From: Spinacia oleracea
Lineage: Eukaryota; Streptophyta; Magnoliopsida; Caryophyllales; Amaranthaceae
Assembly: GCF_020520425.1 (NCBI RefSeq)
Contig: NC_079487.1
Location: forward strand, 127,184,385-127,248,384
Reading direction: 5' to 3'
Length of the DNA stretch: 64,000 nt
A program made the position numbers and the translations under genes. Each line of letters opens with the position of its first letter. Position 1 is the first letter of the stretch. The notes under the pieces are model-generated. The model worked only from the letters and a program-made list of their open reading frames with translations. It searched no databases and was not told where the DNA came from. Below are positions 1 through 64,000 of this stretch, in pieces.

Positions 1-209
1 AGTCTTCCGCATCCATAGGTTTACACCTATATTAAACGTAGAATTAGGTAATAGGCTAATACCTAACAAAGCTAAGAGACCAAATCTTTATCCACTCAAA
101 AGGCTGGCTATATAGATACTACATACTCAAACAGAGTCTTGAAATACAGAAACTCCAATCAAGTTACCAGTCTAAATGATAAAGAAAAAAGTTATTCAGG
201 AATCTTATA

Positions 210-456
210 CTTCTTACGTTCCACAAATATCGCACCATTTTGACTTTTACACTATTCAGGTTGTGCCTTTGACCATCTTTTGTAATATATACATAAGAAA
301 ATATGTAATCATGTAAGATCTTATTAGATTCTATCGATATATATATACTTTCTAAAAATCAAACTTTTATAATTTCTCTTATGCATAATTCGAGAGATTA
401 AGAGTCAAAGTCATATATGACAAAGTTCTGGTGCAATATTTAAGGAACGGAGGAAG
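210..456. mobile_element. Stowaway/mariner-like MITE
   Basis: Ends are imperfect inverted repeats (left starts ACTTCTTACGTTCC, right ends GGAACGGAGGAAGT) next to TA on both sides, as in TA-inserting mariner MITEs. The interior resembles the copies near 49.3, 51.2, 62.1 and 63.6 kb. Confidence 0.6.
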
Positions 457-461
457 TAGTA

Positions 462-1098
462 ATATCTAGAATTCTAGATGCACTTAAACAGGTTTATATC
501 AACATTCAAACCACATTGTATCGACATATATGACAAAGTTCTGGTCCAAAGATGAACAGCAAGGACAAAACAGTTAACTAAGTATCCCAGGGGAGGTGGG
601 GATGAATTTCTAAAACATTTCAAATTCTTCCAAAGCTCTAGTTTGCACTTGCCCTTGTGGCACTCAATTATTTTTTGTCAACCGCATTGCTTTATCCTCA
701 ATCTATTCTTCTTGTGTAGAGACTAAGGAACTTGTAATGCTAATGAGTAATGACATCAGCAGAATCCTTCAAAGTAGGCCTTCCACAAAGCAACTACAAA
801 TCTACAATTGTCGCAAGTACAGGATCCACTAAAGGACTCTTAAACTCTTAATACCCAGAAAGGGCTCTTTCGACTAAGTACATAAGCTAGAATTACCATT
901 AATCAAGTAACTATCGCGACAATTTTATGTATATAGCACTAAAATTTCTTAGAATCCTATTTCCTGAAGTCACCGACTAATCATCTCAGGATCCTATAAG
1001 AAAGCCAGTCTTTTTCCATTCCAATAACCTTGTGTACTAAAAGGCCGTAGGAACCCAACTACTTCTCTTTCCTATCCAAAGCAATAAAGCATTCGTGT
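462..1098. other. AT-rich stretch, nothing recognised
   Basis: No coding exon, repeat boundary or RNA gene could be supported. If the RBM48-like gene continues leftwards, this would be its intron. A 20-nt stretch near 410-430 recurs at about 525-545. Confidence 0.4.
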
Positions 1099-1212
1099 TA
1101 GAGTGCTTGACTAGTCTTTTGGGCCTAGGCCTCGTAGGATTGTCATGTTTTTGCGTTTATTAATATAATTCTTACCCTTTACCAAAAAAAAAAAAAATAG
1201 AGTGCTTGACTA
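1099..1212 (+). mobile_element. Short retroposed LINE-like 3' tail with target duplication
   Basis: An insert of about 84 bp ending in a 14-A tail (1184-1197) is bracketed by a perfect 15-bp duplication, TAGAGTGCTTGACTA (1099-1113 and 1198-1212). Long target duplications plus poly(A) are the mark of LINE-driven retroposition. The insert looks like the extreme 3' end of a 5'-truncated LINE; I cannot assign the family. Confidence 0.75.
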
Positions 1213-1474
1213 TTGGATACCTAGATACAATTCATACACTTCAAATTTAGATTAAAAAAAAAGCATGAAATTAATTGAAAAATCCAATTCACAAGGCCAC
1301 ATCAAATCTATTGGCACAAACTCACAATCTCACAGAACTCAAATACCATAAATTCCTATTTAGATTATACTACCACTACTAATCATTACAATTCAAGCAA
1401 GTCAATCACACTTCACAACAATAAAATTAATCAAGGACCTTAATTAACCCCACAATGTCATCAATCAGTAGAAC

Positions 1475-1613
1475 AATTTACAGTTATTGAAATTCAGTAA
1501 AACATTGAAAACAAATTAAGTTAAAAAGCAAGCATACTCAACAATTTACAGTTATTGAAATTCAGTAAAACATTGAAAACAAATTAAGTTAAAAAGCAAG
1601 CATACTCAACAAC
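1475..1613. repeat. Two-copy tandem duplication, unit about 70 bp
   Basis: The segment containing ACAGTTATTGAAATTCAG and CAAGCATACTCAACAA occurs twice head to tail, almost without difference. The second copy ends at the splice donor of RBM48-like exon 2, so the duplication lies in that intron. The second RBM48-like copy at 14 kb has only one unit. Confidence 0.85.
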
Positions 1614-1860
1614 GTCTCCATAAGTTGCAAACAGTTGTCTTAGTTCATCACCACATCCCAGTGCTGGAACATTCCTCACAATCAAGTACCTTTAGCAAAT
1701 GGTTAACTCCTAAAAATTAATAAATCAGGCAAAAATTGAGGGGAAATTCATCAAATTAACTAAAATTAAAAAAGAAATCTAAACAAAAAAATACGAACTT
1801 TGATTCATCAAAAACGGTATATACACGAACAGCAGGAGGTTCATCCTTATATCGCGGCAT
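1606..1860 (-). CDS. RBM48: RBM48-like RNA-binding protein, 5' exons only (partial)
   Basis: Exon 1 is 1799-1860 and opens MPRYKDEPPAVRVYTVFDE; exon 2 is 1606-1689 and reads YLIVRNVPALGCGDELRQLF. The phase (2+1) and GT/AG sites join them as DESK-YLIV. This matches the start of RNA-binding protein 48, where the tyrosine-rich leader runs into an RRM whose first strand is 'YLIVRNVPALG'. RBM48 acts with ARMC7 in minor-spliceosome (U12) function. The rest of the RRM and the C-terminus are not in the window, so the next intron would exceed 1.4 kb or the gene is interrupted. A second, broken copy lies at 14.1-14.4 kb. Seen: exons and motif. Inferred: that this copy is the functional one. Confidence 0.7.
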
Positions 1861-2580
1861 AATTTTATTTTCTTCCACCCTGAAAAATCCCAGAAAATGC
1901 CATCAAATTAACAAAGAAATACAACAATCAAGCGTTTTTCTGAAGCTGGAAATTGCTGGCATTCTATCAAGTATAAATCAGGATCATAATTTAGTAGAAG
2001 GAGAAAGGACGGAAATTATTGATTTGAAGGAAGTCAAGGAACTTACTGTGAATTGGCGAGCTGGAGTTGCCGTAGTTAGGAGTTAGGACTTAGGAAGTTA
2101 GGAGCTGAGTGGAGTTTTTCCGACTGATTGGAAAAATTGTTCCAATAAAATGGCATTTTCGTAAATAAATGAACATTTTATTACGAAAATGGTATTAAAA
2201 GTGCGCACAACTATATTTACACTAATATAAACCTGGTCCATGCTAACTTAGCGTGGACCAGGGCAACGGATTAATTTTTATGGGTAACATATGTAACTGT
2301 CACGTGACAGTTATTTTGTAATTTTAAATAGTAACTATATGCGTATTACAGTAACTATGTGTTTTAAAGAGTTACTATGTGTTTTGAAGAGTTTTAATGC
2401 GATTTGTGTCTAGCCCAATTTATATACGTTTTAAACTTTTTTATTTTTCAAAATTTCAGATCTACATTCTGTTCATTCTATTTCATTTTCTCTCTCTTCA
2501 TTTTCTCTCTATGTTTTTCAAAATTTAGCCCAAATTTCTAGGTTTTGTTCGATTTTTTTTGTAATTATCTTATAATTCTT

Positions 2581-5220
2581 ATGATTGGATCTATTGATGA
2601 GGAAAAATTGGAGGAAGTAGTAGATCAAGAAGGAGGTTCGTCGTTGCCGAAATCGAATCGAAGAATTTGCGCTCGCCTACAAATCTTCGCAAGAATTTTT
2701 AGAGATCATATCTCGGTTTGTTGTTTTTTAAAGAATTTTAAGTCTATTTTTATTTAAAATTGAAAATATTTGTTGTTTTGAAGAAATTAATGTTTGTGTT
2801 TTACCGAAGTATCGTTTTCACTTCGCGAATTCGATCAGTGACTTCACGATTTTAAATAGTAACTATATGAGTAATACAGTAACTATATGGTATAAAGAGG
2901 TACTATGTAATTTTAATGGTTACTATATGTACAATAGTTACTATATTATTTTAATGGTTACTATAAGTGTACAACAGTTACTATATGTGTACAATAGTTA
3001 TTATTTTGTTGAGTGATTCGAAATGTTTGTTGTTTTGTTGAAATTAGGGTTAGTGTTTCACATAGTTAGTATATAAATGATATAGTCACCTTTAATTTAT
3101 GTTGCGAATTAGTGTTTTTAATAGTCACTGGAATGTTCATAATGTTTATGTTAATAGTAGTTTTTAGAGTAACTATACTTTTTTTAAAAGTTACTATAAC
3201 TTTAAAACAGTAACTATGTGTTTAAAATAGTCACTATATTTTTTAGAAAGTTATTATAAGTTTAAAACAGTAACTATGTGTTTAAGATAGTTATTATGTT
3301 ATGAACCGTTTATAGTGACTTTTTGATAAATAATAGTTACTATACGATTACATTATGTACTATGTTATTTAGAGTATGTATTTGTCCGCTTCTTAGATAG
3401 TGACTATATGATTATAATGGTTAGTATATGTGTTCAATAGTTACTATATTTTAATAATATATAGTTACTATATGGTTTATATAGTTACTATATGGTTTAT
3501 ATAGTTACTATATATTTGATATTTGTATAAGAAAATAATACGAAGTATCAATCACATGTTATTCCAGGTCCTAAAGTTGCATTATCTAGTGACTCCAAAA
3601 ATACTTTACAATATCATTTGTATAAGAAGAAATAATGCCTTAAATTTAGAAAAAAGAGACAAAGGCTGTGAACTTTAAGAATTGATGCAGCAAGCACAAG
3701 AGGTAGAAATAGTGTTTGTTGTTTGGGTGAAATTAGGGTTAGTGTTTCATATAGTTAGTATATAAATGATATAGTTACCTTAATTTATGTTGCGAAATAA
3801 TGTTTTTAATAGTCATTGGAATATTCATTGTGTTTATGTTAGTAGTAGTTTTTAGAGTAATTATATTTTTTTTTAAAGTTACTATAACTTTAAAACAGTA
3901 ACTATGTGTTTAAAATAGTTACTATATTTTTTAGAAAGTTATTACAAATTTAAAACAATAACTATGTGTTTAAGATAGTTACTATGTTAAGAACAGTTTA
4001 TAGTGACTTTTTGATAAATAATAATTACTATACGATTACATTATGTAATATGTTATTTCGAGTATAAGATAGTGACTACATGATTATAATGGTTACTATA
4101 TTTGTACAATAGTTACTATATTATAATAATAGTCACTATGTGTTAAGCTAGTTGTTGTGTGATTATAATGGTTACTATATGTGTACAATAGTTACTATAT
4201 TATTATATTAGTTACTATATGTTTGAAATAGGTACTATGTTTATTTTATCATGATGTGTTACCATATGTTTATTTTCTTCAATAGTTACTATATTATTTA
4301 TATAGTTACTATATGTTTGAAATAGATATTATGTTTATTTTATCATGACTTGTTACCATATGTTTATTTTCTTTAATACGTAGTAGTTATTGTACGTTTT
4401 ATATAGTTACTATATTTTTGAAATAGGTACTGTGTTAGTTTATTATGTTATGTGCATGTTTTTATGTCATTCTATATTTTTAATGATATAGTTACTGTAT
4501 TATGGATAGAGTTACTATATTATTATCACATCAACTATGTCTGCAACTCTGTGACTAAATGACCATCAATAATATTTATAGGTATTATATCTTGTATTAT
4601 AGTAACTATATGTTTGGTATAGTTTTTTATGTATATTATAATGTTCTTTTCATGTTCTTTGTTGTCTTCTATGTTATTAGTAATAAGAGTTACTATGTTA
4701 TGATCACAACAACTATATGATCATAACAATAACTATATCTACAACCTTACTCGTATATGACTATCATTAATATTAAGAGTTACTATATCATGTATGTAGT
4801 AACTATATATTTTTAATAGTTATTATCTTATCATTATGTTCTTTTTATGATCTTTCTTTGTACTCCATGTTATTATTAATAATAGTGACTATATTATTTT
4901 GACAGTAACTATATGACTATAACAATAACAATAACTATATATGCAATTCTGCAAGTATTTTACCATCGTTAATTGTAAGAGTTACTATATGATGCATAAT
5001 AGAAACTACACGTTTTACATAGTTACTATGTTATTTTTTCATATTTAAATGTTAAATTATTAACTTAGTTTAAATATTATTGATTCAGAAATACAAAGAT
5101 GATGCACCCAGAATTGAAATCGTGCGAAGAATAAATTCTGCAAGGAAAACAAAAGCAGGAGGAGAAGAAGAAAATCCTGACAACAATGGAAACCAAGAAC
5201 GTGGTAGAGGAAGGACATGA
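2581..5220 (+). CDS. Putative small two-exon protein or exon remnants inside the MULE
   Basis: An ATG at 2581 follows a CT-rich leader typical of a plant 5' UTR and opens 45 codons (MIGSIDEEKLEEVVDQEGGS...) ending at a possible donor at 2716. At 5089, after an AG, an open stretch of 43 codons reads KYKDDAPRIEIVRRINSARK... and ends RGRGRT before a stop at 5218-5220. The phases are compatible, which would give an 88-aa basic protein, but the 2.4-kb intron is motif array and a middle exon may lie near 3570-3690. I do not recognise the product. Equally likely, these are first and last exons of a gene whose middle was lost. Confidence 0.35.
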
Positions 5221-5591
5221 TGTGTTGGTGGAAAAAAGAGACGTGGTCCACGTGGACGTGTCGATTAGTATTTTTTAGTTCAAAAAACATTTGAGTTTAA
5301 CATGGTTTATTTAACAGATGCAAAGAATTAGAATGTCGTAGCTAAACAACTAACCAAGTAGTTAATGTTTTCTTTATTATTGTTCAAGAGTTATAATTAC
5401 TGTTACTTTTGATATAGTTACTCTTTTATTTTCAGTAATTATGTGATATATAATAGAAAAAATTATTATATGACCTCTAAACCATCTATATCATATTGTT
5501 TATTTTTATAATATAGTAATTGTTTTACAGCTAAAGTTATTTTTCTATATAATATAGTTAATCTTTGGATAGAATAATTGTTCTCATCGAA

Positions 5592-5598
5592 ATTACTA

Positions 5599-5638
<40 letters not shown>

Positions 5639-5642
5639 TATT
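5592..5642. repeat. (ATT)n microsatellite
   Basis: An uninterrupted run of ATT/TTA triplets inside the MULE, between motif copies. Confidence 0.9.
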
Positions 5643-5915
5643 TCATAGTTACTATTCTGAAAATATAGTTACTTTACAGAACCTATAGTTTCTATAATTT
5701 ACTCTTTTTGTCTGCAACAATGAATATATAGTAGTAATTGTTTTACAGTTAAAATTACTTTTCTATATAATATAGTTACTCTTTGGATAGATATAGTTAC
5801 TTTACAGAACCTACAGTTTCTATAATTTACTCACAGTTAAAATTACCTAATTACCCTGGTCCATGGTAATCTTATGGTGGACCGGGTCCATGCAAGTGGA
5901 ATTGGCACAACTATA

Positions 5916-6520
5916 GTCATGTGCTATTTGATGTGGGCCCATATATCATCTATATTATATTTTTGGAATACATCAACAACCTTGTAATATACCGTCAACG
6001 ACTAACAATATACAATAAACATCCATTAATATGCCATCAACAACTATAAAATACAGTCAATCACTTACAATAAACAATATTGAATTTTAGTAATACATAA
6101 TTACTCGTAGAATATACAGTCAACGAGTAATACTTAACAATCAACGCCAATTAATATACAATCAAGAACTACTAATATACGGTCAACAAATAAAATTATA
6201 CTGCCTATACTTTCCCAGCAAGATATTTACGAATTTGCCCTTCAATTGTAAAGTTTTCCCAATCACTGAGATTAACTCGCAATTTCTCAGCTGAGTGATT
6301 ATTTTGCTAAAGTTTATGAACACAACGGAAAAGCCAAACTAATTTCCTCATTTCTCCATCATTTTATTTTTGAGGTATTTTTTCTTTTACTTTTTCTTAG
6401 ATGGGCCTGGTAACCGGTGAGTGGTGAAGAGACATTTTTACACGGGGTACATTGGTCAACATAGAGAGACTTTTAGGCTCTATTTGATTTGGTATAAAAG
6501 GTGTACATATAAAACAATTT
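5916..6520. other. AT-rich spacer with degenerate 'ATACAGTCAAC' repeats
   Basis: From about 5,960 to 6,200 short variants of ATACAGTCAAC / ATACAATCAAC recur irregularly. The rest is unassigned. No coding exon seen. Confidence 0.5.
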
Positions 6521-6607
6521 TTATAACTCACTCGGATCGTAGGATCGTAAGATCCTACAAAATTGTAAAAAGGAGTAAGAAAAATGCTGCTAAATGATAA
6601 ATACATA

Positions 6608-6935
6608 CTCCCTCCGTCCCGGAATACTTGACCTGTTTTCCTTATCGGGCCGTCCCTTAATACTTGACCTGTTTCTAAAAATGGAAATATTCTAACAATA
6701 TTATATTATTTCTCACTCCACCCCTATTAACCCACCTACCCCCTACTCCATACAAAAAATAATTAAAAATTCAACCCCTACTCTCCCCCAACCCCACCTC
6801 TTAACCCAACCCCCACTAACTACATTAAAATAATACCCCACTATCAACTACTACCTATTAAATTAAATAAGTCAATTCAAGTCCCTTAAACTCTGTGCCG
6901 GTCAAACCGGGTCGAGTATTCCGGGACGGAGGGAG
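6608..6935 (+). mobile_element. Stowaway MITE, copy A
   Basis: 328 bp, CTCCCTCCGTCCC at one end and its complement at the other, flanked by TA. Nearly identical, in inverse orientation, to the copy at 7064-7391. Confidence 0.85.
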
Positions 6936-7063
6936 TATCTTTTAAACAACATAGATGCTAACTACATATTTTTTTCTCACATAATATTGATATTTTAAAG
7001 CCAATATGGCTTTGTAATAGTTATATAAATTAGAAAAGAGAGGTATTTCCGTTTATGAAGTTA

Positions 7064-7391
7064 CTCCCTCCGTCCTAGAATACTCGACCCGGTTTGACCG
7101 GCACAGAGTTTAAGGAACTTGAATTGACTTATTTAATTTAATAGGTAGTAGTTGATAGTGGGGTATTATTTTAATGTAGTTAGTGGGAGGTGGGTTAAGA
7201 GGTGGGGTTGGGGGAGAGTAGGGGTTGAATTTTTAATTATTTTTTGTATGGAGTTGGGGGTAGGTGGGTTAATAGAAGTGGAGTGAGAAATAATATAATA
7301 TTGTTAGAATATTTCCATTTTTAGAAACAGGTCAAGTATTAAGGGACGACCCGATAAGGAAAACAGGTCAAGTATTCCGGGACGGAGGGAG
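7064..7391 (-). mobile_element. Stowaway MITE, copy B (inverted)
   Basis: 328 bp, same family and length as copy A and opposite in orientation. TA flanks both sides. Only a few substitutions separate the two copies by eye, so insertion or duplication was recent. Confidence 0.85.
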
Positions 7392-7769
7392 TAGCTTATT
7401 AATTTTTAGGCTTAAAGAGAAAGTTAGTTGCTTTAGGGATCATTTTAATAAGTAAAAAGTAGGATCAACCCATCCTGCACGATCCTGTACGATCCTATAC
7501 GATTCTGCTCCGATCCTGTACGATCCTATACGATTCTGCTCCGATCCTGACCGATCTTGCACCAATCTGAGTGAAAAAGTAGGATCTTACGATCCTATTA
7601 CGATCCCACCGATCCTATACGATCCTACCGATCCTGCTACGATCCTGAACGATCCTGCTATAATCCCACCATCCCTGCGATTCTGCTTGCGATCTGGATC
7701 GTTTTGCAAAAAATGGATCGTACGATCCTACGATCCGGATCGCGATTCTAACAACAATATCTACCTATA

Positions 7770-8084
7770 TACTATTACCTTCATTTCATAATGATTTTTA
7801 CAGTTACTTTTTGCACAAACATTAAAAAAAATAAAAATTGAAAAGTATATAAAAAGGTGGGTGAATATAATAAAATATGGATAAAGTAAGAGAGAAGTAT
7901 ATAAAAGGGTGTACGGGTAAAGAAAAATAACAATAAAGTGAGTTAAAATTTGTAAATGTTCTGAGATAAGAGGGGTAAGGTAGTACGCGTGCATGCCCAA
8001 AAATAATAAAAAAACACAATGTCAATAACATTATAAATGGACTAAAACGAAAAGTATAAATATCATTTTTAAAATGAGGTAGTA
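7770..8084. mobile_element. Mariner-like MITE
   Basis: Inverted ends ACTATTACCTTCATTT and AAAATGAGGTAGT next to TA. The interior matches the partial copy at about 21,690-21,890. Confidence 0.65.
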
Positions 8085-8629
8085 TAACACAAACAAATAG
8101 ATGCAAGACTGGCAAAATCTATCTTTTATACGGAGTATACATATATTGTTGGGCATCAGGCTTTAACCTCCTTTCTCAGTCTCCCTCCGATTTTCCCTTG
8201 GCAAAATGCGACCTGCCATCCCTCGTTGCCCTTAACTTTGTATCCAAATTTATTGTTTGTTCTATCAATTTAAATTGCTGCAGAACTCCAAAATCTACAA
8301 TGTTATATCACGGACAACCCGATATAATGTAGTGTGTCTGTGTGTACGGAATACTACCTGAGAAATACAAGTCAACATCCTTAACAGACTGAAAATGTAG
8401 AAATATGCCGGCGATATTTCGAATTTTTAATAGGGATATGTGTTGTTCAACATGAACCTCACGTTGAGAATTTGCAATACATAATAAGATTATAACTTAA
8501 CTTAATTAGTACTTGACTTGATCTATTCTTAACTTAACATGATTACATGAACCTCCAGTTGAGAACTTAAAGTCTTTTCTCTTTTTGTGGTGCAAAGACT
8601 TCACTCGCCATCTCAGAAAACGAAAAACA
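8085..8629. other. Upstream region of the MSL gene
   Basis: Contains a direct repeat (ATGAACCTC-CGTTGAGAA at about 8451 and ATGAACCTCCAGTTGAGAAC at 8547). Holds the presumed promoter and leader; no convincing TATA box could be fixed. Confidence 0.4.
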
Positions 8630-11600
8630 ATGAAGGAATATGATCCATCTTTACTTGCTGATTCTCATCCTGTTTTTTCTCATGAGGTCGAACGAGCGAG
8701 ACCAACCCCCACGCTGTCTCAGCAACAATTTTCTCAAGCTACCACTTTAGAAATCCCAACATACGATTCAGCAATATCACCATCTGTTGCCCAAACTAGA
8801 TGGAAGTTTTCAAGACATGTTTCCCATTGGGTTATTGCGTTCTTCATAGGGTACTTTTCCATGACCATGAAAAACCGTTCCAATATTAGTGGTATAAATC
8901 TTCTATTTATACCATATCTTTTGGCAACTCCTTTCATTGCTAATGTAATCGATAGGCATTACAATGGTATCATCCTCAATCTACTTATGTTACTTTTTCC
9001 AATTGGTGCTATATGTGTTGGTCTTGTTGCGGGAGCACTTGCTTCTCCCATAGCAATTGTATTCTTACCATGTCTATTGCTGTCCTTTATACTTGTCCGA
9101 TTACTTCAATTCATTAGACATGGTGAGGCCTATGACAATCTCGTTTTACTTAAGTTTTATATCCGCACTTGGATATACTACCTCTATCTCTATTTGATTG
9201 CGCCTGCTCTAGCTATTTACCTTACAATTGCTTGGTATTCTCGAACCCTTCAATCTACCTTCTTCAACGGATTGCTACTCGGATACTCGCCTCCGACTAA
9301 AAGTAAAGTTCTAGGAGATTGGCAGCACATATGCAGTGTAATCAGTGGCATGCTTATAATCAGCACTATACTTCTGATTCTTGCCTTCAATTATATACCA
9401 CGACTCCAACTGGATCTTCTGGAAAGTGGCATTAATGTTCCGGAAGCTGTGCTCGAAGTAGCTGACTGTCTGAACGTTTTCATCTGGATGAAGATATTAC
9501 TTAAGATAACTGCTGCTCCTGCTTTAAAGCATCACAAAATTCTTGGATTAGAAACATGGAAATGGATTCAGGCATTCATTTTCATTGTAATCATTTACAA
9601 TGTCATTACAATTCTAACTCGTCTGTCTGTATGGTCGCTGCAAAAGTACGTCAGTCATGATAAACCTGCTACACAGAAAGATACAGCCACAGGGCGATCT
9701 TCAATCTTACATAAAATCTTTCGTAGAAGATATCTGGTATATTGGGGCAATGGAATGAAACACAGCATCAACTTCATATTGAGCTCATCGTTGTTCCTAT
9801 TTGCTTGGGTGTTGTATTTTAGATCCTACTTGAAAACAACACCAACAGCCAGAAAAGTTTGGGAATTTGGTACCTGGACCTGCCTCAGTTTTTTAACATG
9901 CGCCATTTTTTGGCTGATAAAAAATTGTGTTGTTCTCTCATGGGAAGCTGATTCAATCTACATTAGATTAGAATCAAAAATCTTACAAGGAGCGAAGCAA
10001 TTGTACTTCCTTGGCATCATGGGTCGCCACGATTACGACATTTTCAATCTATTGTATCATGATGAAATGCCAAAGGGACAAAAGAAATGGGGGTTCATAC
10101 AAACTTTTTCACGATTGCAACACATGTTTACTTTCAGTTTTGTAATAAATCTAAATACTCAATATCACAGAAAAACTGACGCTGTGGATGAATGGGAGAA
10201 TGACAAGAAATTGTCCCAAAAAAAGAATAACAGAGCCAAAGACTACTTGCTGATGCAGGGTAACCAAACTCCAACCATTTATGGTGTACAACAAGCGGCT
10301 TTATACTTTTTCATGGCTAAAAGTAAATTGTTAGAGGAGAAGTATACTTCCGTCATCCTCAAAAAGCTGGAGAGTTATAATCAAGATGATGATAACAGGT
10401 ACAACACGTCACACATATACTCAGTTACTGTACTTTTCTTTTGTAGCAACAGCCAGAAACGGCAAATGATAACTAAGCAACTTAGCATCTATATCCATTT
10501 TAAATCACGTCTCTTGTTAGTTGTTAGTTTGATATACTACCAAAACAATGATTATCAACTGCTTAATATATTTACATAACTCATACAAAGTATGACACTA
10601 TTTTACATTCGAAATAGTATTGTCCAGTAAAATTCTTGAACGGTTAATTTCAATCAAGGTTCATGAAACTTTTTTGGCATTTTTTTCATGATTGGAAAGC
10701 AGTGGTATCGAACAAAATTTGAAGCGACTAATTGGAGAGGAACACTGGGAAGATTTTCAGCATCAACTTGATGAATATGTGGGTTCTTCAGAATCCATAT
10801 GTTTTGAAACAAAGCTTACGGCATGGATGGTACACACATGCTCAATCATCTCTGATTTCATTTTTAAGAATATCATGACATAGCCTCTGTTTGTTCATTC
10901 AAAACTGTTGGTGGATGTGGGGAAAGTGTGTACCTTAGCTCTTTCTTCTGCCCTAAAATATCAATATATTGAATCACAAGAACAATCCACATGTGAATGA
11001 AAGTGCTACCCCACAATGGAGAAAAAGAAAGAGGATTAAGCCACTTATAAGGCTAAGGCCTTCAGGGGTACACAATCATCTGATAGTAATATAGTATTAC
11101 GACGGTATTTGATTGGAAGTGTTGTTTCATCATTTCGGAATTGCCTGCTTTACTTCTTTTTTAAGTGGTAACTTACTACGTATCATGGTATTTGATTGGA
11201 AGTGTTGTTTCATCATTTTGGAATTGTCTGCTTTACTTCTTTTTTATTTTTTGGATTTATTTGGCCTTGACTTTTTCTTAAAGGAAAAAAATTGGTTCGG
11301 CCACTGGTAGTATAACTACTACTCTACTAGTAAGGTACACCGCAAAGATGACACCTTGGATTGTATGCTTGTCAGGAAATGGCACACAACAATTGTTTGT
11401 TCCTCGCAAACACATTAAGTAGTGGCAAAGAAGTTGTGGATTGTTTAAACAACATCATCAGCTTTGTTCTAATCTTTGCCTCTTTCATAATGTGGCTTCT
11501 TCTCACGGGGTTGGCAACCACAAAAGTACTTGTCCTCATTTCTGCACCACTGTTAGCTGGAAGTTTTATGTTTCAAAACACTTGCAAGATCCTGTTTGAA

Positions 11601-12539
11601 GGGATCATGTTTGTTTATGTGGTGCATCCTTTTAACGTTGGAGATTTATGTATCATCGATGAGAAAATGGTTAGTTATCCTTTTAAAATCTTAGTATTAA
11701 TTTGTTTCATCTTATACTTGGTAATAAAACCTTTAATGCATATATGTAATACAACTAAGGTATGATTTACTTCTAATTCTAATAGATGGAGGTCAGAACT
11801 GTTGGTGTTTGGAGAACAACATTTTCTAAAATCGGTTCACAAGAGGAAGTAATATATTCAAATTCGGAGTTAGCCACCACAAGTATTGTCAACCATAAGA
11901 CCGATTTTGATTGGAACGAGTCAGTGGAGGTTGATGTAGGTTCTTTAAGCAATGGAAAAATCAAGAATCTGAAAGAAGAAATTGAAAAGTAAGAATCCGT
12001 TGTCAATTTTAGTTTTTGAGTTTACGATTTTGAAAGTTATGCTCCACATATGACTTTAATTGAATCATGAACTTAAAACTAGTTATTCTTATAACAATCA
12101 TGTCAACTTTTACAGTTAACAACAAAGAACCAGAAACAATTTTTTGTAGTTTTCATATTTATTTATTTTAGTTTCCTAAAAACTGAAAACTAGCTAGAAA
12201 CAAAAAACCATAAGAACGGGTAGATTTTAGTTTCATTATTTCTGTCGCATGCTACTTCGTTAACATGACTTTCATACTCAATTTGTCTTCTTTATTTTGG
12301 TGTGTTTCATCAGATATCTTGATGGTAATAAAGATAAATACACACCAGGATATAATTCTGTCGAGGTGTTGACAGACGGAGATACTCTGAAGTTAGTTGT
12401 TTGTTTTAGACACAAAGTGAACCTTAAAAACAGCAACTTCTTTAAATGTCTAAAGGAAAAGCGCAAACTACGATCTGAATTTGTTCTCGAGGCAGAGAAG
12501 CTTGCCGATCGAAACCAAAACGGAAAATCAATAACATAA
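8630..12539 (+). CDS. MSL10: MSL10-like mechanosensitive ion channel
   Basis: Five exons: 8630-10398, 10703-10829 (a NAG-NAG acceptor allows 10700), 11376-11669, 11786-11988, 12314-12539. All phases agree and give 872 aa. The start is the ATG of MKEYDPSLLADSHP, the first in-frame ATG. Several hydrophobic spans lie in exon 1, then a cytoplasmic region. Exon 3 carries the pore-side helices and the family signature (ATTKVLVLISAPLLAG; FVYVVHPFNVGDLCIIDE), and exon 4 the MscS beta domain (EVRTVGVWRTTF...ELATTSIVNH). Plant MSL8/9/10 proteins are plasma-membrane stretch-gated anion-preferring channels. It exceeds Arabidopsis MSL10 (about 730 aa). Odd: the usual 'WVVHAYxxR' segment at the exon 2/3 join is missing from the best splice, and a W-I-V relic lies just before the acceptor at 11376. 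It may be a diverged or decaying paralogue. Confidence 0.8.
11103..11252. repeat. Tandem duplication in MSL intron 2
   Basis: The stretch starting GGTATTTGATTGGAAGTGTT appears at 11105 and again at 11188, unit about 83 bp, with only a few differences. Confidence 0.85.
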
Positions 12540-12985
12540 GGTTTGTATGTACATTAGTAGAAATTAGAAGTTTAATCCGTTAATGCAAGTACATTACCTC
12601 TCAACTTTATTGCAGAGAGACGTGCTGACAGTGCTTAAGATGATCAGACAGAAGCTAAGTCTCGCGATTTGGGTGGTGAAGATGCTTCTACAGCAGGAAA
12701 GACTAAGAATGTATTTATATTTTTGTCAAGACTCTAGAGCGCAGAAGAGACTCATTGTGTGTAATATTTTTTTGCTGCATTTTTGTCAACTTGGTTTCCA
12801 CTTTCAGTAGTTGTCTTCCTTAGGCCTTGATGCCTTATCCAGTTATCAGAAGAACATGTTCTAAACAGCAAAAGTAATGCATATGTACATGCACAAATAA
12901 CTGTAAAGGACTTGTACCCAAAAACAAGCAGTTTCATATGTGCAGATCTTTTTATTTTTAAATTTCACTCATCAATAACCCTCCA
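12540..12985. other. 3' flank of MSL gene; short match to the SBP1-like 3' flank
   Basis: An AG at 12615 is followed by an exon-like but interrupted stretch (AEDDQTEAKS-like in one frame after a break) that I cannot identify. About 12,918-12,985 (AGCAGTTTCATATGTGCA onward) resembles 19,998-20,060 downstream of the RING E3 gene. Confidence 0.4.
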
Positions 12986-13620
12986 AATGCAATATTACGT
13001 ATCTGAAACCAGAGTGAGTAGGGAGTGTACTACTAAGATTGTTAGGAAATTACGTTATGATGAGTGGGTTATGGTGGAGCTGCAGGGACTTTCTGGAGGA
13101 ATTATTATCCTTTGGCGTTCAATGGACAACTCCGAAGGCTTGAACCCATCAGGATAAATCAACAAGGCATCCGCAGCATTATACAGATATTTTCTTCCAA
13201 AAAGAAAACTTTTTTTCTGTCAGGTATTTAGAAATTTAGAATTAGGAAAATTTTGGGGTCTGCTACTCAGGTATGCTTGATCTTGCTAGTATTATGAATT
13301 TTCTTGGATTGAGATGGGAGATTTTAATAACATTTGTTTTCAGTAGATAAAAACTTGGTGGCAGACTTAATAAAAATTATAGGGCTACCACTTTCCCTAA
13401 TTGAATGGAAGATTGTCGGTTAGTTGATCTTGGTTTCTGTGAGCAGAAGTTTACATGGACAAACAAAAGGAGATACCAAAGATTGGACAGAGGTTGAGTC
13501 CATTCAATGGATTGGTAAGTTCCCTTCGGCTTTTATTTAGCATCTGCCTCGCTTAACCTTTGACCATTGTCCAATCCTTCTTCATTTTTCAAAAATAAGC
13601 ATTTTAGTTAGAGCCTATGT
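12985..13620 (+). pseudogene. LINE-1-type endonuclease remnant
   Basis: Two pieces read as plant L1 ORF2 endonuclease. About 12,990-13,157 reads VSETRVSRECTTKIVRKLRY...GLSGGIIILW, and about 13,300-13,560 contains GDFN, MEDCRLVDLGF and QKFTWTNKRRYQRLDRG, with stops and frame changes between them. No RT domain or 3' tail follows. This is an old truncated LINE fragment lying between the MSL gene and the RBM48 duplication. Confidence 0.75.
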
Positions 13621-13714
13621 GAGTATGGAACTTGGTTTGAAGGAGTTTTGTCTGATTATTGGGAGAATTGTTCCCAAACAGTCTCACCCCAAAATGTCAA
13701 GAATAGAATAAAAA

Positions 13715-14590
13715 AGTTTAGAGTGTTCAACCCTTGGATACCCAGATTAAATTCATACACTTTGAATATATGTCAAAAAATATGAAATTACTTAGAGTTC
13801 GAGTCTCGGCATTGGAGCCACACTCATCAAATCCGTTGGCACAAACTCACAATCTCATAGATATCAAGTATCATACATAATACATTCCTATCAATCATAC
13901 TACCACTACTATCATTGCAATTCAAGCAAGTCAATCACACTTCACACCAATAAAACTAATCAAGGAATTAACCCCACTATGTCATCATCAATCAGTAAAA
14001 CAATTCACATTAATTGCAATTCAATAAAACATAAAAAGGAATAGGGAAAAAAAGTTCAAAAAACAAACTTACTCTTCATTCTTCAATTTCTCCATATGTT
14101 GCAAACAGTTGCCTTAGTTCATCACCAGTATCACCACACCCCAGTACTGGAACATTCCTCGCAGTCAAGTACCTTTAATTCCTAAAATTAATAAATCATG
14201 CAAAAACTGAGGGAAAATTTGTAAAACTTAACCTAAAATTGCAAAATTAAAAATTCTACCCAGAAAAAAAAAAAATTAAACAAAATAATACTAACTTTGA
14301 TTCATCACAAATGGTATATACTCGAACAGCAGGAGGTTCATCCTCGTATCGTGGCATAATTTTCCGATTCTTGTTCCCTGAGAAAACCTAGAAAAAAACC
14401 ATGAATTGAAAAAGTAATCAGAACAATTAAGCGTTTTTTCTGAAGCTAAAAATTGCTGGCATTCAGTATAAATCAGGATCATGATTTACAGGAAAAAGAG
14501 AAAGGGGGGGAATTAGTTTGAAGGAACATACTGTGAATTGACGTACTGGAATTGCCGTTGGTAAGAGCTGAGTGATTTTTTTGTGATTAT
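13715..14590 (-). pseudogene. Duplicated 5' part of the RBM48-like gene (broken)
   Basis: Runs parallel to 1,195-2,110 in the same orientation, including intron, exon 2, exon 1 and leader. Exon 1 (14296-14357) reads MPRYEDEPPAVRVYTICDE. Exon 2 (from 14172 down) reads YLTARNVPVLGCGDTGDELR, with a TG repeat insertion in the DNA giving two extra codons, and ends in an in-frame TGA after GEIEE just before the donor. Nothing of the later RRM follows. So a piece of RBM48 promoter, exon 1, exon 2 and part of intron 2 was copied about 12.5 kb away, or both derive from one duplicated ancestor. Confidence 0.75.
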
Positions 14591-14667
14591 TTACGGAATC
14601 GAAAACGCCAAATTTATGGGCAATTATACGTGACACGTGGCTCTCTGTTTATGAGGATTTTAAACAA

Positions 14668-15000
14668 TAAAGCTTTCACAAATTCTTATTTACAATGGGT
14701 GTACAATAAATATTGTACACCGAAGTAAAAGTTAATTCAAAATGCTTAAAAGTTAAGCTTATATGTGTTAAAGTTATCTATTTTTAAGTGATAAATTTTT
14801 TCATTTTAGTAAAACTTATTTATTCAAAATCACTATAATGTATAAAATTAATCATTTAATCATTTCTATCAACTTTTTTTTAACTAATATAAAAGTTAAT
14901 CAAAACTAAGTTAAAGTTACGAAAAAATGGGTAAAAGTTATCTTGGTGTACAATAAATTTATTGTACACCTTGTGCGCGCAAGACCTTTTGTAAAGCTTT
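14668..15000. mobile_element. Palindrome-ended MULE MITE (315 bp)
   Basis: A perfect 9-bp target duplication TAAAGCTTT (14668-14676, 14992-15000) flanks a 315-bp element. Each end has an outer segment of about 21 nt and then a palindrome: left GTGTACAATA..TATTGTACAC, right a perfect 26-bp one with the same arms. A relative lies at 50,593-50,922. Confidence 0.8.
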
Positions 15001-15084
15001 TTATCACTAAGCTATTACGGAGTACATGTTTCATGTTATTATTGGAAAAAAAAACACATATAACTAAAAGTAAATGTTATTAAT

Positions 15085-15121
15085 ATAGTAACGCGGGGCA
15101 TCGCTTGGGCCTAAAAACTAG
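15085..15121 (+). mobile_element. Helitron 3' terminus
   Basis: CGCGGGGCATCGCTTGGGC (imperfect hairpin) is followed by CTAAAAACTAG then T, the usual Helitron 3' end (hairpin, then CTAG, inserted before T). The matching 5' TC end was not found; the RBM48 duplication upstream could lie inside the element. Confidence 0.6.
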
Positions 15122-15584
15122 TTTGAAGTCTAAACATTGGGGAAATGTCTGATTGGCAAAATCGACTCTAATCTAATTTAACAGACTCGTACTTGAAATT
15201 TGAAATAAACTCTAATTGAAATTAACTTAATTGGAATTGATCTATGTTCCACAAGAAGCTAATTGACAATAAACATGAAAATTAGTCGAACGAAATGTAC
15301 TCAAACCTGAATCGAAAGACTCATCACCTGAATATGACTCAACTTTTTTTTTTTTTTTTTTTGACATGACTCAACTTATATTAACTCATTTGGACGATTA
15401 TTTTAGTACATGCCTTTGACTTATGAGCAACAACATAAATCGGGACTTGTCCAAATCTTTAAAATTACGGTTATCCAACTCATGCTTAAAATAAAAGTTA
15501 CTATTTTTACCATCTTAGCTAGTCACAATGATGTTATATCTTTCTATTTAAATAATAAATATAACCTTTTTAAAAGTGAAGTGC
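15122..15584. other. AT-rich spacer
   Basis: Apart from the poly(A) scar I see no exon or element boundary. Confidence 0.4.
15334..15377 (-). mobile_element. Minimal poly(A) retroposition scar
   Basis: ATGACTCAACTT occurs at 15334-15345 and 15366-15377 and brackets only about 20 nt, a T run plus GAC. It reads as a retroposed poly(A) tail on the minus strand with a 12-bp target duplication. Confidence 0.6.
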
Positions 15585-16398
15585 TAAAAGCCACCCCATA
15601 TTACTCAAAACCGCCCTACTATTTTCCCTTATTTTTCATTAGTACCCTTACTTAATATTACTTTCCAATTCTCTCCCGCCACCGTCATCACGTCGTCGGC
15701 GACAAAATGGCCACTTTTCACAAGAGTTTATTTTTTTGTGCGGAATTTTTTTAGAAACTTATGCATTTTTAGCTTGTACCATGGTACAGGCTTATGAATT
15801 TTAAAATTGTACCATGGTACAAACTTATGAGTTTTTAGCTTCGACCATGGATTGACTTATACAATTTAGCTTGTACCATGGAAGGAGCTTAAAATTCATA
15901 AGCCCATACCATGGAAGGAGCTAAAAATGCATAAGTCTCTTCTTTTTTTTCCAATTACATTAAATCAAATGCAACAACAAATCAAAACCTTAAATAATAT
16001 AAACTTATGAATATTTGGCTTGTGCCATGGTACAAGCTTATGAATTTTTAGCTCCTTCCATAGTACAAGCTTAAACTGCATAAGTCATTACCATGGTCGA
16101 AGCTAAAAACTCATAAGTCTGTACCATAGTACAAGCTTAAAATTCATAAGCCTGTACCATGGTACAAGCTAAAATTGCATAAGTTTCTAAAAAAAATTCG
16201 GAAAAAAACAGAACTCTTGTGAAGACTCGGTCATTTTGTCGCCGACGACGTGATGGTGGCGTTGGTGGCCGGAGGTGGTGGCCAGCGGTATCGGTTAGAT
16301 TTGGGGTGGGAAGGTAAGAGGGTAAATGAGAGGATAAACAAAGAAGGGTATATGGGTAAATGAATGGGGGCGGTTTTGAGTAATATGGGGCGGTAAAA
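15585..16398. mobile_element. Foldback element with CCATGG palindromes
   Basis: Element 15590-16393 (804 bp) between TAAAA repeats (15585-15589, 16394-16398). Terminal inverted repeats contain CCCATATTACTCAAAACCGC on both sides. The inverted homology continues inwards: GTCGTCGGCGACAAAATG at about 15,691 pairs with its complement near 16,232. The centre holds repeated palindromes TTGTACCATGGTACAAG. No coding sequence. Family uncertain; probably a MULE- or hAT-derived foldback. Confidence 0.7.
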
Positions 16399-17240
16399 TA
16401 GTAAGCCCCTTTTTAAATGAATAATAATGAATTAAAGGAAAAAAACAAACAAAAGGGAATTAATTATAACTTATAAATGTACAATTCTTCTCTTCTCAAC
16501 TTAAGCTTAAAAAATAAAATACTTAGGGCAATGGAGTGTAATTATGAGTGCGGAAGAGGGAAACATTGACAAGAGTATAATAATCAACTAATCATGAATA
16601 AGAGAACTCGACTATGTTTTGATTTTCGGATATGGGAAGGAAATTTGTTGATCGGCCACTGATCTTGCATGGAAATAAAAATAACAGCACCACATACGCA
16701 CATATTTAAAACAAGTAAATCCCACTAAAAGTAAAATCTGGATCAACGCCTGGGCCACAGACTAGTTTATTGGTAATAGATATGAAAATTACTCAAACTT
16801 GAATCAATGACCCAACTCATATCCGAATTAAACGACCCAGTTTTCCACCTCTGGAAAACTGAACCACAACAACTCATTTGAATGATTATATTAGTACTTC
16901 ATTTAAATTAGGAGCAAAAATATAAATCTATTACTTGTTCAAACCTTTAAAATTAAATTTTCATATGTCAAGATCGAGTTTTGAAAGATCCTTGATAAAG
17001 CGTAAGCACACAATGATTTGTTTTTTTTACCGTGTATACTATACTATCTACGGAATTATGGTTGTGTGACTTGTATCTTATCCAATGTTACTAGTCCGAT
17101 TTTCCCACTATCATTGAGAAGTGAAAAGGTCACTTCCTCTTTGAATACCAACATCAACTCCCAAGGTTTTACATATTTCGTATTTATTTTTTGAATTTTG
17201 TCTCTTCATCTTCTCCACTCTTTCAATCTTACTCCACCAT
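16394..17240. other. AT-rich spacer with a second Helitron-like 3' end
   Basis: GGATCAACGCCTGGGCCACA then GACTAG|T at 16741-16765 resembles a Helitron 3' end, with a weaker hairpin than at 15.1 kb. No coding exon is evident. Confidence 0.45.
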
Positions 17241-17243
17241 CCA

Positions 17244-17259
17244 GTATATATATATATAT
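17244..17259 (+). promoter_or_regulatory. Candidate TATA region
   Basis: A TATATATATATA tract lies 41-56 nt upstream of the ATG at 17300. This would leave a very short leader, so it may instead be only a microsatellite. Confidence 0.35.
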
Positions 17260-17299
17260 GCACACCCCAAATCACACATTTTCTCCTACTACATACACA

Positions 17300-18907
17300 A
17301 TGAGTCAAGCAGCAAAGCTTCAAAAAAGTAGTGGTGTTGCAAAACATGTTGATCATCAAACCGATTTTTGTATCATCAATGATGAAGGGGAGGTGATCAC
17401 CAAGGATTTCAGTCTTTCCTTTTGCCTCGAACCAGAGGATGATTTCCCTCATCCAAGGCACCTTTGCTTAACTTTCCCGATTGGAAAATCATCTCCTAAG
17501 AGACACTGCACTAAGGTACGTCCCATCCGTACAACTAACATAAGCTCTATATATTTCTTGTTTATGCACTCCTAGTCCTTCCTGTTTTATAAAGTTGTCA
17601 CGTTACTAGTTTAAGTTACATAATATTATGAGCGTGTTATAATTTAATTTGTTACCACTATATATATGCAGTGTTACTGTTATGTTTGTGAGGAGATTGC
17701 ACCTTGCAAGATGTGGAGGAAGACTCCTAAGAGGCACTGTGACGCAACTGATAAGGATGATAAGTGGAGATTGGAGAGGAAACTTAGGAAGAAACTCTCT
17801 GGAAGTACTACTATGGTATTCAAACTACCATTTCCTCCAGAATAATTATTTCTTTTGTTATGGATTGAGAACATGATTAGGATTATATTCTTGACATTTG
17901 CAAATGTGGTACTCCTTCTGTTTCTGAATACTCGCAACACGTATTTGTTTATGTGTAGCTTTAGGAATGTTTGGGTTAGTACATATAATTATATAAATGA
18001 TTAAACTAATGTGCAAGTGTGTTTAATTGATGTATTTTAATTGTTTGTGTGAAAGAGAAATAATAAAGAATTGATGCAAGTGAGGTTAAGTAACAAAGTG
18101 AAAGAGTTGCAACTTGCAAGTATATGGAAAGGCCTAAGAAGGCAAGTGTTAAAGTATTTAGAAACGGAGTGAGTACATCCTAACATATATATGTACTTTT
18201 AAACTGTAAAAATGTTATTTTGAAGGTAAAATTAGCTGCGTACAAAACACAAGTGATGTATTGGACTAATAGGTAACTTTTTGTTACAGGTATTTCACAA
18301 GCTAACTGTAAGTGCAACCAATCATTTCCCTGACGGACCTGGTTTACCACGCCGTGGATTTGCTGGTGGATTAATATGCAACAACAAAGACAAATGGGTT
18401 ATAGGAATGTCCATACGCCTGGTTAACAACACCAACACTCGTGACTATTCAGTTTCATTCTACTCTGCCCTCCTAGACGTACTACAACTCGCTTGGTCGA
18501 GAGGATTCCGATGCTTAGATATTAAACTAGGTTTCGTATTCCATGATGATTTTTGGACAGACTTCAGTAAAGATGTCGTATCTAAGAAACTTCGTCTGTG
18601 TGTTTATCCATGCTCTAATCGGGCTTCTCGTAGGACAATGATTATCCTGAAACTTGTAGAGGATTACTTAAACAGAGATTGGTTTATCAATGTGAAGAAT
18701 ACTGAGTCAATTGAGGAGGAGGCTGGTGCTTTAACTGTGTCAGCATTGGGCGAGTGTCAAGAGCTGCCTAAAAGAGTTTATGACTATAGAACAGACCCTT
18801 TACCCCCAGATACTATAACAAGAGATGTGGTGCGTGTAGGTCGTGAGATTGCACGTTCTACTTTCGATCAATTTCCTCAAGGTAGGAAGTATTTTGGATT
18901 GGATTAA
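17300..18907 (+). CDS. RIN13-type Cys/His motif fused to degenerate RNase H-like domain
   Basis: Three exons, 17300-17515, 17672-17815 and 18290-18907, all phase 0, give 325 aa. The exon 1/2 junction builds KRHCTK-CYCYVCEEIAPC-KMW and then HCDATDKDDKWR. This Cys/His pattern is known to me from RPM1-interacting protein 13-like and related plant proteins of unclear biochemistry. Exon 3 reads like plant RNase H-fold (RVT_3-type) proteins: FPDGPG...GFAGGLICNNKDKWV, then a helix (SFYSALLDVLQLAWSRGF) and CLDIKLG. One acidic residue (FPD) could match the first catalytic Asp, but the positions expected to hold Glu and the second Asp are non-acidic, so nuclease activity is unlikely. A MITE sits in intron 2. 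Function unknown. Confidence 0.65.
17911..18174. mobile_element. Stowaway MITE in intron 2
   Basis: Ends ACTCCTTCTGTTTCTGAATA and TATTTAGAAACGGAGTGAGT are inverted, next to TA on both sides. It lies wholly between exons 2 and 3 of the RIN13-type gene. Confidence 0.75.
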
Positions 18908-19189
18908 CTTTCTTGGTGATTGTAGCAACTTGTAAGCCAGCTTAACTGTTTGGTCTTTTGTTGTTTTTACTTTCCTGCTCTTTTTTCCTTTGTTGGTGGT
19001 TGTAAGAAGATTACTTTGAACCTTGGGTGTACTTTGCTGCTTTTTCCTTTATGGATTAGGAGTACTAATTTTGCAGTTTATCCATCACTTTAAGTTTGAT
19101 TTAGACTGTACTTCATTATTTGGTAATACAGGTTCAAAGTTGGATTATGCAAGTTTATGGTAATAAGCAATGGATATGCTAGCGGAGTA
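18908..19189 (+). other. 3' UTR and flank of the RIN13-type gene
   Basis: T-rich stretch after the stop with no other open frame. The transcript end cannot be placed. Confidence 0.4.
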
Positions 19190-19634
19190 CTCCCTCAGTC
19201 CCATTTCAGTTTTTAAACTTTTTATTTTTATCCGTCTCACATTAGTTTTTACACTCTATTTTTAAAAAGACCCCACAAATATTTTAATACGGAGTGCCTT
19301 TCTTTTCTCACAAATGAGAGTCTGACACAATTATTAAATGATACAATTATTTAGGCACGTTTGCCAATGCACGATTTCAAACATTAATATCTCTAATCGT
19401 GTATCGGAAAAAATTATAAAAAATTATACGAATCTAATAAGACCCCACACGACTATGTTTGTCCTTATGTATAAACCACAAAAGGAAGTCAAAGGTGTTT
19501 GTGTGAATAGTGTCTAAAACCCCGTTGTGTCATGTAAATAAGAACAGAACAAGTATTTGATAAACAAACACCAATTTATTTCCTAAAACTCTATGGCATG
19601 ATAAGTGTATAAACGAATTTGGGACGGACGAGGG
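19190..19634. mobile_element. Stowaway-like MITE
   Basis: Begins CTCCCTCAGTCCCATTTCAG and ends GGGACGGACGAGGGTA in inverse, about 445 bp, longer than its relatives. Confidence 0.6.
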
Positions 19635-20182
19635 TACTCCGTAATAAGTAACATTGACATCTTAGAGGATTCTGACCCTTGAAGAGGATTTGTCTTTCCA
19701 ATTAATCCAGTTTCAATATTGTAATCCAACTGTGGAGAAATTTTGGTTTATCAAAATGGCGCTTATACTGTGCCAGTATTGGCTGATTCTCAAAAGCAAG
19801 ATAAGACAGTAACTTCAGAACACACCCTTCAACCGCAAAGATTAAGGATGTGCTAGATTGACAATTAACGCCACAATGTATATGCTTATAAGATGCAAAT
19901 TACCAGAGACATGAGAATTAACCTTTTATAAAAACACGCAATTATCCATAAGACGGGCAGACACTTGCAGAAGGCATTGCCTGTGGGTTAAAAATAAGCA
20001 GTTTCATATGTGCATAATTTTTTTAGGTTTGAATTTCATTCATCAACAATCCTCCATAACAAATGCAGATAGCTGAGTGACAGGCTCTTTTCCATCAGCA
20101 TTTGCTATATCAGCTAGGTATACATTTTAGTAAGACATACATGGAAACATCCATAGATCAGATCAGATCAGATCAGATCAAG
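19635..20182 (-). other. 3' flank / 3' UTR of the SBP1-like gene
   Basis: No open exon. About 19,998-20,060 is also found in part at 12,918-12,985. A GATCA microsatellite (20157-20179) sits just beyond the stop codon. Confidence 0.4.
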
Positions 20183-23100
20183 TCAAGACAAGTATATCTC
20201 CACACTAGCACTTTTAGGGACATTGCAGACGGGGCAGACACTAATGAACCCATCACATTCCTTACACATACACAGATGCCTACATGGCATCAACAACATT
20301 GATACCTCCCGTGTTCGGCAACCTCTGCAGATCAAATTCTCAGAACTCGGGCCTGCTATGGATTTCCCCCGCCCTCCTGCCACCGTCAGGTAATTTGTTG
20401 GGTCAATGTAAGAAGTTGCATCATCAACCTCGCTGTCTCCAAACCCTTCCTTCCCTTGGTCAGCACCCTGAGAAATTGCATTCTGAAGATTGTTTTTCAG
20501 AATATTAACCATTGACTCGTTGTACTTAGCTCGGTAATGCCAATTATGTGCTTCTGTTGCCACCTGCTTTATTCGCTCCATAAGTTCCCTGTTCTTGCGG
20601 TTTATGTTTTCCAACTCAGTCTCCTTTTCTCGAAGCTTCTTACTTATGCCATCCTCTATAGTATTTAAAAAGGAAGCCATATGTCTCTGTTTCATGTCTC
20701 TAACACCCTTTGCTAATTGCTCTTGCTGCTCAAATGTCAAAATAGTAGATATTTAGCAATTCTGCATTCCTATGTTAATACTTTTTCTCTCCTATGTTAG
20801 TAGCAATTCTGAAATCTATTATTACTAAAATTTTGAAGTTAATAACAATGTAAATATAAAGAATCTTCTAAAAAAAATGTAAATATAAAGAAGGAAAAGG
20901 AACCAGAGACATATCAGGTAGACAACTAGTGAAATGTCATGCCAAATTTGAACTTAACAGTTTAATGTTGATAGTATATACCTGAATTTTGAGGTACTGA
21001 TCAAATTCGTCTTTCTGGCGTTCAAGCTCACTCCTGATATTGTCACCAAGGGACATGAGGATGGAGGGTGTTGCTGTCATACTTCCACTGGCAGAGGTCA
21101 CAGATGAGTTGGGTTCATCATCATCGTATGAAAGCCTTAACCCAGTTGATACTGGATTATGGTTTGGAATGCTAGCTGAACGGTCAACTTCATCATGGCA
21201 GAGGTTGTAATTCAAAGAAATTTGGAGCTTCTGTTGTCTTGACAGATCTTCAGCCTCTCTACCTCGTTTGTTTGGCCGGAGAATAGATGAATTATGCTCA
21301 TTCCCAAAATAATTTACTGGATCAACTGTACATCCCACAGGTACTGTAAAAAAATTCAAGTGAGACGACAAATTACTGGTAGCTCATAATACAATCATCA
21401 ATTTAAACAACTTTAAGATTCAATCAGATTAATAATTTGAAAGCACTTTCTCCTTGGAGGCTCAAGCAGAGGTAGTTGACTTCTGAAAGTGTCAGCACGG
21501 TTAGATTTGAAAACTGAGATAAGAAAATCAATAGGGGAAAAAGAGAGCGATGATTTGTACAACCCAAGTTCCATAAAGCACCCCAAAATGGGAAAGGGAA
21601 GAAAGATAGGCATGTTTCATGTGACAATTATGAGGTAGCCAACTCCATAGGTTAGACAGCTGAGTGACTATAAAGGCCTAAGTAAATTACAGAAGTAACT
21701 GAATCCCATAATGTGGGTGGGTGTAAGAAAAAATGAATAAAGAGAAAGTGGAAAGTTGTAAATGTTGTAGGGTAAAAGGGGTAAGATAGTAAAATTTTAT
21801 GTCCACAAATAGAATAAAGCACAATGTAAAGAACATTATGAAACGGAACAAAACAAAAAGTGTAAAGATTATTTTGAAACGGAGGTAATGGAAGTTAATT
21901 GTCAGGATGACTTCTGAACACAGTGAGCATATATGTAAGGAGGGTGCATCCACTTTGCCCTCTCTCAGACTAGTATTAACTCATTTTTATCTGTTGCCTT
22001 CATTTATTGTAGTAAGGAGTGCAGCTGTAAACTGTTCTCGTTTTCTGTTATTCCGTACTTATATGGCATTCTAACAGAAGAATGCAAGCATGCAAAACAA
22101 TTAAGATTCATTCCCCCATTACTTCACCACAAACTTCAGTGAGGTTTGTGGTAATACCCAATCAGGTGTTAGCTTATACTAGAAACTTATCCAACTGTTT
22201 ATCAGTTCTAGGCCAGATGATGACGTGTCTGCTATTTTTCGATTAGCTGAATTGAATACCATGATTCGACCAGCAAGAACGAGAAGGAAGAAGGGTAAAA
22301 TGGGCCACATGCATTACCAAAGAATGCACAACTGCAGTTATTCACAAAGCTCCAGTTACCAAACTGAAAATGTTTTTTTCTCTATCATCTTAAAAGAAGC
22401 TGAAGCTTTAACTCCCTATATTTGCAGCAACAGCTGCATGCTTATTTAATACAACTACATTTATCTAGTTCAATTTCCATACTCCCTCTGTTCTTAAATA
22501 TTAGTCCTGTTTTGACTTTTCAACTCGTTTCAACTCAATATTTAAACGTAAATATCTCTAAATACGCATGTTAGAAAAATATAAAAATTTGATATTGCAA
22601 AACTACACATTAAGACGAACAAAATAAGATCATGAATATGTTTTGAAGTACGTATTGGAAAGAAATTAGAAGGTTCTCTTCAATTGTGAATAGTGTCAAG
22701 ATTCCAAAAAGGACTAATATTCAAGAACAGAGGGAGTACTCTATGAAGGAGTCCATTTGTCCAAGAAAATTTTAATGATGACAAGGGCACAAGTGTCACG
22801 GTCCGAGTGTTTTGACACCGGATCCGTGCGGCGCGCTCTTGCCTATGGGGCGGCAAGGGCGCAAGCCTTGTGCGGAAAGTGAATATCAAGGCTTGGGGCA
22901 CGAGCGGACGTCTGCTTTAGAATGGGCACTCTTGCCTATTGGCGACAAGAGCGAGAGTCGAGGGTCGATCGAGGCGCTTGTGTGCGCACAGCAGGCACAA
23001 GCGGGACCGACGACGGGAGTGTATCTGTTTTGCAAGGGATTTTGATGGGTCTTGGAAAGCTTAAAAGCATGCGACAGCACAATATCTATAAAGGCTAGCA

Positions 23101-26100
23101 ACAACACATGAATTAAGCAAAGGCAACTTCTGATGAGAGGTATTGGTTCATACCCCTCATAGAGGTTTATTTTGAATTAGCTAAATCTGCCCAGTGAACA
23201 CTGGAATTACAGTAACATAATAATTCTTCCTAAAGCCTAGAAAACTATTAGAAAGATCCTAGAAAGCAATAGAAAGGAGAAATACAAGTAAAGGAAGGTT
23301 GGATTCTAACATCCTCCCCCACTTAAGCTGTCGACGCCCTCGTCGACTTACAAGAGTTACAAAAGATGAAAGAAAAAGCTCCTATTCTAAACTCTGTAGT
23401 CCTCTCTGCGCCGGTGGTTGATGGCGGTTGCTGGAGTCTTCTCGAATCTTGTTGTGTCTTGATAGGCTGGTGAGTCTTGTGAATCCAAGTCTTCCTTGTT
23501 TTTGGTTTCTGGCTCGGAGCGGCTTGGCTTGAGCTTGCATCTTGTCTCTTGTTTCTGATGCGAGGGGGTATCTGAGATGTCGCCTTTCTGAGTGGCTCCA
23601 TCACTCGCATTGCCGAAAGGTATCGGCCCTTCTCTTTTGTCTTTGTGGGAGTACCTGTACTTCGAACTAGACAAGTTTGTCCACCTGCTACAAGCAAAGA
23701 ATTCAAGTGAGGCATTACAACTGCTTTGCTGGTGCGGAGGAACTCCAATCCAAGCACAAGGTTGAAGTCGTCCATGTTGACGGCAGTGAAGTTCATTTTT
23801 CCTTCCCAGTCTCCCAACTTTGCTTCCACCTGTTCTGCCACACCGAGGATCGGCTTGGCTTTAGAGTTGACGGATTTCATGCTACCGCCTCCTTTCTTGA
23901 GCACTAACCCCAATCTTCGGGCTTCTGCTTCGGTCACAAAGTTGTGAGAGGCGCCGGTGTCTACCATGGCTCGAGCATTCCTCCCATTTACCACGAGGTC
24001 CACGTACATCATGTTTGTGGGTTCCTCTCTTGTCTTCGGGCCCTCTTTCCCCATTGCATACATCATGTAGACGGAACTCATCCTGCGGGGTTCTTCGTCC
24101 TCATGGCATGCTTCTTCTTCTGTCTCTTTTGGGGTTTCCTCCACGGACATGGCCGACAACTTCCTCTGTAGGTTGTCGATCTCCCCTTTGTGTTTGCACT
24201 CCCACCATTTGTGTGGGCCTCGACATAGCAAGCAGTTGAGTCTACTGATGTTTCCCGAGGGCGTGCTGATCTTGGATTCCTTTGTTGATGCGGAAGGTGA
24301 TGACCAGGATTTCTGTGAATCTCCTCCCCCATTTCCTTTCTTGAATCCCCCGACTGAGCTGGACGACACCCTTGAGTCACTTCTCGCACTCTTGGGTGAG
24401 CTTGGAGTCGGGCCCTCCGAGCTTGTAGGCGTCCCCCTTGTTCCTTCTTCCGAGCGATGACCCCTTCCCGCGGAGTAGTCCATCAATCGCTCTGCAGCAG
24501 TCATAGCGGCCGAAAGCGTGTCCACTTTCGCCCTCAATACTTCACGCTGCGCCCATTCTTGCAGCCCGTGAACAAAGTTGAACAACCGATCTTTCTCATT
24601 CATGTCTCGGATGTCCAACATGCAGGCCGAGTATTCCTTCACATAGTCGCGTATGGAGCCCTTGTGGCGGATCTCCTGTAGCTTCATTCTTGCAACAAAC
24701 TCGATGTTCTCGGGATAGAATTGATCTTTGAGTTCCTTCTTGAACTCTTCCCAGGTGTCTATCTTTACTTTCCCTTCTTCGATGTCGGCGTGCTTGGTGC
24801 GCCACCACAGCTTCGCATCATCCGACAAGTGCATGGTCGCGGTATCCACCTTTAGATTGTCACTCAGTTGACAAATTCTGAAATACTGTTCCATGTCGAA
24901 GAGGAAGTTATCAACTTCCTTTGAGTCTCTAGCCCCACTATAGTCTCGAGGCTTTGGAGGTTTGATCTTCATCGCACCACCTCCATTCGAGTCAGTCCTT
25001 GCAGCGCGCATCAGTGTCGCGCATTTATCTTGGGCATCTTCAGCTTGCTTCTGGACAAAGTTGAGTTGTTCCTGAAGCGCTTCTTTCTCTTGCATGAGCT
25101 CATCGACCGCACCCTCGAGTCTTTCTATCTCTTTGGCTTGGCCAATCACAATTTCCTCGAGTCGGGTCCAGCTCTCAGACTTGCCTTCTAGCCAGGCTAG
25201 TCTTTCTTCGATCGTTTCCATCTCAAATTGCTTGCTTGGGTCTCTCGATGCCTAGGTTTGAACCTTGGCTCTGATACCAACTGTCACGGTCCGAGTGTTT
25301 TGACACCGGATCCGTGCGGCGCGCTCTTGCCTATGGGGCGGCAAGGGCGCAAGCCTTGTGCGGAAAGTGAATATCAAGGCTTGGGGCACGAGCGGACGTC
25401 TGCTTTAGAATGGGCACTCTTGCCTATTGGCGACAAGAGCGAGAGTCGAGGGTCGATCGAGGCGCTTGTGTGCGCACAGCAGGCACAAGCGGGACCGACG
25501 ACGGGAGTGTATCTGTTTTGCAAGGGATTTTGATGGGTCTTGGAAAGCTTAAAAGCATGCGACAGCACAATATCTATAAAGGCTAGCAACAACACATGAA
25601 TTAAGCAAAGGCAACTTCTGATGAGAGGTATTGGTTCATACCCCTCATAGAGGTTTATTTTGAATTAGCTAAATCTGCCCAGTGAACACTGGAATTACAG
25701 TAACATAATAATTCTTCCTAAAGCCTAGAAAACTATTAGAAAGATCCTAGAAAGCAATAGAAAGGAGAAATACAAGTAAAGGAAGGTTGGATTCTAACAA
25801 CAAGGCTATCAAGGAATCCAACCAGGGTTGCATTGGATGAACTGAGACAGCTGAATCGTCTTGTACTCCGCAAATCAATACCTTCAAATTGGCAACGTCG
25901 ATAAATGTCACATCTGAATATTAAAACAATACCAAATAAGTCTTAATAGGTTCTCTATGGGGAGGGGCTTGATTCCTGGAACCAGGAAAAGGTTTAGAAG
26001 TTAGGAAATCCAATGGTTTCGGACTTTTGGTTACATGCCGACCAAACAATTTCAGTGTATAGGATAAATGATGTTGATCTCCTTCTCTCCTCAGTGGAAA

Positions 26101-26892
26101 CAAGTGTTACCTGAATGCTTCTTAGCCTATTGACTTTATCAAAATGACAAACAATTCTTGAAAGAAATCCTACAGATACCCACGAGGAAAGGAGAGTAAT
26201 GAATGGGAATCTAGGCACCCAAAAAAAAAACTCAACAAAAGAACAAGAACTAAAAAATAAGTGGCATGAATAACAAAACTAAGCAAGTCATCATAACTTT
26301 TCAGTTTTTTACTTCTAAGATCTGGCCCTAACTAACAGAACACAAGCTTCTTACACTGTACTAAAGCCTCGTACACAACGAGTCATTTACTTGCTAAGCA
26401 GATACAAATTGCAAACAGTAAAAGAACACTCCATATATGATAACCTTCCAATTTCTGTAGAACCTGAAGTGTAAAAAGGAATTGATTCATGCTCTACTCA
26501 TGCAACCAAACTCTTAAAACTAAGAGTTAAGAGGTTGGAGAAGCCTATGTCATCAAACTTCCACAAACAAATGCTAATCTTTTTACCTCCAACACCCTAC
26601 TAACTCTTTCCTTTCCTAAATCCCCAAAAACAGTCAGGAATCTCATTCGATTCCTTGACTATGTTCAACTCACAAGAAAACAGCAACGAAAACATAAAGA
26701 AATACTCAGTGTAAAAGTGAAACTATTAAAGACAACGAGATAATTACAAGAGTAAGGGCTTGAAATAATATTTCAGAACTTACAGTTCCCAAAGAGCTGA
26801 AGTTGGTGGTTTGGTGCATTAGTATTAAGCTGAAAACGATTCTCGTCCAGAAACATAGGAAGTGCATGATTGCTATTGTTGCCTCCAAACAT
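20183..26892 (-). CDS. SBP1: SBP1/BOI-type RING E3 ubiquitin ligase
   Basis: Three coding exons: 26784-26892, 20982-21343 and 20183-20728 (acceptor 20725 also possible), phases consistent, 338 aa. Exon 1 reads MFGGNNSNHALPMFLDENRF, the conserved start of S-RNase-binding protein 1. Exon 2 has NKRGREAEDLSRQQKLQIS and LRLSYDDDEPNSSVTSASGS. Exon 3 has a coiled coil (about residues 165-235) and a C-terminal C3HC4 RING: CRGC-x9-LLMPCRHLCMCKEC-x6-CPVC...VEIYLS. These proteins ubiquitinate partners such as BOS1, DELLA-associated factors or S-RNase. All eight zinc ligands are present. The 5.4-kb first coding intron holds MITEs and a young LTR element in the gene's own orientation. A non-coding 5' exon probably lies at about 29.07-29.33 kb. 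Confidence 0.88.
21690..21893. mobile_element. Truncated mariner-like MITE
   Basis: The right part matches 7,860-8,084 (GTAAATGTT...AAGTGTAAAGATTATTTTGA...GGAGGTAATG). The left terminus is missing. Confidence 0.55.
21896..22481. other. Intron sequence with an unassigned plus-strand open stretch
   Basis: From 22208 the plus strand reads RPDDDVSAIFRLAELNTMIR and then RTRRKKGK in one open frame. It looks like real protein but I cannot name it, and no splice partner is visible. It may be a gene fragment carried into the SBP1-like intron. Confidence 0.35.
22482..22737. mobile_element. Stowaway MITE
   Basis: CTCCCTCTGTTCTTAAATAT at the left and its near-complement at the right, TA-flanked, in intron 1 of the SBP1-like gene. 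Confidence 0.8.
22794..23311 (-). repeat. 3' LTR of the gag-protease element
   Basis: In element orientation it starts TGTTAGAATCC and ends CCGTGACA. It matches the right-hand LTR over its whole length. Confidence 0.9.
23323..25221 (-). CDS. Gag-protease polyprotein of the LTR element
   Basis: 632 residues. An N-terminal coiled coil (about 1-75) precedes a retrotransposon gag domain (about 95-235, with LSDDAKLWWRTK and DTWEEFKKELKDQFYP). Next come a Ser-rich linker, a zinc knuckle CLLCRGPHKWWEC, and a retropepsin-like domain with AMVDTGASHNFV and LVLGLEFL. The frame is open to its stop. Gag would form the particle and the protease process it; reverse transcriptase and integrase would have to come from an autonomous relative. 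Confidence 0.85.
   Translation of the reverse strand: METIEERLAWLEGKSESWTRLEEIVIGQAKEIERLEGAVDELMQEKEALQEQLNFVQKQAEDAQDKCATLMRAARTDSNGGGAMKIKPPKPRDYSGARDSKEVDNFLFDMEQYFRICQLSDNLKVDTATMHLSDDAKLWWRTKHADIEEGKVKIDTWEEFKKELKDQFYPENIEFVARMKLQEIRHKGSIRDYVKEYSACMLDIRDMNEKDRLFNFVHGLQEWAQREVLRAKVDTLSAAMTAAERLMDYSAGRGHRSEEGTRGTPTSSEGPTPSSPKSARSDSRVSSSSVGGFKKGNGGGDSQKSWSSPSASTKESKISTPSGNISRLNCLLCRGPHKWWECKHKGEIDNLQRKLSAMSVEETPKETEEEACHEDEEPRRMSSVYMMYAMGKEGPKTREEPTNMMYVDLVVNGRNARAMVDTGASHNFVTEAEARRLGLVLKKGGGSMKSVNSKAKPILGVAEQVEAKLGDWEGKMNFTAVNMDDFNLVLGLEFLRTSKAVVMPHLNSLLVAGGQTCLVRSTGTPTKTKEKGRYLSAMRVMEPLRKATSQIPPRIRNKRQDASSSQAAPSQKPKTRKTWIHKTHQPIKTQQDSRRLQQPPSTTGAERTTEFRIGAFSFIFCNSCKSTRASTA
25282..25799 (-). 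repeat. 5' LTR of the gag-protease element
   Basis: The tRNA-Met-type primer-binding site adjoins its inner edge (about 25,262-25,281), which fixes this as the 5' LTR on the minus strand. Confidence 0.9.
25805..26783 (-). other. Remainder of SBP1-like coding intron 1
   Basis: No exon or repeat boundary recognised. Confidence 0.4.
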
Positions 26893-29509
26893 TTTGATTG
26901 AATAGTGCAACTTAAGATTAAGTTTACAGGCTTCTTCCTTCCTAAAAAAATGTTGTCACGGAGAAGGGACACCTGAAGAATCTAAATACAAACATGTGCA
27001 GGTCAGATTTCAGAGTAAAAAAAGGCTGGTAACATATGAAACAAGCTTCCAACATATCATAAACTATAGGGATATTCAGTTCAGCTCCTACATGCCAACA
27101 AAATTCGATATTTAGTAAAAAGCAAGAATAACACTAACAGCCTAACAGGGTAAACTTGGCAAAACAAACAGAGATATTAATTACCTAGCTTATCTTGGTT
27201 ACTTTATAAAAATTCACACTACCACATAAATAATTCAATTAAATTTTCACTTCTAAATTTAATAGACATTCAGCCCCCTGTCCAAAAATGGAATGATGAA
27301 CATCCAAACAAACTTGACCCATAAGAAGGAATAATGATAACATTACAGATTTTCTTATAGTTAACCAATAATTATCATGGAGGAAGAGATTAATGTCTAT
27401 TTCCAACAGGCACGTCAAACCCCAAGGTCGCCTGACGTACATATGGTCCATGTTTATCTATGGATTTAAGTACAACCACCTTGTATTTTCTCTCCTACAA
27501 CACAATTGACACACTTGCATACAACATTGAAATATGTCAGGTAAGTCTGATGTGGTTGCTTCTCAAATCACAATCACAAATAAAACTCCTGCTCTTTCTT
27601 AAGACTTCATCAAAAGAAAGGTCAGGAGGATAACAACCACTGAACCACTTAAGGGTAAAGATAAACATCTTACTTCAAATTCCCTCACTAGCATACCATA
27701 ACAACATCCCACAATATACAATTCCAATATCTAGCAGATACACACTTACACAGTGCCACAATAGACTTCCAACATTATCATAATCCACGCAGTAGGTCTG
27801 TATATCATATGGCATTGGAATAAGGCACTTCTTAAAGAGAATAAAGAGCCAGTTAAATGAAACAAAATCAAACAGAACAACAATCCCCAAGAATACTCTC
27901 ATCTATTTATCAAAAGTTAAAATGGTACATAAGAAGATGTGAAGTCCTGAAATATATGTGCATTTACTAGACTTATTGCTTTCCACAACCTTTGTGCCAA
28001 GAAGTTTACAGCCTCAGCAAATATTTTCTTCATTCAAGACAGGAAGCCAGTCCATAATCCTGGCATCCTACACACGTTGCCCAGCAAAAGATGGTTGAAG
28101 TCTCAACCTCCCCACCACAGAAGAACAAACAAAGGGATAAAAGCATCAAAGGACAAACAAGGAGTTGAGACTAACTCGATAACGGATCAGCGACTAAGAG
28201 GTTCAAGTGGTACTTAAAAAGTTAAAATTTCTAACTTAAGACAGAAATACTGCAACTAAGTTCCAACCAAGATTGTTATATCTCCAAACCACAAATAGTG
28301 CCATCCAACTTGATTGCCATATGTACCAACATCAAAAAAGCTTCTACCATTATCAGTTTCATACTTAGCCTGATTATATAAAATAAACACAAAAGGCAGA
28401 ATAATAATTTATTTACATCACAGGTAAAAAGGGAAAATTATGCTACAGATTCAACTAGATGGATAAAAGGGCAAAGCATCATCAGATGATACAACAACCA
28501 ACTAACACAACTGTAGATGATCATGCTCATCAATTCAGATATACCCTTACTAACCTAAAATCAAGACTTTTCTAAAATCTTAGTAAATCAGCAATTAGAT
28601 GAACCCTAAAGAAATCCCATCTTTTGTTAGTCAACCTGGACAAATCAAATGTCCAAAACCTAATCAAAAACCCAACAAACCAAAAAAAAATATCACCCAA
28701 AAACTGAAAAGATTCCTAGATTCCTTCAAAGCAAAAACACAAGTATAGACAATCAAAAAACAGAATATCATCCACATATATCAAAAATCAAGGGGTGATT
28801 CATAATTTTCCAGAAAAAAAAAAAATTAATTGCTGATTACCTTCAAAAATTAATCTCCTTTGAATTCAACTTCAGCAGAAAAACTCAAGAACAGATCCTG
28901 TCATTACCGTTCATATCAAAATAATTATGGCATACCCCATCAAAGCAAAAAAACAAAAAATGAACTTCATCCAGAAAGGTTTAATCTTTACCCAGAAAGC
29001 AAATTAACCAAGCATTAAAAATAAAAACCAAGACAAAAAATTAGGTATATGAGCTGAAAATACAACAAACCTCAAAAAATGGGTGGAAATTATTTACAGA
29101 GAAATATAGAGAGAGAGAAAGGATTATCAGGAAGATCCGTGAAACGCCATAAATACGATGGTAGAGCTCATAAATTAGCACCCAGAAATGGAAGAAAAAA
29201 GGAAGCAGATATGGAAAAGAAAAAGGGGAAAGGGGGGGAAAATTAAGTTGTGGGAATTTTAAGGTGAGGAGAGAGAAAGTGAGAATAATTGGAGTGTGGG
29301 AGGAGGTGGGGTGGTGCAGGTGCAGGTGCCCGTGATGCCGTTGTGTGTTGGGTAATGGTATTGGATTTACGCAAACTCAATTCTTTATTTTCAGAAAATA
29401 AAAAAAATTAGTAGGTACAAGAATTACATGATGAATTGCACCAAATATTGAATAAACTGCATGATGGGAAATGATCAATATTCAATATTAGTAGCCAGTA
29501 GGTACAAAC
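26893..29509 (-). other. 5' UTR introns and promoter side of the SBP1-like gene
   Basis: On the minus strand, about 29,330-29,072 is a CT-rich leader-like stretch ending ATTTTTTGAG|GTTTGTTG, a plausible donor of a non-coding first exon. Another possible donor (GAAG|GTAATC) lies near 28,842. Between there and the ATG at 26892 no coding frame is supported. Confidence 0.45.
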
Positions 29510-29518
29510 CGCAATTTC

Positions 29519-29570
29519 GATGGTGCAGGCGTGTGCACCTAGATCTAGGTGCACTGGGATTAAAACGCAA
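29519..29570 (+). repeat. Left terminal inverted repeat with palindrome
   Basis: GATGGTGCAGGCGTG, then the palindrome TGCACCTAGATCTAGGTGCA, then ATTAAAACGCAAA. It matches the reverse complement of the right end with few differences. Confidence 0.9.
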
Positions 29571-29800
29571 ACATTTTAAAACAAAACGCGTATTTTCATT
29601 AATTCTGCAGTTAAAAAGAACAAGTCTCACAATACAAAAGAACATCATGTGCTCTGTTCTTCCCTGTTTAGTTTTCGCGATTTTTTTTGTTCTTCGCTCC
29701 TTTTTATATGTCTGGGCTTCATAATTTTGAATTCAAAAAGTGTGAATAGGAGAGAGAAAGCTTACATTTGTGCATAAATTTTTTTTAGAGAGAGAAACTG

Positions 29801-32800
29801 ATGGAAAATTCTCAAATATTCCATGATTTCTCTGTTTCAACATCAATTTCGAATGATTCTTCTTCTTGTCATCTGAATTCTTCAGCTGAAAATCAGAGTT
29901 ACGAAGGTATTATTTCAATTTGTAATAACGAGTTGCATTTTTCTTTGATTTTATGATTTCGATTTCATAATAATCGTACTTTTTATGTTTTTTGTGATTG
30001 TAATTAGTTTGATTAATTTAATTTTGAATCTCATTCTTCGTTGATTTTGGTGATTGTTGATAATGAAGGTTACGAATTGGTTTTTTCGTTGATTTCGCAT
30101 TTATTTCATTTATGTGGTGAAACTGATTCTGTAATAACTATTATATTTAAGGAAGATACGTTGATTTTGTCTGTTTGCAGAAAAGAACATTGTATCATTT
30201 CAGAAGAACATTTTTCAGTATCAAATGAACATGTTAAGAATACGTATTGAGACGTTCCTTTTTATTATATTTAGCTTTTCAAATAAACACTGATTGTTCT
30301 TTATTGATTGTTCTTTTAACTCTTCATTGATTGTTCTTTAAGTCATAGTGTTCTTTTCGGTCACCTTTTGTGTTCGTTTACTCTATTTTTATTGTTCATT
30401 TTAATAGTTACTGTTCCTTTGATTCTTTATTGGTTTTTTTATTATATTTGCACGGATTTTTCTTTTATGTTTTTATGAGTTTACATTGTTCTTTTGATTG
30501 ACAAAATTGATTGTTGATAATTATGCCGATATTGTTCTTTTAGGTTTTAATGTGTTCTTTTGATTGACAAAACTGATTGTTCTTTTAACTGTTTATTGAT
30601 TGTTCTTTTAATGCGTAGTGTTCTTTCCAGTCTAGTTGGAGTGTGTAATTTACTCTTGATGCATTGTTCTTTTCTAATAGGTACTGTTGTTTTTTATTCT
30701 TTATTGGTTGTTCTTTTATATCTGCCCAAATTGTTCTTTTAAGTTTTAATGTGTTCTTTTGATTGACTAATTGATTGTTCTTTTAACTCTTCTTTGATTG
30801 TTCTTTTCATGCCTAGTGTTCTTTTCAGTCTACATGGATTGTTCGTTTACTCTGTGCATTGTTCTTTTTAATGGCTACTGTTCTTTTAAGTTCTTTTGTT
30901 CTTTTTTTTTCTGATTTTTTTTATTTTATAAATTTCCAGATATATTAAATAATTCAGTTAATAATTCAGAACAAAATGATGCTAATGAGGATCCAGAATC
31001 CTATGTGGTTATTGGCCAAGGTACATGAATTGTACTTTTACTTGTTTATCACAATGTTCGTTTACGTCTTGTGTTTGTTCCTTTATCATACTTATGATGT
31101 TCTTTGTGTTCTTTTTTATCGTCATGCAGATTTTGAAGAACCAGTTTCATTAGAGGGAAGTGTAGTTAAGGATGATGATGAGGCGTATGAGTTATACAAC
31201 AGTCATGCATTTAGGAATGGTTTTGGTACTAGGAAGGGTAAAAAGGAGTATAGAAGTGGTACTAGAATAGTTCGACAACGGTTTTTTGTTTGTGCATACG
31301 AGGGGTTTAAAAATCCAGATGGTGTTGTGCCTAAATCCTTTAAAAAAATTGATAGGAGAACTGGATGCAAGGCTTCAGTTCAGTTTGATGTTGATAAGAA
31401 AACTGGAGTGTATGTTCTTTCTAAACATTCCCGTCTGCATAACCATTCAATGGTTCCTGCTAATAAGAGACACCTTATTAGGTCACATAGGCACATTTCA
31501 AAAGAACAATTGGCTTTTCTTACTACTTTTACTTGTAGTGGCACGAAGCTTGCTGATGTTCTTAGAGCTATGAGGAAAGAAGTTGGTGGTGAGGCGAATT
31601 TAGGGTTCACTGTTCCTGACGCGTATGATGCTGTTTTGGCAGAGAAGAAGAAAAAGTTGGATGGTTGTGATTCAAATCAGTTGATCAGATGGTTCGCTAT
31701 GAGGCAAGCTAAAGAACATGATTTTTATTATGATTTTCAATTGAATGAAGAGAATCAGTTGATCAATTTTTTTTGGAGAGATGGAAGAATGCGGTCTGAT
31801 TATGAAGCTTTTGGTGATTTATTGATTCATGATACAACTTATCGTACTAATAAATACGATATGATTTGTGGGCCTTTTGTTGGAATGAATCTTCACACTC
31901 AAAATATCATGTTTGGAGTGGGTTTTATATTGAATGAGAAGGCAGGTACTTTTGACTGGCTTTTTAATTCTTTTTTGACTTCAATGGGAGGGAAGCAACC
32001 TGTGACTATCATGACTGATCAATCTTCTGCCATGGACAAGGCTATAAGGTAAAGTTCTTTTAGGTTGTTTGTATGTTCGTTCATCAAACACTTTTGTTCT
32101 TTTGTATTTTTGTACAATTTTTTATGTTCTTTTTCTTTTGTCTTTTTGTTTAGTTTATATTTTTATCTATTTTTTTGGTTTATGGTTTTTTAGGGAAGTG
32201 TTTCCAAAATCGAGGCATCGTTTGTGTACATGGCACATAGGGGAAAATGCTGTTGTAAACATCAAAGGTGTTATGGCCAAAGAAGGTTTCAAACGTCGGT
32301 TTGATTATGTTTTGAAATATACTGACACAGTTGCTGAGTTCGAGCATTATTGGAATAGGTAAAAATTATTTTGCTAATAGACTGATTAGTATTTAAAATT
32401 TTGTTTTGTTCTTTTCATTCGACGACATGTTTTTTGTAATGTTAAATAGTGTTCTTTTCATGGTTGATGAAACTTGTTCTTTTAATCTGGTATTTTAATG
32501 TTCTTTTCTTTGTTTAATAGAGTCCATACTTCTTGAACTGTGATTGTGTGTACTTTCTTTTCAAGTTTTATTGTACTGTATATTGTTCTTTTTTTGTCTT
32601 CATTTGTTCTTTGTTTTACTCAGGGCGTTCGTTTTGTGTCTCTGATTGTTCTTTTGTTCTCCTCGTTTGTTCTTTTGTAGTCTTATGACTGATTACAATT
32701 GCAAGACACACAAATGGATAGAGAGGTTATATGATTTGAAAGAGAAATGGTGTCCTGCATATAACAAAGAGTGGTTTTCTGGGGGTATTTTATCTTCTCA

Positions 32801-34311
32801 AAGGAGTGAGACGACAAATCATTCTATTTCTAGGAGGTTGCATAAAACGAATGGTTTATGTGATTTTTATAAGTGTTTTTTAGATGTAATTGATGAATGG
32901 AGAAGTAAGGAGAACAAGGGAGATTATAATTCTTCTACTGGAAATAGATATTACGCATGTGCGGATAACATGTTATGTTTGCATGCGCGGGATGTGTATA
33001 CCATTGCAATATATTTGATATTTGAGCAACGATTCATCAAAGCAATTGGTTTGAGGTGTCAACGCATTTCCTATGAGTTTCCAGTTTCTAAGTACATTGT
33101 TGGGCATCCTACAAAGGATTTTATTAGACATGTTGTGATGTTTAATGAGCAAGAGTTGGTTGTTGATTGTACTTGCAAGTCATATGGAGAGATAGGAGTT
33201 CTTTGTTCTCATATTCTTCGAGTTTTCATTGTCCATAATGTTGAAGAGATTCCCAAACAATACATTATGAAGAGATGGACCAAAAAGGCTATGAACATGA
33301 TTGTTGAAGAAGGAGAAGATAGAGATAATGAAGTAAGTGTTGTTTCTGCTTCAGTTTGGAGGATGCAAAGCATAAGAAATTGCATTAAAGTTATAAATGA
33401 AGCTCAACATTGTCCGGCTGCAAGGAAGCTTATTGATTTGGGTGTGTTGGATATGTCATGCAAAGTGAAGGAGTATATTGGTGGTGTTGAAGGGGATGGT
33501 AATGTATCAAACAAGTATGTGCGAGAAGAAACTCTACTTGATGGCATTGAGCCTTCAACAGACACAGTTTTGCCGGATGTTGTTGAACCGATTGCTGAAA
33601 AAGTCATTCCAACAATGATTCAAAATCCACCAAAGCGAAAGAGGAAGATTAAGAACGGGACTGAAAAGGCTAAAGAGAGGAATGTGAGACCTAAAGGAAT
33701 TGTTGAGAAGAAACGCAATAAACTGAAAGGTTGGAACAAGAGAAGAGAAAGACATGTTGATAATTTGAGGGAGGAAACTCAGTCTACTGATCAGGTAAAC
33801 TGTTCTTTTTAAACATTTATTTGTTCTTTTATTACTTTGGAATGTTCTTTTTGTTTATCATTGTTCTTTTTTCCATTTTTATTTTCTATTTATCCTTTTT
33901 GTTTATGATCTTTTAGTTTACTTTATTATGTTCTGTTCTTTTTAATAATCTATTTGTTCTTCTATTCCTTTAGTTTGTTCCTTTTGTTTATCATTGTTCG
34001 TTTTTCTTTCTATATGTTCTTTCGTCTTTTTGTTTATGTTCTTTTGCTAAACAGTTCATTTTTAAAAAAAACATCTATTTGTTCTTTTAATGTTTATTAC
34101 GTTCTTTTTTGAACTGTTCTTTTTTATTATCTATTTTGTTCTTTTTTCTTCTTTATCATGTTCTTTTATTCCTTATTGTTTGTTTGTTCTTTTTCAGTGT
34201 ATCATAAATTTACCTGTTGGTGGGGTTTTGGTTCATCCAACATCTTCAAATTCACAATTGGAAGCATATGTTCCAGATGATTATTTTGGAGTACACATAC
34301 AACCTTTGTAG
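29801..34311 (+). CDS. FAR1-type MULE transposase
   Basis: Six exons: 29801-29906, 30940-31020, 31130-32048, 32194-32358, 32681-33794, 34198-34311. All junctions are GT/AG, phases agree, 832 aa, no internal stop. A FAR1 DNA-binding domain (about 80-170) contains SHAFRNGFGTRKGK, GCKASVQFDVD and HNHSMVP. The MULE transposase core has DTTYRTNKYDMICGPFVG (D297), TIMTDQSSAM (D359) and HRLCTWHIG. A SWIM zinc finger, CTCKSYGEIGVLCSH, covers residues 587-601. The C-terminal tail is basic and Lys/Arg-rich. It would bind the element ends, cut and paste the element, and may also act like host FHY3/FAR1 relatives. The first ATG after a leader rich in GA repeats was chosen. Intron DNA is dense in GTTCTTTT; exons are almost free of it. 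Confidence 0.9.
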
Positions 34312-34856
34312 ATTCATTTACGATTGGTAATATTTTTATTTTTAGTTTGTTGTGTTTTTAATCATTTGTTTTTGTATTCTCAACAATGTTCTTTTACTCT
34401 TTTGATGTATATTTTTACGGGCTACTGATGTTTGGCTCATTCAATATTTTGAAATGAGAATTTTTAGTTGTATATATTCTTATTTTTGTTTTTATTTTTG
34501 TGCAATTAGGATTGCAAAATTATTGCATAAAGGAGTATATTCTTAAATGTGAAAAGAACTTACTAAAAGAGAATAAAAAGAATTTTGGAAAGGAAAGAAC
34601 ATATCCCATGATATAGAAGAACATGGTCTGGGATTGAAAAGAACTTGAACCTTTAATTGAAATACTTGTTTAAAATATCCAAACTACTTATCTGCAACTA
34701 CTAGAACATCTAATTGTTTCCAAAAGAACACCACACATGTTTAAAAGAACAACCCATAACTCCAGCAATAACCATATCTACAAAATATACCATTGTTTTT
34801 TAAAGCATACTTCTAATAAAAGGTAAATATTATTCTGCCTTCATGAAAACAACCAA
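34312..34856. other. Tail-to-tail space between the two MULE genes
   Basis: The motif changes from GTTCTTTT (to about 34,395) to its complement AAAAGAAC (from about 34,550). Both genes' 3' UTRs must lie here. Confidence 0.6.
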
Positions 34857-37800
34857 CTATTCAACTTGATTAGCTCTCTTCAATGCCAGATACATTAGCT
34901 CATGCCTTTTGTTCAGAACGGATAATAAGATTTCAGTACCGTACCGCATTCTCAGCCTGCAAATAAAGTCTTTCTGAAAACATAAAATAGTACATTAATA
35001 AAAGATTATATATTAAAATAATATACGTACATATATTCAAAATTTACTTACATCTTCATCTGTGTTTTTGAAGCCACAATTCCAAGTCTGGTTGCCTTTG
35101 TAGGTCTCCATATGCCTCATTGCATATACCCCACAATCAGTCTTGTTTGTTCTGTTCTTCCATGGCATTTCAAGCAACACAATTTCATATGCTGAAATCT
35201 GTGCCTTCCGCAAAGGATGTCCTTCTTGTTCAGAAAATATTGTCCATGCTTCAAACTGAAATAAAAAGAACATTTAACTTAGTAAAAGAACAAAGAACAA
35301 CAAAGAAACATAGAACAACAAAGGAAGGAAAAAAGAACATTTAATTTAGTAAAAGAATAAAGAACAACAAAGGAAAGAACAAATAAAATATATAAGAGGA
35401 AATTCTTCAAATAGACTTACAGTTCTTTCTGCAAATGTTTTATATTTATCATCATATGTAATTCCTTCAGGTAAGGAGAGATTGTCAATGATCTCCACCT
35501 TCTTCGCCTTTTGGTTGATTACAATGAGATAAAAATGATCACCAGACCAGACTGGAAAGAACAACTACAAGCAGAGAAAAGAACATTAAACAAAGGAAAA
35601 GGAACATATGTAAAAAAGAAAAGAACAATTTATAATTTTACCAGATGGAATCCCTTCAAAGACTTCACACCAGCAGTTTCATACTCATGGCGTACACTTA
35701 AAATAAAATTTTCTAAGCGTTTGCTTTCGGTTGCTTGACTATCCTGTGATCCACCATACGGTTCATTCTGGCAGAGCATATTCTGCACCGAAAAAAAAAT
35801 AATTTTAAATATATGTTATATAATAAAAATTATTGAAGAAGTACGAAAATATGATTTTTTAGTGATATTAAAACTTACGAAAGGGATTGTAGAGAAATAG
35901 AACTTCAAGTTACTCTTGACACTTTGATCTGGATCATCATTCAGTATTCTTGCAAAAGTGTCAATAACATTATTCATCACCCACGCATTGGGAGCTGTTT
36001 TAAAGGAAAAGAACAAAAATATGAGTAAAAGGAACATCAACAGCATTTAAAAGAACATTTTAAATTCCAATAATTAAATATATACCTAGGGTTTGAAACT
36101 CTTCTCTGGTAACTATATTCCAATCATCAGTGTACAACACCTGACTGTTATAAGAATGAAAATAAAATTTCCATAAGAACATGTACAAAAAGAACATCTA
36201 CATTCAAATACTTGTAATAGTATAAAATTCTTACGTTGGGCTTCCCTTTCCAAAGGCATAATCCAGTACGCATCGCATGTCCTTTTCCTTTTGATTCAAC
36301 TGTTCTTCCCCAACCAGTAGGTGTGAATACTGAGTTAAGAAGGGTGACAGTAACTTGAGGGGAACATTTTTCTTTCTCTTAACAAGTTTAGGTACTTGTA
36401 CGTTATCTGGATCCTCTTCCTCACTTATGAAAACAAAGACATTATAAAGTAAAAAGAACATATTAGAGGGAAAAACGAATTCAGACTAACAATAAAAAGA
36501 ACAACAAAGTGAAAAGAAAAGAACATTTTATAAATGATAATGAAAAATAACTTGTAATAATAAACGAAAAATAACTTATAAAATAAAATGCAGTAGTCAT
36601 ACTCTATGTTCATAGATGTAGGTGCATTTTCTGGTTGCGAGTACACCGCACTTGGAGTGCTAAAAGAGTGGAAAGAAAAGAATATATTACTATAAATAAA
36701 AAGAACAAAAGCGAGAAAGAAAAGAACATTAAATTGAAGATTATGAAAATTATATTTTAATAAAATACAGTAGTCTTACTTCAGGAATATTGATGGAGTT
36801 TCCATTTCAGTCTGCGACTCAGCAGCAGTTGGAGTATTAAACTCGGATTCTTCAGTTCTAACAGTTGGAGACATGGGGTTTCCATCTTCAGCTCCTTTGA
36901 TTAAACCTTCCATAGTCTGAAACTCGGAGTCTTCAGTTCTAACGGTTGGAGACATTGGTTTTCCATCTTCAGCTCCTTGGATTAAACCTTCCATATCTGA
37001 TCTCACATTTTCAGGTTCTCTGTGTATTACAAAAAAAAAATAAGAACATGTGAGGAGGAACAAAGAACACAATGAGAAGAATTAAAGAACAAAAGTGCAA
37101 TGAAAAAGAACATATAAGTTAATATTAAAAGTAGGAAGATATTAAAGTAAATATAGAAAGAACATAAAGAAATATATGAAAGGAACATTCCGAATAAAAG
37201 AAACAAAAGATCCATTAAATAATTGTATAAAGACAGAGAATTAATAAAAAGAACAAATCAAACGAATAAAAAAACAAATAATTGTTTATAAAAGAACATT
37301 GTGAATAATGAAAGAAACAGTCACATATTTATTATACATGTGTATGTGAACTGTTTTAAAAGAACGCATACTCAGTTTTTTCTGTAGGTGGCTGTTGTTT
37401 TTCAGCTTCATTTTTGTTGTCCCCTGAAATTGTCTCCAAATCACGTTCAGTCAAAGTTTTGTTTGCCAAGATTGCTTCTAATCTCATTTCCTCTTCAAAG
37501 TCGTGTGCCTGAGGAGGAGGATTTGAATCGGAAACCATTCCAAGCTTCAATGTCAAATCAGCAAATACATTAGGCTGGGAAGGCATGATCGGAGGTGTTA
37601 AAAATGGTGGCAAATCAAATGTAACATCCTCAGATTCCTTGATTTCCTTTCTTTCATTTCCTTCTGTTGCCTTTCGTACTGCTTCCTCAAATAGTATTGT
37701 GAAGTAGTCTGAACTGAAAAATTCTTTATCTTGACTGAGGATTGAACCAATCTCCTCAGTATTCCTTCCTTCTTGCCGCTCTTCTGTAGAGTTGCCCTTC

Positions 37801-40800
37801 TCAAAAGTAACTGGAATTTCAGTTCCAGAGCATGTTGACCACATTTTTGCCATATTGAATGGCAGACTTTTTTTGACATCAATAGTAGTGTCAAAGAACT
37901 TTCTGGACAACGACAATAAGTCGTTGAACTTGTTCATGACACTACTGAGTTCAGTAGTGGTTTTAGTGAATTCAGCATGGAATTCCTGTTTAACAATAAC
38001 AACAATAAGGACTGGATAAATAAAAAGAACATTCGAATGGAAAAAAGAACAAGAGAGATCCCTAAAAGAACATTCAAGTAGAACATAGAAACATTGTTAA
38101 AGATCGAAAGAACATGTTAAAGAGATAAATGAACATGTAAATAACATGCTTAAACATATAAAAGAACATTCAAATGTAAAGAACATCTTTTTAAGAAAAA
38201 AGAACATGCTTAAATAACATGAATAAACATTTAAAAGAACATGTAAAAGAACGTAAAGAACTAGTTTTTGATAAAAAGAACATAAACACAGAAAGCAAAA
38301 AACATGGTAGGAAAAAAGATTATATTGAGTACGTAAAAGAACATTTGTTGGAGGAAAAAGAACATTACAACAAAAACGTTGAAAAAATAAATGCAATGGT
38401 TTTGTTGAGTGAATTTAATTTTTACCTCAATTGTAGAAGGGACTTTTGCTTTCTCACTGGGGTCTGCCTGTTGCTCTGGCAAATCTTTGTCATCCCCGAG
38501 TTGAGTCACTGGTGCACCTTGATGTTCTCTGGACACATCATTTGTGGACCAGTTAGGCTCTTGGTGTTGATGTTGCTGTTGTGGTTGCTGCAGTGGTTGC
38601 TGCGATGGTTGTTCATCATGTTGCTGCTGTTGTTGTTGTGGGTGTTGAAGAAGAAGTGGTGGTGGTTGTTCACTGAGTGCTTTTTGCTGTTTGAGCAGCT
38701 CCATATCCTCCCTGTACAGTTGTAGCTCAGGTGGACCTTGAATTCTGTCCAGAATCAAGCCATGTCCGAAGCCTGTAGCATTGTCATTGCGTACCCTGCT
38801 GCTTATCATATCTCTTGTCCAGCAAGAAATTAGGGGGAAGTTCCTTGGAGGGTACTCTTCCATGATCTGCACCCGATCGAAATAACATACCTAATTTAAC
38901 AATAACAACATAATTTATTGTTAGTTAGGTGAAAGAAGAAGATGAAAGTAATATATATAACAAAGGGAAATGCTAGCTTAATGATTGAAATTTACCATTA
39001 GAAATGGTAGTGGACCAGCAAACCATCTGCTACGGTCCACATTCCAGTACATAGCTGCCCCAAGAAGGCTGGTGTATGCATACTGGCACCAATTTAGATT
39101 CCTCACTTGCTCCAAGTCAACAGTGCTTGCTAGGAATCTGAAGTTTGGCTTTTGAAACAGAAAAATATAAAAGAAAAGAACATTAATTATGATTTTAAAT
39201 AGAATAAGAAAATAGAACATTCAATAGAAAATAAAGGAACATTAGAGAGAATGAAAAGAACAATGAAAGAAGAGCAAAAGAATATTGAATACAACTGAAA
39301 AGAACACAACTAACATTCATATAAAGGAAAGTACAACAATAGGACAGTGAAAGAGAAAGAAAGAACATGGAATTCGACAAACAAATAAAAGAACAATAAA
39401 TATTAATAAACATTTAAAAGAACATAATACGCAAACAAAAGAACATTAATGAGAAATAAAAGAACATAAATGAGAAACAAAGGAATTTTGATGTAAGAAA
39501 GAACATGGAATATCATACAGAATAAAAGAACAGTGAGAAATATTTAAAAGAACATAATACGCAAACAAAAGAACATTAATGAGAAATAAAAGAACATTAA
39601 TGAGAAACAAAGGAATTTTGATGTAAGAAAGAACATGGAATATCATACAGAATAAAAGAACAGTGAAAGAGAAAGAAAGAACATGGAATTCGACAAACAA
39701 ATAAAAGAACAATAAAAATATTAATAAACATTTAAAAGAACATAATACGCAAACAAAAGAACATTAATGAGAAATAAAAGAACATTAATGAGAAACAAAG
39801 GAATTTTGATGTTTACCGATAAATTAGTAGTGGATTTAATGCAGGTGTTAACTGCAACCACTAGGAAAGATCTCTTCCAGTTATCATCAACTGGAGTCTC
39901 ATCTTTGATCAGTTTTTCAACCATTTCTTTCAATTTTGGGCATCCAGACTTCACTTGCCAGTATGCCCAAAATTCAGCAAAAACCCTCAACACTTCAGGA
40001 TCTTGTTCATCCGTCCATTCCACGACCGGAGCTCCTCCAATAGGTATACCGTACACCAGGTATACATCCTCTACAGTAATATCAAGGGAAGACTTTGGTA
40101 GATGTAAGGACCGGTCGGACGAGTTGAAATTCCTAACCAACTCGTACGGGAATGGATTTTCGTTTTGTGGGATGTCAAGTTGCAGAAGAGATCCAAAGCC
40201 TAACTCCACGATGGCTTGTTGTTTTCTTATATCATGTGGTTCATTAGATGCAATTCCCCTCAAGAATCGCATCATCAATTGCGGAGTTTGCCTTAGATTT
40301 AGTTTCCTTTCTTCAGGTTTTGGTTTGGCAACAACCAAAGATTTTGGTTTCTCATCATCCACCTCCTCCATGACCTCATCAGAAACAACAATTTGTTTAC
40401 TTCTTGTTGCTCTCTGGAAAAAAGAAAAAATATAAAGAACATTAGTCAGGGAGTAAAAGAACATTATATGGAAGAAAAAGAACAAATAACTTAAGAAAAT
40501 TTTTGACCTTCTCAACTACTTTTTTCCCCTTCTTCATTAAGGGTTCACTTTCCTCTTCTACTTCTTCACCTTCTTCTTCACCTCCTTCTTCATCTTCCTC
40601 GTCTTCATAAACCTCCCTCACAACTATCTGATTAACTTTGCTACCCCTCTGAATGAAAAAAGAACATAAATGATGATGTAAAGAACACAAGACAGGAAAA
40701 AAAGAACATTCTTTATTTAAAACACAGCATTTATCTCTATTATAATATAACATTAAGGTAAATAAAAAGATATACAAAAAGGGTAATGTGAAGTTTACCT

Positions 40801-43323
40801 TAAGTGCTGCAGTCTTTTTCAAAGTAACTCCATTCCCCTTCTTAGCATTTGGTGCAACTTTTTTTGTTGAAATTTTCTCAGCAGGCAACAAGCTCTTCTT
40901 CTTATGTGCCTCTTCCAATTCCTGCTTTACCTCTTTGATAAGATCGGGAAATTCTTCTTTCAGCAATTGACTTCTGTTGACCAAAACAATAGAACATAAG
41001 TAGTAAAAAAAAAGTAAAACACAGAAAATAAAAAGAACACCATTTATGTAAGTTACCTTGTCCTTTTCCTGTTTGGTATTGATTTCCTAGACTTCCCCTT
41101 TGCTTTTTCAGGTTCCTCACCAGCTTCTTCTCCGTCTTTTTTCTTTCTAGTAAAAACATAAATGCAAAAGTATGTTTAAGAAACGAAAAATAACAACTAC
41201 AATGTAAATATGAAATAGTATTAACAAACACAGATGATACCTCAAAGTAATTTTTAAGTTCGTTTTCTTTTCTTTTCTTTCTGGTTCATCCAGCTCTTCT
41301 GGAACTTTTACCTCAGCCTCCTCTTTTTCAGGTTCTTTCACTTCTTCATGCACTTTTACTTCATGCTCTTTCTTTTCAGTTTCTTCCTGCTTTTCAGGAT
41401 CTTTGCTGGAATTTTTTTGTCCTTCTCCACCCTTCTTTTTTTGTTCAATCAGATCCAGCTGCTTTTCCTGTTGTAGCAGCTTTTCCTGAAGTGCTTGCAC
41501 CATCTTCTGTTGTTCTTGCAATGCTTTCCTTTGTTTGGAAAGTCTATAATGAAAAAATATATGTCATGAAAAAAAGAACAACACCAAAAACACATGTTAT
41601 GAAAAAAGAACAACAGAAAAATGTTTAAAATAACACATGTAATGGAAAAAGAACAACATGTCGTGTACAAAAGAACACAGCTATGCTTTTGGAAAGAACA
41701 CATATTATGAAAAAAGGAACAACACAAAAAACAAGTGCACAGTTCTCATCCTGCACCCTTGTACAATATCTTATTCATCTGATTTTTTTTATTTTTTCAT
41801 ATACAATATATAAATAATGTTTGTCCTCCATATTCTCATTCATTCATCATTTCATAATTTTAGCAACACATTTTAGAGAGAGAAAAATGAGAGGTTTTAT
41901 TTTCTCTCAACAGAAGAGAGAATTTAAGAGAGAGAAAGAGTGAAATGCGATTTCTACTTTCTTCTCTCTCCAACTTTTCGCATTATTGTTCCTGTTTTTT
42001 TGAGAATTAGTGAATTAATCAGAATACTAATTCTCAGGAGATGAAAAAATACAATTTGCTAATTTTCGTAGAAAGAAAATTGAAGGAGATAATGAAATTC
42101 AAGAGGATTGTGATCATTTGCTGAGGATTTATGTTGATGTTGTTGATAAATGTTGTTCAACTGTTGATCAAGGTATGCTTATATGTTCCTTTTCTTATGT
42201 TCTTTTTATTAAGTGTTCTTTTACTGTGTGCTAACAGTTTTAGGTTTGTCTTTTAAATGTAGATGGTTTGTTCTTTTATCCGTGATTGATTGTTCTTTAT
42301 TTTTTAAAATACATTTAAGAACAAGTAAAAAGAACACCATCTTATCAAATCTAAGCACATTGTTCTTTTTAATTTTCATTGATTGTTCTTTTAATGCCTA
42401 GTGATCTTTTAAGTAGACATGGACTGTTCTTTTCTTCTAGATGCATAGTTCTTTTTAAGCCTACATTAATATTGTACTGTTCTTTTGAGTGTACATTGGT
42501 TGTTCTTTTGAGTCTACATTGATTGTTCTTTAAACCTGCACAGTTGGTTCTTTTAAGTTTTTATAGATAAGAACATAGATAAAAAAGAACATAGATCAAA
42601 TTCAATAGATAAGAACAAAATTATAGATCTAGGTTTAAGTTCGTCAAAATTGTACTGTTCTTTTTAGTCTATTTGTTGTTCTTTTAACCTGGGCGAATTG
42701 TTCGTCAAACAGTAGGGCTAATAAAAAGAACAGACAGTAAATAAATAAAAGAACATAGATCTACTTATTTAATTTAAATTTCCACTGTTCTTTTGAGTTA
42801 ACATTCGTTGTTCTTTTAAATCTATACCATTGTTCTTCTAAGTGTATGATTCAGTGACTTAAAATACATTTAAAAAAAAACATAAATGTAGATCTACTTT
42901 TAAATTCGTTAAAAAATGTATTTGGTTTCGTTATTGTAATTAGAACATTAAGGAAAACAAAAAGAACAAACAGAAGGTGTAAATGAACCTAGGTTTTTGT
43001 TTAAAAAATCCACTTACTCGCTCTCTTCTTCTTCTTCTTCCGTTTCTGAAACTTCTTTGTTGATATCTTCCAACAAATCCGCATCAATTGTTGGTGTAAT
43101 TTCTTTCTCTTTCTTCTTTTTGTTTCTTAAGTTCAATAAAGTCGTTGTCAAAGGAACATCATCCCTTCAAATGAAATTTTATAGAAAATTAAAATTCATG
43201 GGAAATTCTCTAAAAATTAAAATTAAACTGAAATTCAAGAAAAAAGAAAAGAAAAATGAAGTTGAATTCTTACTCAATAGAACATTTCGCATCAACTTCT
43301 TCTCCTTTTTTCGATTTCCCCAT
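34857..43323 (-). CDS. MULE second gene: coiled-coil / plant-mobile-domain-like / Ulp1 protease
   Basis: Nineteen exons from the ATG at 43323 (MGKSKKGEEVDAKCS) to the TAG at 34857: 43274-43323, 43018-43164, 41241-41543, 41057-41146, 40799-40973, 40508-40648, 39817-40413, 38996-39148, 38426-38866, 37372-37985, 36780-37019, 36603-36659, 36235-36423, 36086-36144, 35879-35994, 35642-35782, 35421-35564, 35052-35255, 34857-34973. Sum 3,978 nt, phases consistent, 1,325 aa. Residues 1-300 are Lys/Glu-rich with coiled coil; 303-560 resemble the plant mobile domain-like region (LGFGSLLQLDIPQNENP, DITVEDVYLVYGIPIGG). A Gln-rich linker and a repeated 'MEGLI.GAEDG.PMSPTVRTE' pair follow. The C-terminus is a C48 cysteine protease with His1181 (GDHFYLIV), Asp1198 (EIIDNL) and Cys1260 (KTDCGVYAMRHME). 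Such genes would remove SUMO-like tags. Comparable genes ride on plant MULEs (Kaonashi type). Confidence 0.85.
39350..39815. repeat. Repeated block in intron 7 of the Ulp1-type gene
   Basis: A unit containing TTTAAAAGAACATAATACGC recurs at about 39,413, 39,545 and 39,730, with longer blocks (GAAAGAACATGGAAT...) repeated around it. The intron evidently grew by duplication of motif-bearing segments. Confidence 0.8.
41544..43017 (-). other. Intron 2 of the Ulp1-type gene with an opposite-strand island
   Basis: About 41,860-42,175 looks like a plant 5' leader plus a coding-like stretch on the plus strand (in one frame FANFRRKKIEGDNEIQEDCD...VDQ before a possible donor GTATGC), without an in-frame ATG. 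From 42,180 to 42,860 GTTCTTTT is on the plus strand, against the host gene's orientation. It could be the first exon of a third, unfinished gene. Confidence 0.45.
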
Positions 43324-44367
43324 TTTCAATTGTTAGGGTTCAAGTTTTTGTAACCAGATTATCACTTCCAAAAAACAAATTGGGGAAGTTTTTAGAGTGA
43401 AAATAGTAGAATTCCAAATTGGAGAAGTTCGGATTTGCAATAATTTGAAAGGTTTTGCACTGTTTTTTTGATTGTTGGTGAGTGAAGGTTTTGCATGTAG
43501 GTTGAGTGTGAAAGTGAAAATAAATGTCGCATTCAATGATGTCTTTATATATGATAAATTGAAGAGAGAGAAAATAACTGCTACAGTATTTTCAAATTTA
43601 AACTTCCTTTTTTTTTTGTTGTTCTTTTCGTCCGCTCTTTTGTTCTTTTGGCCTATAAGTAAAGAAAATGATGTTCGTTTGAGTCTCCTTTGTGTTCTTT
43701 TTATTATCTGTTGTTAGTATTTTTAAATTTGTTTTTTATTAATGTTTTTACTTAAATTATATTTTTTAATTTTTTTTATTTTAAACAGTAATCTACTTTT
43801 TAATTTGTTAAAATACAAAATGAAAGACAAGTAACTTATTTAATTTTTTTTTATTAAAAGATTTTGAGGAGAGAGAAATTAACTGCCACGTTTTATGTTT
43901 TCATAGGAAAACTTCTGTTTTGCGGTTTTTTTCTTGCCACGTTCATTATTTCAATAAAAAACTTCTGTTTGGCGGTTTTTTTCACTTTTTAACGTTTTTG
44001 TTGTTCTTTTCGTTGGTTCTTTTGTTCTTTTGTGCGTCTGGTGTTGCATTTGCCATGTTCTTTTTAAAAGTGCAGAGAAATCGTTCTTTCCTTGTTTTAA
44101 CCTTTCTGGTTTTTAATATGTTTGTGTTTTTCTTTTTTTCTTTTTGTTCTTTTCCTTTACTTTCTGATCTTCTCTCATTTTAGTGTATTATGTTCTTTTA
44201 CGTGTTTTAATCTTTTTGGTTTTTAATATGATTGTTCTTTTCTATTTGTTCTTTCGTTTAATTGCTGATGTTCTTTCTTTTTAGTGTTTTATGTTCTTTT
44301 ACGTGTTTTTACTTATTGTTCTTTTACGTGTTTTTATTTATTTGTTGTTTTAACCTTTTTTGGTTTT
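43324..44367. other. Right internal flank of the MULE
   Basis: Presumed promoter of the Ulp1-type gene (minus) at about 43.33-43.6 kb. From 43.6 kb on, GTTCTTTT is on the plus strand. No coding exon. Confidence 0.5.
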
Positions 44368-44790
44368 CAATGCTATTGTTCTTTCCTGTTTTACTTATTG
44401 TTCTTTTGGTTTAATTCTTGATGTTCTTTCTTTTATATTTTTGTGTTCTTTTATATTTTTTGTTGCTTTTTTATGTTTTTGCGTTTTGTTCTTATTTTTC
44501 TGCGTTTTCAATGCTATTGTTCTTTCCTGTTTTACTTATTGTTCTTTTGGTTTAATTCTTGATGTTCTTTCTTTTATGTTTTTGTGTTCTTTTATGTTTT
44601 TTATTGCTTTTTTATGTTTTTGCGTTTTGTTCTTATTTTTCTGCGTTTTCAATGCTATTGTTCTTTCCTGTTTTACTTATTGTTCTTTTGGTTTAATTCT
44701 TGATGTTCTTTCTTTTATGTTTTTGTGTTCTTTTATGTTTTTTATTGCTTTTTTATGTTTTTGCGTTTTGTTCTTATTTTTCTGCGTTTT
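44368..44790 (+). repeat. Three tandem copies of a 141-bp GTTCTTTT-bearing unit
   Basis: Units begin CAATGCTATTGTTCTTTCCT at 44368, 44509 and 44650, nearly identical. Because 141 is divisible by three they create a spurious long open frame. The array ends just inside the right terminal repeat. Confidence 0.9.
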
Positions 44791-44842
44791 GGTTCAGGTG
44801 CACCTAGATCTAGGTGCACGCGCCTGTACCATCCGCGCGTTG
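44780..44842 (-). repeat. Right terminal inverted repeat with palindrome
   Basis: TGCGTTTTGGTTCAG, then the palindrome TGCACCTAGATCTAGGTGCA, then CGCGCCTGTACCATC. It is followed by the target-site copy at 44843. Confidence 0.9.
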
Positions 44843-44851
44843 GGTACAAAC

Positions 44852-46972
44852 TACTATTAAACCAACTACGAAAGAGGAAAAAAATCTGTTGAAAATAGAG
44901 AAAGAATTGAAGACGATTTGGTAAACCGTAAACGTTTGTTTTTCGAAAAATTATGGATTCCGTTCAAACATCTTTAGGTATATCAGTGGTTGTTTTGTTG
45001 CACATAGGAAATTACTCGTATATTCTTGTTTGGTTCAAATGAGAATTAAATTTTCATGGCCTCATGGGAAGTTACTTACCTTGGAAAAATTCTTAGAAAA
45101 TTGATTACCCTTGTTTGGTTGGCATAGGGCATTCACTCTTCATGGAAATTATGACTTACTAAGGGGGGATGGGTAAACAACTTCCATGTGAACTCCAAAT
45201 TCCTTGGAAGTCTTATTTCTTCCTCTAATTGCTTGCAACCGAACATCAACTTAAATTCGCATATTCTCATGAAGTTTGACTTCATGGGAGGTGAGTGAAA
45301 TTGATTAGCTGGTCATACAAATTTGGAATTTGCATGCAAAGTTTTGTTTAACCGGGGGGATCGGTAAGCAACTCCCCCATTTTAAAGAAAGTACTCCGTA
45401 TAACTTTTCAAGAGCTATTATGTCTTATGTCCATATCAATCAAACAACTTATCAATCTTTTACTTCCTATAAAATGTCATTTTTCATAATTTAGATGTCA
45501 ACCAATCAACCCCTTAATTACATTTTACCAAAAAATAAGGATACAATTTTTTTTTTGGAAGAAAAAATAAGGATACATTATATTCACCTCATATAAGATA
45601 TGTTGTGTTTTACCTTGTTTACGGTATAAACTTGGGTATGAAGTTAATAATAGCAACTCCAATGAAATTAGCTTGTCATCTTGCCTAAGATTTTAAGCTA
45701 ATTAACTTTCTAGACATTATATAGTTTATATTTCAATGTCGAGTTACATTACCAAACTACGGAGTAGCTTCATATTTAATTGGGTCTACATTTACATTTA
45801 ACCATTTAATTTTAATTGTATTTTGAATTTTGAATTTTACTATTGGACAATTTTTTTTTCCAAACAAACTAGTTTGTACAACCTAATTTGTTTGGCCAAG
45901 CTAATTTATTAAAATCACTCTAAAGGTTAAGCTAGTACCTTGAAACTTTTGTAAATTGCAAGCAAGTCTCTATCCACTACCAGTGGATTACTCAAGTACA
46001 ATTTATAACCTAAAAGAAGTATTAAAAAGTTCGAATAAGTCGTATAATTTCATTTGCGTTTGGTAAACGAAGATCATATAAATGAAACGCGCCCATAGTA
46101 TAATTTAGGTACATATAATAGATTGAATATGTGACAACGTACAGTATATTGTTAAGAAACTCTTGGTTGTGTAATGTGTATGGTCTATACTTTAGATCAT
46201 TCCCCCAACCTAATTTGGCGTTAAGATTGAAATTTTCTAGATCAAACTATTTACAACTTGTTAATTCTAAATCATCTTTTATACGTAATTACAGGAAAAA
46301 TAATAAACGTAAGGAGTAACCGTTTAATTTGGAGAATTTATACTTTAACGGTGTGATCTCGGCTATGAACCTTCATTGTTATGTTTTTCTTTGTTGTCTT
46401 TGAATGCAAAACTTCAATTGTCAATAACTTAAAATTTCTTTTATATAGCTTAATTTAGTGCAAACCTATTTAGTAGCTACCTTTCTGCAGCAACAGAATT
46501 ATGTATTGGCCCTTAGGATTGGCAACCCTCAGTATCTCATCTTGGATACAATTTTATGCGAGAACCTTATGGCTCTGCCATACTTTTTACATTTCCAAGT
46601 GCATAGTTATGAACTTTTAATTTCTTGGAGTTCCTTAATTCCAGTCATGTGTCGCTGGTGAAATTTGAAGAGAACAAGAAATGTACATTCAACGTAGTTG
46701 GTGACTTTGAAAACAAATAAAATAACTGTGTCACTGACGAACTCGCAACGAACATTGCAAAATTGATAAAAACGTAATAAGATCCCGCATTTCTCCGTGT
46801 GTACAAATCATGCGATATGGTCAGAGTAAAATGTGAAAAGAGTGTAAATGTACGTCCAGCTGATGCAATTAAAAAAACAACAATAGCAAATCATATGAAT
46901 ACGTACCCTTCAATTTGGGGCGCCAAATTTATTAGATCTAAATAGTTAGAGAATCTTGCGCTAGAAGAAGTT
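44852..46972. other. Gene-free spacer with degenerate MITE pieces
   Basis: About 44,990-45,385 contains repeated CATGG/AAATT segments related to 48,450-48,620. About 45,655-45,990 resembles the 63.2-kb Tourist family (GCTAGTACCTTG...GCAAGCAAGTC). No exon is supported. Confidence 0.45.
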
Positions 46973-47345
46973 TTAGAGCATCAATTATAAGGTAACTCTT
47001 ATTTGCCCCCTCTTAGTTCCTTCTCTCATCCACATCACCACCATCTCTTAATAAGAGATATCCATCAAAAACTCTAAGAAATAGACTATCTCTTATTACT
47101 ATCTCTTAACTACCTTTTTACATATTTTTCCTTTTTTAAAAGAAAAATAAAATCACAAAGTAAACACAAACCTCCACCTCAACCCCACTCTTATTTCTAA
47201 GAGCTACCTCTTATTTAGAGGATGTCTCAAATCAACCTCTAAATAAGAGGGGGCTAAGAGTTACCACATTTTACCTAAGAGCTAACTCTTAAAGAAAGAG
47301 AAAAGTTAAGAGAGGGCTAAGAGATAGCTAGTATTGATGCTCTTA
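46973..47345. mobile_element. Tourist/Harbinger-like MITE
   Basis: TTA duplications (46973-46975, 47343-47345) flank 367 bp with perfect ends GAGCATCAAT / ATTGATGCTC. Confidence 0.85.
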
Positions 47346-47594
47346 GAGTTTCGAGAAGACACCAATAGAGTGTCTATTTCTCAAGATTAAGCACTTAATA
47401 ATTGAAGGCCACAAATCTCTATGTCATCAAGTATAACACTACAATGAAATTAAGTTACCTCGAAGAAGACGAGGAAGTCTCTACGGCTATCTGTTATTTG
47501 TTAGCGATAGAAAAGTAACGATAAATAGAAATGAAAATAATTTTGGGGTAAAAATGAGATTGTATAGTAAACAACACATGGACCTCTTGCTTAA

Positions 47595-47785
47595 AATGGT
47601 ATTTTTTCCCCCAAAGAAATGGTATGTTTTTTCAGAGAAATGGTACTTTTTTTTTTAATGAAATGGTACTTTTTTTTTGAAGAAATGGTAGTCCTTTTAA
47701 TGGAATGGTATTTCTTTTTACGAAATGGTATCGAATTTAACGAAATGGTACTCTTTTTAACGAAATAGTACTAAAATGATACTGA
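47595..47785 (+). repeat. Degenerate 'GAAATGGTACTTTTTTTAA' minisatellite
   Basis: About nine copies of GAAATGGTA plus a T-rich spacer of variable length. Confidence 0.75.
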
Positions 47786-48309
47786 ATTTTTTTTCTTGTA
47801 TTTTTCTACTACCACCCTTGCTTATTTTGTCATTTAATGAGTGTTACATATGTTTTTGCAATAAATAACGGATAGCTGCAGCGACGAGCCCTGGAGAAAA
47901 CACCAATAGAGTGTCTACTTCCAAGACTATTGTCGACGTGTAAAAAATATCTCGAAGTTCGACATGACCTCTTTTAACCTATTTTCGGGAGGCATGTTAA
48001 TTAGGTGGCAATTTTATAACAAATTACTTTCGTATGTATTTGGTTTGACTCTTGCATCGATTTATTCTTCTACAATATCATTGGAAAAAAAAAAATATAT
48101 ATCATTGGAAAAAAGATTAGTAATGTCATGTTATATTCTAATGTGGTCTGACCTGCTGGCCCAATTTCACTCAGTTCGAAAATACTAGATCAAGCTACCA
48201 AAAAAAATTACACCAAAATTTGAATCCGGTCCAAAAAGTCTGACATAAATTTGTTGATTCGGCATGGGTTTCATAGTAAAATTCGACCCGTTCAAACTAT
48301 TAATCATTT
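47786..48309. other. AT-rich spacer
   Basis: Nothing beyond low-complexity runs. The segment ACACCAATAGAGTGTCTA at about 47,900 also occurs near 47,360. Confidence 0.35.
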
Positions 48310-48722
48310 ACGCCCTCTGTTCCTGAATATTTGTAATAATTTGATTGTCACATTTGCCAAAACACTAGCTTGACCATATTTTCATGCAATTACATATTAG
48401 TAAAAATTTAAAAAAGAATTTGATATTTGAAATTTATACATTAAGGTACGTGTTATTTGATTGACATGAAAAAACATGAGAAGTGTAACTTCCTGAGGAG
48501 TGGAAGGTTGTAGTGTTATTTGGTTTGCAAAAACATAGAAAGTCACATTTCCTAGGAACTTCTACTTCCTAAAAAATGGAGGAAATTGCTTACCTACGCC
48601 CCTGGTCAGTGAAACCTCCCATAACGCATTATACAATAACATACATTAGTAAGAAAATTTGGTCAAAGTTAATGTATAATAGTGCAAAAGTCAAACTGTT
48701 GCAAGTATTCAGGAACACATTG
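48310..48722. mobile_element. Stowaway-like MITE interrupted by another repeat
   Basis: Left CGCCCTCTGTTCCTGAATAT and right GCAAGTATTCAGGAACA are inverted. The middle (about 48,447-48,625) is a different repeat related to 44.99-45.39 kb, so it appears nested. Confidence 0.5.
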
Positions 48723-48924
48723 AATATTATATTCTTATTTTATTGAGTAATAAAAAATATTGAGATTTTACTTTTATTCTGACATAAATATGATAAGTTA
48801 TAAAACAAGCAAGTGAATTGACAAATAAACATTCAAGATTAAAATATTTATTGAACTTAAGGCATATAAATAAAAGGAAAGTTATAATTCTTAGCTAGCG
48901 CACTAGGGCGCTCGTTAGCATTTA

Positions 48925-49268
48925 CTCCCTCCGTCTCTTTTTGTTTTTTACGTTTTTCTTTTTTGGTATTTCAAAATGTTCTTTACATTTCCTTTTATAT
49001 TATCACATAAATAACTTAGTATTCTATCAAAATTTGTGTCCAATCATTATTTTAACCTATCAAATTCATTGGATCATTTAATCTCTCACACTTTTCCATT
49101 GGGACATTAAATTTTTCTCATTTCCCAATATCAGAATTTTGATAAAAGTGAAAACATTATAAATAAACGTAATTTATCTCGTTTAAATAAAAAAATTGAG
49201 GGAAATAAATTATTCGTTAAAACGCGTGAAAAATAACAAACGTAAAAAACAAAAAGAGACGGAGGGAG
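48925..49268. mobile_element. Stowaway MITE
   Basis: CTCCCTCCGTCTCTTTTTGT and its inverse at the other end, TA-flanked, 344 bp. Same family as 51,461-51,819. Confidence 0.85.
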
Positions 49269-49289
49269 TACCTATTTGAATTTGTATAT

Positions 49290-49500
49290 TTTATCCGTTC
49301 CACAAATATCGCACTACATTGACTTTTACACAATTTATGGAATACATTTGACCATCATTTTGTAATATATCCGTAATAAAATATATACTTGAATTTATAT
49401 AAGACTTTATTAGATTTATATTGATATATATTTTTTATATATCAATTTTTTTTATATAATTTTTACTTGTGCATAATATGAGAGATTAAGAGTCAAATGG
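49290..49500. mobile_element. Truncated mariner-like MITE
   Basis: Begins CCGTTCCACAAATATCGCAC and follows the 0.2-kb family to AGAGATTAAGAGTCAAATG; the right terminus is lost. Confidence 0.5.
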
Positions 49501-50583
49501 TGCGTTTTATTCACCTGATTTTGACTTATTTTTTAAACTTATCTTATCTTAATTTATTAGAACTTATTAAAAATTATTTTAGTTATAAATTTTACTTGGT
49601 TAACCCTATTTTTCACGAACTTATCTTATCTTAACTTAATTTTCCTGAAATAATGAAAATAAGGTGACCAGAACAAAAACCAAAAAGAACAGAGTAAATA
49701 CATTGATTGAATATATTTTCTATGAAATTATTTGAAATAAATTACTCCATATTTATTTAAATTTAATTTGTCATTTAGGGCGTGTTCGGCGGTATCATAA
49801 GTTACCTAAACGCTACTTGTAAATTATGTAAGTGTTTGGTGTGGTAGCAGATGAGGTAATGGTTAGAGGTAGAGGTAACGATTGGGTAGTTTTTGTCAAA
49901 CATTAAAAATAGTAACGTTTGAAGATAATGGGTAGCATTGTTAAAGTTATAATAAAGTTTTTATAGCTTTATTTGTATTTTACAATCTCAACCACTACTT
50001 TTACCAAACACTCGTATTAATTATCCGCTACTTGACATCTAACCGTTACCGACTACTATTGACCGTTATCTGCTACTCCAACAACTACAAATTACTCAAC
50101 CACTAAGCGCTACCTGCTGCTGTTAATTTTGCCCCGGTATAAATTTGATTTGCCAAAGTGGGTCCAACCACCCGGCTAAAATCAGAAGTCGTGCTCATCG
50201 GTGCACTTAAGTCATCACGCTGTCCACCCTCTTCTCAATCTTTCCTCCCTCCTCCATTTTCCTACCAATATTTTCGTCATTTTATGCTTTTTTTTGCTAT
50301 GGAGTATTTTTCTTTTCTATTTTCTAGATCATTTTTTAAAATGAAAAATAATTTGCAAATTGATCCAAATACTGACATTTTCCACTACTTTATGTCGTCT
50401 TGTTTTGACTCCGATTGTAAGGGGTATTTTTGTCCTGTAAAACTTATACTCTGTATGAAGTATGTAATCGGGAAAAAAATAGGTTATTGAAAATTTGAAA
50501 TAGGTAAGGTTAGTTTGGTAAGTAAAGTGGGTAAAGTTGTCAAAAATAGAAATGTGATAACTAAACGTACTAAAATATTGTTA
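49501..50583. other. Unassigned spacer, possible repeat at 49,785-50,140
   Basis: GGGCGTGTTCGGCGGTATC at 49,786 looks like a transposon edge, and the stretch after it has many CTACC/GGTAG pairs that could fold, but I could not match the right end. No exon. Confidence 0.35.
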
Positions 50584-50931
50584 TTAGAAGAGCACAAATT
50601 CTTATTTACATGGGATATACGATAAATATTGTATATTGAAGCTAAAGTTGACGTAAAATGGTTAAAAGTTATCCTTATATATGTAAAACTTATTTATTTT
50701 TTGGTGATAGAGTTTTTATTTTAATAAAAAATATTTCTTCAAAGTCACTGATAATGTATAAAATTAATCATTTAACACTTTAAAATGTTTATCTATCAAC
50801 TTTTCTTTTTAATAATATAAAAGTTAGAGAAAATTGTGTAAAAGTTAGAAAAAACTGGGTAAAAGTTATGTTAGTGTACAATAAATTAACTTATTTACAC
50901 CTAGTGCATACAAGACCTTTTGCTAAAAGAG
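50584..50931. mobile_element. Palindrome-ended MULE MITE (second copy)
   Basis: Same family as 14,677-14,991, starting CACAAATTCTTATTTACA and ending CAAGACCTTTTG (50593-50922). The flanking 9-mers (TTAGAAGAG / CTAAAAGAG) match at 7 of 9 positions, and its palindromes have decayed, so it is older. Confidence 0.65.
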
Positions 50932-51175
50932 AATGAGAAAAAAAATACACGGTATTATTTTCTACTACGTACTCTTCTTTATGAAATTTACGGAGTTAGG
51001 TTGTCATAAACTTATCTTATTTTATCTGAATTTATTAACTCGTCTATTTTGTATTATTGCTATTTGTTGAAAGTTAGAAAGTGTAAACTTGTTACTCATA
51101 TAAACTTATTAACCCTTATCTTATTAACCCTAAACTTATTTTATCTTAACTCATTATCCCTTATTTTATCTCATA

Positions 51176-51425
51176 CTTCCTCCTTTTATTATTACACTAT
51201 TTGCAATTTTACAATATTCACACATTCTCTTTTATCATTTTTTTGTGATTTATACAAAAGGAATTATATATTCATGTGAGATATTGACAGACTTGTTTCG
51301 ATATATATTTTCAAAATATCAACTTTCTAAATTTTTAGCTAATACACAATAAGAGATATTAATTGCTAAGTTTTGGATTGGCAAGCATAACACATCAAAT
51401 GGTGCAATAATATAAACAGAGGAAG
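51176..51425. mobile_element. Mariner-like MITE
   Basis: ACTTCCTCCTTTTATTATT and its approximate inverse ending ACAGAGGAAGT, next to TA. Confidence 0.65.
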
Positions 51426-51460
51426 TATTATTTTTTGTTGTTGGAAGTTTTAAAATACTA

Positions 51461-51819
51461 CTTCCTCCGTCCTTTTTTGTTCTTTACGTATTCCATACCG
51501 GGTGTCCTATTTTATTGTTTAAATTGAGATTTTTCTTTTTATATTATCACATAAATGTCTTAATATTCTATTAAAAATTTGGCTAAAGATTCCTTTAGCC
51601 AATTTAATTCATTTGGGCATTTAATCTCAAACATTTTTCAATTGGGGCATTAAATCTTGCTCATTTTCACAATGTCATATTTTTTTATAAAAGTGAAAAT
51701 ACTATGAATAAACGTAATTTGCCTTGTTTAAAAAAATAGAGAAATTTCAATGCACATTAATTAGTCGTTAAATAGCGTGCATAATAAACAAACGTAAAGA
51801 ACAAAAAGGGACGGTGAGA
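51461..51819. mobile_element. Stowaway MITE
   Basis: CTTCCTCCGTCCTTTTTTGT and inverse ACAAAAAGGGACGGTGAGAA; interior matches 48,925-49,268. Confidence 0.75.
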
Positions 51820-51919
51820 ATATAACAATTAAACTTATGAATTAAGTACGGAGTATTAATTAACTTGAAAAAAGTGAAAAAAAGTTACTCAATAAGAACA
51901 GAGCCTTAAGATAATATGA

Positions 51920-52211
51920 AATGAGTAAACTTGATACATTTTCCAACGCACTAGTTTGACCAATAATATATGTAGGAGTATATAATAAAACATTATTACA
52001 AATTGCAAAAAGTTATAGTATGACAATGAAATTTATCGATACCATATATTAAAAGCGTTTATAATCAAGTCCATATGTCACGTGACGTTTCCCTCTTTCC
52101 TTTTCCAAAGGGTCTTATACTCCATGTCAGTGCTAAAAATCAAATCAAGTTAGTATATACGAATAGTGCTAAAGTCTAACTGTTGCATTTAATATGAAAC
52201 GGAGGGAGTAA
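51920..52211. mobile_element. Probable MITE with decayed left end
   Basis: Right end GAAACGGAGGGAGTA is clear; the left end is only approximate. Confidence 0.4.
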
Positions 52212-52215
52212 AATA

Positions 52216-52292
52216 ATTTTAAATGAGACTCAAACCCTTGACCTCAAGTCTAAGTGATGAAGACTTATCCACTAAGCTAAGTTGTATTTTAT
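52216..52292 (-). mobile_element. tRNA-derived SINE head
   Basis: On the minus strand, TAGCTTAGTGGATAAG resembles RNA polymerase III box A and GGTCAAGGGTTTGAGTCTC box B, at tRNA-like spacing. No complete cloverleaf or acceptor stem is visible, so it is not a working tRNA. Confidence 0.5.
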
Positions 52293-52642
52293 GTCTTTCT
52301 TTCCCAAACAAAAATATAATAAATGATCATAAAGATACTGAGTAATAATTAAAATAATAGTAGCATTTAATCAGGATTTAATATGTAATAACATAAATAT
52401 GGTTTCTAATGTAATGAATATATGGATTACGGAGTATTACACATAATACTCCTATTTTATCAATATTTTAAATGATAACATTTGTTTTTAATATGAACTA
52501 TGCGAAAAGTTAAAATGTGTCCATTATTTTGAAAATGATAGTATAATAAGAAATTATTTTCTTATACGAGTACTTGATTTTTTCTCAAAAAAGGATATCG
52601 ATTAATTTTCCTTTGATTCAGTGTTGTTTTCACTCTTTATTA

Positions 52643-52912
52643 TTCCCACCGTATTTTAAAAAGAGATACACTTTGATCGGCACGTAGTTTTTGGAGAGTG
52701 AGTTGAATTTATTAAAATAAGATGAAAGTGGGGTAATAGGTAAATTATTTATTATAGTACATAAATGATGTGAGTAAGTGTGGAAGCTACAAGAAATAGA
52801 GAAATATTAATATATTAGAAGTGTGGACCAAAATATATCAAAAAATAAAAGTATATATCTTAAAATATGGTCATTTAAGGAAAGTGTATATCTTTTTAAA
52901 ATACAGAGGGAG
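52643..52912. mobile_element. Stowaway-like MITE
   Basis: TTCCCACCGTATTTTAAAAA and inverse TTTTTAAAATACAGAGGGAG next to TA. Confidence 0.7.
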
Positions 52913-53519
52913 TATAATTTATAAGTCTTTTTTACATAATTTTAGCATCGAATATTATAATATAGACGAGGCTTAACAAGTGTTCATGAACACTTACTAA
53001 GAAAACCGGTGTATCAATTAAGGGTACATTCCCTTAACCTTTTATGTTTAACAAAATTGGTTTAATAAGTTCAGGTTAATTTCAATACGTCTAATAACTT
53101 TAAACGAGTTTACTCTCTTCTAATTAATTCCAATAAATTGTAATTACGTCTCATAAATTTGATAAGCTTAGAAAATTTCAGACGAGAAGAACACACTCTA
53201 ACGCGGTAATGCGTCGAGTGTTACCAAGTATATCATTATTTGTACTATCATTTTTTATATTTTAAATTATTTTAAGTGGGGACAACGGAATGGAATGGAT
53301 TCGACTAAGCACGATAATAACGTGATAAAGCTTATAAGGGGGGTTAGTGGGTAAGAAGGTGCTATGATTATGAAGTCAATTGCACATTTGATATTTGCAT
53401 CCAACTAAGATTAGAGAATAAATTCATTTTGGACTTTGAAATTCATGTCCTATGCTAATATATATGTCACTTTTGCTTGGACTTTATTAATTAGATCTTG
53501 TAAAGATTTAATTAAGTGA
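52913..53519. other. AT-rich spacer left of the Helitron
   Basis: No exon or repeat edge supported. Confidence 0.35.
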
Positions 53520-55394
53520 TCTCTATTATATAAGCCAACTCCTGAGGGCTTTTTTGTAAATTAACTTTTCGTGTCCCCCAATAAAATTACAAAAACACCT
53601 TTCAATGCTTAACAGTGTACACCAGACCCCACCTCTGAATTAAACCCGAGGCTCCCTTCAACGCGCTCTCTCTCCTGACTCTATCGCCCTTTCTTCGTTC
53701 ATCTCTCCCGTTCTCTCTCCTCTCACATTTCAATTTTTTGAAATGTCTGCTCCTCAGATCTCTCCCATTAACCTATCCACGGCATAATCATCGGAGAGTT
53801 TACAGGCATCTTAGGGAGCGCCTTACAGATCTTTTCTAAACCTTTGTTCGCTGGAGCAGCGGAGAGGAGAGAGGCGAGGATGACAACGAAGTCGGCGGCC
53901 ACCGTATTCTCCACAGCTTCCTTAGCGCAGCCACCGTATTTTCTTTTCTATTTCCATCAGAAGTTCAGATCTGAAGGTAAAATCTTCCCTCATTTCCTTT
54001 ATTATTTTCATGTAATTATATATTTGTTGTAATATGTTTTCTTCAATTTGTTTATGTGAAATTCCACCATGATTAGGCGTAATTCTTCTAATTCTTCACT
54101 ATTGCAGTACAATTTATTGGGTTTTGAATTAGGGTTTTTTTGCCATCCCTTTTGATTTCGAATTTGTTGAATTAGGGATTTTTTGCCCTCCCTTTAGATT
54201 TCGAATTTGTTGAATTAGGGTTTTTTCCCCTCCCTTTTGATTTAGAATTTGTTAAATTCTTATTCTTGACGTGATTTTGAAATGGGTTTTGGGTTTTGTT
54301 GAGTTTGTCGGATTTGTTTCTGTTGTTGCAACACCAATTTTACAATCTAGGGATTTTAATTGCTATTTTGTTTTCGTTTTTGCAATTTTAATTACTAATT
54401 GAAAGCATATTTATAACGATGTTTTGCTTTTGATTAGGTTTTAGAAATCTGATTTGGATTCCTAATAAGTTCTGCCTACAAGTCTCTATTTAAATCTGAT
54501 TTGGATTTCAGAATCGATTTTTTTTTACAATGTAGGATTGAATATTGATTTTTTGGTGATTCAATTTGATTGGTGGTTTTGTTAGGCGAATGCGTTTGTG
54601 AAAGGTGTGACACAAAATCGGCGTCAAATCGATGAACTGGAGAGATCTTCCTGCGTTGATGGTGGTGATTTGACGACTGATGGAGTTCCTATTGATTTTT
54701 ATCTTATTAGGTGGGATTTTAGAAGGATCTGTATTTTACTACGCATTCAGATCTTTGTTTGGTGAATTTGATTAGTTTTTTGTATTTCTTTTTGCAGATT
54801 TGTCAAAGGATTAAGCTATATATCCGACTATGTCGCCTTTGAAGGAGATTGTTGATGGTATTCATAGTTTTGTGGCTAAGGTTGAAGATGACCTTAAGGT
54901 AAAAGTTTCAATCTTTGTATTGATTATTTTTGTCTTTATTTTAAGGTTGTTTTTGTTACCAAGGATTTGGACTTTAGGGGTTATTATGCTATGATTTGTA
55001 ATCAGCATCTTTGTGAATGCATAAAAGCATGTTTAACAACACATTGATCGTTGTTGAAGTACTAGCTTTTGTGTTGTTTTCATCCTGCTACAAGTACTAT
55101 AGTGCGTAAAAAATGGAGTATAATTACGGCTTTTCAATATAACATCAAATTGAGTTGGATTCTGGTCGGATCAGAGATTTGCCTTCTCTACACTTAACTA
55201 AGCCAAAAGAAACGATAGATAGGAAACCAATGAAATCAGTTGCTTAAGAGATCAACTAATTACTACACCTTCCAATCAGTCCTGCATCCAGATTGGTGGA
55301 AGTTAATATAACAGAGATTTTTCGTAATTTTGTAAACCAAGGGTCTCCCAAAAACCCGCCATTTGAAAATCTAACATTCTTATATTAGGTTAAT

Positions 55395-55600
55395 AATCCA
55401 CATTACCTTCACCATTATCATTATCATTACCCCATTGCCTCAAAGAGGCTCCCGCAAGAAGCAGGGTAAGGGGGGGTCGGACGTACGCAACCTTACCCCT
55501 GCAATTGCAGAGAGGTTGTTTCCAATTGACCCAAAAGCGATAACGGGACAACAACGGGACGACCATCGTCTACTTCATGGAAAGGAAGCGAAGAGGTATT
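55395..55600. repeat. Dispersed retroposon-like module inside the Helitron
   Basis: An (ATTATC)n-like run is followed by a GC-rich block (GGTCGGACGTACGCAACC, TTGCAGAGAGGTTGTTTCC) that I recall as widespread in plant genomes, probably a SINE. Boundaries uncertain. Confidence 0.45.
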
Positions 55601-56005
55601 AAGAGCCATTTTGATTTAGTCCATCACATCCCACAGCCAAAAGAGCAAATGAATCTTTGGCTCCATCCCACATTACCTTCAGTTGAGGAAAATAATTATG
55701 CAGAAAATAATTATGCTGAAACCCTAACTCTTCTTTGTTTACTTACATTTATTATATCCATTAGAGTTATCCAGCTCTGTGAAATTTTTGGCCCTTTAGG
55801 GGTTCTCTTTTCTTTTAAATTTTTGGCTCTGTGAAACTTAGAATTCGTGTATATTTAATGTGTTCTCTAATCTATTTGAAATTTCAGGTATCCACGGAAG
55901 CTTTTTCGCCCCTGGCCATGGAAGAACTGCATATCTAGGGTTCCAGTGAACCAACTCTGCAACTCCAACTTCCTCTCTCCTAAAACCTCACTCTCTCTCC
56001 TCAAC

Positions 56006-56047
56006 AATGGCACGAACGAAGCACACCGCTAAGAATTCCATCGGATG
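56006..56047 (+). pseudogene. Captured histone H3-like N-terminus
   Basis: After a CT-rich leader the plus strand reads MARTKHTAKNSIG and then a stop, followed by KARP. This resembles the start of an H3 tail (MARTKxTA.KS.GGKAPR). Too short to be certain, and clearly not functional. Confidence 0.4.
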
Positions 56048-56894
56048 AAAAGCCAGACCGTTTCCCTTTCTTTGAGATTTTGTAAGTGTATTTTTCATAA
56101 TCAATTTCAATTGCCATTTTCAGAATACTTGCTGCTTTTAACATCTGGCTTTGATGGCTGTTTAACAACATTTAAATTGACATCTTTCTCCAAGCTTTGC
56201 ATGCCTTCATTGACATCCTGGCAAGACCTCTCTGAGGTAGAATAAATGGTTTCTGAATTATGAAATTAATGGTTTGCTGATTTTATGTAATCTGATTCTG
56301 CTCTTTGTATGCAACTTTAAGGATGCATGAAATCTACATAAACCCCCTTTGGGTTTGCTCTTTTCTGAATTGTATTTTTGTTTGAGAATTTGATTCATCT
56401 ACTGTATTCAAAGTTCTTTAGAGTTAAACATTTGATTGATTAGGCTAAAGTTCTTAGTTTTTTTTTTTTTGTTTTTTTTTATCAATTGACTAGGGTTTCC
56501 GTTAAATCTGAATTTTTTTCGTAAGGTTTTTGTGATTTTTTTGTTTTGAAATTTGACGTTATGCCCGAAATTGTTTTAAGTTTAGAACCGGTGAATCTCG
56601 GGGATTTGGTTATATTAGTGAATTAAGCTTATATATATTTGCTTATATTATTGGATTTGCTTAAATTGATGTGATGTGTGTTGATATTGTCAAAAATGGG
56701 GAAGGTTTCAAGCAGTTTGGTAACGTTGGGGCTGGATTTAAGAGACTAATGATTGTAGGAGACATAGCCAGTAGAGTAAACCCGATGGTGAGATGAGTGT
56801 TTTGGTGAGTATGAAATACTTAGTGAAGTGCTTGCACTGCCATTTTAACTCCGCCTTAATTATCGTGCTCTCTATGGTGTTGTTCTTTGACTGT

Positions 56895-57355
56895 GGACTG
56901 TGGTTACCAGTTCTTCGTCTCTGGGTTGAGACAGAAGTGATAAAGCTCTCAGCTTCCATAATAGGATTTTAGTTCTTGATCTTGAGTGCCTCTTTCAACC
57001 TTTTTGGCAGCTTTGGTTATTATGTAAGTCTGCTTAATTTGACTCATTGTGCATGCTTATGCCTACTGTCTTGAACTGCTTAATTTGACTCATTGTGAAT
57101 GCTTATGTCTACTATCTAAGCCAACTCTTGAGGACTGTGGTTACCAGTTCTTCGTCTCTGGGTTGAGACAGAAGTGATAAAGCTCTCAGCTTCCATAATA
57201 GGATTTTAGTTCTTGATCTTGAGTGCCTCTTTCAACCTTTTTGGCAGCTTTGGTTATTATATAAGTCTACTTAATTTGACTAATTGTGCATGCTTATGCC
57301 TACTGTCTTGAGCTGCTTAATTTGACTCATTGTGCATGCTTATGTCTACTATCTA
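56895..57355. repeat. 237-bp tandem duplication in the Helitron
   Basis: Copies start GGACTGTGGTTACCAGTTC at 56895 and 57132 and are nearly identical. The junction (57108-57135) contains TCTACTATCTAAGCCAACTC, closely resembling the Helitron's own 5' terminus. Confidence 0.85.
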
Positions 57356-57791
57356 ATCCTTCAATCTCCAAACTTACATTAATGGAGGTACACATTAATA
57401 CAACAGCTCTATACCATGTTCCAACTGTTTGAAGCTTTTTGAATAGTTGTGCTATCAAATAGCAGGAAATTTGGCAATTGATTGATTGGCGTAATTGATT
57501 TTTGTATTGGGTTATTTTACTAGAGGAATGCCTGATTTTAGAAGTGTCGAATTTCTACTTACCTTTTGCTGTTTGTTTTCATGCCGGTTGTTCCACTCTG
57601 CTGTTTCTGCAATATTGCGTTTTGTTTTGGGGAAATTCAGAAATTCTTAATTGGAATCTTCTCAAATCTGCATACAGAGTACTAGGTATGTTGCAAGTTT
57701 CCAATTGATAGTACACAGTCACTCAATTTCTTTCATTTCTTGAACCTTTTGATTTCAAATTTGTAATATTTGGGGGTTTAATTTGTTCCAG

Positions 57792-58089
57792 GATCCCACC
57801 TACGGAACAAAACAAGAAATTGAAAGGCATGGGGAAGAAGAACGCGGAGTCAGGATCTGCAGTTGGGATGAGCAACTCTTTGAGTAAGGTATTTCATAGT
57901 TGTAGTGCATGGCTGGATAAGTTAATGAAGCATAAGCATGGCTGGGTTTTTAATACCCCTGTTGATGTGAAGGCCCTTGGTTTACATGATTATTTCACAG
58001 TAATTAAGCATCCAATGGACTTGGGTACTAATCTAAATACCAACTGGTACAAATATCCCAAGGACTTGAGTTTGATTGATCGAATTTAG
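57792..58089 (+). pseudogene. Captured bromodomain (GTE-type) exon fragment
   Basis: After the acceptor TTCCAG the frame reads [20 protein letters not shown], then [20 protein letters not shown] and [14 protein letters not shown]. This is the N-terminal half of the bromodomain of plant GTE (BET-like) proteins that bind acetylated histones. After DLGT the family's 'IKxxL' helix start is missing, and the frame ends at IDRI* before the BC loop with its acetyl-lysine-binding Asn. It lies at the Helitron's 3' end and reads as captured, non-functional cargo, though it could be transcribed. Confidence 0.8.
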
Positions 58090-58302
58090 GAATTTATATT
58101 TTGGTACTAAGAGTTAGATTCTTTGTCATGTAAAGGCATGATTACTCGGTTTCACTATTTAGATGTATAATCGTATAGTATTAATTTTTTAAAATACGAA
58201 CTTTGTGAACATTTATTTTTATCTAATATTTATATTTAGTTGTTATAATAAAATTTTAAGTTTTTATATAATTTCGCACGCATCGCGTGCATAAAATACT
58301 AG

Positions 58303-58767
58303 TGTAACAATGAATTAAGAGGCTGCCAAAATTCATGTCATTAAATCTGGTCAATATATATTATTCTAAATGAGCCGCAATGACAATATAAATTATAAAT
58401 GGGAAAGGGAAAGGGAAAGGGAAAGGAAAAGGGAAAGGGAGATTTAAAACTTTAATTTATTGTACATAAATATTCGGTTTAAAACGACTAGGCCAAAATC
58501 TCATTGGTAAATAAAATTCAGATATGCTACACTAAATTTAATTAGTGAAAAGAATACAGGGCAATGATAAATCCAAGGAAGAATTTCATTTTTTCCAAAA
58601 AAAATCAACTTAAAAGAATGTGAATTTTCTTTGAAGAAATAAAATTTTCCTTAGATTTATCACCTCTAGAATATAGTAACCAAATTAGATGCTCATTTTA
58701 GGGAAAGAAAGTACATGCATTATATTTTACGTTAAAAATTATTCTAACAATATTTTACATATTAATA
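58303..58767. other. Spacer with (GGGAAA)n
   Basis: A GGGAAA hexamer run covers about 58,398-58,442; otherwise AT-rich and unassigned. Confidence 0.6.
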
Positions 58768-59148
58768 CTTCCTCCATCCCAAAATATAGTGTCCGTTTGA
58801 CTAAAAACACGGGGATTAAGAAAAAAGATAACATAGATAATTAACAATTATTATTTGTACTTTCAAGCAAAAGTGCATGTTACGTGGCTTTTAAAGAGAG
58901 AGATAAATTGGTGATTAAAGGTGTGTACATAATAAATTGGCCTCAAAAAGACAAATACCAAACAAATGGGTTGTCAAAAAGTACAATTTACAAAGTAAAA
59001 TTTTTGACTATTTAATGACAATATTGTAATTACAATTTGTGCATGAGGACATTATGGGTAAAAGTTAACGGTTTAAAATAAAAATAGGCACATCATTTAG
59101 GGACAACATTTTAGGAAAACATGCACTATATTTTGGGACAGCGGGAGT
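58768..59148. mobile_element. Stowaway-like MITE
   Basis: CTTCCTCCATCCCAAAATAT and inverse ATATTTTGGGACAGCGGGAG next to TA, 381 bp. Confidence 0.75.
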
Positions 59149-59192
59149 ATTTCAACAACTTTTGTGTAAGATCGCCTTACCGAAAAAACCTC

Positions 59193-59357
59193 TTTGATTG
59201 CTTAACTAATTGGTTCTATTGCTTAACTAATTGGTTCTATTGCTTAACTAATTAGTTTCAGTGCTTTACTAAATTAAGTTTCATTGTTTAACTAATTGGT
59301 TTCGGTGCTTAAATAATGAGTTTCAATGCGTAACTAATTGGTTTCATTGTTTAACTT
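59193..59357 (+). repeat. 21-22-bp minisatellite
   Basis: About seven copies of TTGCTTAACTAATTGGTTCTA and variants, the first three almost identical. Confidence 0.85.
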
Positions 59358-59470
59358 ATATGACATCAAGGCAATCGATCTTTTGTGTAAGAAAGTCTTA
59401 TATGAAAGTGAAGCCAAATCTAATAAATAAATTAAATAGCATAAAAGATCAAAATAATACATATCTTGTG

Positions 59471-60187
59471 AACGGAAGTAAGGATGTTAACGAGCCGAGC
59501 CGAGCCGAGCCGAGTATTTGGCTGTTCGAACTAGGCTTGATAAGAAATTTTTGAATTCGAGCTTGAGCCGAGCTTAACCAAGCTTCCATTATTTCCCCTA
59601 TTCGATCGAACTTGACTCGTTTAAGTTTTTCATTGTTCGAGCTAATTAGCTTACGAGTAGCTCATTTAAATTCAAGCTCGAGCTTACCCGAGCTATACAA
59701 TATAAACGAGCATTTCACAAGCAAGCTTAGATAAACGAGCAAGATCGAATTTAAACGAACATATCAATAAACGTAATATTATTTTAAAAGTTAAAAAAAT
59801 AACAATTCAAGTACATTTTTTGCATAGCATACTTTAATACTTCCTATTTTATAATCTCGTAAAATAAAAATATTCTAAACATTGAAGTATGACAAAATAA
59901 TTGGAACTTACTTCTAATTTTAAATTCGATCTTGAACAAGCTTTAAATGAGCTTATAAACGAACACGAACTATTGTACTTATAAACGAACATGAACGAGC
60001 TATTAGCGTGCGAGCATACACGAGCCAAACATTAAGTTGTTCGAACTAGTATCATTTATTAAACGCGTTTCAAAATTTTGTTCGGACTCATTTATTTATT
60101 GATGAACGAGTTTTGATCGAGTTTTGATAGATCTTATTCACGAGTTATTCACAGACGTATCAAATCATTGACATCCCTAAATGGAAG
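59471..60187. mobile_element. hAT-like non-autonomous element
   Basis: 8-mers AACGGAAG (59471-59478) and AATGGAAG (60180-60187) flank 701 bp with ends TAAGGATGTTAA / TTGACATCCCTA. The interior is rich in GAGC/AACGAGC repeats; no transposase. Confidence 0.8.
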
Positions 60188-60230
60188 TAAATTAAAAAAA
60201 AATAAAAAATAGCATGGGAAGTGCATAAAA

Positions 60231-60842
60231 CATATTACATGTAGGGTGCACCGTAAAGCCCCTCATATTTTCTCTTTATAAGTGACAAGAAAATGTATTT
60301 TTTATTTTTTATTTTTATTTTACAGTTAGGAGAAAATGTGATAGAGCATACTAATGAACATATTATATCTTTCGATGCACGGTGTAGCCAGGTGCACCTA
60401 ATAATTTCCAGGAAGTGCAGGCAGGGGATTGGTTAACAACATCGTGTAAAGGACCCACTATGAGTGTCTCTGAATCATTCTTCTTTAGCGGATAACCAAA
60501 ACGACAAGTTTGTTGTACCCAAGGGACCCCATTACATGCAGGGTGTACCGTAAACCCTCTCACATTATTTCTTTATAAGTGACAAGAAAATCAATTTTTT
60601 TTTTATTTTTTATTATTATTGACAATTAGGAGAAAATGTGATAGAGCATACTAATTAACATATCATATCTTTCGATGCACGATGTAGTCGGATACCCCTA
60701 ATAATTTTCAGGAATTGCGGGCAGAGGATCGGTTAGCAGCGCCGTGTAAAGAACCCACTATGAGTGTCTGTCTATGAATCATTCTTCTTTAGCGGGTAAA
60801 TTTTGGCGGGTAACCAAAACGACGAGTTTGTTGTACCCAAGG
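60231..60842. repeat. Two tandem copies of a ~305-bp unit
   Basis: Units starting ATTACATGTAGGGTGCACCG and ATTACATGCAGGGTGTACCG share GTGATAGAGCATACTAAT, CCACTATGAGTGTC and CAAAACGAC.AGTTTGTTG. Confidence 0.85.
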
Positions 60843-60844
60843 GG

Positions 60845-61252
60845 CCCAGGACTAGACCTGGTTATCGGGCGGGGCGGGTCAGGGTTGGTGCGGGTCAAAA
60901 GAGGGTCGGGTATTGAAAGGGTCATTTTTAGCGGGTCGATAATGGGCGGGTCAAAAGCGGGTCGCGGGTCAATAGCGGGTCATTAGTGGGCGGGTCAATA
61001 AACGAGCAATGAAAAATGAAAAACAAAAGAGCCATGTGCAAGTACAAGTAAATACGAAGCTATACACGTAATTTTTTGTATCATTACTATTTTAATTTTC
61101 AAAATAATTGTAGTATAAGTTTGACCCTATAATGACCCTGTCCAATAAAGACCCTGTCCAATAAGAGCCCTGCCCAATAAAAGCCCTATTAACTTGACCC
61201 TAATCCTATATCCATTGGACTACCCTGTCCAATAACCAGGTCTACCCAGGAC
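60845..61252. mobile_element. hAT MITE with perfect 8-bp target duplication
   Basis: CCCAGGAC (60845-60852, 61245-61252) flanks 392 bp with perfect ends TAGACCTGGTTAT and ATAACCAGGTCTA. The interior has GCGGGTC repeats on the left and CCAATAA-CCCTG repeats on the right. Confidence 0.9.
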
Positions 61253-61374
61253 GCCACAATGACGAATTTTCCATGTTTATATGTTTTAATATCATTTTCT
61301 TATAATTCCTAATTACTCATACTCATAATTGATAATGAAGGATAAGTAGAATTACCTCACCGATATATATTGTA

Positions 61375-61671
61375 CGTCGTTTCTAAATAAGTGTCCTTTA
61401 ATCGGTCGTTAGTATTTAAGTGTCATGTTTCTAATTTTGGACATATATTTTTCTCAATTTTTTCATAAATCATGATTGTTTTTCTAACATATTTTACACT
61501 TTTCCTACTTTTAATCCGCACATCTACTTTTATTTGTACTTTATCAACAAACAATCACCCAATTTATCATTTTTCCTACACTCAAAATCATTGTTTTTTC
61601 GTACATATTTTTCACATTTCTTAATACTCGTATTTTTCACCAAACGAGATACTTATTAGGAACGGAGGGAG
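61375..61671. mobile_element. Stowaway-like MITE, left end decayed
   Basis: Right end ATTAGGAACGGAGGGAGTA is clear; left CGTCGTTTCTAAATAAGT is a shortened inverse. Confidence 0.6.
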
Positions 61672-62054
61672 TACAATTCTAGTCACATTACCTTTTCTAG
61701 TATAATTAAAACTATTGTAATATTATAATTATGATCAATGCAATACACTCCAATTCATGGCCCCACATAAATAAGCACCAAGATCCACTCCTTGTTAGAG
61801 GTTTAACGACCTCAAGCTGCTAATTTGAGTGTTTGGTTGTGAACGGTTTCAATTAGCCTTTTCACCCGAAGTGCTAATTTAGAAAATTTTGGTTATAGTA
61901 GACTTATAATTTAGCAGTTTCACATTGTGATGTGAAATTACGCAATAGCCCCAAAGTTTGAGTATGAGCTTCTCCATGTTCCTCTCCACTCCTCTATGCT
62001 ATATTTCCCCTCCATTATAGCTAGTCATCCAACCCCCATTCAATATCCTTAATA
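61672..62054. other. AT-rich spacer
   Basis: No exon or repeat edge seen. Confidence 0.35.
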
Positions 62055-62329
62055 CGCACTTCCTCCATTCTTTATTTATTGTAACGTTTTGACTTTTACA
62101 CAATTTATATAATCTCCTTTGATCGACTTTGATGAATTTTATATAAACTAAAACATAATAAATAATGTGGGTTCTTGTGAGATTTATCTCAAATTATATT
62201 TTCACAATATCATCAACTTTTACAATTTGTACTCATACACGATTAGAAATATTAATAGTTAAAGATATGCGTTGGCAAACATACAAGTCAAAACGTCGCA
62301 AACTCGCAACTAAAAAAACAGATGAAGTA
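62055..62329. mobile_element. Mariner-like MITE
   Basis: Left ACTTCCTCCATTCTTTATTT, right AACAGATGAAGTAT. The interior carries TTTGACTTTTACACAATTT as in the 0.2- and 49.3-kb copies. Confidence 0.55.
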
Positions 62330-62836
62330 TTAAAAATTGGTAATTGTATGAGTAACCTTTTCTAATTTATAAGTTGATATTTTATCTACTAGTTTTCCAA
62401 GTAACTGACATCTCATTTGTGAGTGTTTCCACAACAATAAAATTTCAAAGGAATTTGCCAATTTGGATCCGGATTGTGCTTAATACCAATACTAGTAGGC
62501 TAGTAGCCGTCTAGCCGAGTGGGTGTGGCACTGTGGCCGTGTGGACTTGTGAGGAAGGAGCCCATCTTTGACGTTTATTAGGCTTATATTTTTGTTTTAT
62601 TTTAATTACAACAAGTACATGACACGGGCTTTTTGTCTTGGGCCAATAGGCCCAATATGATTTTTTTTGTTTTGTGTTGTTTTGTTTTGATAAGGAAATA
62701 AAACTAGGCGGACTGCCTAGCTCACCTGAAAGGGTGACCCATCCTTTCGGATGAAATACCAATAGGTCCAATATGATGATTTATGTAATTTAGATCGTTG
62801 GAGGTCCAATAAGAGTAACTACGGTAACTATGGGCA
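62330..62836. other. Unassigned spacer
   Basis: Contains TGCCTAGCTCACCTGAAAGG with GTGACCCATCCTTTCGGATG near 62,717, which looks like a dispersed repeat. No exon. Confidence 0.35.
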
Positions 62837-63133
62837 TAAGAGCATCTCCAATGGTTGTAGCTAGAGACTAGCTTGAAATTTATAAAAGTTTCAAGCTAAT
62901 AGGTAGACCGGCCATTGGAGTGAAAAAAATAATTACCTTGGTCAAGCAAATTAGTTTGTTAGCTCTCAAAATTGCCAAATAATTAATTGACAAGTGGACA
63001 AGTAAGACAAATTTAAATAACAAGCTAGTTGCTAGCCATTGGAGCACAATTAGCTAAACAATAAAATAGCTTGAAATGTTATGTGGCATAAAAAGCTAAT
63101 TGTCAAATTAGCTTACCATTGGAGATGCTCTAA
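62837..63133. mobile_element. Tourist/Harbinger-like MITE
   Basis: TAA duplications flank 62840-63130 with ends GAGCATCTCCAATGG / CCATTGGAGATGCTC. Confidence 0.88.
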
Positions 63134-63229
63134 ATGGGATGAACTATATTAGACTTCAAAGTACAAATTCACCTAATCCAAAAAACATTAGACACCCGTA
63201 GACATTTGGATATACACGCTGAATGCCGT

Positions 63230-63559
63230 TAAGAGCATCTACAATGATAAGCTAATTTCTAAATTAGCTTGTCATGCCACATAATATTTTAAGCTATTTT
63301 CCTTTCTAGCTAGTTAGTACCCTAGTGGTTAGCTACTAGCTTGATATTTAATGTAGTCATATTTGTCAATTAATATTTTAATTTAATTTAATTTAATATA
63401 ATTTCATTGGCCAAGTTTTTTCAAGCAAATTAGCTTAAATAAGCTAATCTGCTTGGTCAAGCTAATTTATTATTTCAACTCCAATGGTCAAGCTAGTAGC
63501 TTGGAATTTCTAAAAATTGCAAGCAAGTCCCTAGCTAGAACCATTGGAGATGCTCTAAG
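63230..63559. mobile_element. Tourist/Harbinger-like MITE
   Basis: TAA duplications flank 63233-63556 with ends GAGCATCTACAATG / CCATTGGAGATGCTC; relative of the copy 100 bp upstream. Confidence 0.85.
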
Positions 63560-63595
63560 AATCAAGTTTCATGACCTTGAGTATTACTAGTTTAC

Positions 63596-63851
63596 TACCT
63601 CTATTTCTGAAAATACTTTATCCTTTGAAAAATAAGTCCAAAGTATGAAAATTTTGGCTATAAATTCTCGTTATTATATACATCAAAACTTTACATGTAA
63701 GATCTTGTTAGATTAGTCTCGGTATATTTTTCAGAATATCAACATTTTATCATTTTCAAATACGAAATTGGATATATTTTTATTAGTAGTTAAACATTGC
63801 ATTGGAGTTCATGCAAATAGTAACTGTAAAGAACTTTATGAAACGGAGGTA
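63596..63851. mobile_element. Mariner-like MITE
   Basis: CTACCTCTATTTCTGAAA and inverse ATGAAACGGAGGTAGT next to TA; same family as 0.2 and 51.2 kb. Confidence 0.65.
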
Positions 63852-64000
63852 GTACATAGCAAAACCTTCAATTTTATTAGCTCTATATCGTTGCTCACCC
63901 TGCACATCCCAAAAACCGCCTATGCACGTACCCTGTCTCATTATCCAATAGTAGCAATGGAGTATTCATGTTCTACTTATATTTTTGTAAATAAAATCAC

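Follow-up and report, generated by a model that had tools for sequence, protein, structure and literature searches.

An intact TIR MULE of 15,333 bp (29510–44842, delimited by its TIRs, TSD, ends and gene models) carries in its non-coding DNA many copies of the octamer GTTCTTTT, which would lie at the core of an address tag in the DNA, TGTTCTTT(T), marking this element. Positions are those of the window, that is, the whole stretch of 64,000 nucleotides analyzed, and the analysis concerns one copy of the element, the window's own. On balance, and by analogy with the VANC proteins of Arabidopsis VANDALs, we favor the reading that the tag is recognized by the element's own PMD-Ulp1 protein and serves anti-silencing.

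The element is flanked by a perfect 9-bp TSD (GGTACAAAC at 29501–29509 and again at 44843–44851). Its TIR arms (29519–29589, plus strand, and 44763–44833, minus strand) are 71 bp each and 82% complementary. The left arm contains the 22-bp palindrome GTGCACCTAGATCTAGGTGCAC at 29533 and the right arm contains the palindrome at 44798, together with the FHY3/FAR1-type site CACGCGC at 44817, the single copy found when both strands of the window were scanned. Gene 1 (29801–34311, plus strand) encodes an 832-aa transposase in six exons, with Pfam matches to MULE (E-value 5e-27), FAR1 (4.1e-14) and SWIM (6.2e-4). An N-terminal FAR1, a MULE core, a C-terminal SWIM, TIRs and a TSD in the 8–9-bp range are the features of a FAR1-type (Jittery-like) TIR MULE. 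Pattern searches with the gene 1 protein returned three matches in IMG/VR and seven in GTDB contigs, with no relative among them by tblastn, and the TIR palindrome had no match in IMG/VR. A triple-motif pattern was seen in 31 IMG/VR stretches and was taken for chance in AT-rich contigs.

Gene 2 (34857–43323, minus strand) is convergent with gene 1, 3′ to 3′, and encodes 1333 aa in 19 exons; both genes were modeled by hand-made splicing with Pfam support and both models are unbroken. The predicted protein has a PMD-like region (aa 388–562) and an Ulp1/C48-like C-terminus (aa 1146–1279). With the whole protein the Pfam matches to PMD (2.7e-5) and C48 (8.7e-4) were both under cutoff; with fragments, PMD reached 1.4e-6, still under cutoff, and the C-terminal fragment matched C48 at 4.9e-5, over cutoff. 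Against PF10536 the score was 28.2 bits for a curated cutoff of 34.9, covering profile positions 16–190 of 347, and the region is probably a partial PMD. Its bulk lies in exon 7 (39817–40413, minus strand), with the remainder in 38996–39148 and the start of 38426–38890; the predicted structure of exon 7 was unusable (pLDDT 34.7). Ulp1 (C48) proteases have a His-Asp-Cys triad and an oxyanion Gln. Gene 2 aligned with yeast Ulp1 (1euv) at E 0.005; the stretch aligning H, D and C scored only 3.9 bits and left the Gln unaligned. DUF1985 and DUF287 gave no match at a maximum E of 5 (whole protein) or 10 (PMD fragment), searches in which HMMER filters drop most very weak matches, and Pfam detected no known DNA-binding domain. 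The coding sequence includes an 81-bp tandem repeat.

The initial annotation had claimed that the octamer saturates non-coding DNA and is nearly absent from exons, and counting bore out both statements. Exact GTTCTTTT/AAAAGAAC sites number 76 on the plus and 68 on the minus strand of the window, 139 of them inside the element and five in the other 48.7 kb. All but one of the element sites (138/139) are non-coding, leaving a single site in the 6501 nt of coding sequence of the two genes. With strands pooled, the most frequent 8-mers of the element were AAAGAACA (164) and AAAAGAAC (139); the top mixed 8-mer of five other, mutually overlapping 15.3-kb stretches had 33, 10, 11, 12 and 10 copies. 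Gene 1 introns hold 41 sense sites and one antisense site in 2012 nt. When 22 of the 23 introns were pooled (leaving out the 1474-nt gene 2 intron 41544–43017), there were 89 sense sites and one antisense in 5003 nt, whereas dinucleotide shuffles of the same introns, the comparison proposed in advance, gave a mean of 2.87 sense sites and a maximum of 8 (n = 500). Sites were also found in the right flank (18 plus in 1519 nt), the left flank (two minus in 291 nt) and the 3′–3′ intergenic DNA (one plus and four minus in 545 nt). Five of the 22 introns, each shorter than 115 nt, have none. With the motif masked, T content was 51–52% in introns and 57% in the right-flank array. Coding sequence contained four sense and four antisense GTTCTTT cores, where 300 codon shuffles predicted 0.75 and 2.23, so the low exon density reflects a lack of accumulation, and avoidance of the motif by exons was rejected. 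At the scale of the window, this is a short non-coding motif that is rare elsewhere, like the family-specific motifs of VANDALs.

The described switch of strand at gene borders was recovered. By site start, the runs are minus at 29614–30181 (3 sites), plus at 30310–34388 (42, with one coding minus site between), minus at 34552–41669 (56), mixed at 42199–42960 (14 plus, 5 minus) and plus at 43621–44727 (18). The left subterminal flank has a minus-strand pair 22 bp apart (29614–29643), antisense to gene 1. Within gene 1, plus-strand arrays occupy intron 1 (30310–30905, 18 sense sites in the intron) and intron 5 (33795–34197, 12 sites). Orientation changes between the convergent genes (34388–34559, from the last plus site at 34388 to the first minus site at 34552), after which 56 consecutive minus motifs (34552–41676) run through the 3′ flank and introns of gene 2. 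These include 16 in the intron at 39149–39816 (minus strand), which derives in part from a recent 130-bp tandem duplication. The mixed array (42199–42967) lies in intron 41544–43017, where antisense sites outnumber sense sites by 14 to 9. One part of the array (42359–42487) aligns with gene 1 intron 1 (30774–30898) at 79% identity over 130 bp. The plus-strand array of the right flank (43621–44734), upstream of gene 2, is partly composed of 141-bp tandem units. In both upstream flanks the sites are antisense to the adjoining gene, as are all 18 of the right flank relative to gene 2. The gene-sense orientation initially described thus held in 22 of 23 introns (89:1) and failed in both upstream flanks and in intron 41544–43017. 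Splicing tolerates T-rich, but not purine-rich, insertions into introns, and this tolerance, together with copying of arrays within the element, would best account for the polarity. As the right-flank array is 57% T though it lies upstream of gene 2, splicing tolerance would explain only part of it.

The full word, TGTTCTTT(T), is sharply bounded, with columns outside it near background. In the 22 introns plus 43324–44760 and 42176–42860, exact TGTTCTTTT occurred 113 times, against 0–17 times for each single substitution. Conservation was assessed in eight duplicate pairs, whose alignments are partly motif-anchored. In the two older pairs motif columns were 0.90 and 0.95 identical, compared with 0.79 and 0.78 for other T columns and 0.67 for other columns; whole 9-mers were kept in 13/22 and 7/11 cases, and T-rich control 9-mers in 4/116 and 2/37. 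The pair 30774/42359 showed near-equal values for motif (0.90) and other T columns (0.89). In the pair 43978/44196 both were 0.77, with whole 9-mers kept in 5/12 cases versus 1/233. Three of the eight pairs were too recent to discriminate. Spacers of different blocks were nearly unrelated (0.371 identical versus 0.361 when shuffled, sd 0.003, a difference of about 3 sd), whilst those within one block clearly resembled each other (0.497 versus 0.382). We consider it highly likely that the motif is under constraint.

Spacing of the motif was also non-random. Non-redundant gaps of 20–24 bp made up 46 of 116, compared with a mean of 11.0 and a maximum of 22 in 2000 null placements, a null of uniform motif placement that ignores duplication history. 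Places matching the word at 8 or more of 9 positions were found at a frequency of 0.50 at offsets of 20–24 bp, 0.41 at 41–45 and 0.24 at 62–66, and of 0.04–0.13 at seven other offsets. A 20–24-bp gap was present in 16 of the 20 blocks with at least two cores. The doubled class (17 gaps of 41–47 bp; null mean 8.3, maximum 18) was by itself within the null. Since there were no peaks at one or three helical turns, plain 10.5-bp phasing was rejected and the register is about 21–22 bp, or about two turns. The register alone could be an inherited tandem-unit length. Sasaki et al. (2022) reportedly described helical periodicity of VANC target motifs, and in having a helical register this element resembles the VANC systems.

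Several known systems invite comparison. In En/Spm, the element protein TnpA binds many copies of a short motif, the subterminal repeats, and affects methylation; those repeats are confined to the ends of an element of a different superfamily, whereas here introns are included. PMD protein–DNA motif modules are also said to have been studied in relation to Polycomb. The closest parallels are VANDAL21 (Hiun) with VANC21 and VANDAL6 with VANC6 in Arabidopsis, for which PMC5735166 describes a dense short motif in introns, intergenic and terminal DNA, array-wise single orientation with tandem-repeat origin, and an element-encoded second protein whose variable regions often contain tandem peptides. 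The element shares this design, the mixed array at 42199–42960 being an exception to single orientation. It differs from those systems in its motif (TGTTCTTT(T) rather than YAGTATTAY or AGTTGTCC/AGTTGTAC; PMC5735166), its FAR1 transposase, its clear TIRs of about 70 bp, its strong gene-sense polarity in introns and its PMD-like region (1.4e-6) in place of a detectable DUF1985/DUF287, and binding and demethylation are predictions here. VANDALs have degenerate or absent TIRs, although some group-45 relatives contain them (PMC6446971), and the VANDAL-clade transposase is SWIM/CCHC, with FAR1 missing from the group-45 row of the domain table.

An Ulp1-type protease domain within a MULE is shared with Ulp1-bearing VANDALs, with Kaonashi (KI-)MULEs, in which the Ulp1 gene is likewise reverse to the transposase, and with ULP-MULEs of grapevine, melon and rice (PMC13317346, PMC2528002). 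KIU-carrying, Ulp1-bearing VANDALs are reported there to act on their own non-coding motifs. The Arabidopsis representatives are described as non-TIR elements with a mudrA gene, in contrast to the TIRs, FAR1-type transposase and PMD-like region found here. The Jittery group (group 36) has the same FAR1 N-terminus and SWIM C-terminus, and its TIR range of 39–292 bp includes ours, but it is tabulated with one ORF (PMC6446971), whereas here there is an extra antisense PMD-Ulp1 gene with motif arrays. The PMD proteins MAIN and MAIL1 have likewise been connected with TE silencing and with a short DNA motif, the 'DOWN' motif of promoters (PMC7156037, PMC9899485); they are products of host genes, that motif reads CATGCAGTTT in the promoter of MORC1, and any direct recognition of it is putative. 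TE-encoded PMD proteins have been proposed in review as counter-silencers (PMC8616336).

It is likely that the motif acts as DNA. A sequence-specific DNA-binding protein would read it, with several molecules side by side on one helix face. This reader is with fair probability the gene 2 protein, which would cover the non-coding DNA and remove or block silencing marks element-wide, as VANC does on VANDALs; that the effect is anti-silencing is somewhat favored by the analogy. Arrays may have grown by tandem duplication of units of about 21–22 bp, mainly enlarging introns, and spacers would have drifted afterwards whilst binding kept the word. The initial annotation had suggested such an address tag for an element-encoded anti-silencing or transcript-protecting factor, possibly the N-terminus of the Ulp1-type protein or the FAR1 transposase. 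The VANDAL-like motif design and the presence of an encoded candidate fit that suggestion, reader and effect remaining predicted, and the Ulp1-type protein is the favored candidate.

It is unlikely that the DNA tag is read instead by the FAR1 transposase, or by some transcription factor of the host, to assemble a transposition complex (as might be compared with TnpA on the En/Spm repeats) or to drive transcription. Every argument for a DNA-level tag holds equally for it, FAR1 is an element-encoded DNA-binding domain, and the Dof core lies within AAAAG. The motif, however, is not confined to the ends of the element but fills introns as well as flanks. The published FAR1/FHY3 site, CACGCGC (PMC13306707), also makes the transposase a less likely reader, since the window's sole copy of that site, in the right TIR, is a likelier target.

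More doubtful still is a signal in RNA, by which GUUCUUUU in introns and UTRs would recruit a splicing, export or protection factor. The 89:1 bias across introns of two oppositely oriented genes, the flip between them and the T-rich context all fit this alternative, which had initially been raised as a splicing enhancer, T-rich tract or 3′ end control. It is weakened by a lack of enrichment at 3′ splice sites, where 12 of the 89 sites fell against 12.5 expected; a role as polypyrimidine tract or splice enhancer is thus unsupported. Short introns lacking the motif, the upstream-flank arrays, the largely antisense intron (14/23) and a two-turn register with no obvious RNA meaning also count against it, and an Rfam scan of 29400–44950 gave no match at gathering score. 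The weakest alternative, a functionless T-rich minisatellite that spread in introns, was cleared from exons by coding selection and inherited its register as a unit length, is improbable despite evident tandem units, motif-bearing recent duplications (130 and 141 bp), alike within-block spacers and low exon density without avoidance, because neutral decay would erode word and spacers alike, whereas the 8–9-bp word was retained between nearly random between-block spacers and often outlasted T-rich control 9-mers in older duplicates.

Anti-silencing by VANC, including Ulp1-bearing VANCs, is already in print (PMC13317346, PMC5735166), the Ulp1-bearing ones being absent from the initial annotation; among the titles listed by a literature search for the element and motif, only two papers, both on VANC, were relevant. 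In the literature examined, experimental transposon-encoded sequence-specific anti-silencing came only from Arabidopsis VANDALs. The present element is set apart from published VANC by its FAR1-type TIR structure, PMD-like region, lack of a DUF1985 match and different motif. New in this analysis are the limits of the word, its register of about 21–22 bp and the contrast between motif and spacer. In its most specific form, in which a FAR1-type TIR MULE outside the VANDAL clade uses a PMD-Ulp1 fusion to read TGTTCTTT(T) pairs two turns apart for anti-silencing, the proposal is tentative.

If anti-silencing by the PMD-Ulp1 protein is correct, a second MULE lineage would have the same DNA design with another protein architecture, and motif-addressed anti-silencing would not be limited to a single lineage, whether through separate origins or through spread, the strategy being general or repeatedly evolved. 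PMD proteins would serve as readers, as host MAIN/MAIL1 may do, giving a testable DNA-reading role to domains that also control silencing as host genes, and a new motif/reader pair would be available for targeted epigenome editing. Even with the reader wrong, a word better conserved than its surroundings and recurring at helical spacing poses a directly testable question.

The MULE at 29510-44842 is flanked on both sides by a perfect 9-bp duplication, GGTACAAAC, and its TIR arms (29519-29589 and 44763-44833) show 82% complementarity. Each TIR contains a perfect 22-bp palindrome, GTGCACCTAGATCTAGGTGCAC, at 29533-29554 and 44798-44819; these are the only two copies in the window, and a search of IMG/VR gave no match. 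Searches of viral and prokaryotic collections, where plant copies are not expected, with the gene-1 protein or the TIR palindrome gave no relative. Both gene models were assembled manually, using open frames and GT-AG sites, and comprise 23 introns predicted from sequence; as splice sites were picked to be GT-AG, their agreement with that rule is no independent evidence for the models. In these hand-made splice models both reading frames are unbroken. Gene 1 (29801-34311, plus strand) has 6 exons encoding 832 aa with matches to FAR1, MULE and SWIM. Gene 2 (34857-43323, minus strand) has 19 exons encoding 1333 aa, with a partial PMD match (E 1.4e-6 on a fragment, below cutoff). Its C-terminus matches Peptidase_C48, above cutoff when searched as a fragment (E 4.9e-5) and just below cutoff on the whole protein (8.7e-4). 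Exons 1-2, past a 1474-nt intron, are the least certain part of the model. Inside the large intron of gene 2, just ahead of the mixed motif array, an exon-like plus-strand stretch followed by GT (42031-42172) may represent what is left of a 5' end like that of gene 1. By eye, GAGAGAGAAA-like runs were seen near presumed transcript starts at approximately 29787, 41875, 43563 and 43870. Elsewhere in the window, a 642-aa ORF in a GC-richer stretch (23323-25251, minus) matched retrotransposon gag (including Ty3 capsid-like) and aspartic protease, while ORFs at 20186-20752 (minus) and 57715-58086 (plus), matching RING-finger and bromodomain, are probably host gene exons.

The initial annotation held that one octamer saturates the non-coding DNA of the element and is nearly absent from its exons, and counting bore this out: 139 exact GTTCTTTT/AAAAGAAC sites lie inside, against 5 in the other 48,667 nt, with 1 site in 6501 nt of coding sequence. 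In 22 introns (leaving out 41544-43017) there were 89 sense sites and 1 antisense, whereas 500 dinucleotide shuffles gave a mean of 2.87 sense sites and a maximum of 8. The top mixed 8-mer in five other 15.3-kb stretches, which overlap one another, occurred 33, 10, 11, 12 and 10 times. Within 1-15333 the 8-mers AGTAACTA, ATAGTTAC and ATAGTAAC each occur 32-33 times, apparently as another repeat. The strand switch noted at the gene borders was confirmed as well, with exceptions to the gene-sense rule. A plus run across gene 1 (30310-34388; 42 sites, plus one minus site in coding sequence) gives way to a minus run across gene 2 (34552-41669; 56 sites), and plus sites return at 43621-44727 (18 sites), but the array at 42199-42960 is mixed (14 plus, 5 minus) and 29614-30181 is minus (3 sites).

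The motif unit is the 9-mer TGTTCTTT(T), with 113 exact copies across the 22 introns, 43324-44760 and 42176-42860, compared to 0 to 17 for each single substitution; its final T is the weakest position, and columns outside it are near background. The copies often follow one another at a register of ~21-22 bp. With the recent duplicates 39538-39815 and 44517-44790 left out, 46 of 116 successive gaps measured 20-24 bp; 2000 null placements gave a mean of 11.0 such gaps and a maximum of 22. A 20-24-bp gap was present in 16/20 blocks having at least two cores. The 41-47-bp class, at 17 gaps, exceeds the null mean of 8.3 and not the null maximum of 18. Places matching at least 8/9 letters made up a fraction of 0.50 at offset 20-24; the fraction was 0.41 for 41-45, 0.24 for 62-66 and 0.04-0.13 for the seven other offsets tested. 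The best intermediate place in 20 gaps of 41-47 bp matched 8/9 letters in 9 and 7/9 in 7, a count with no chance control. An IMG/VR contig (L028:6558-6935) carries four successive triple-TGTTCTTTT matches, ~100 bp apart. Taken alone, the register could be an inherited unit length. Spacers between copies are nearly unrelated across different blocks (identity 0.371 against 0.361 shuffled, sd 0.003) and more alike inside one block (0.497 against 0.382).

Eight duplicate pairs were aligned, three of them too recent to be informative. In two old pairs the motif columns were 0.90 and 0.95 identical, other columns 0.67 and other T columns 0.79 and 0.78; intact 9-mers were retained at 13/22 and 7/11, compared with 4/116 and 2/37 for T-rich control 9-mers. 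Pair 44136/44237 gave 0.89 for the motif, 0.77 for other columns and 0.84 for other T columns (9-mers 2/4, controls 5/60). Motif and other T columns were equal in pair 30774/42359 (0.90, 0.89; 9-mers 4/9, controls 4/15) and both 0.77 in pair 43978/44196 (9-mers 5/12, controls 1/233). Because of these figures, in which motif-anchored alignment somewhat inflates the contrast between motif and other columns, and of the sharp motif edges, we read the word as being under constraint.

A register of two helical turns is one that proteins sitting side by side on DNA would require. The polarity within introns can be explained by splicing: plant introns tolerate T-rich inserts, whereas purine-rich inserts of the AAAAGAAC type resemble exonic enhancers. 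The right flank is itself 57% T with the word masked, and there splicing tolerance fails to explain the T-richness. A signal acting in RNA, the annotation's alternative, is suggested at first sight by the intron sense bias, but sites within 30 nt of 3' splice sites are not enriched (12/89, expected 12.5), and 5/22 introns, each under 115 nt, have no site. Density also differs between short introns (9 sites/1026 nt) and long ones (80 sites/3977 nt), as if motif units had made introns longer. Further against an RNA signal, the right flank, upstream of gene 2, holds 18 plus sites, the left flank a minus-strand pair 22 bp apart, and gene 2's intron 41544-43017 14 antisense and 9 sense sites. Part of the mixed array in that intron resembles gene-1 intron 1 (79% over 130 bp), so the sites may have kept the orientation they had in the array from which they were copied.

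Relatives of gene 1's FAR1 domain bind CACGCGC (PMC13306707). The window's only CACGCGC lies in the right TIR, so the transposase probably reads the element ends. This leaves the gene 2 protein as the best element-encoded candidate for the motif reader, the other candidate being a host factor. The layout of gene 2 is by analogy what would be expected of a reader: charged and Q-rich stretches lie between domain-like parts, and an 81-bp tandem repeat in the coding sequence (36839-37000; 2 copies, 92%) encodes two peptide repeats that separate the PMD-like part from the Ulp1-like one. The C48 part gave a weak match to yeast Ulp1 (E 0.005). In that match, the stretch aligning the catalytic His, Asp and Cys scores only 3.9 bits and leaves the oxyanion glutamine unaligned, so protease activity is only putative.

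VANC6 targets carry AGTTGTCC/AGTTGTAC (PMC5735166), VANC and RdDM share the same non-coding targets (PMC10398659), and Ulp1 is present in some VANDAL VANCs, whose elements also act via non-coding motifs (PMC13317346, a review citing Sasaki et al. 2022). Unlike VANDAL/VANC systems, the spinach element has a FAR1-type transposase, clear TIRs and a PMD-like region in gene 2, and a search of gene 2 for DUF1985/DUF287 gave no match. PMC6446971 lists PMD, sometimes or often antisense, for several MULE groups, and its entry for the VANDAL group reads 'PMD and/or DUF in half the members'; for the dicot/monocot Jittery group, which bears FAR1, it gives just one ORF. In grasses and Amborella, MULEs that have captured PMD are described (PMC5418596). 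Three features that define VANDALs were tested and not found in the element, so we do not assign it to that group. Work by Sasaki et al. in 2022 reportedly found that the sets of domains in VANCs have changed among eudicots, and that specificity is set by motif sequence, density and helical periodicity. If so, the register is a predicted hallmark, which makes the functional reading stronger and less novel. The spinach element likely works like a VANC system.
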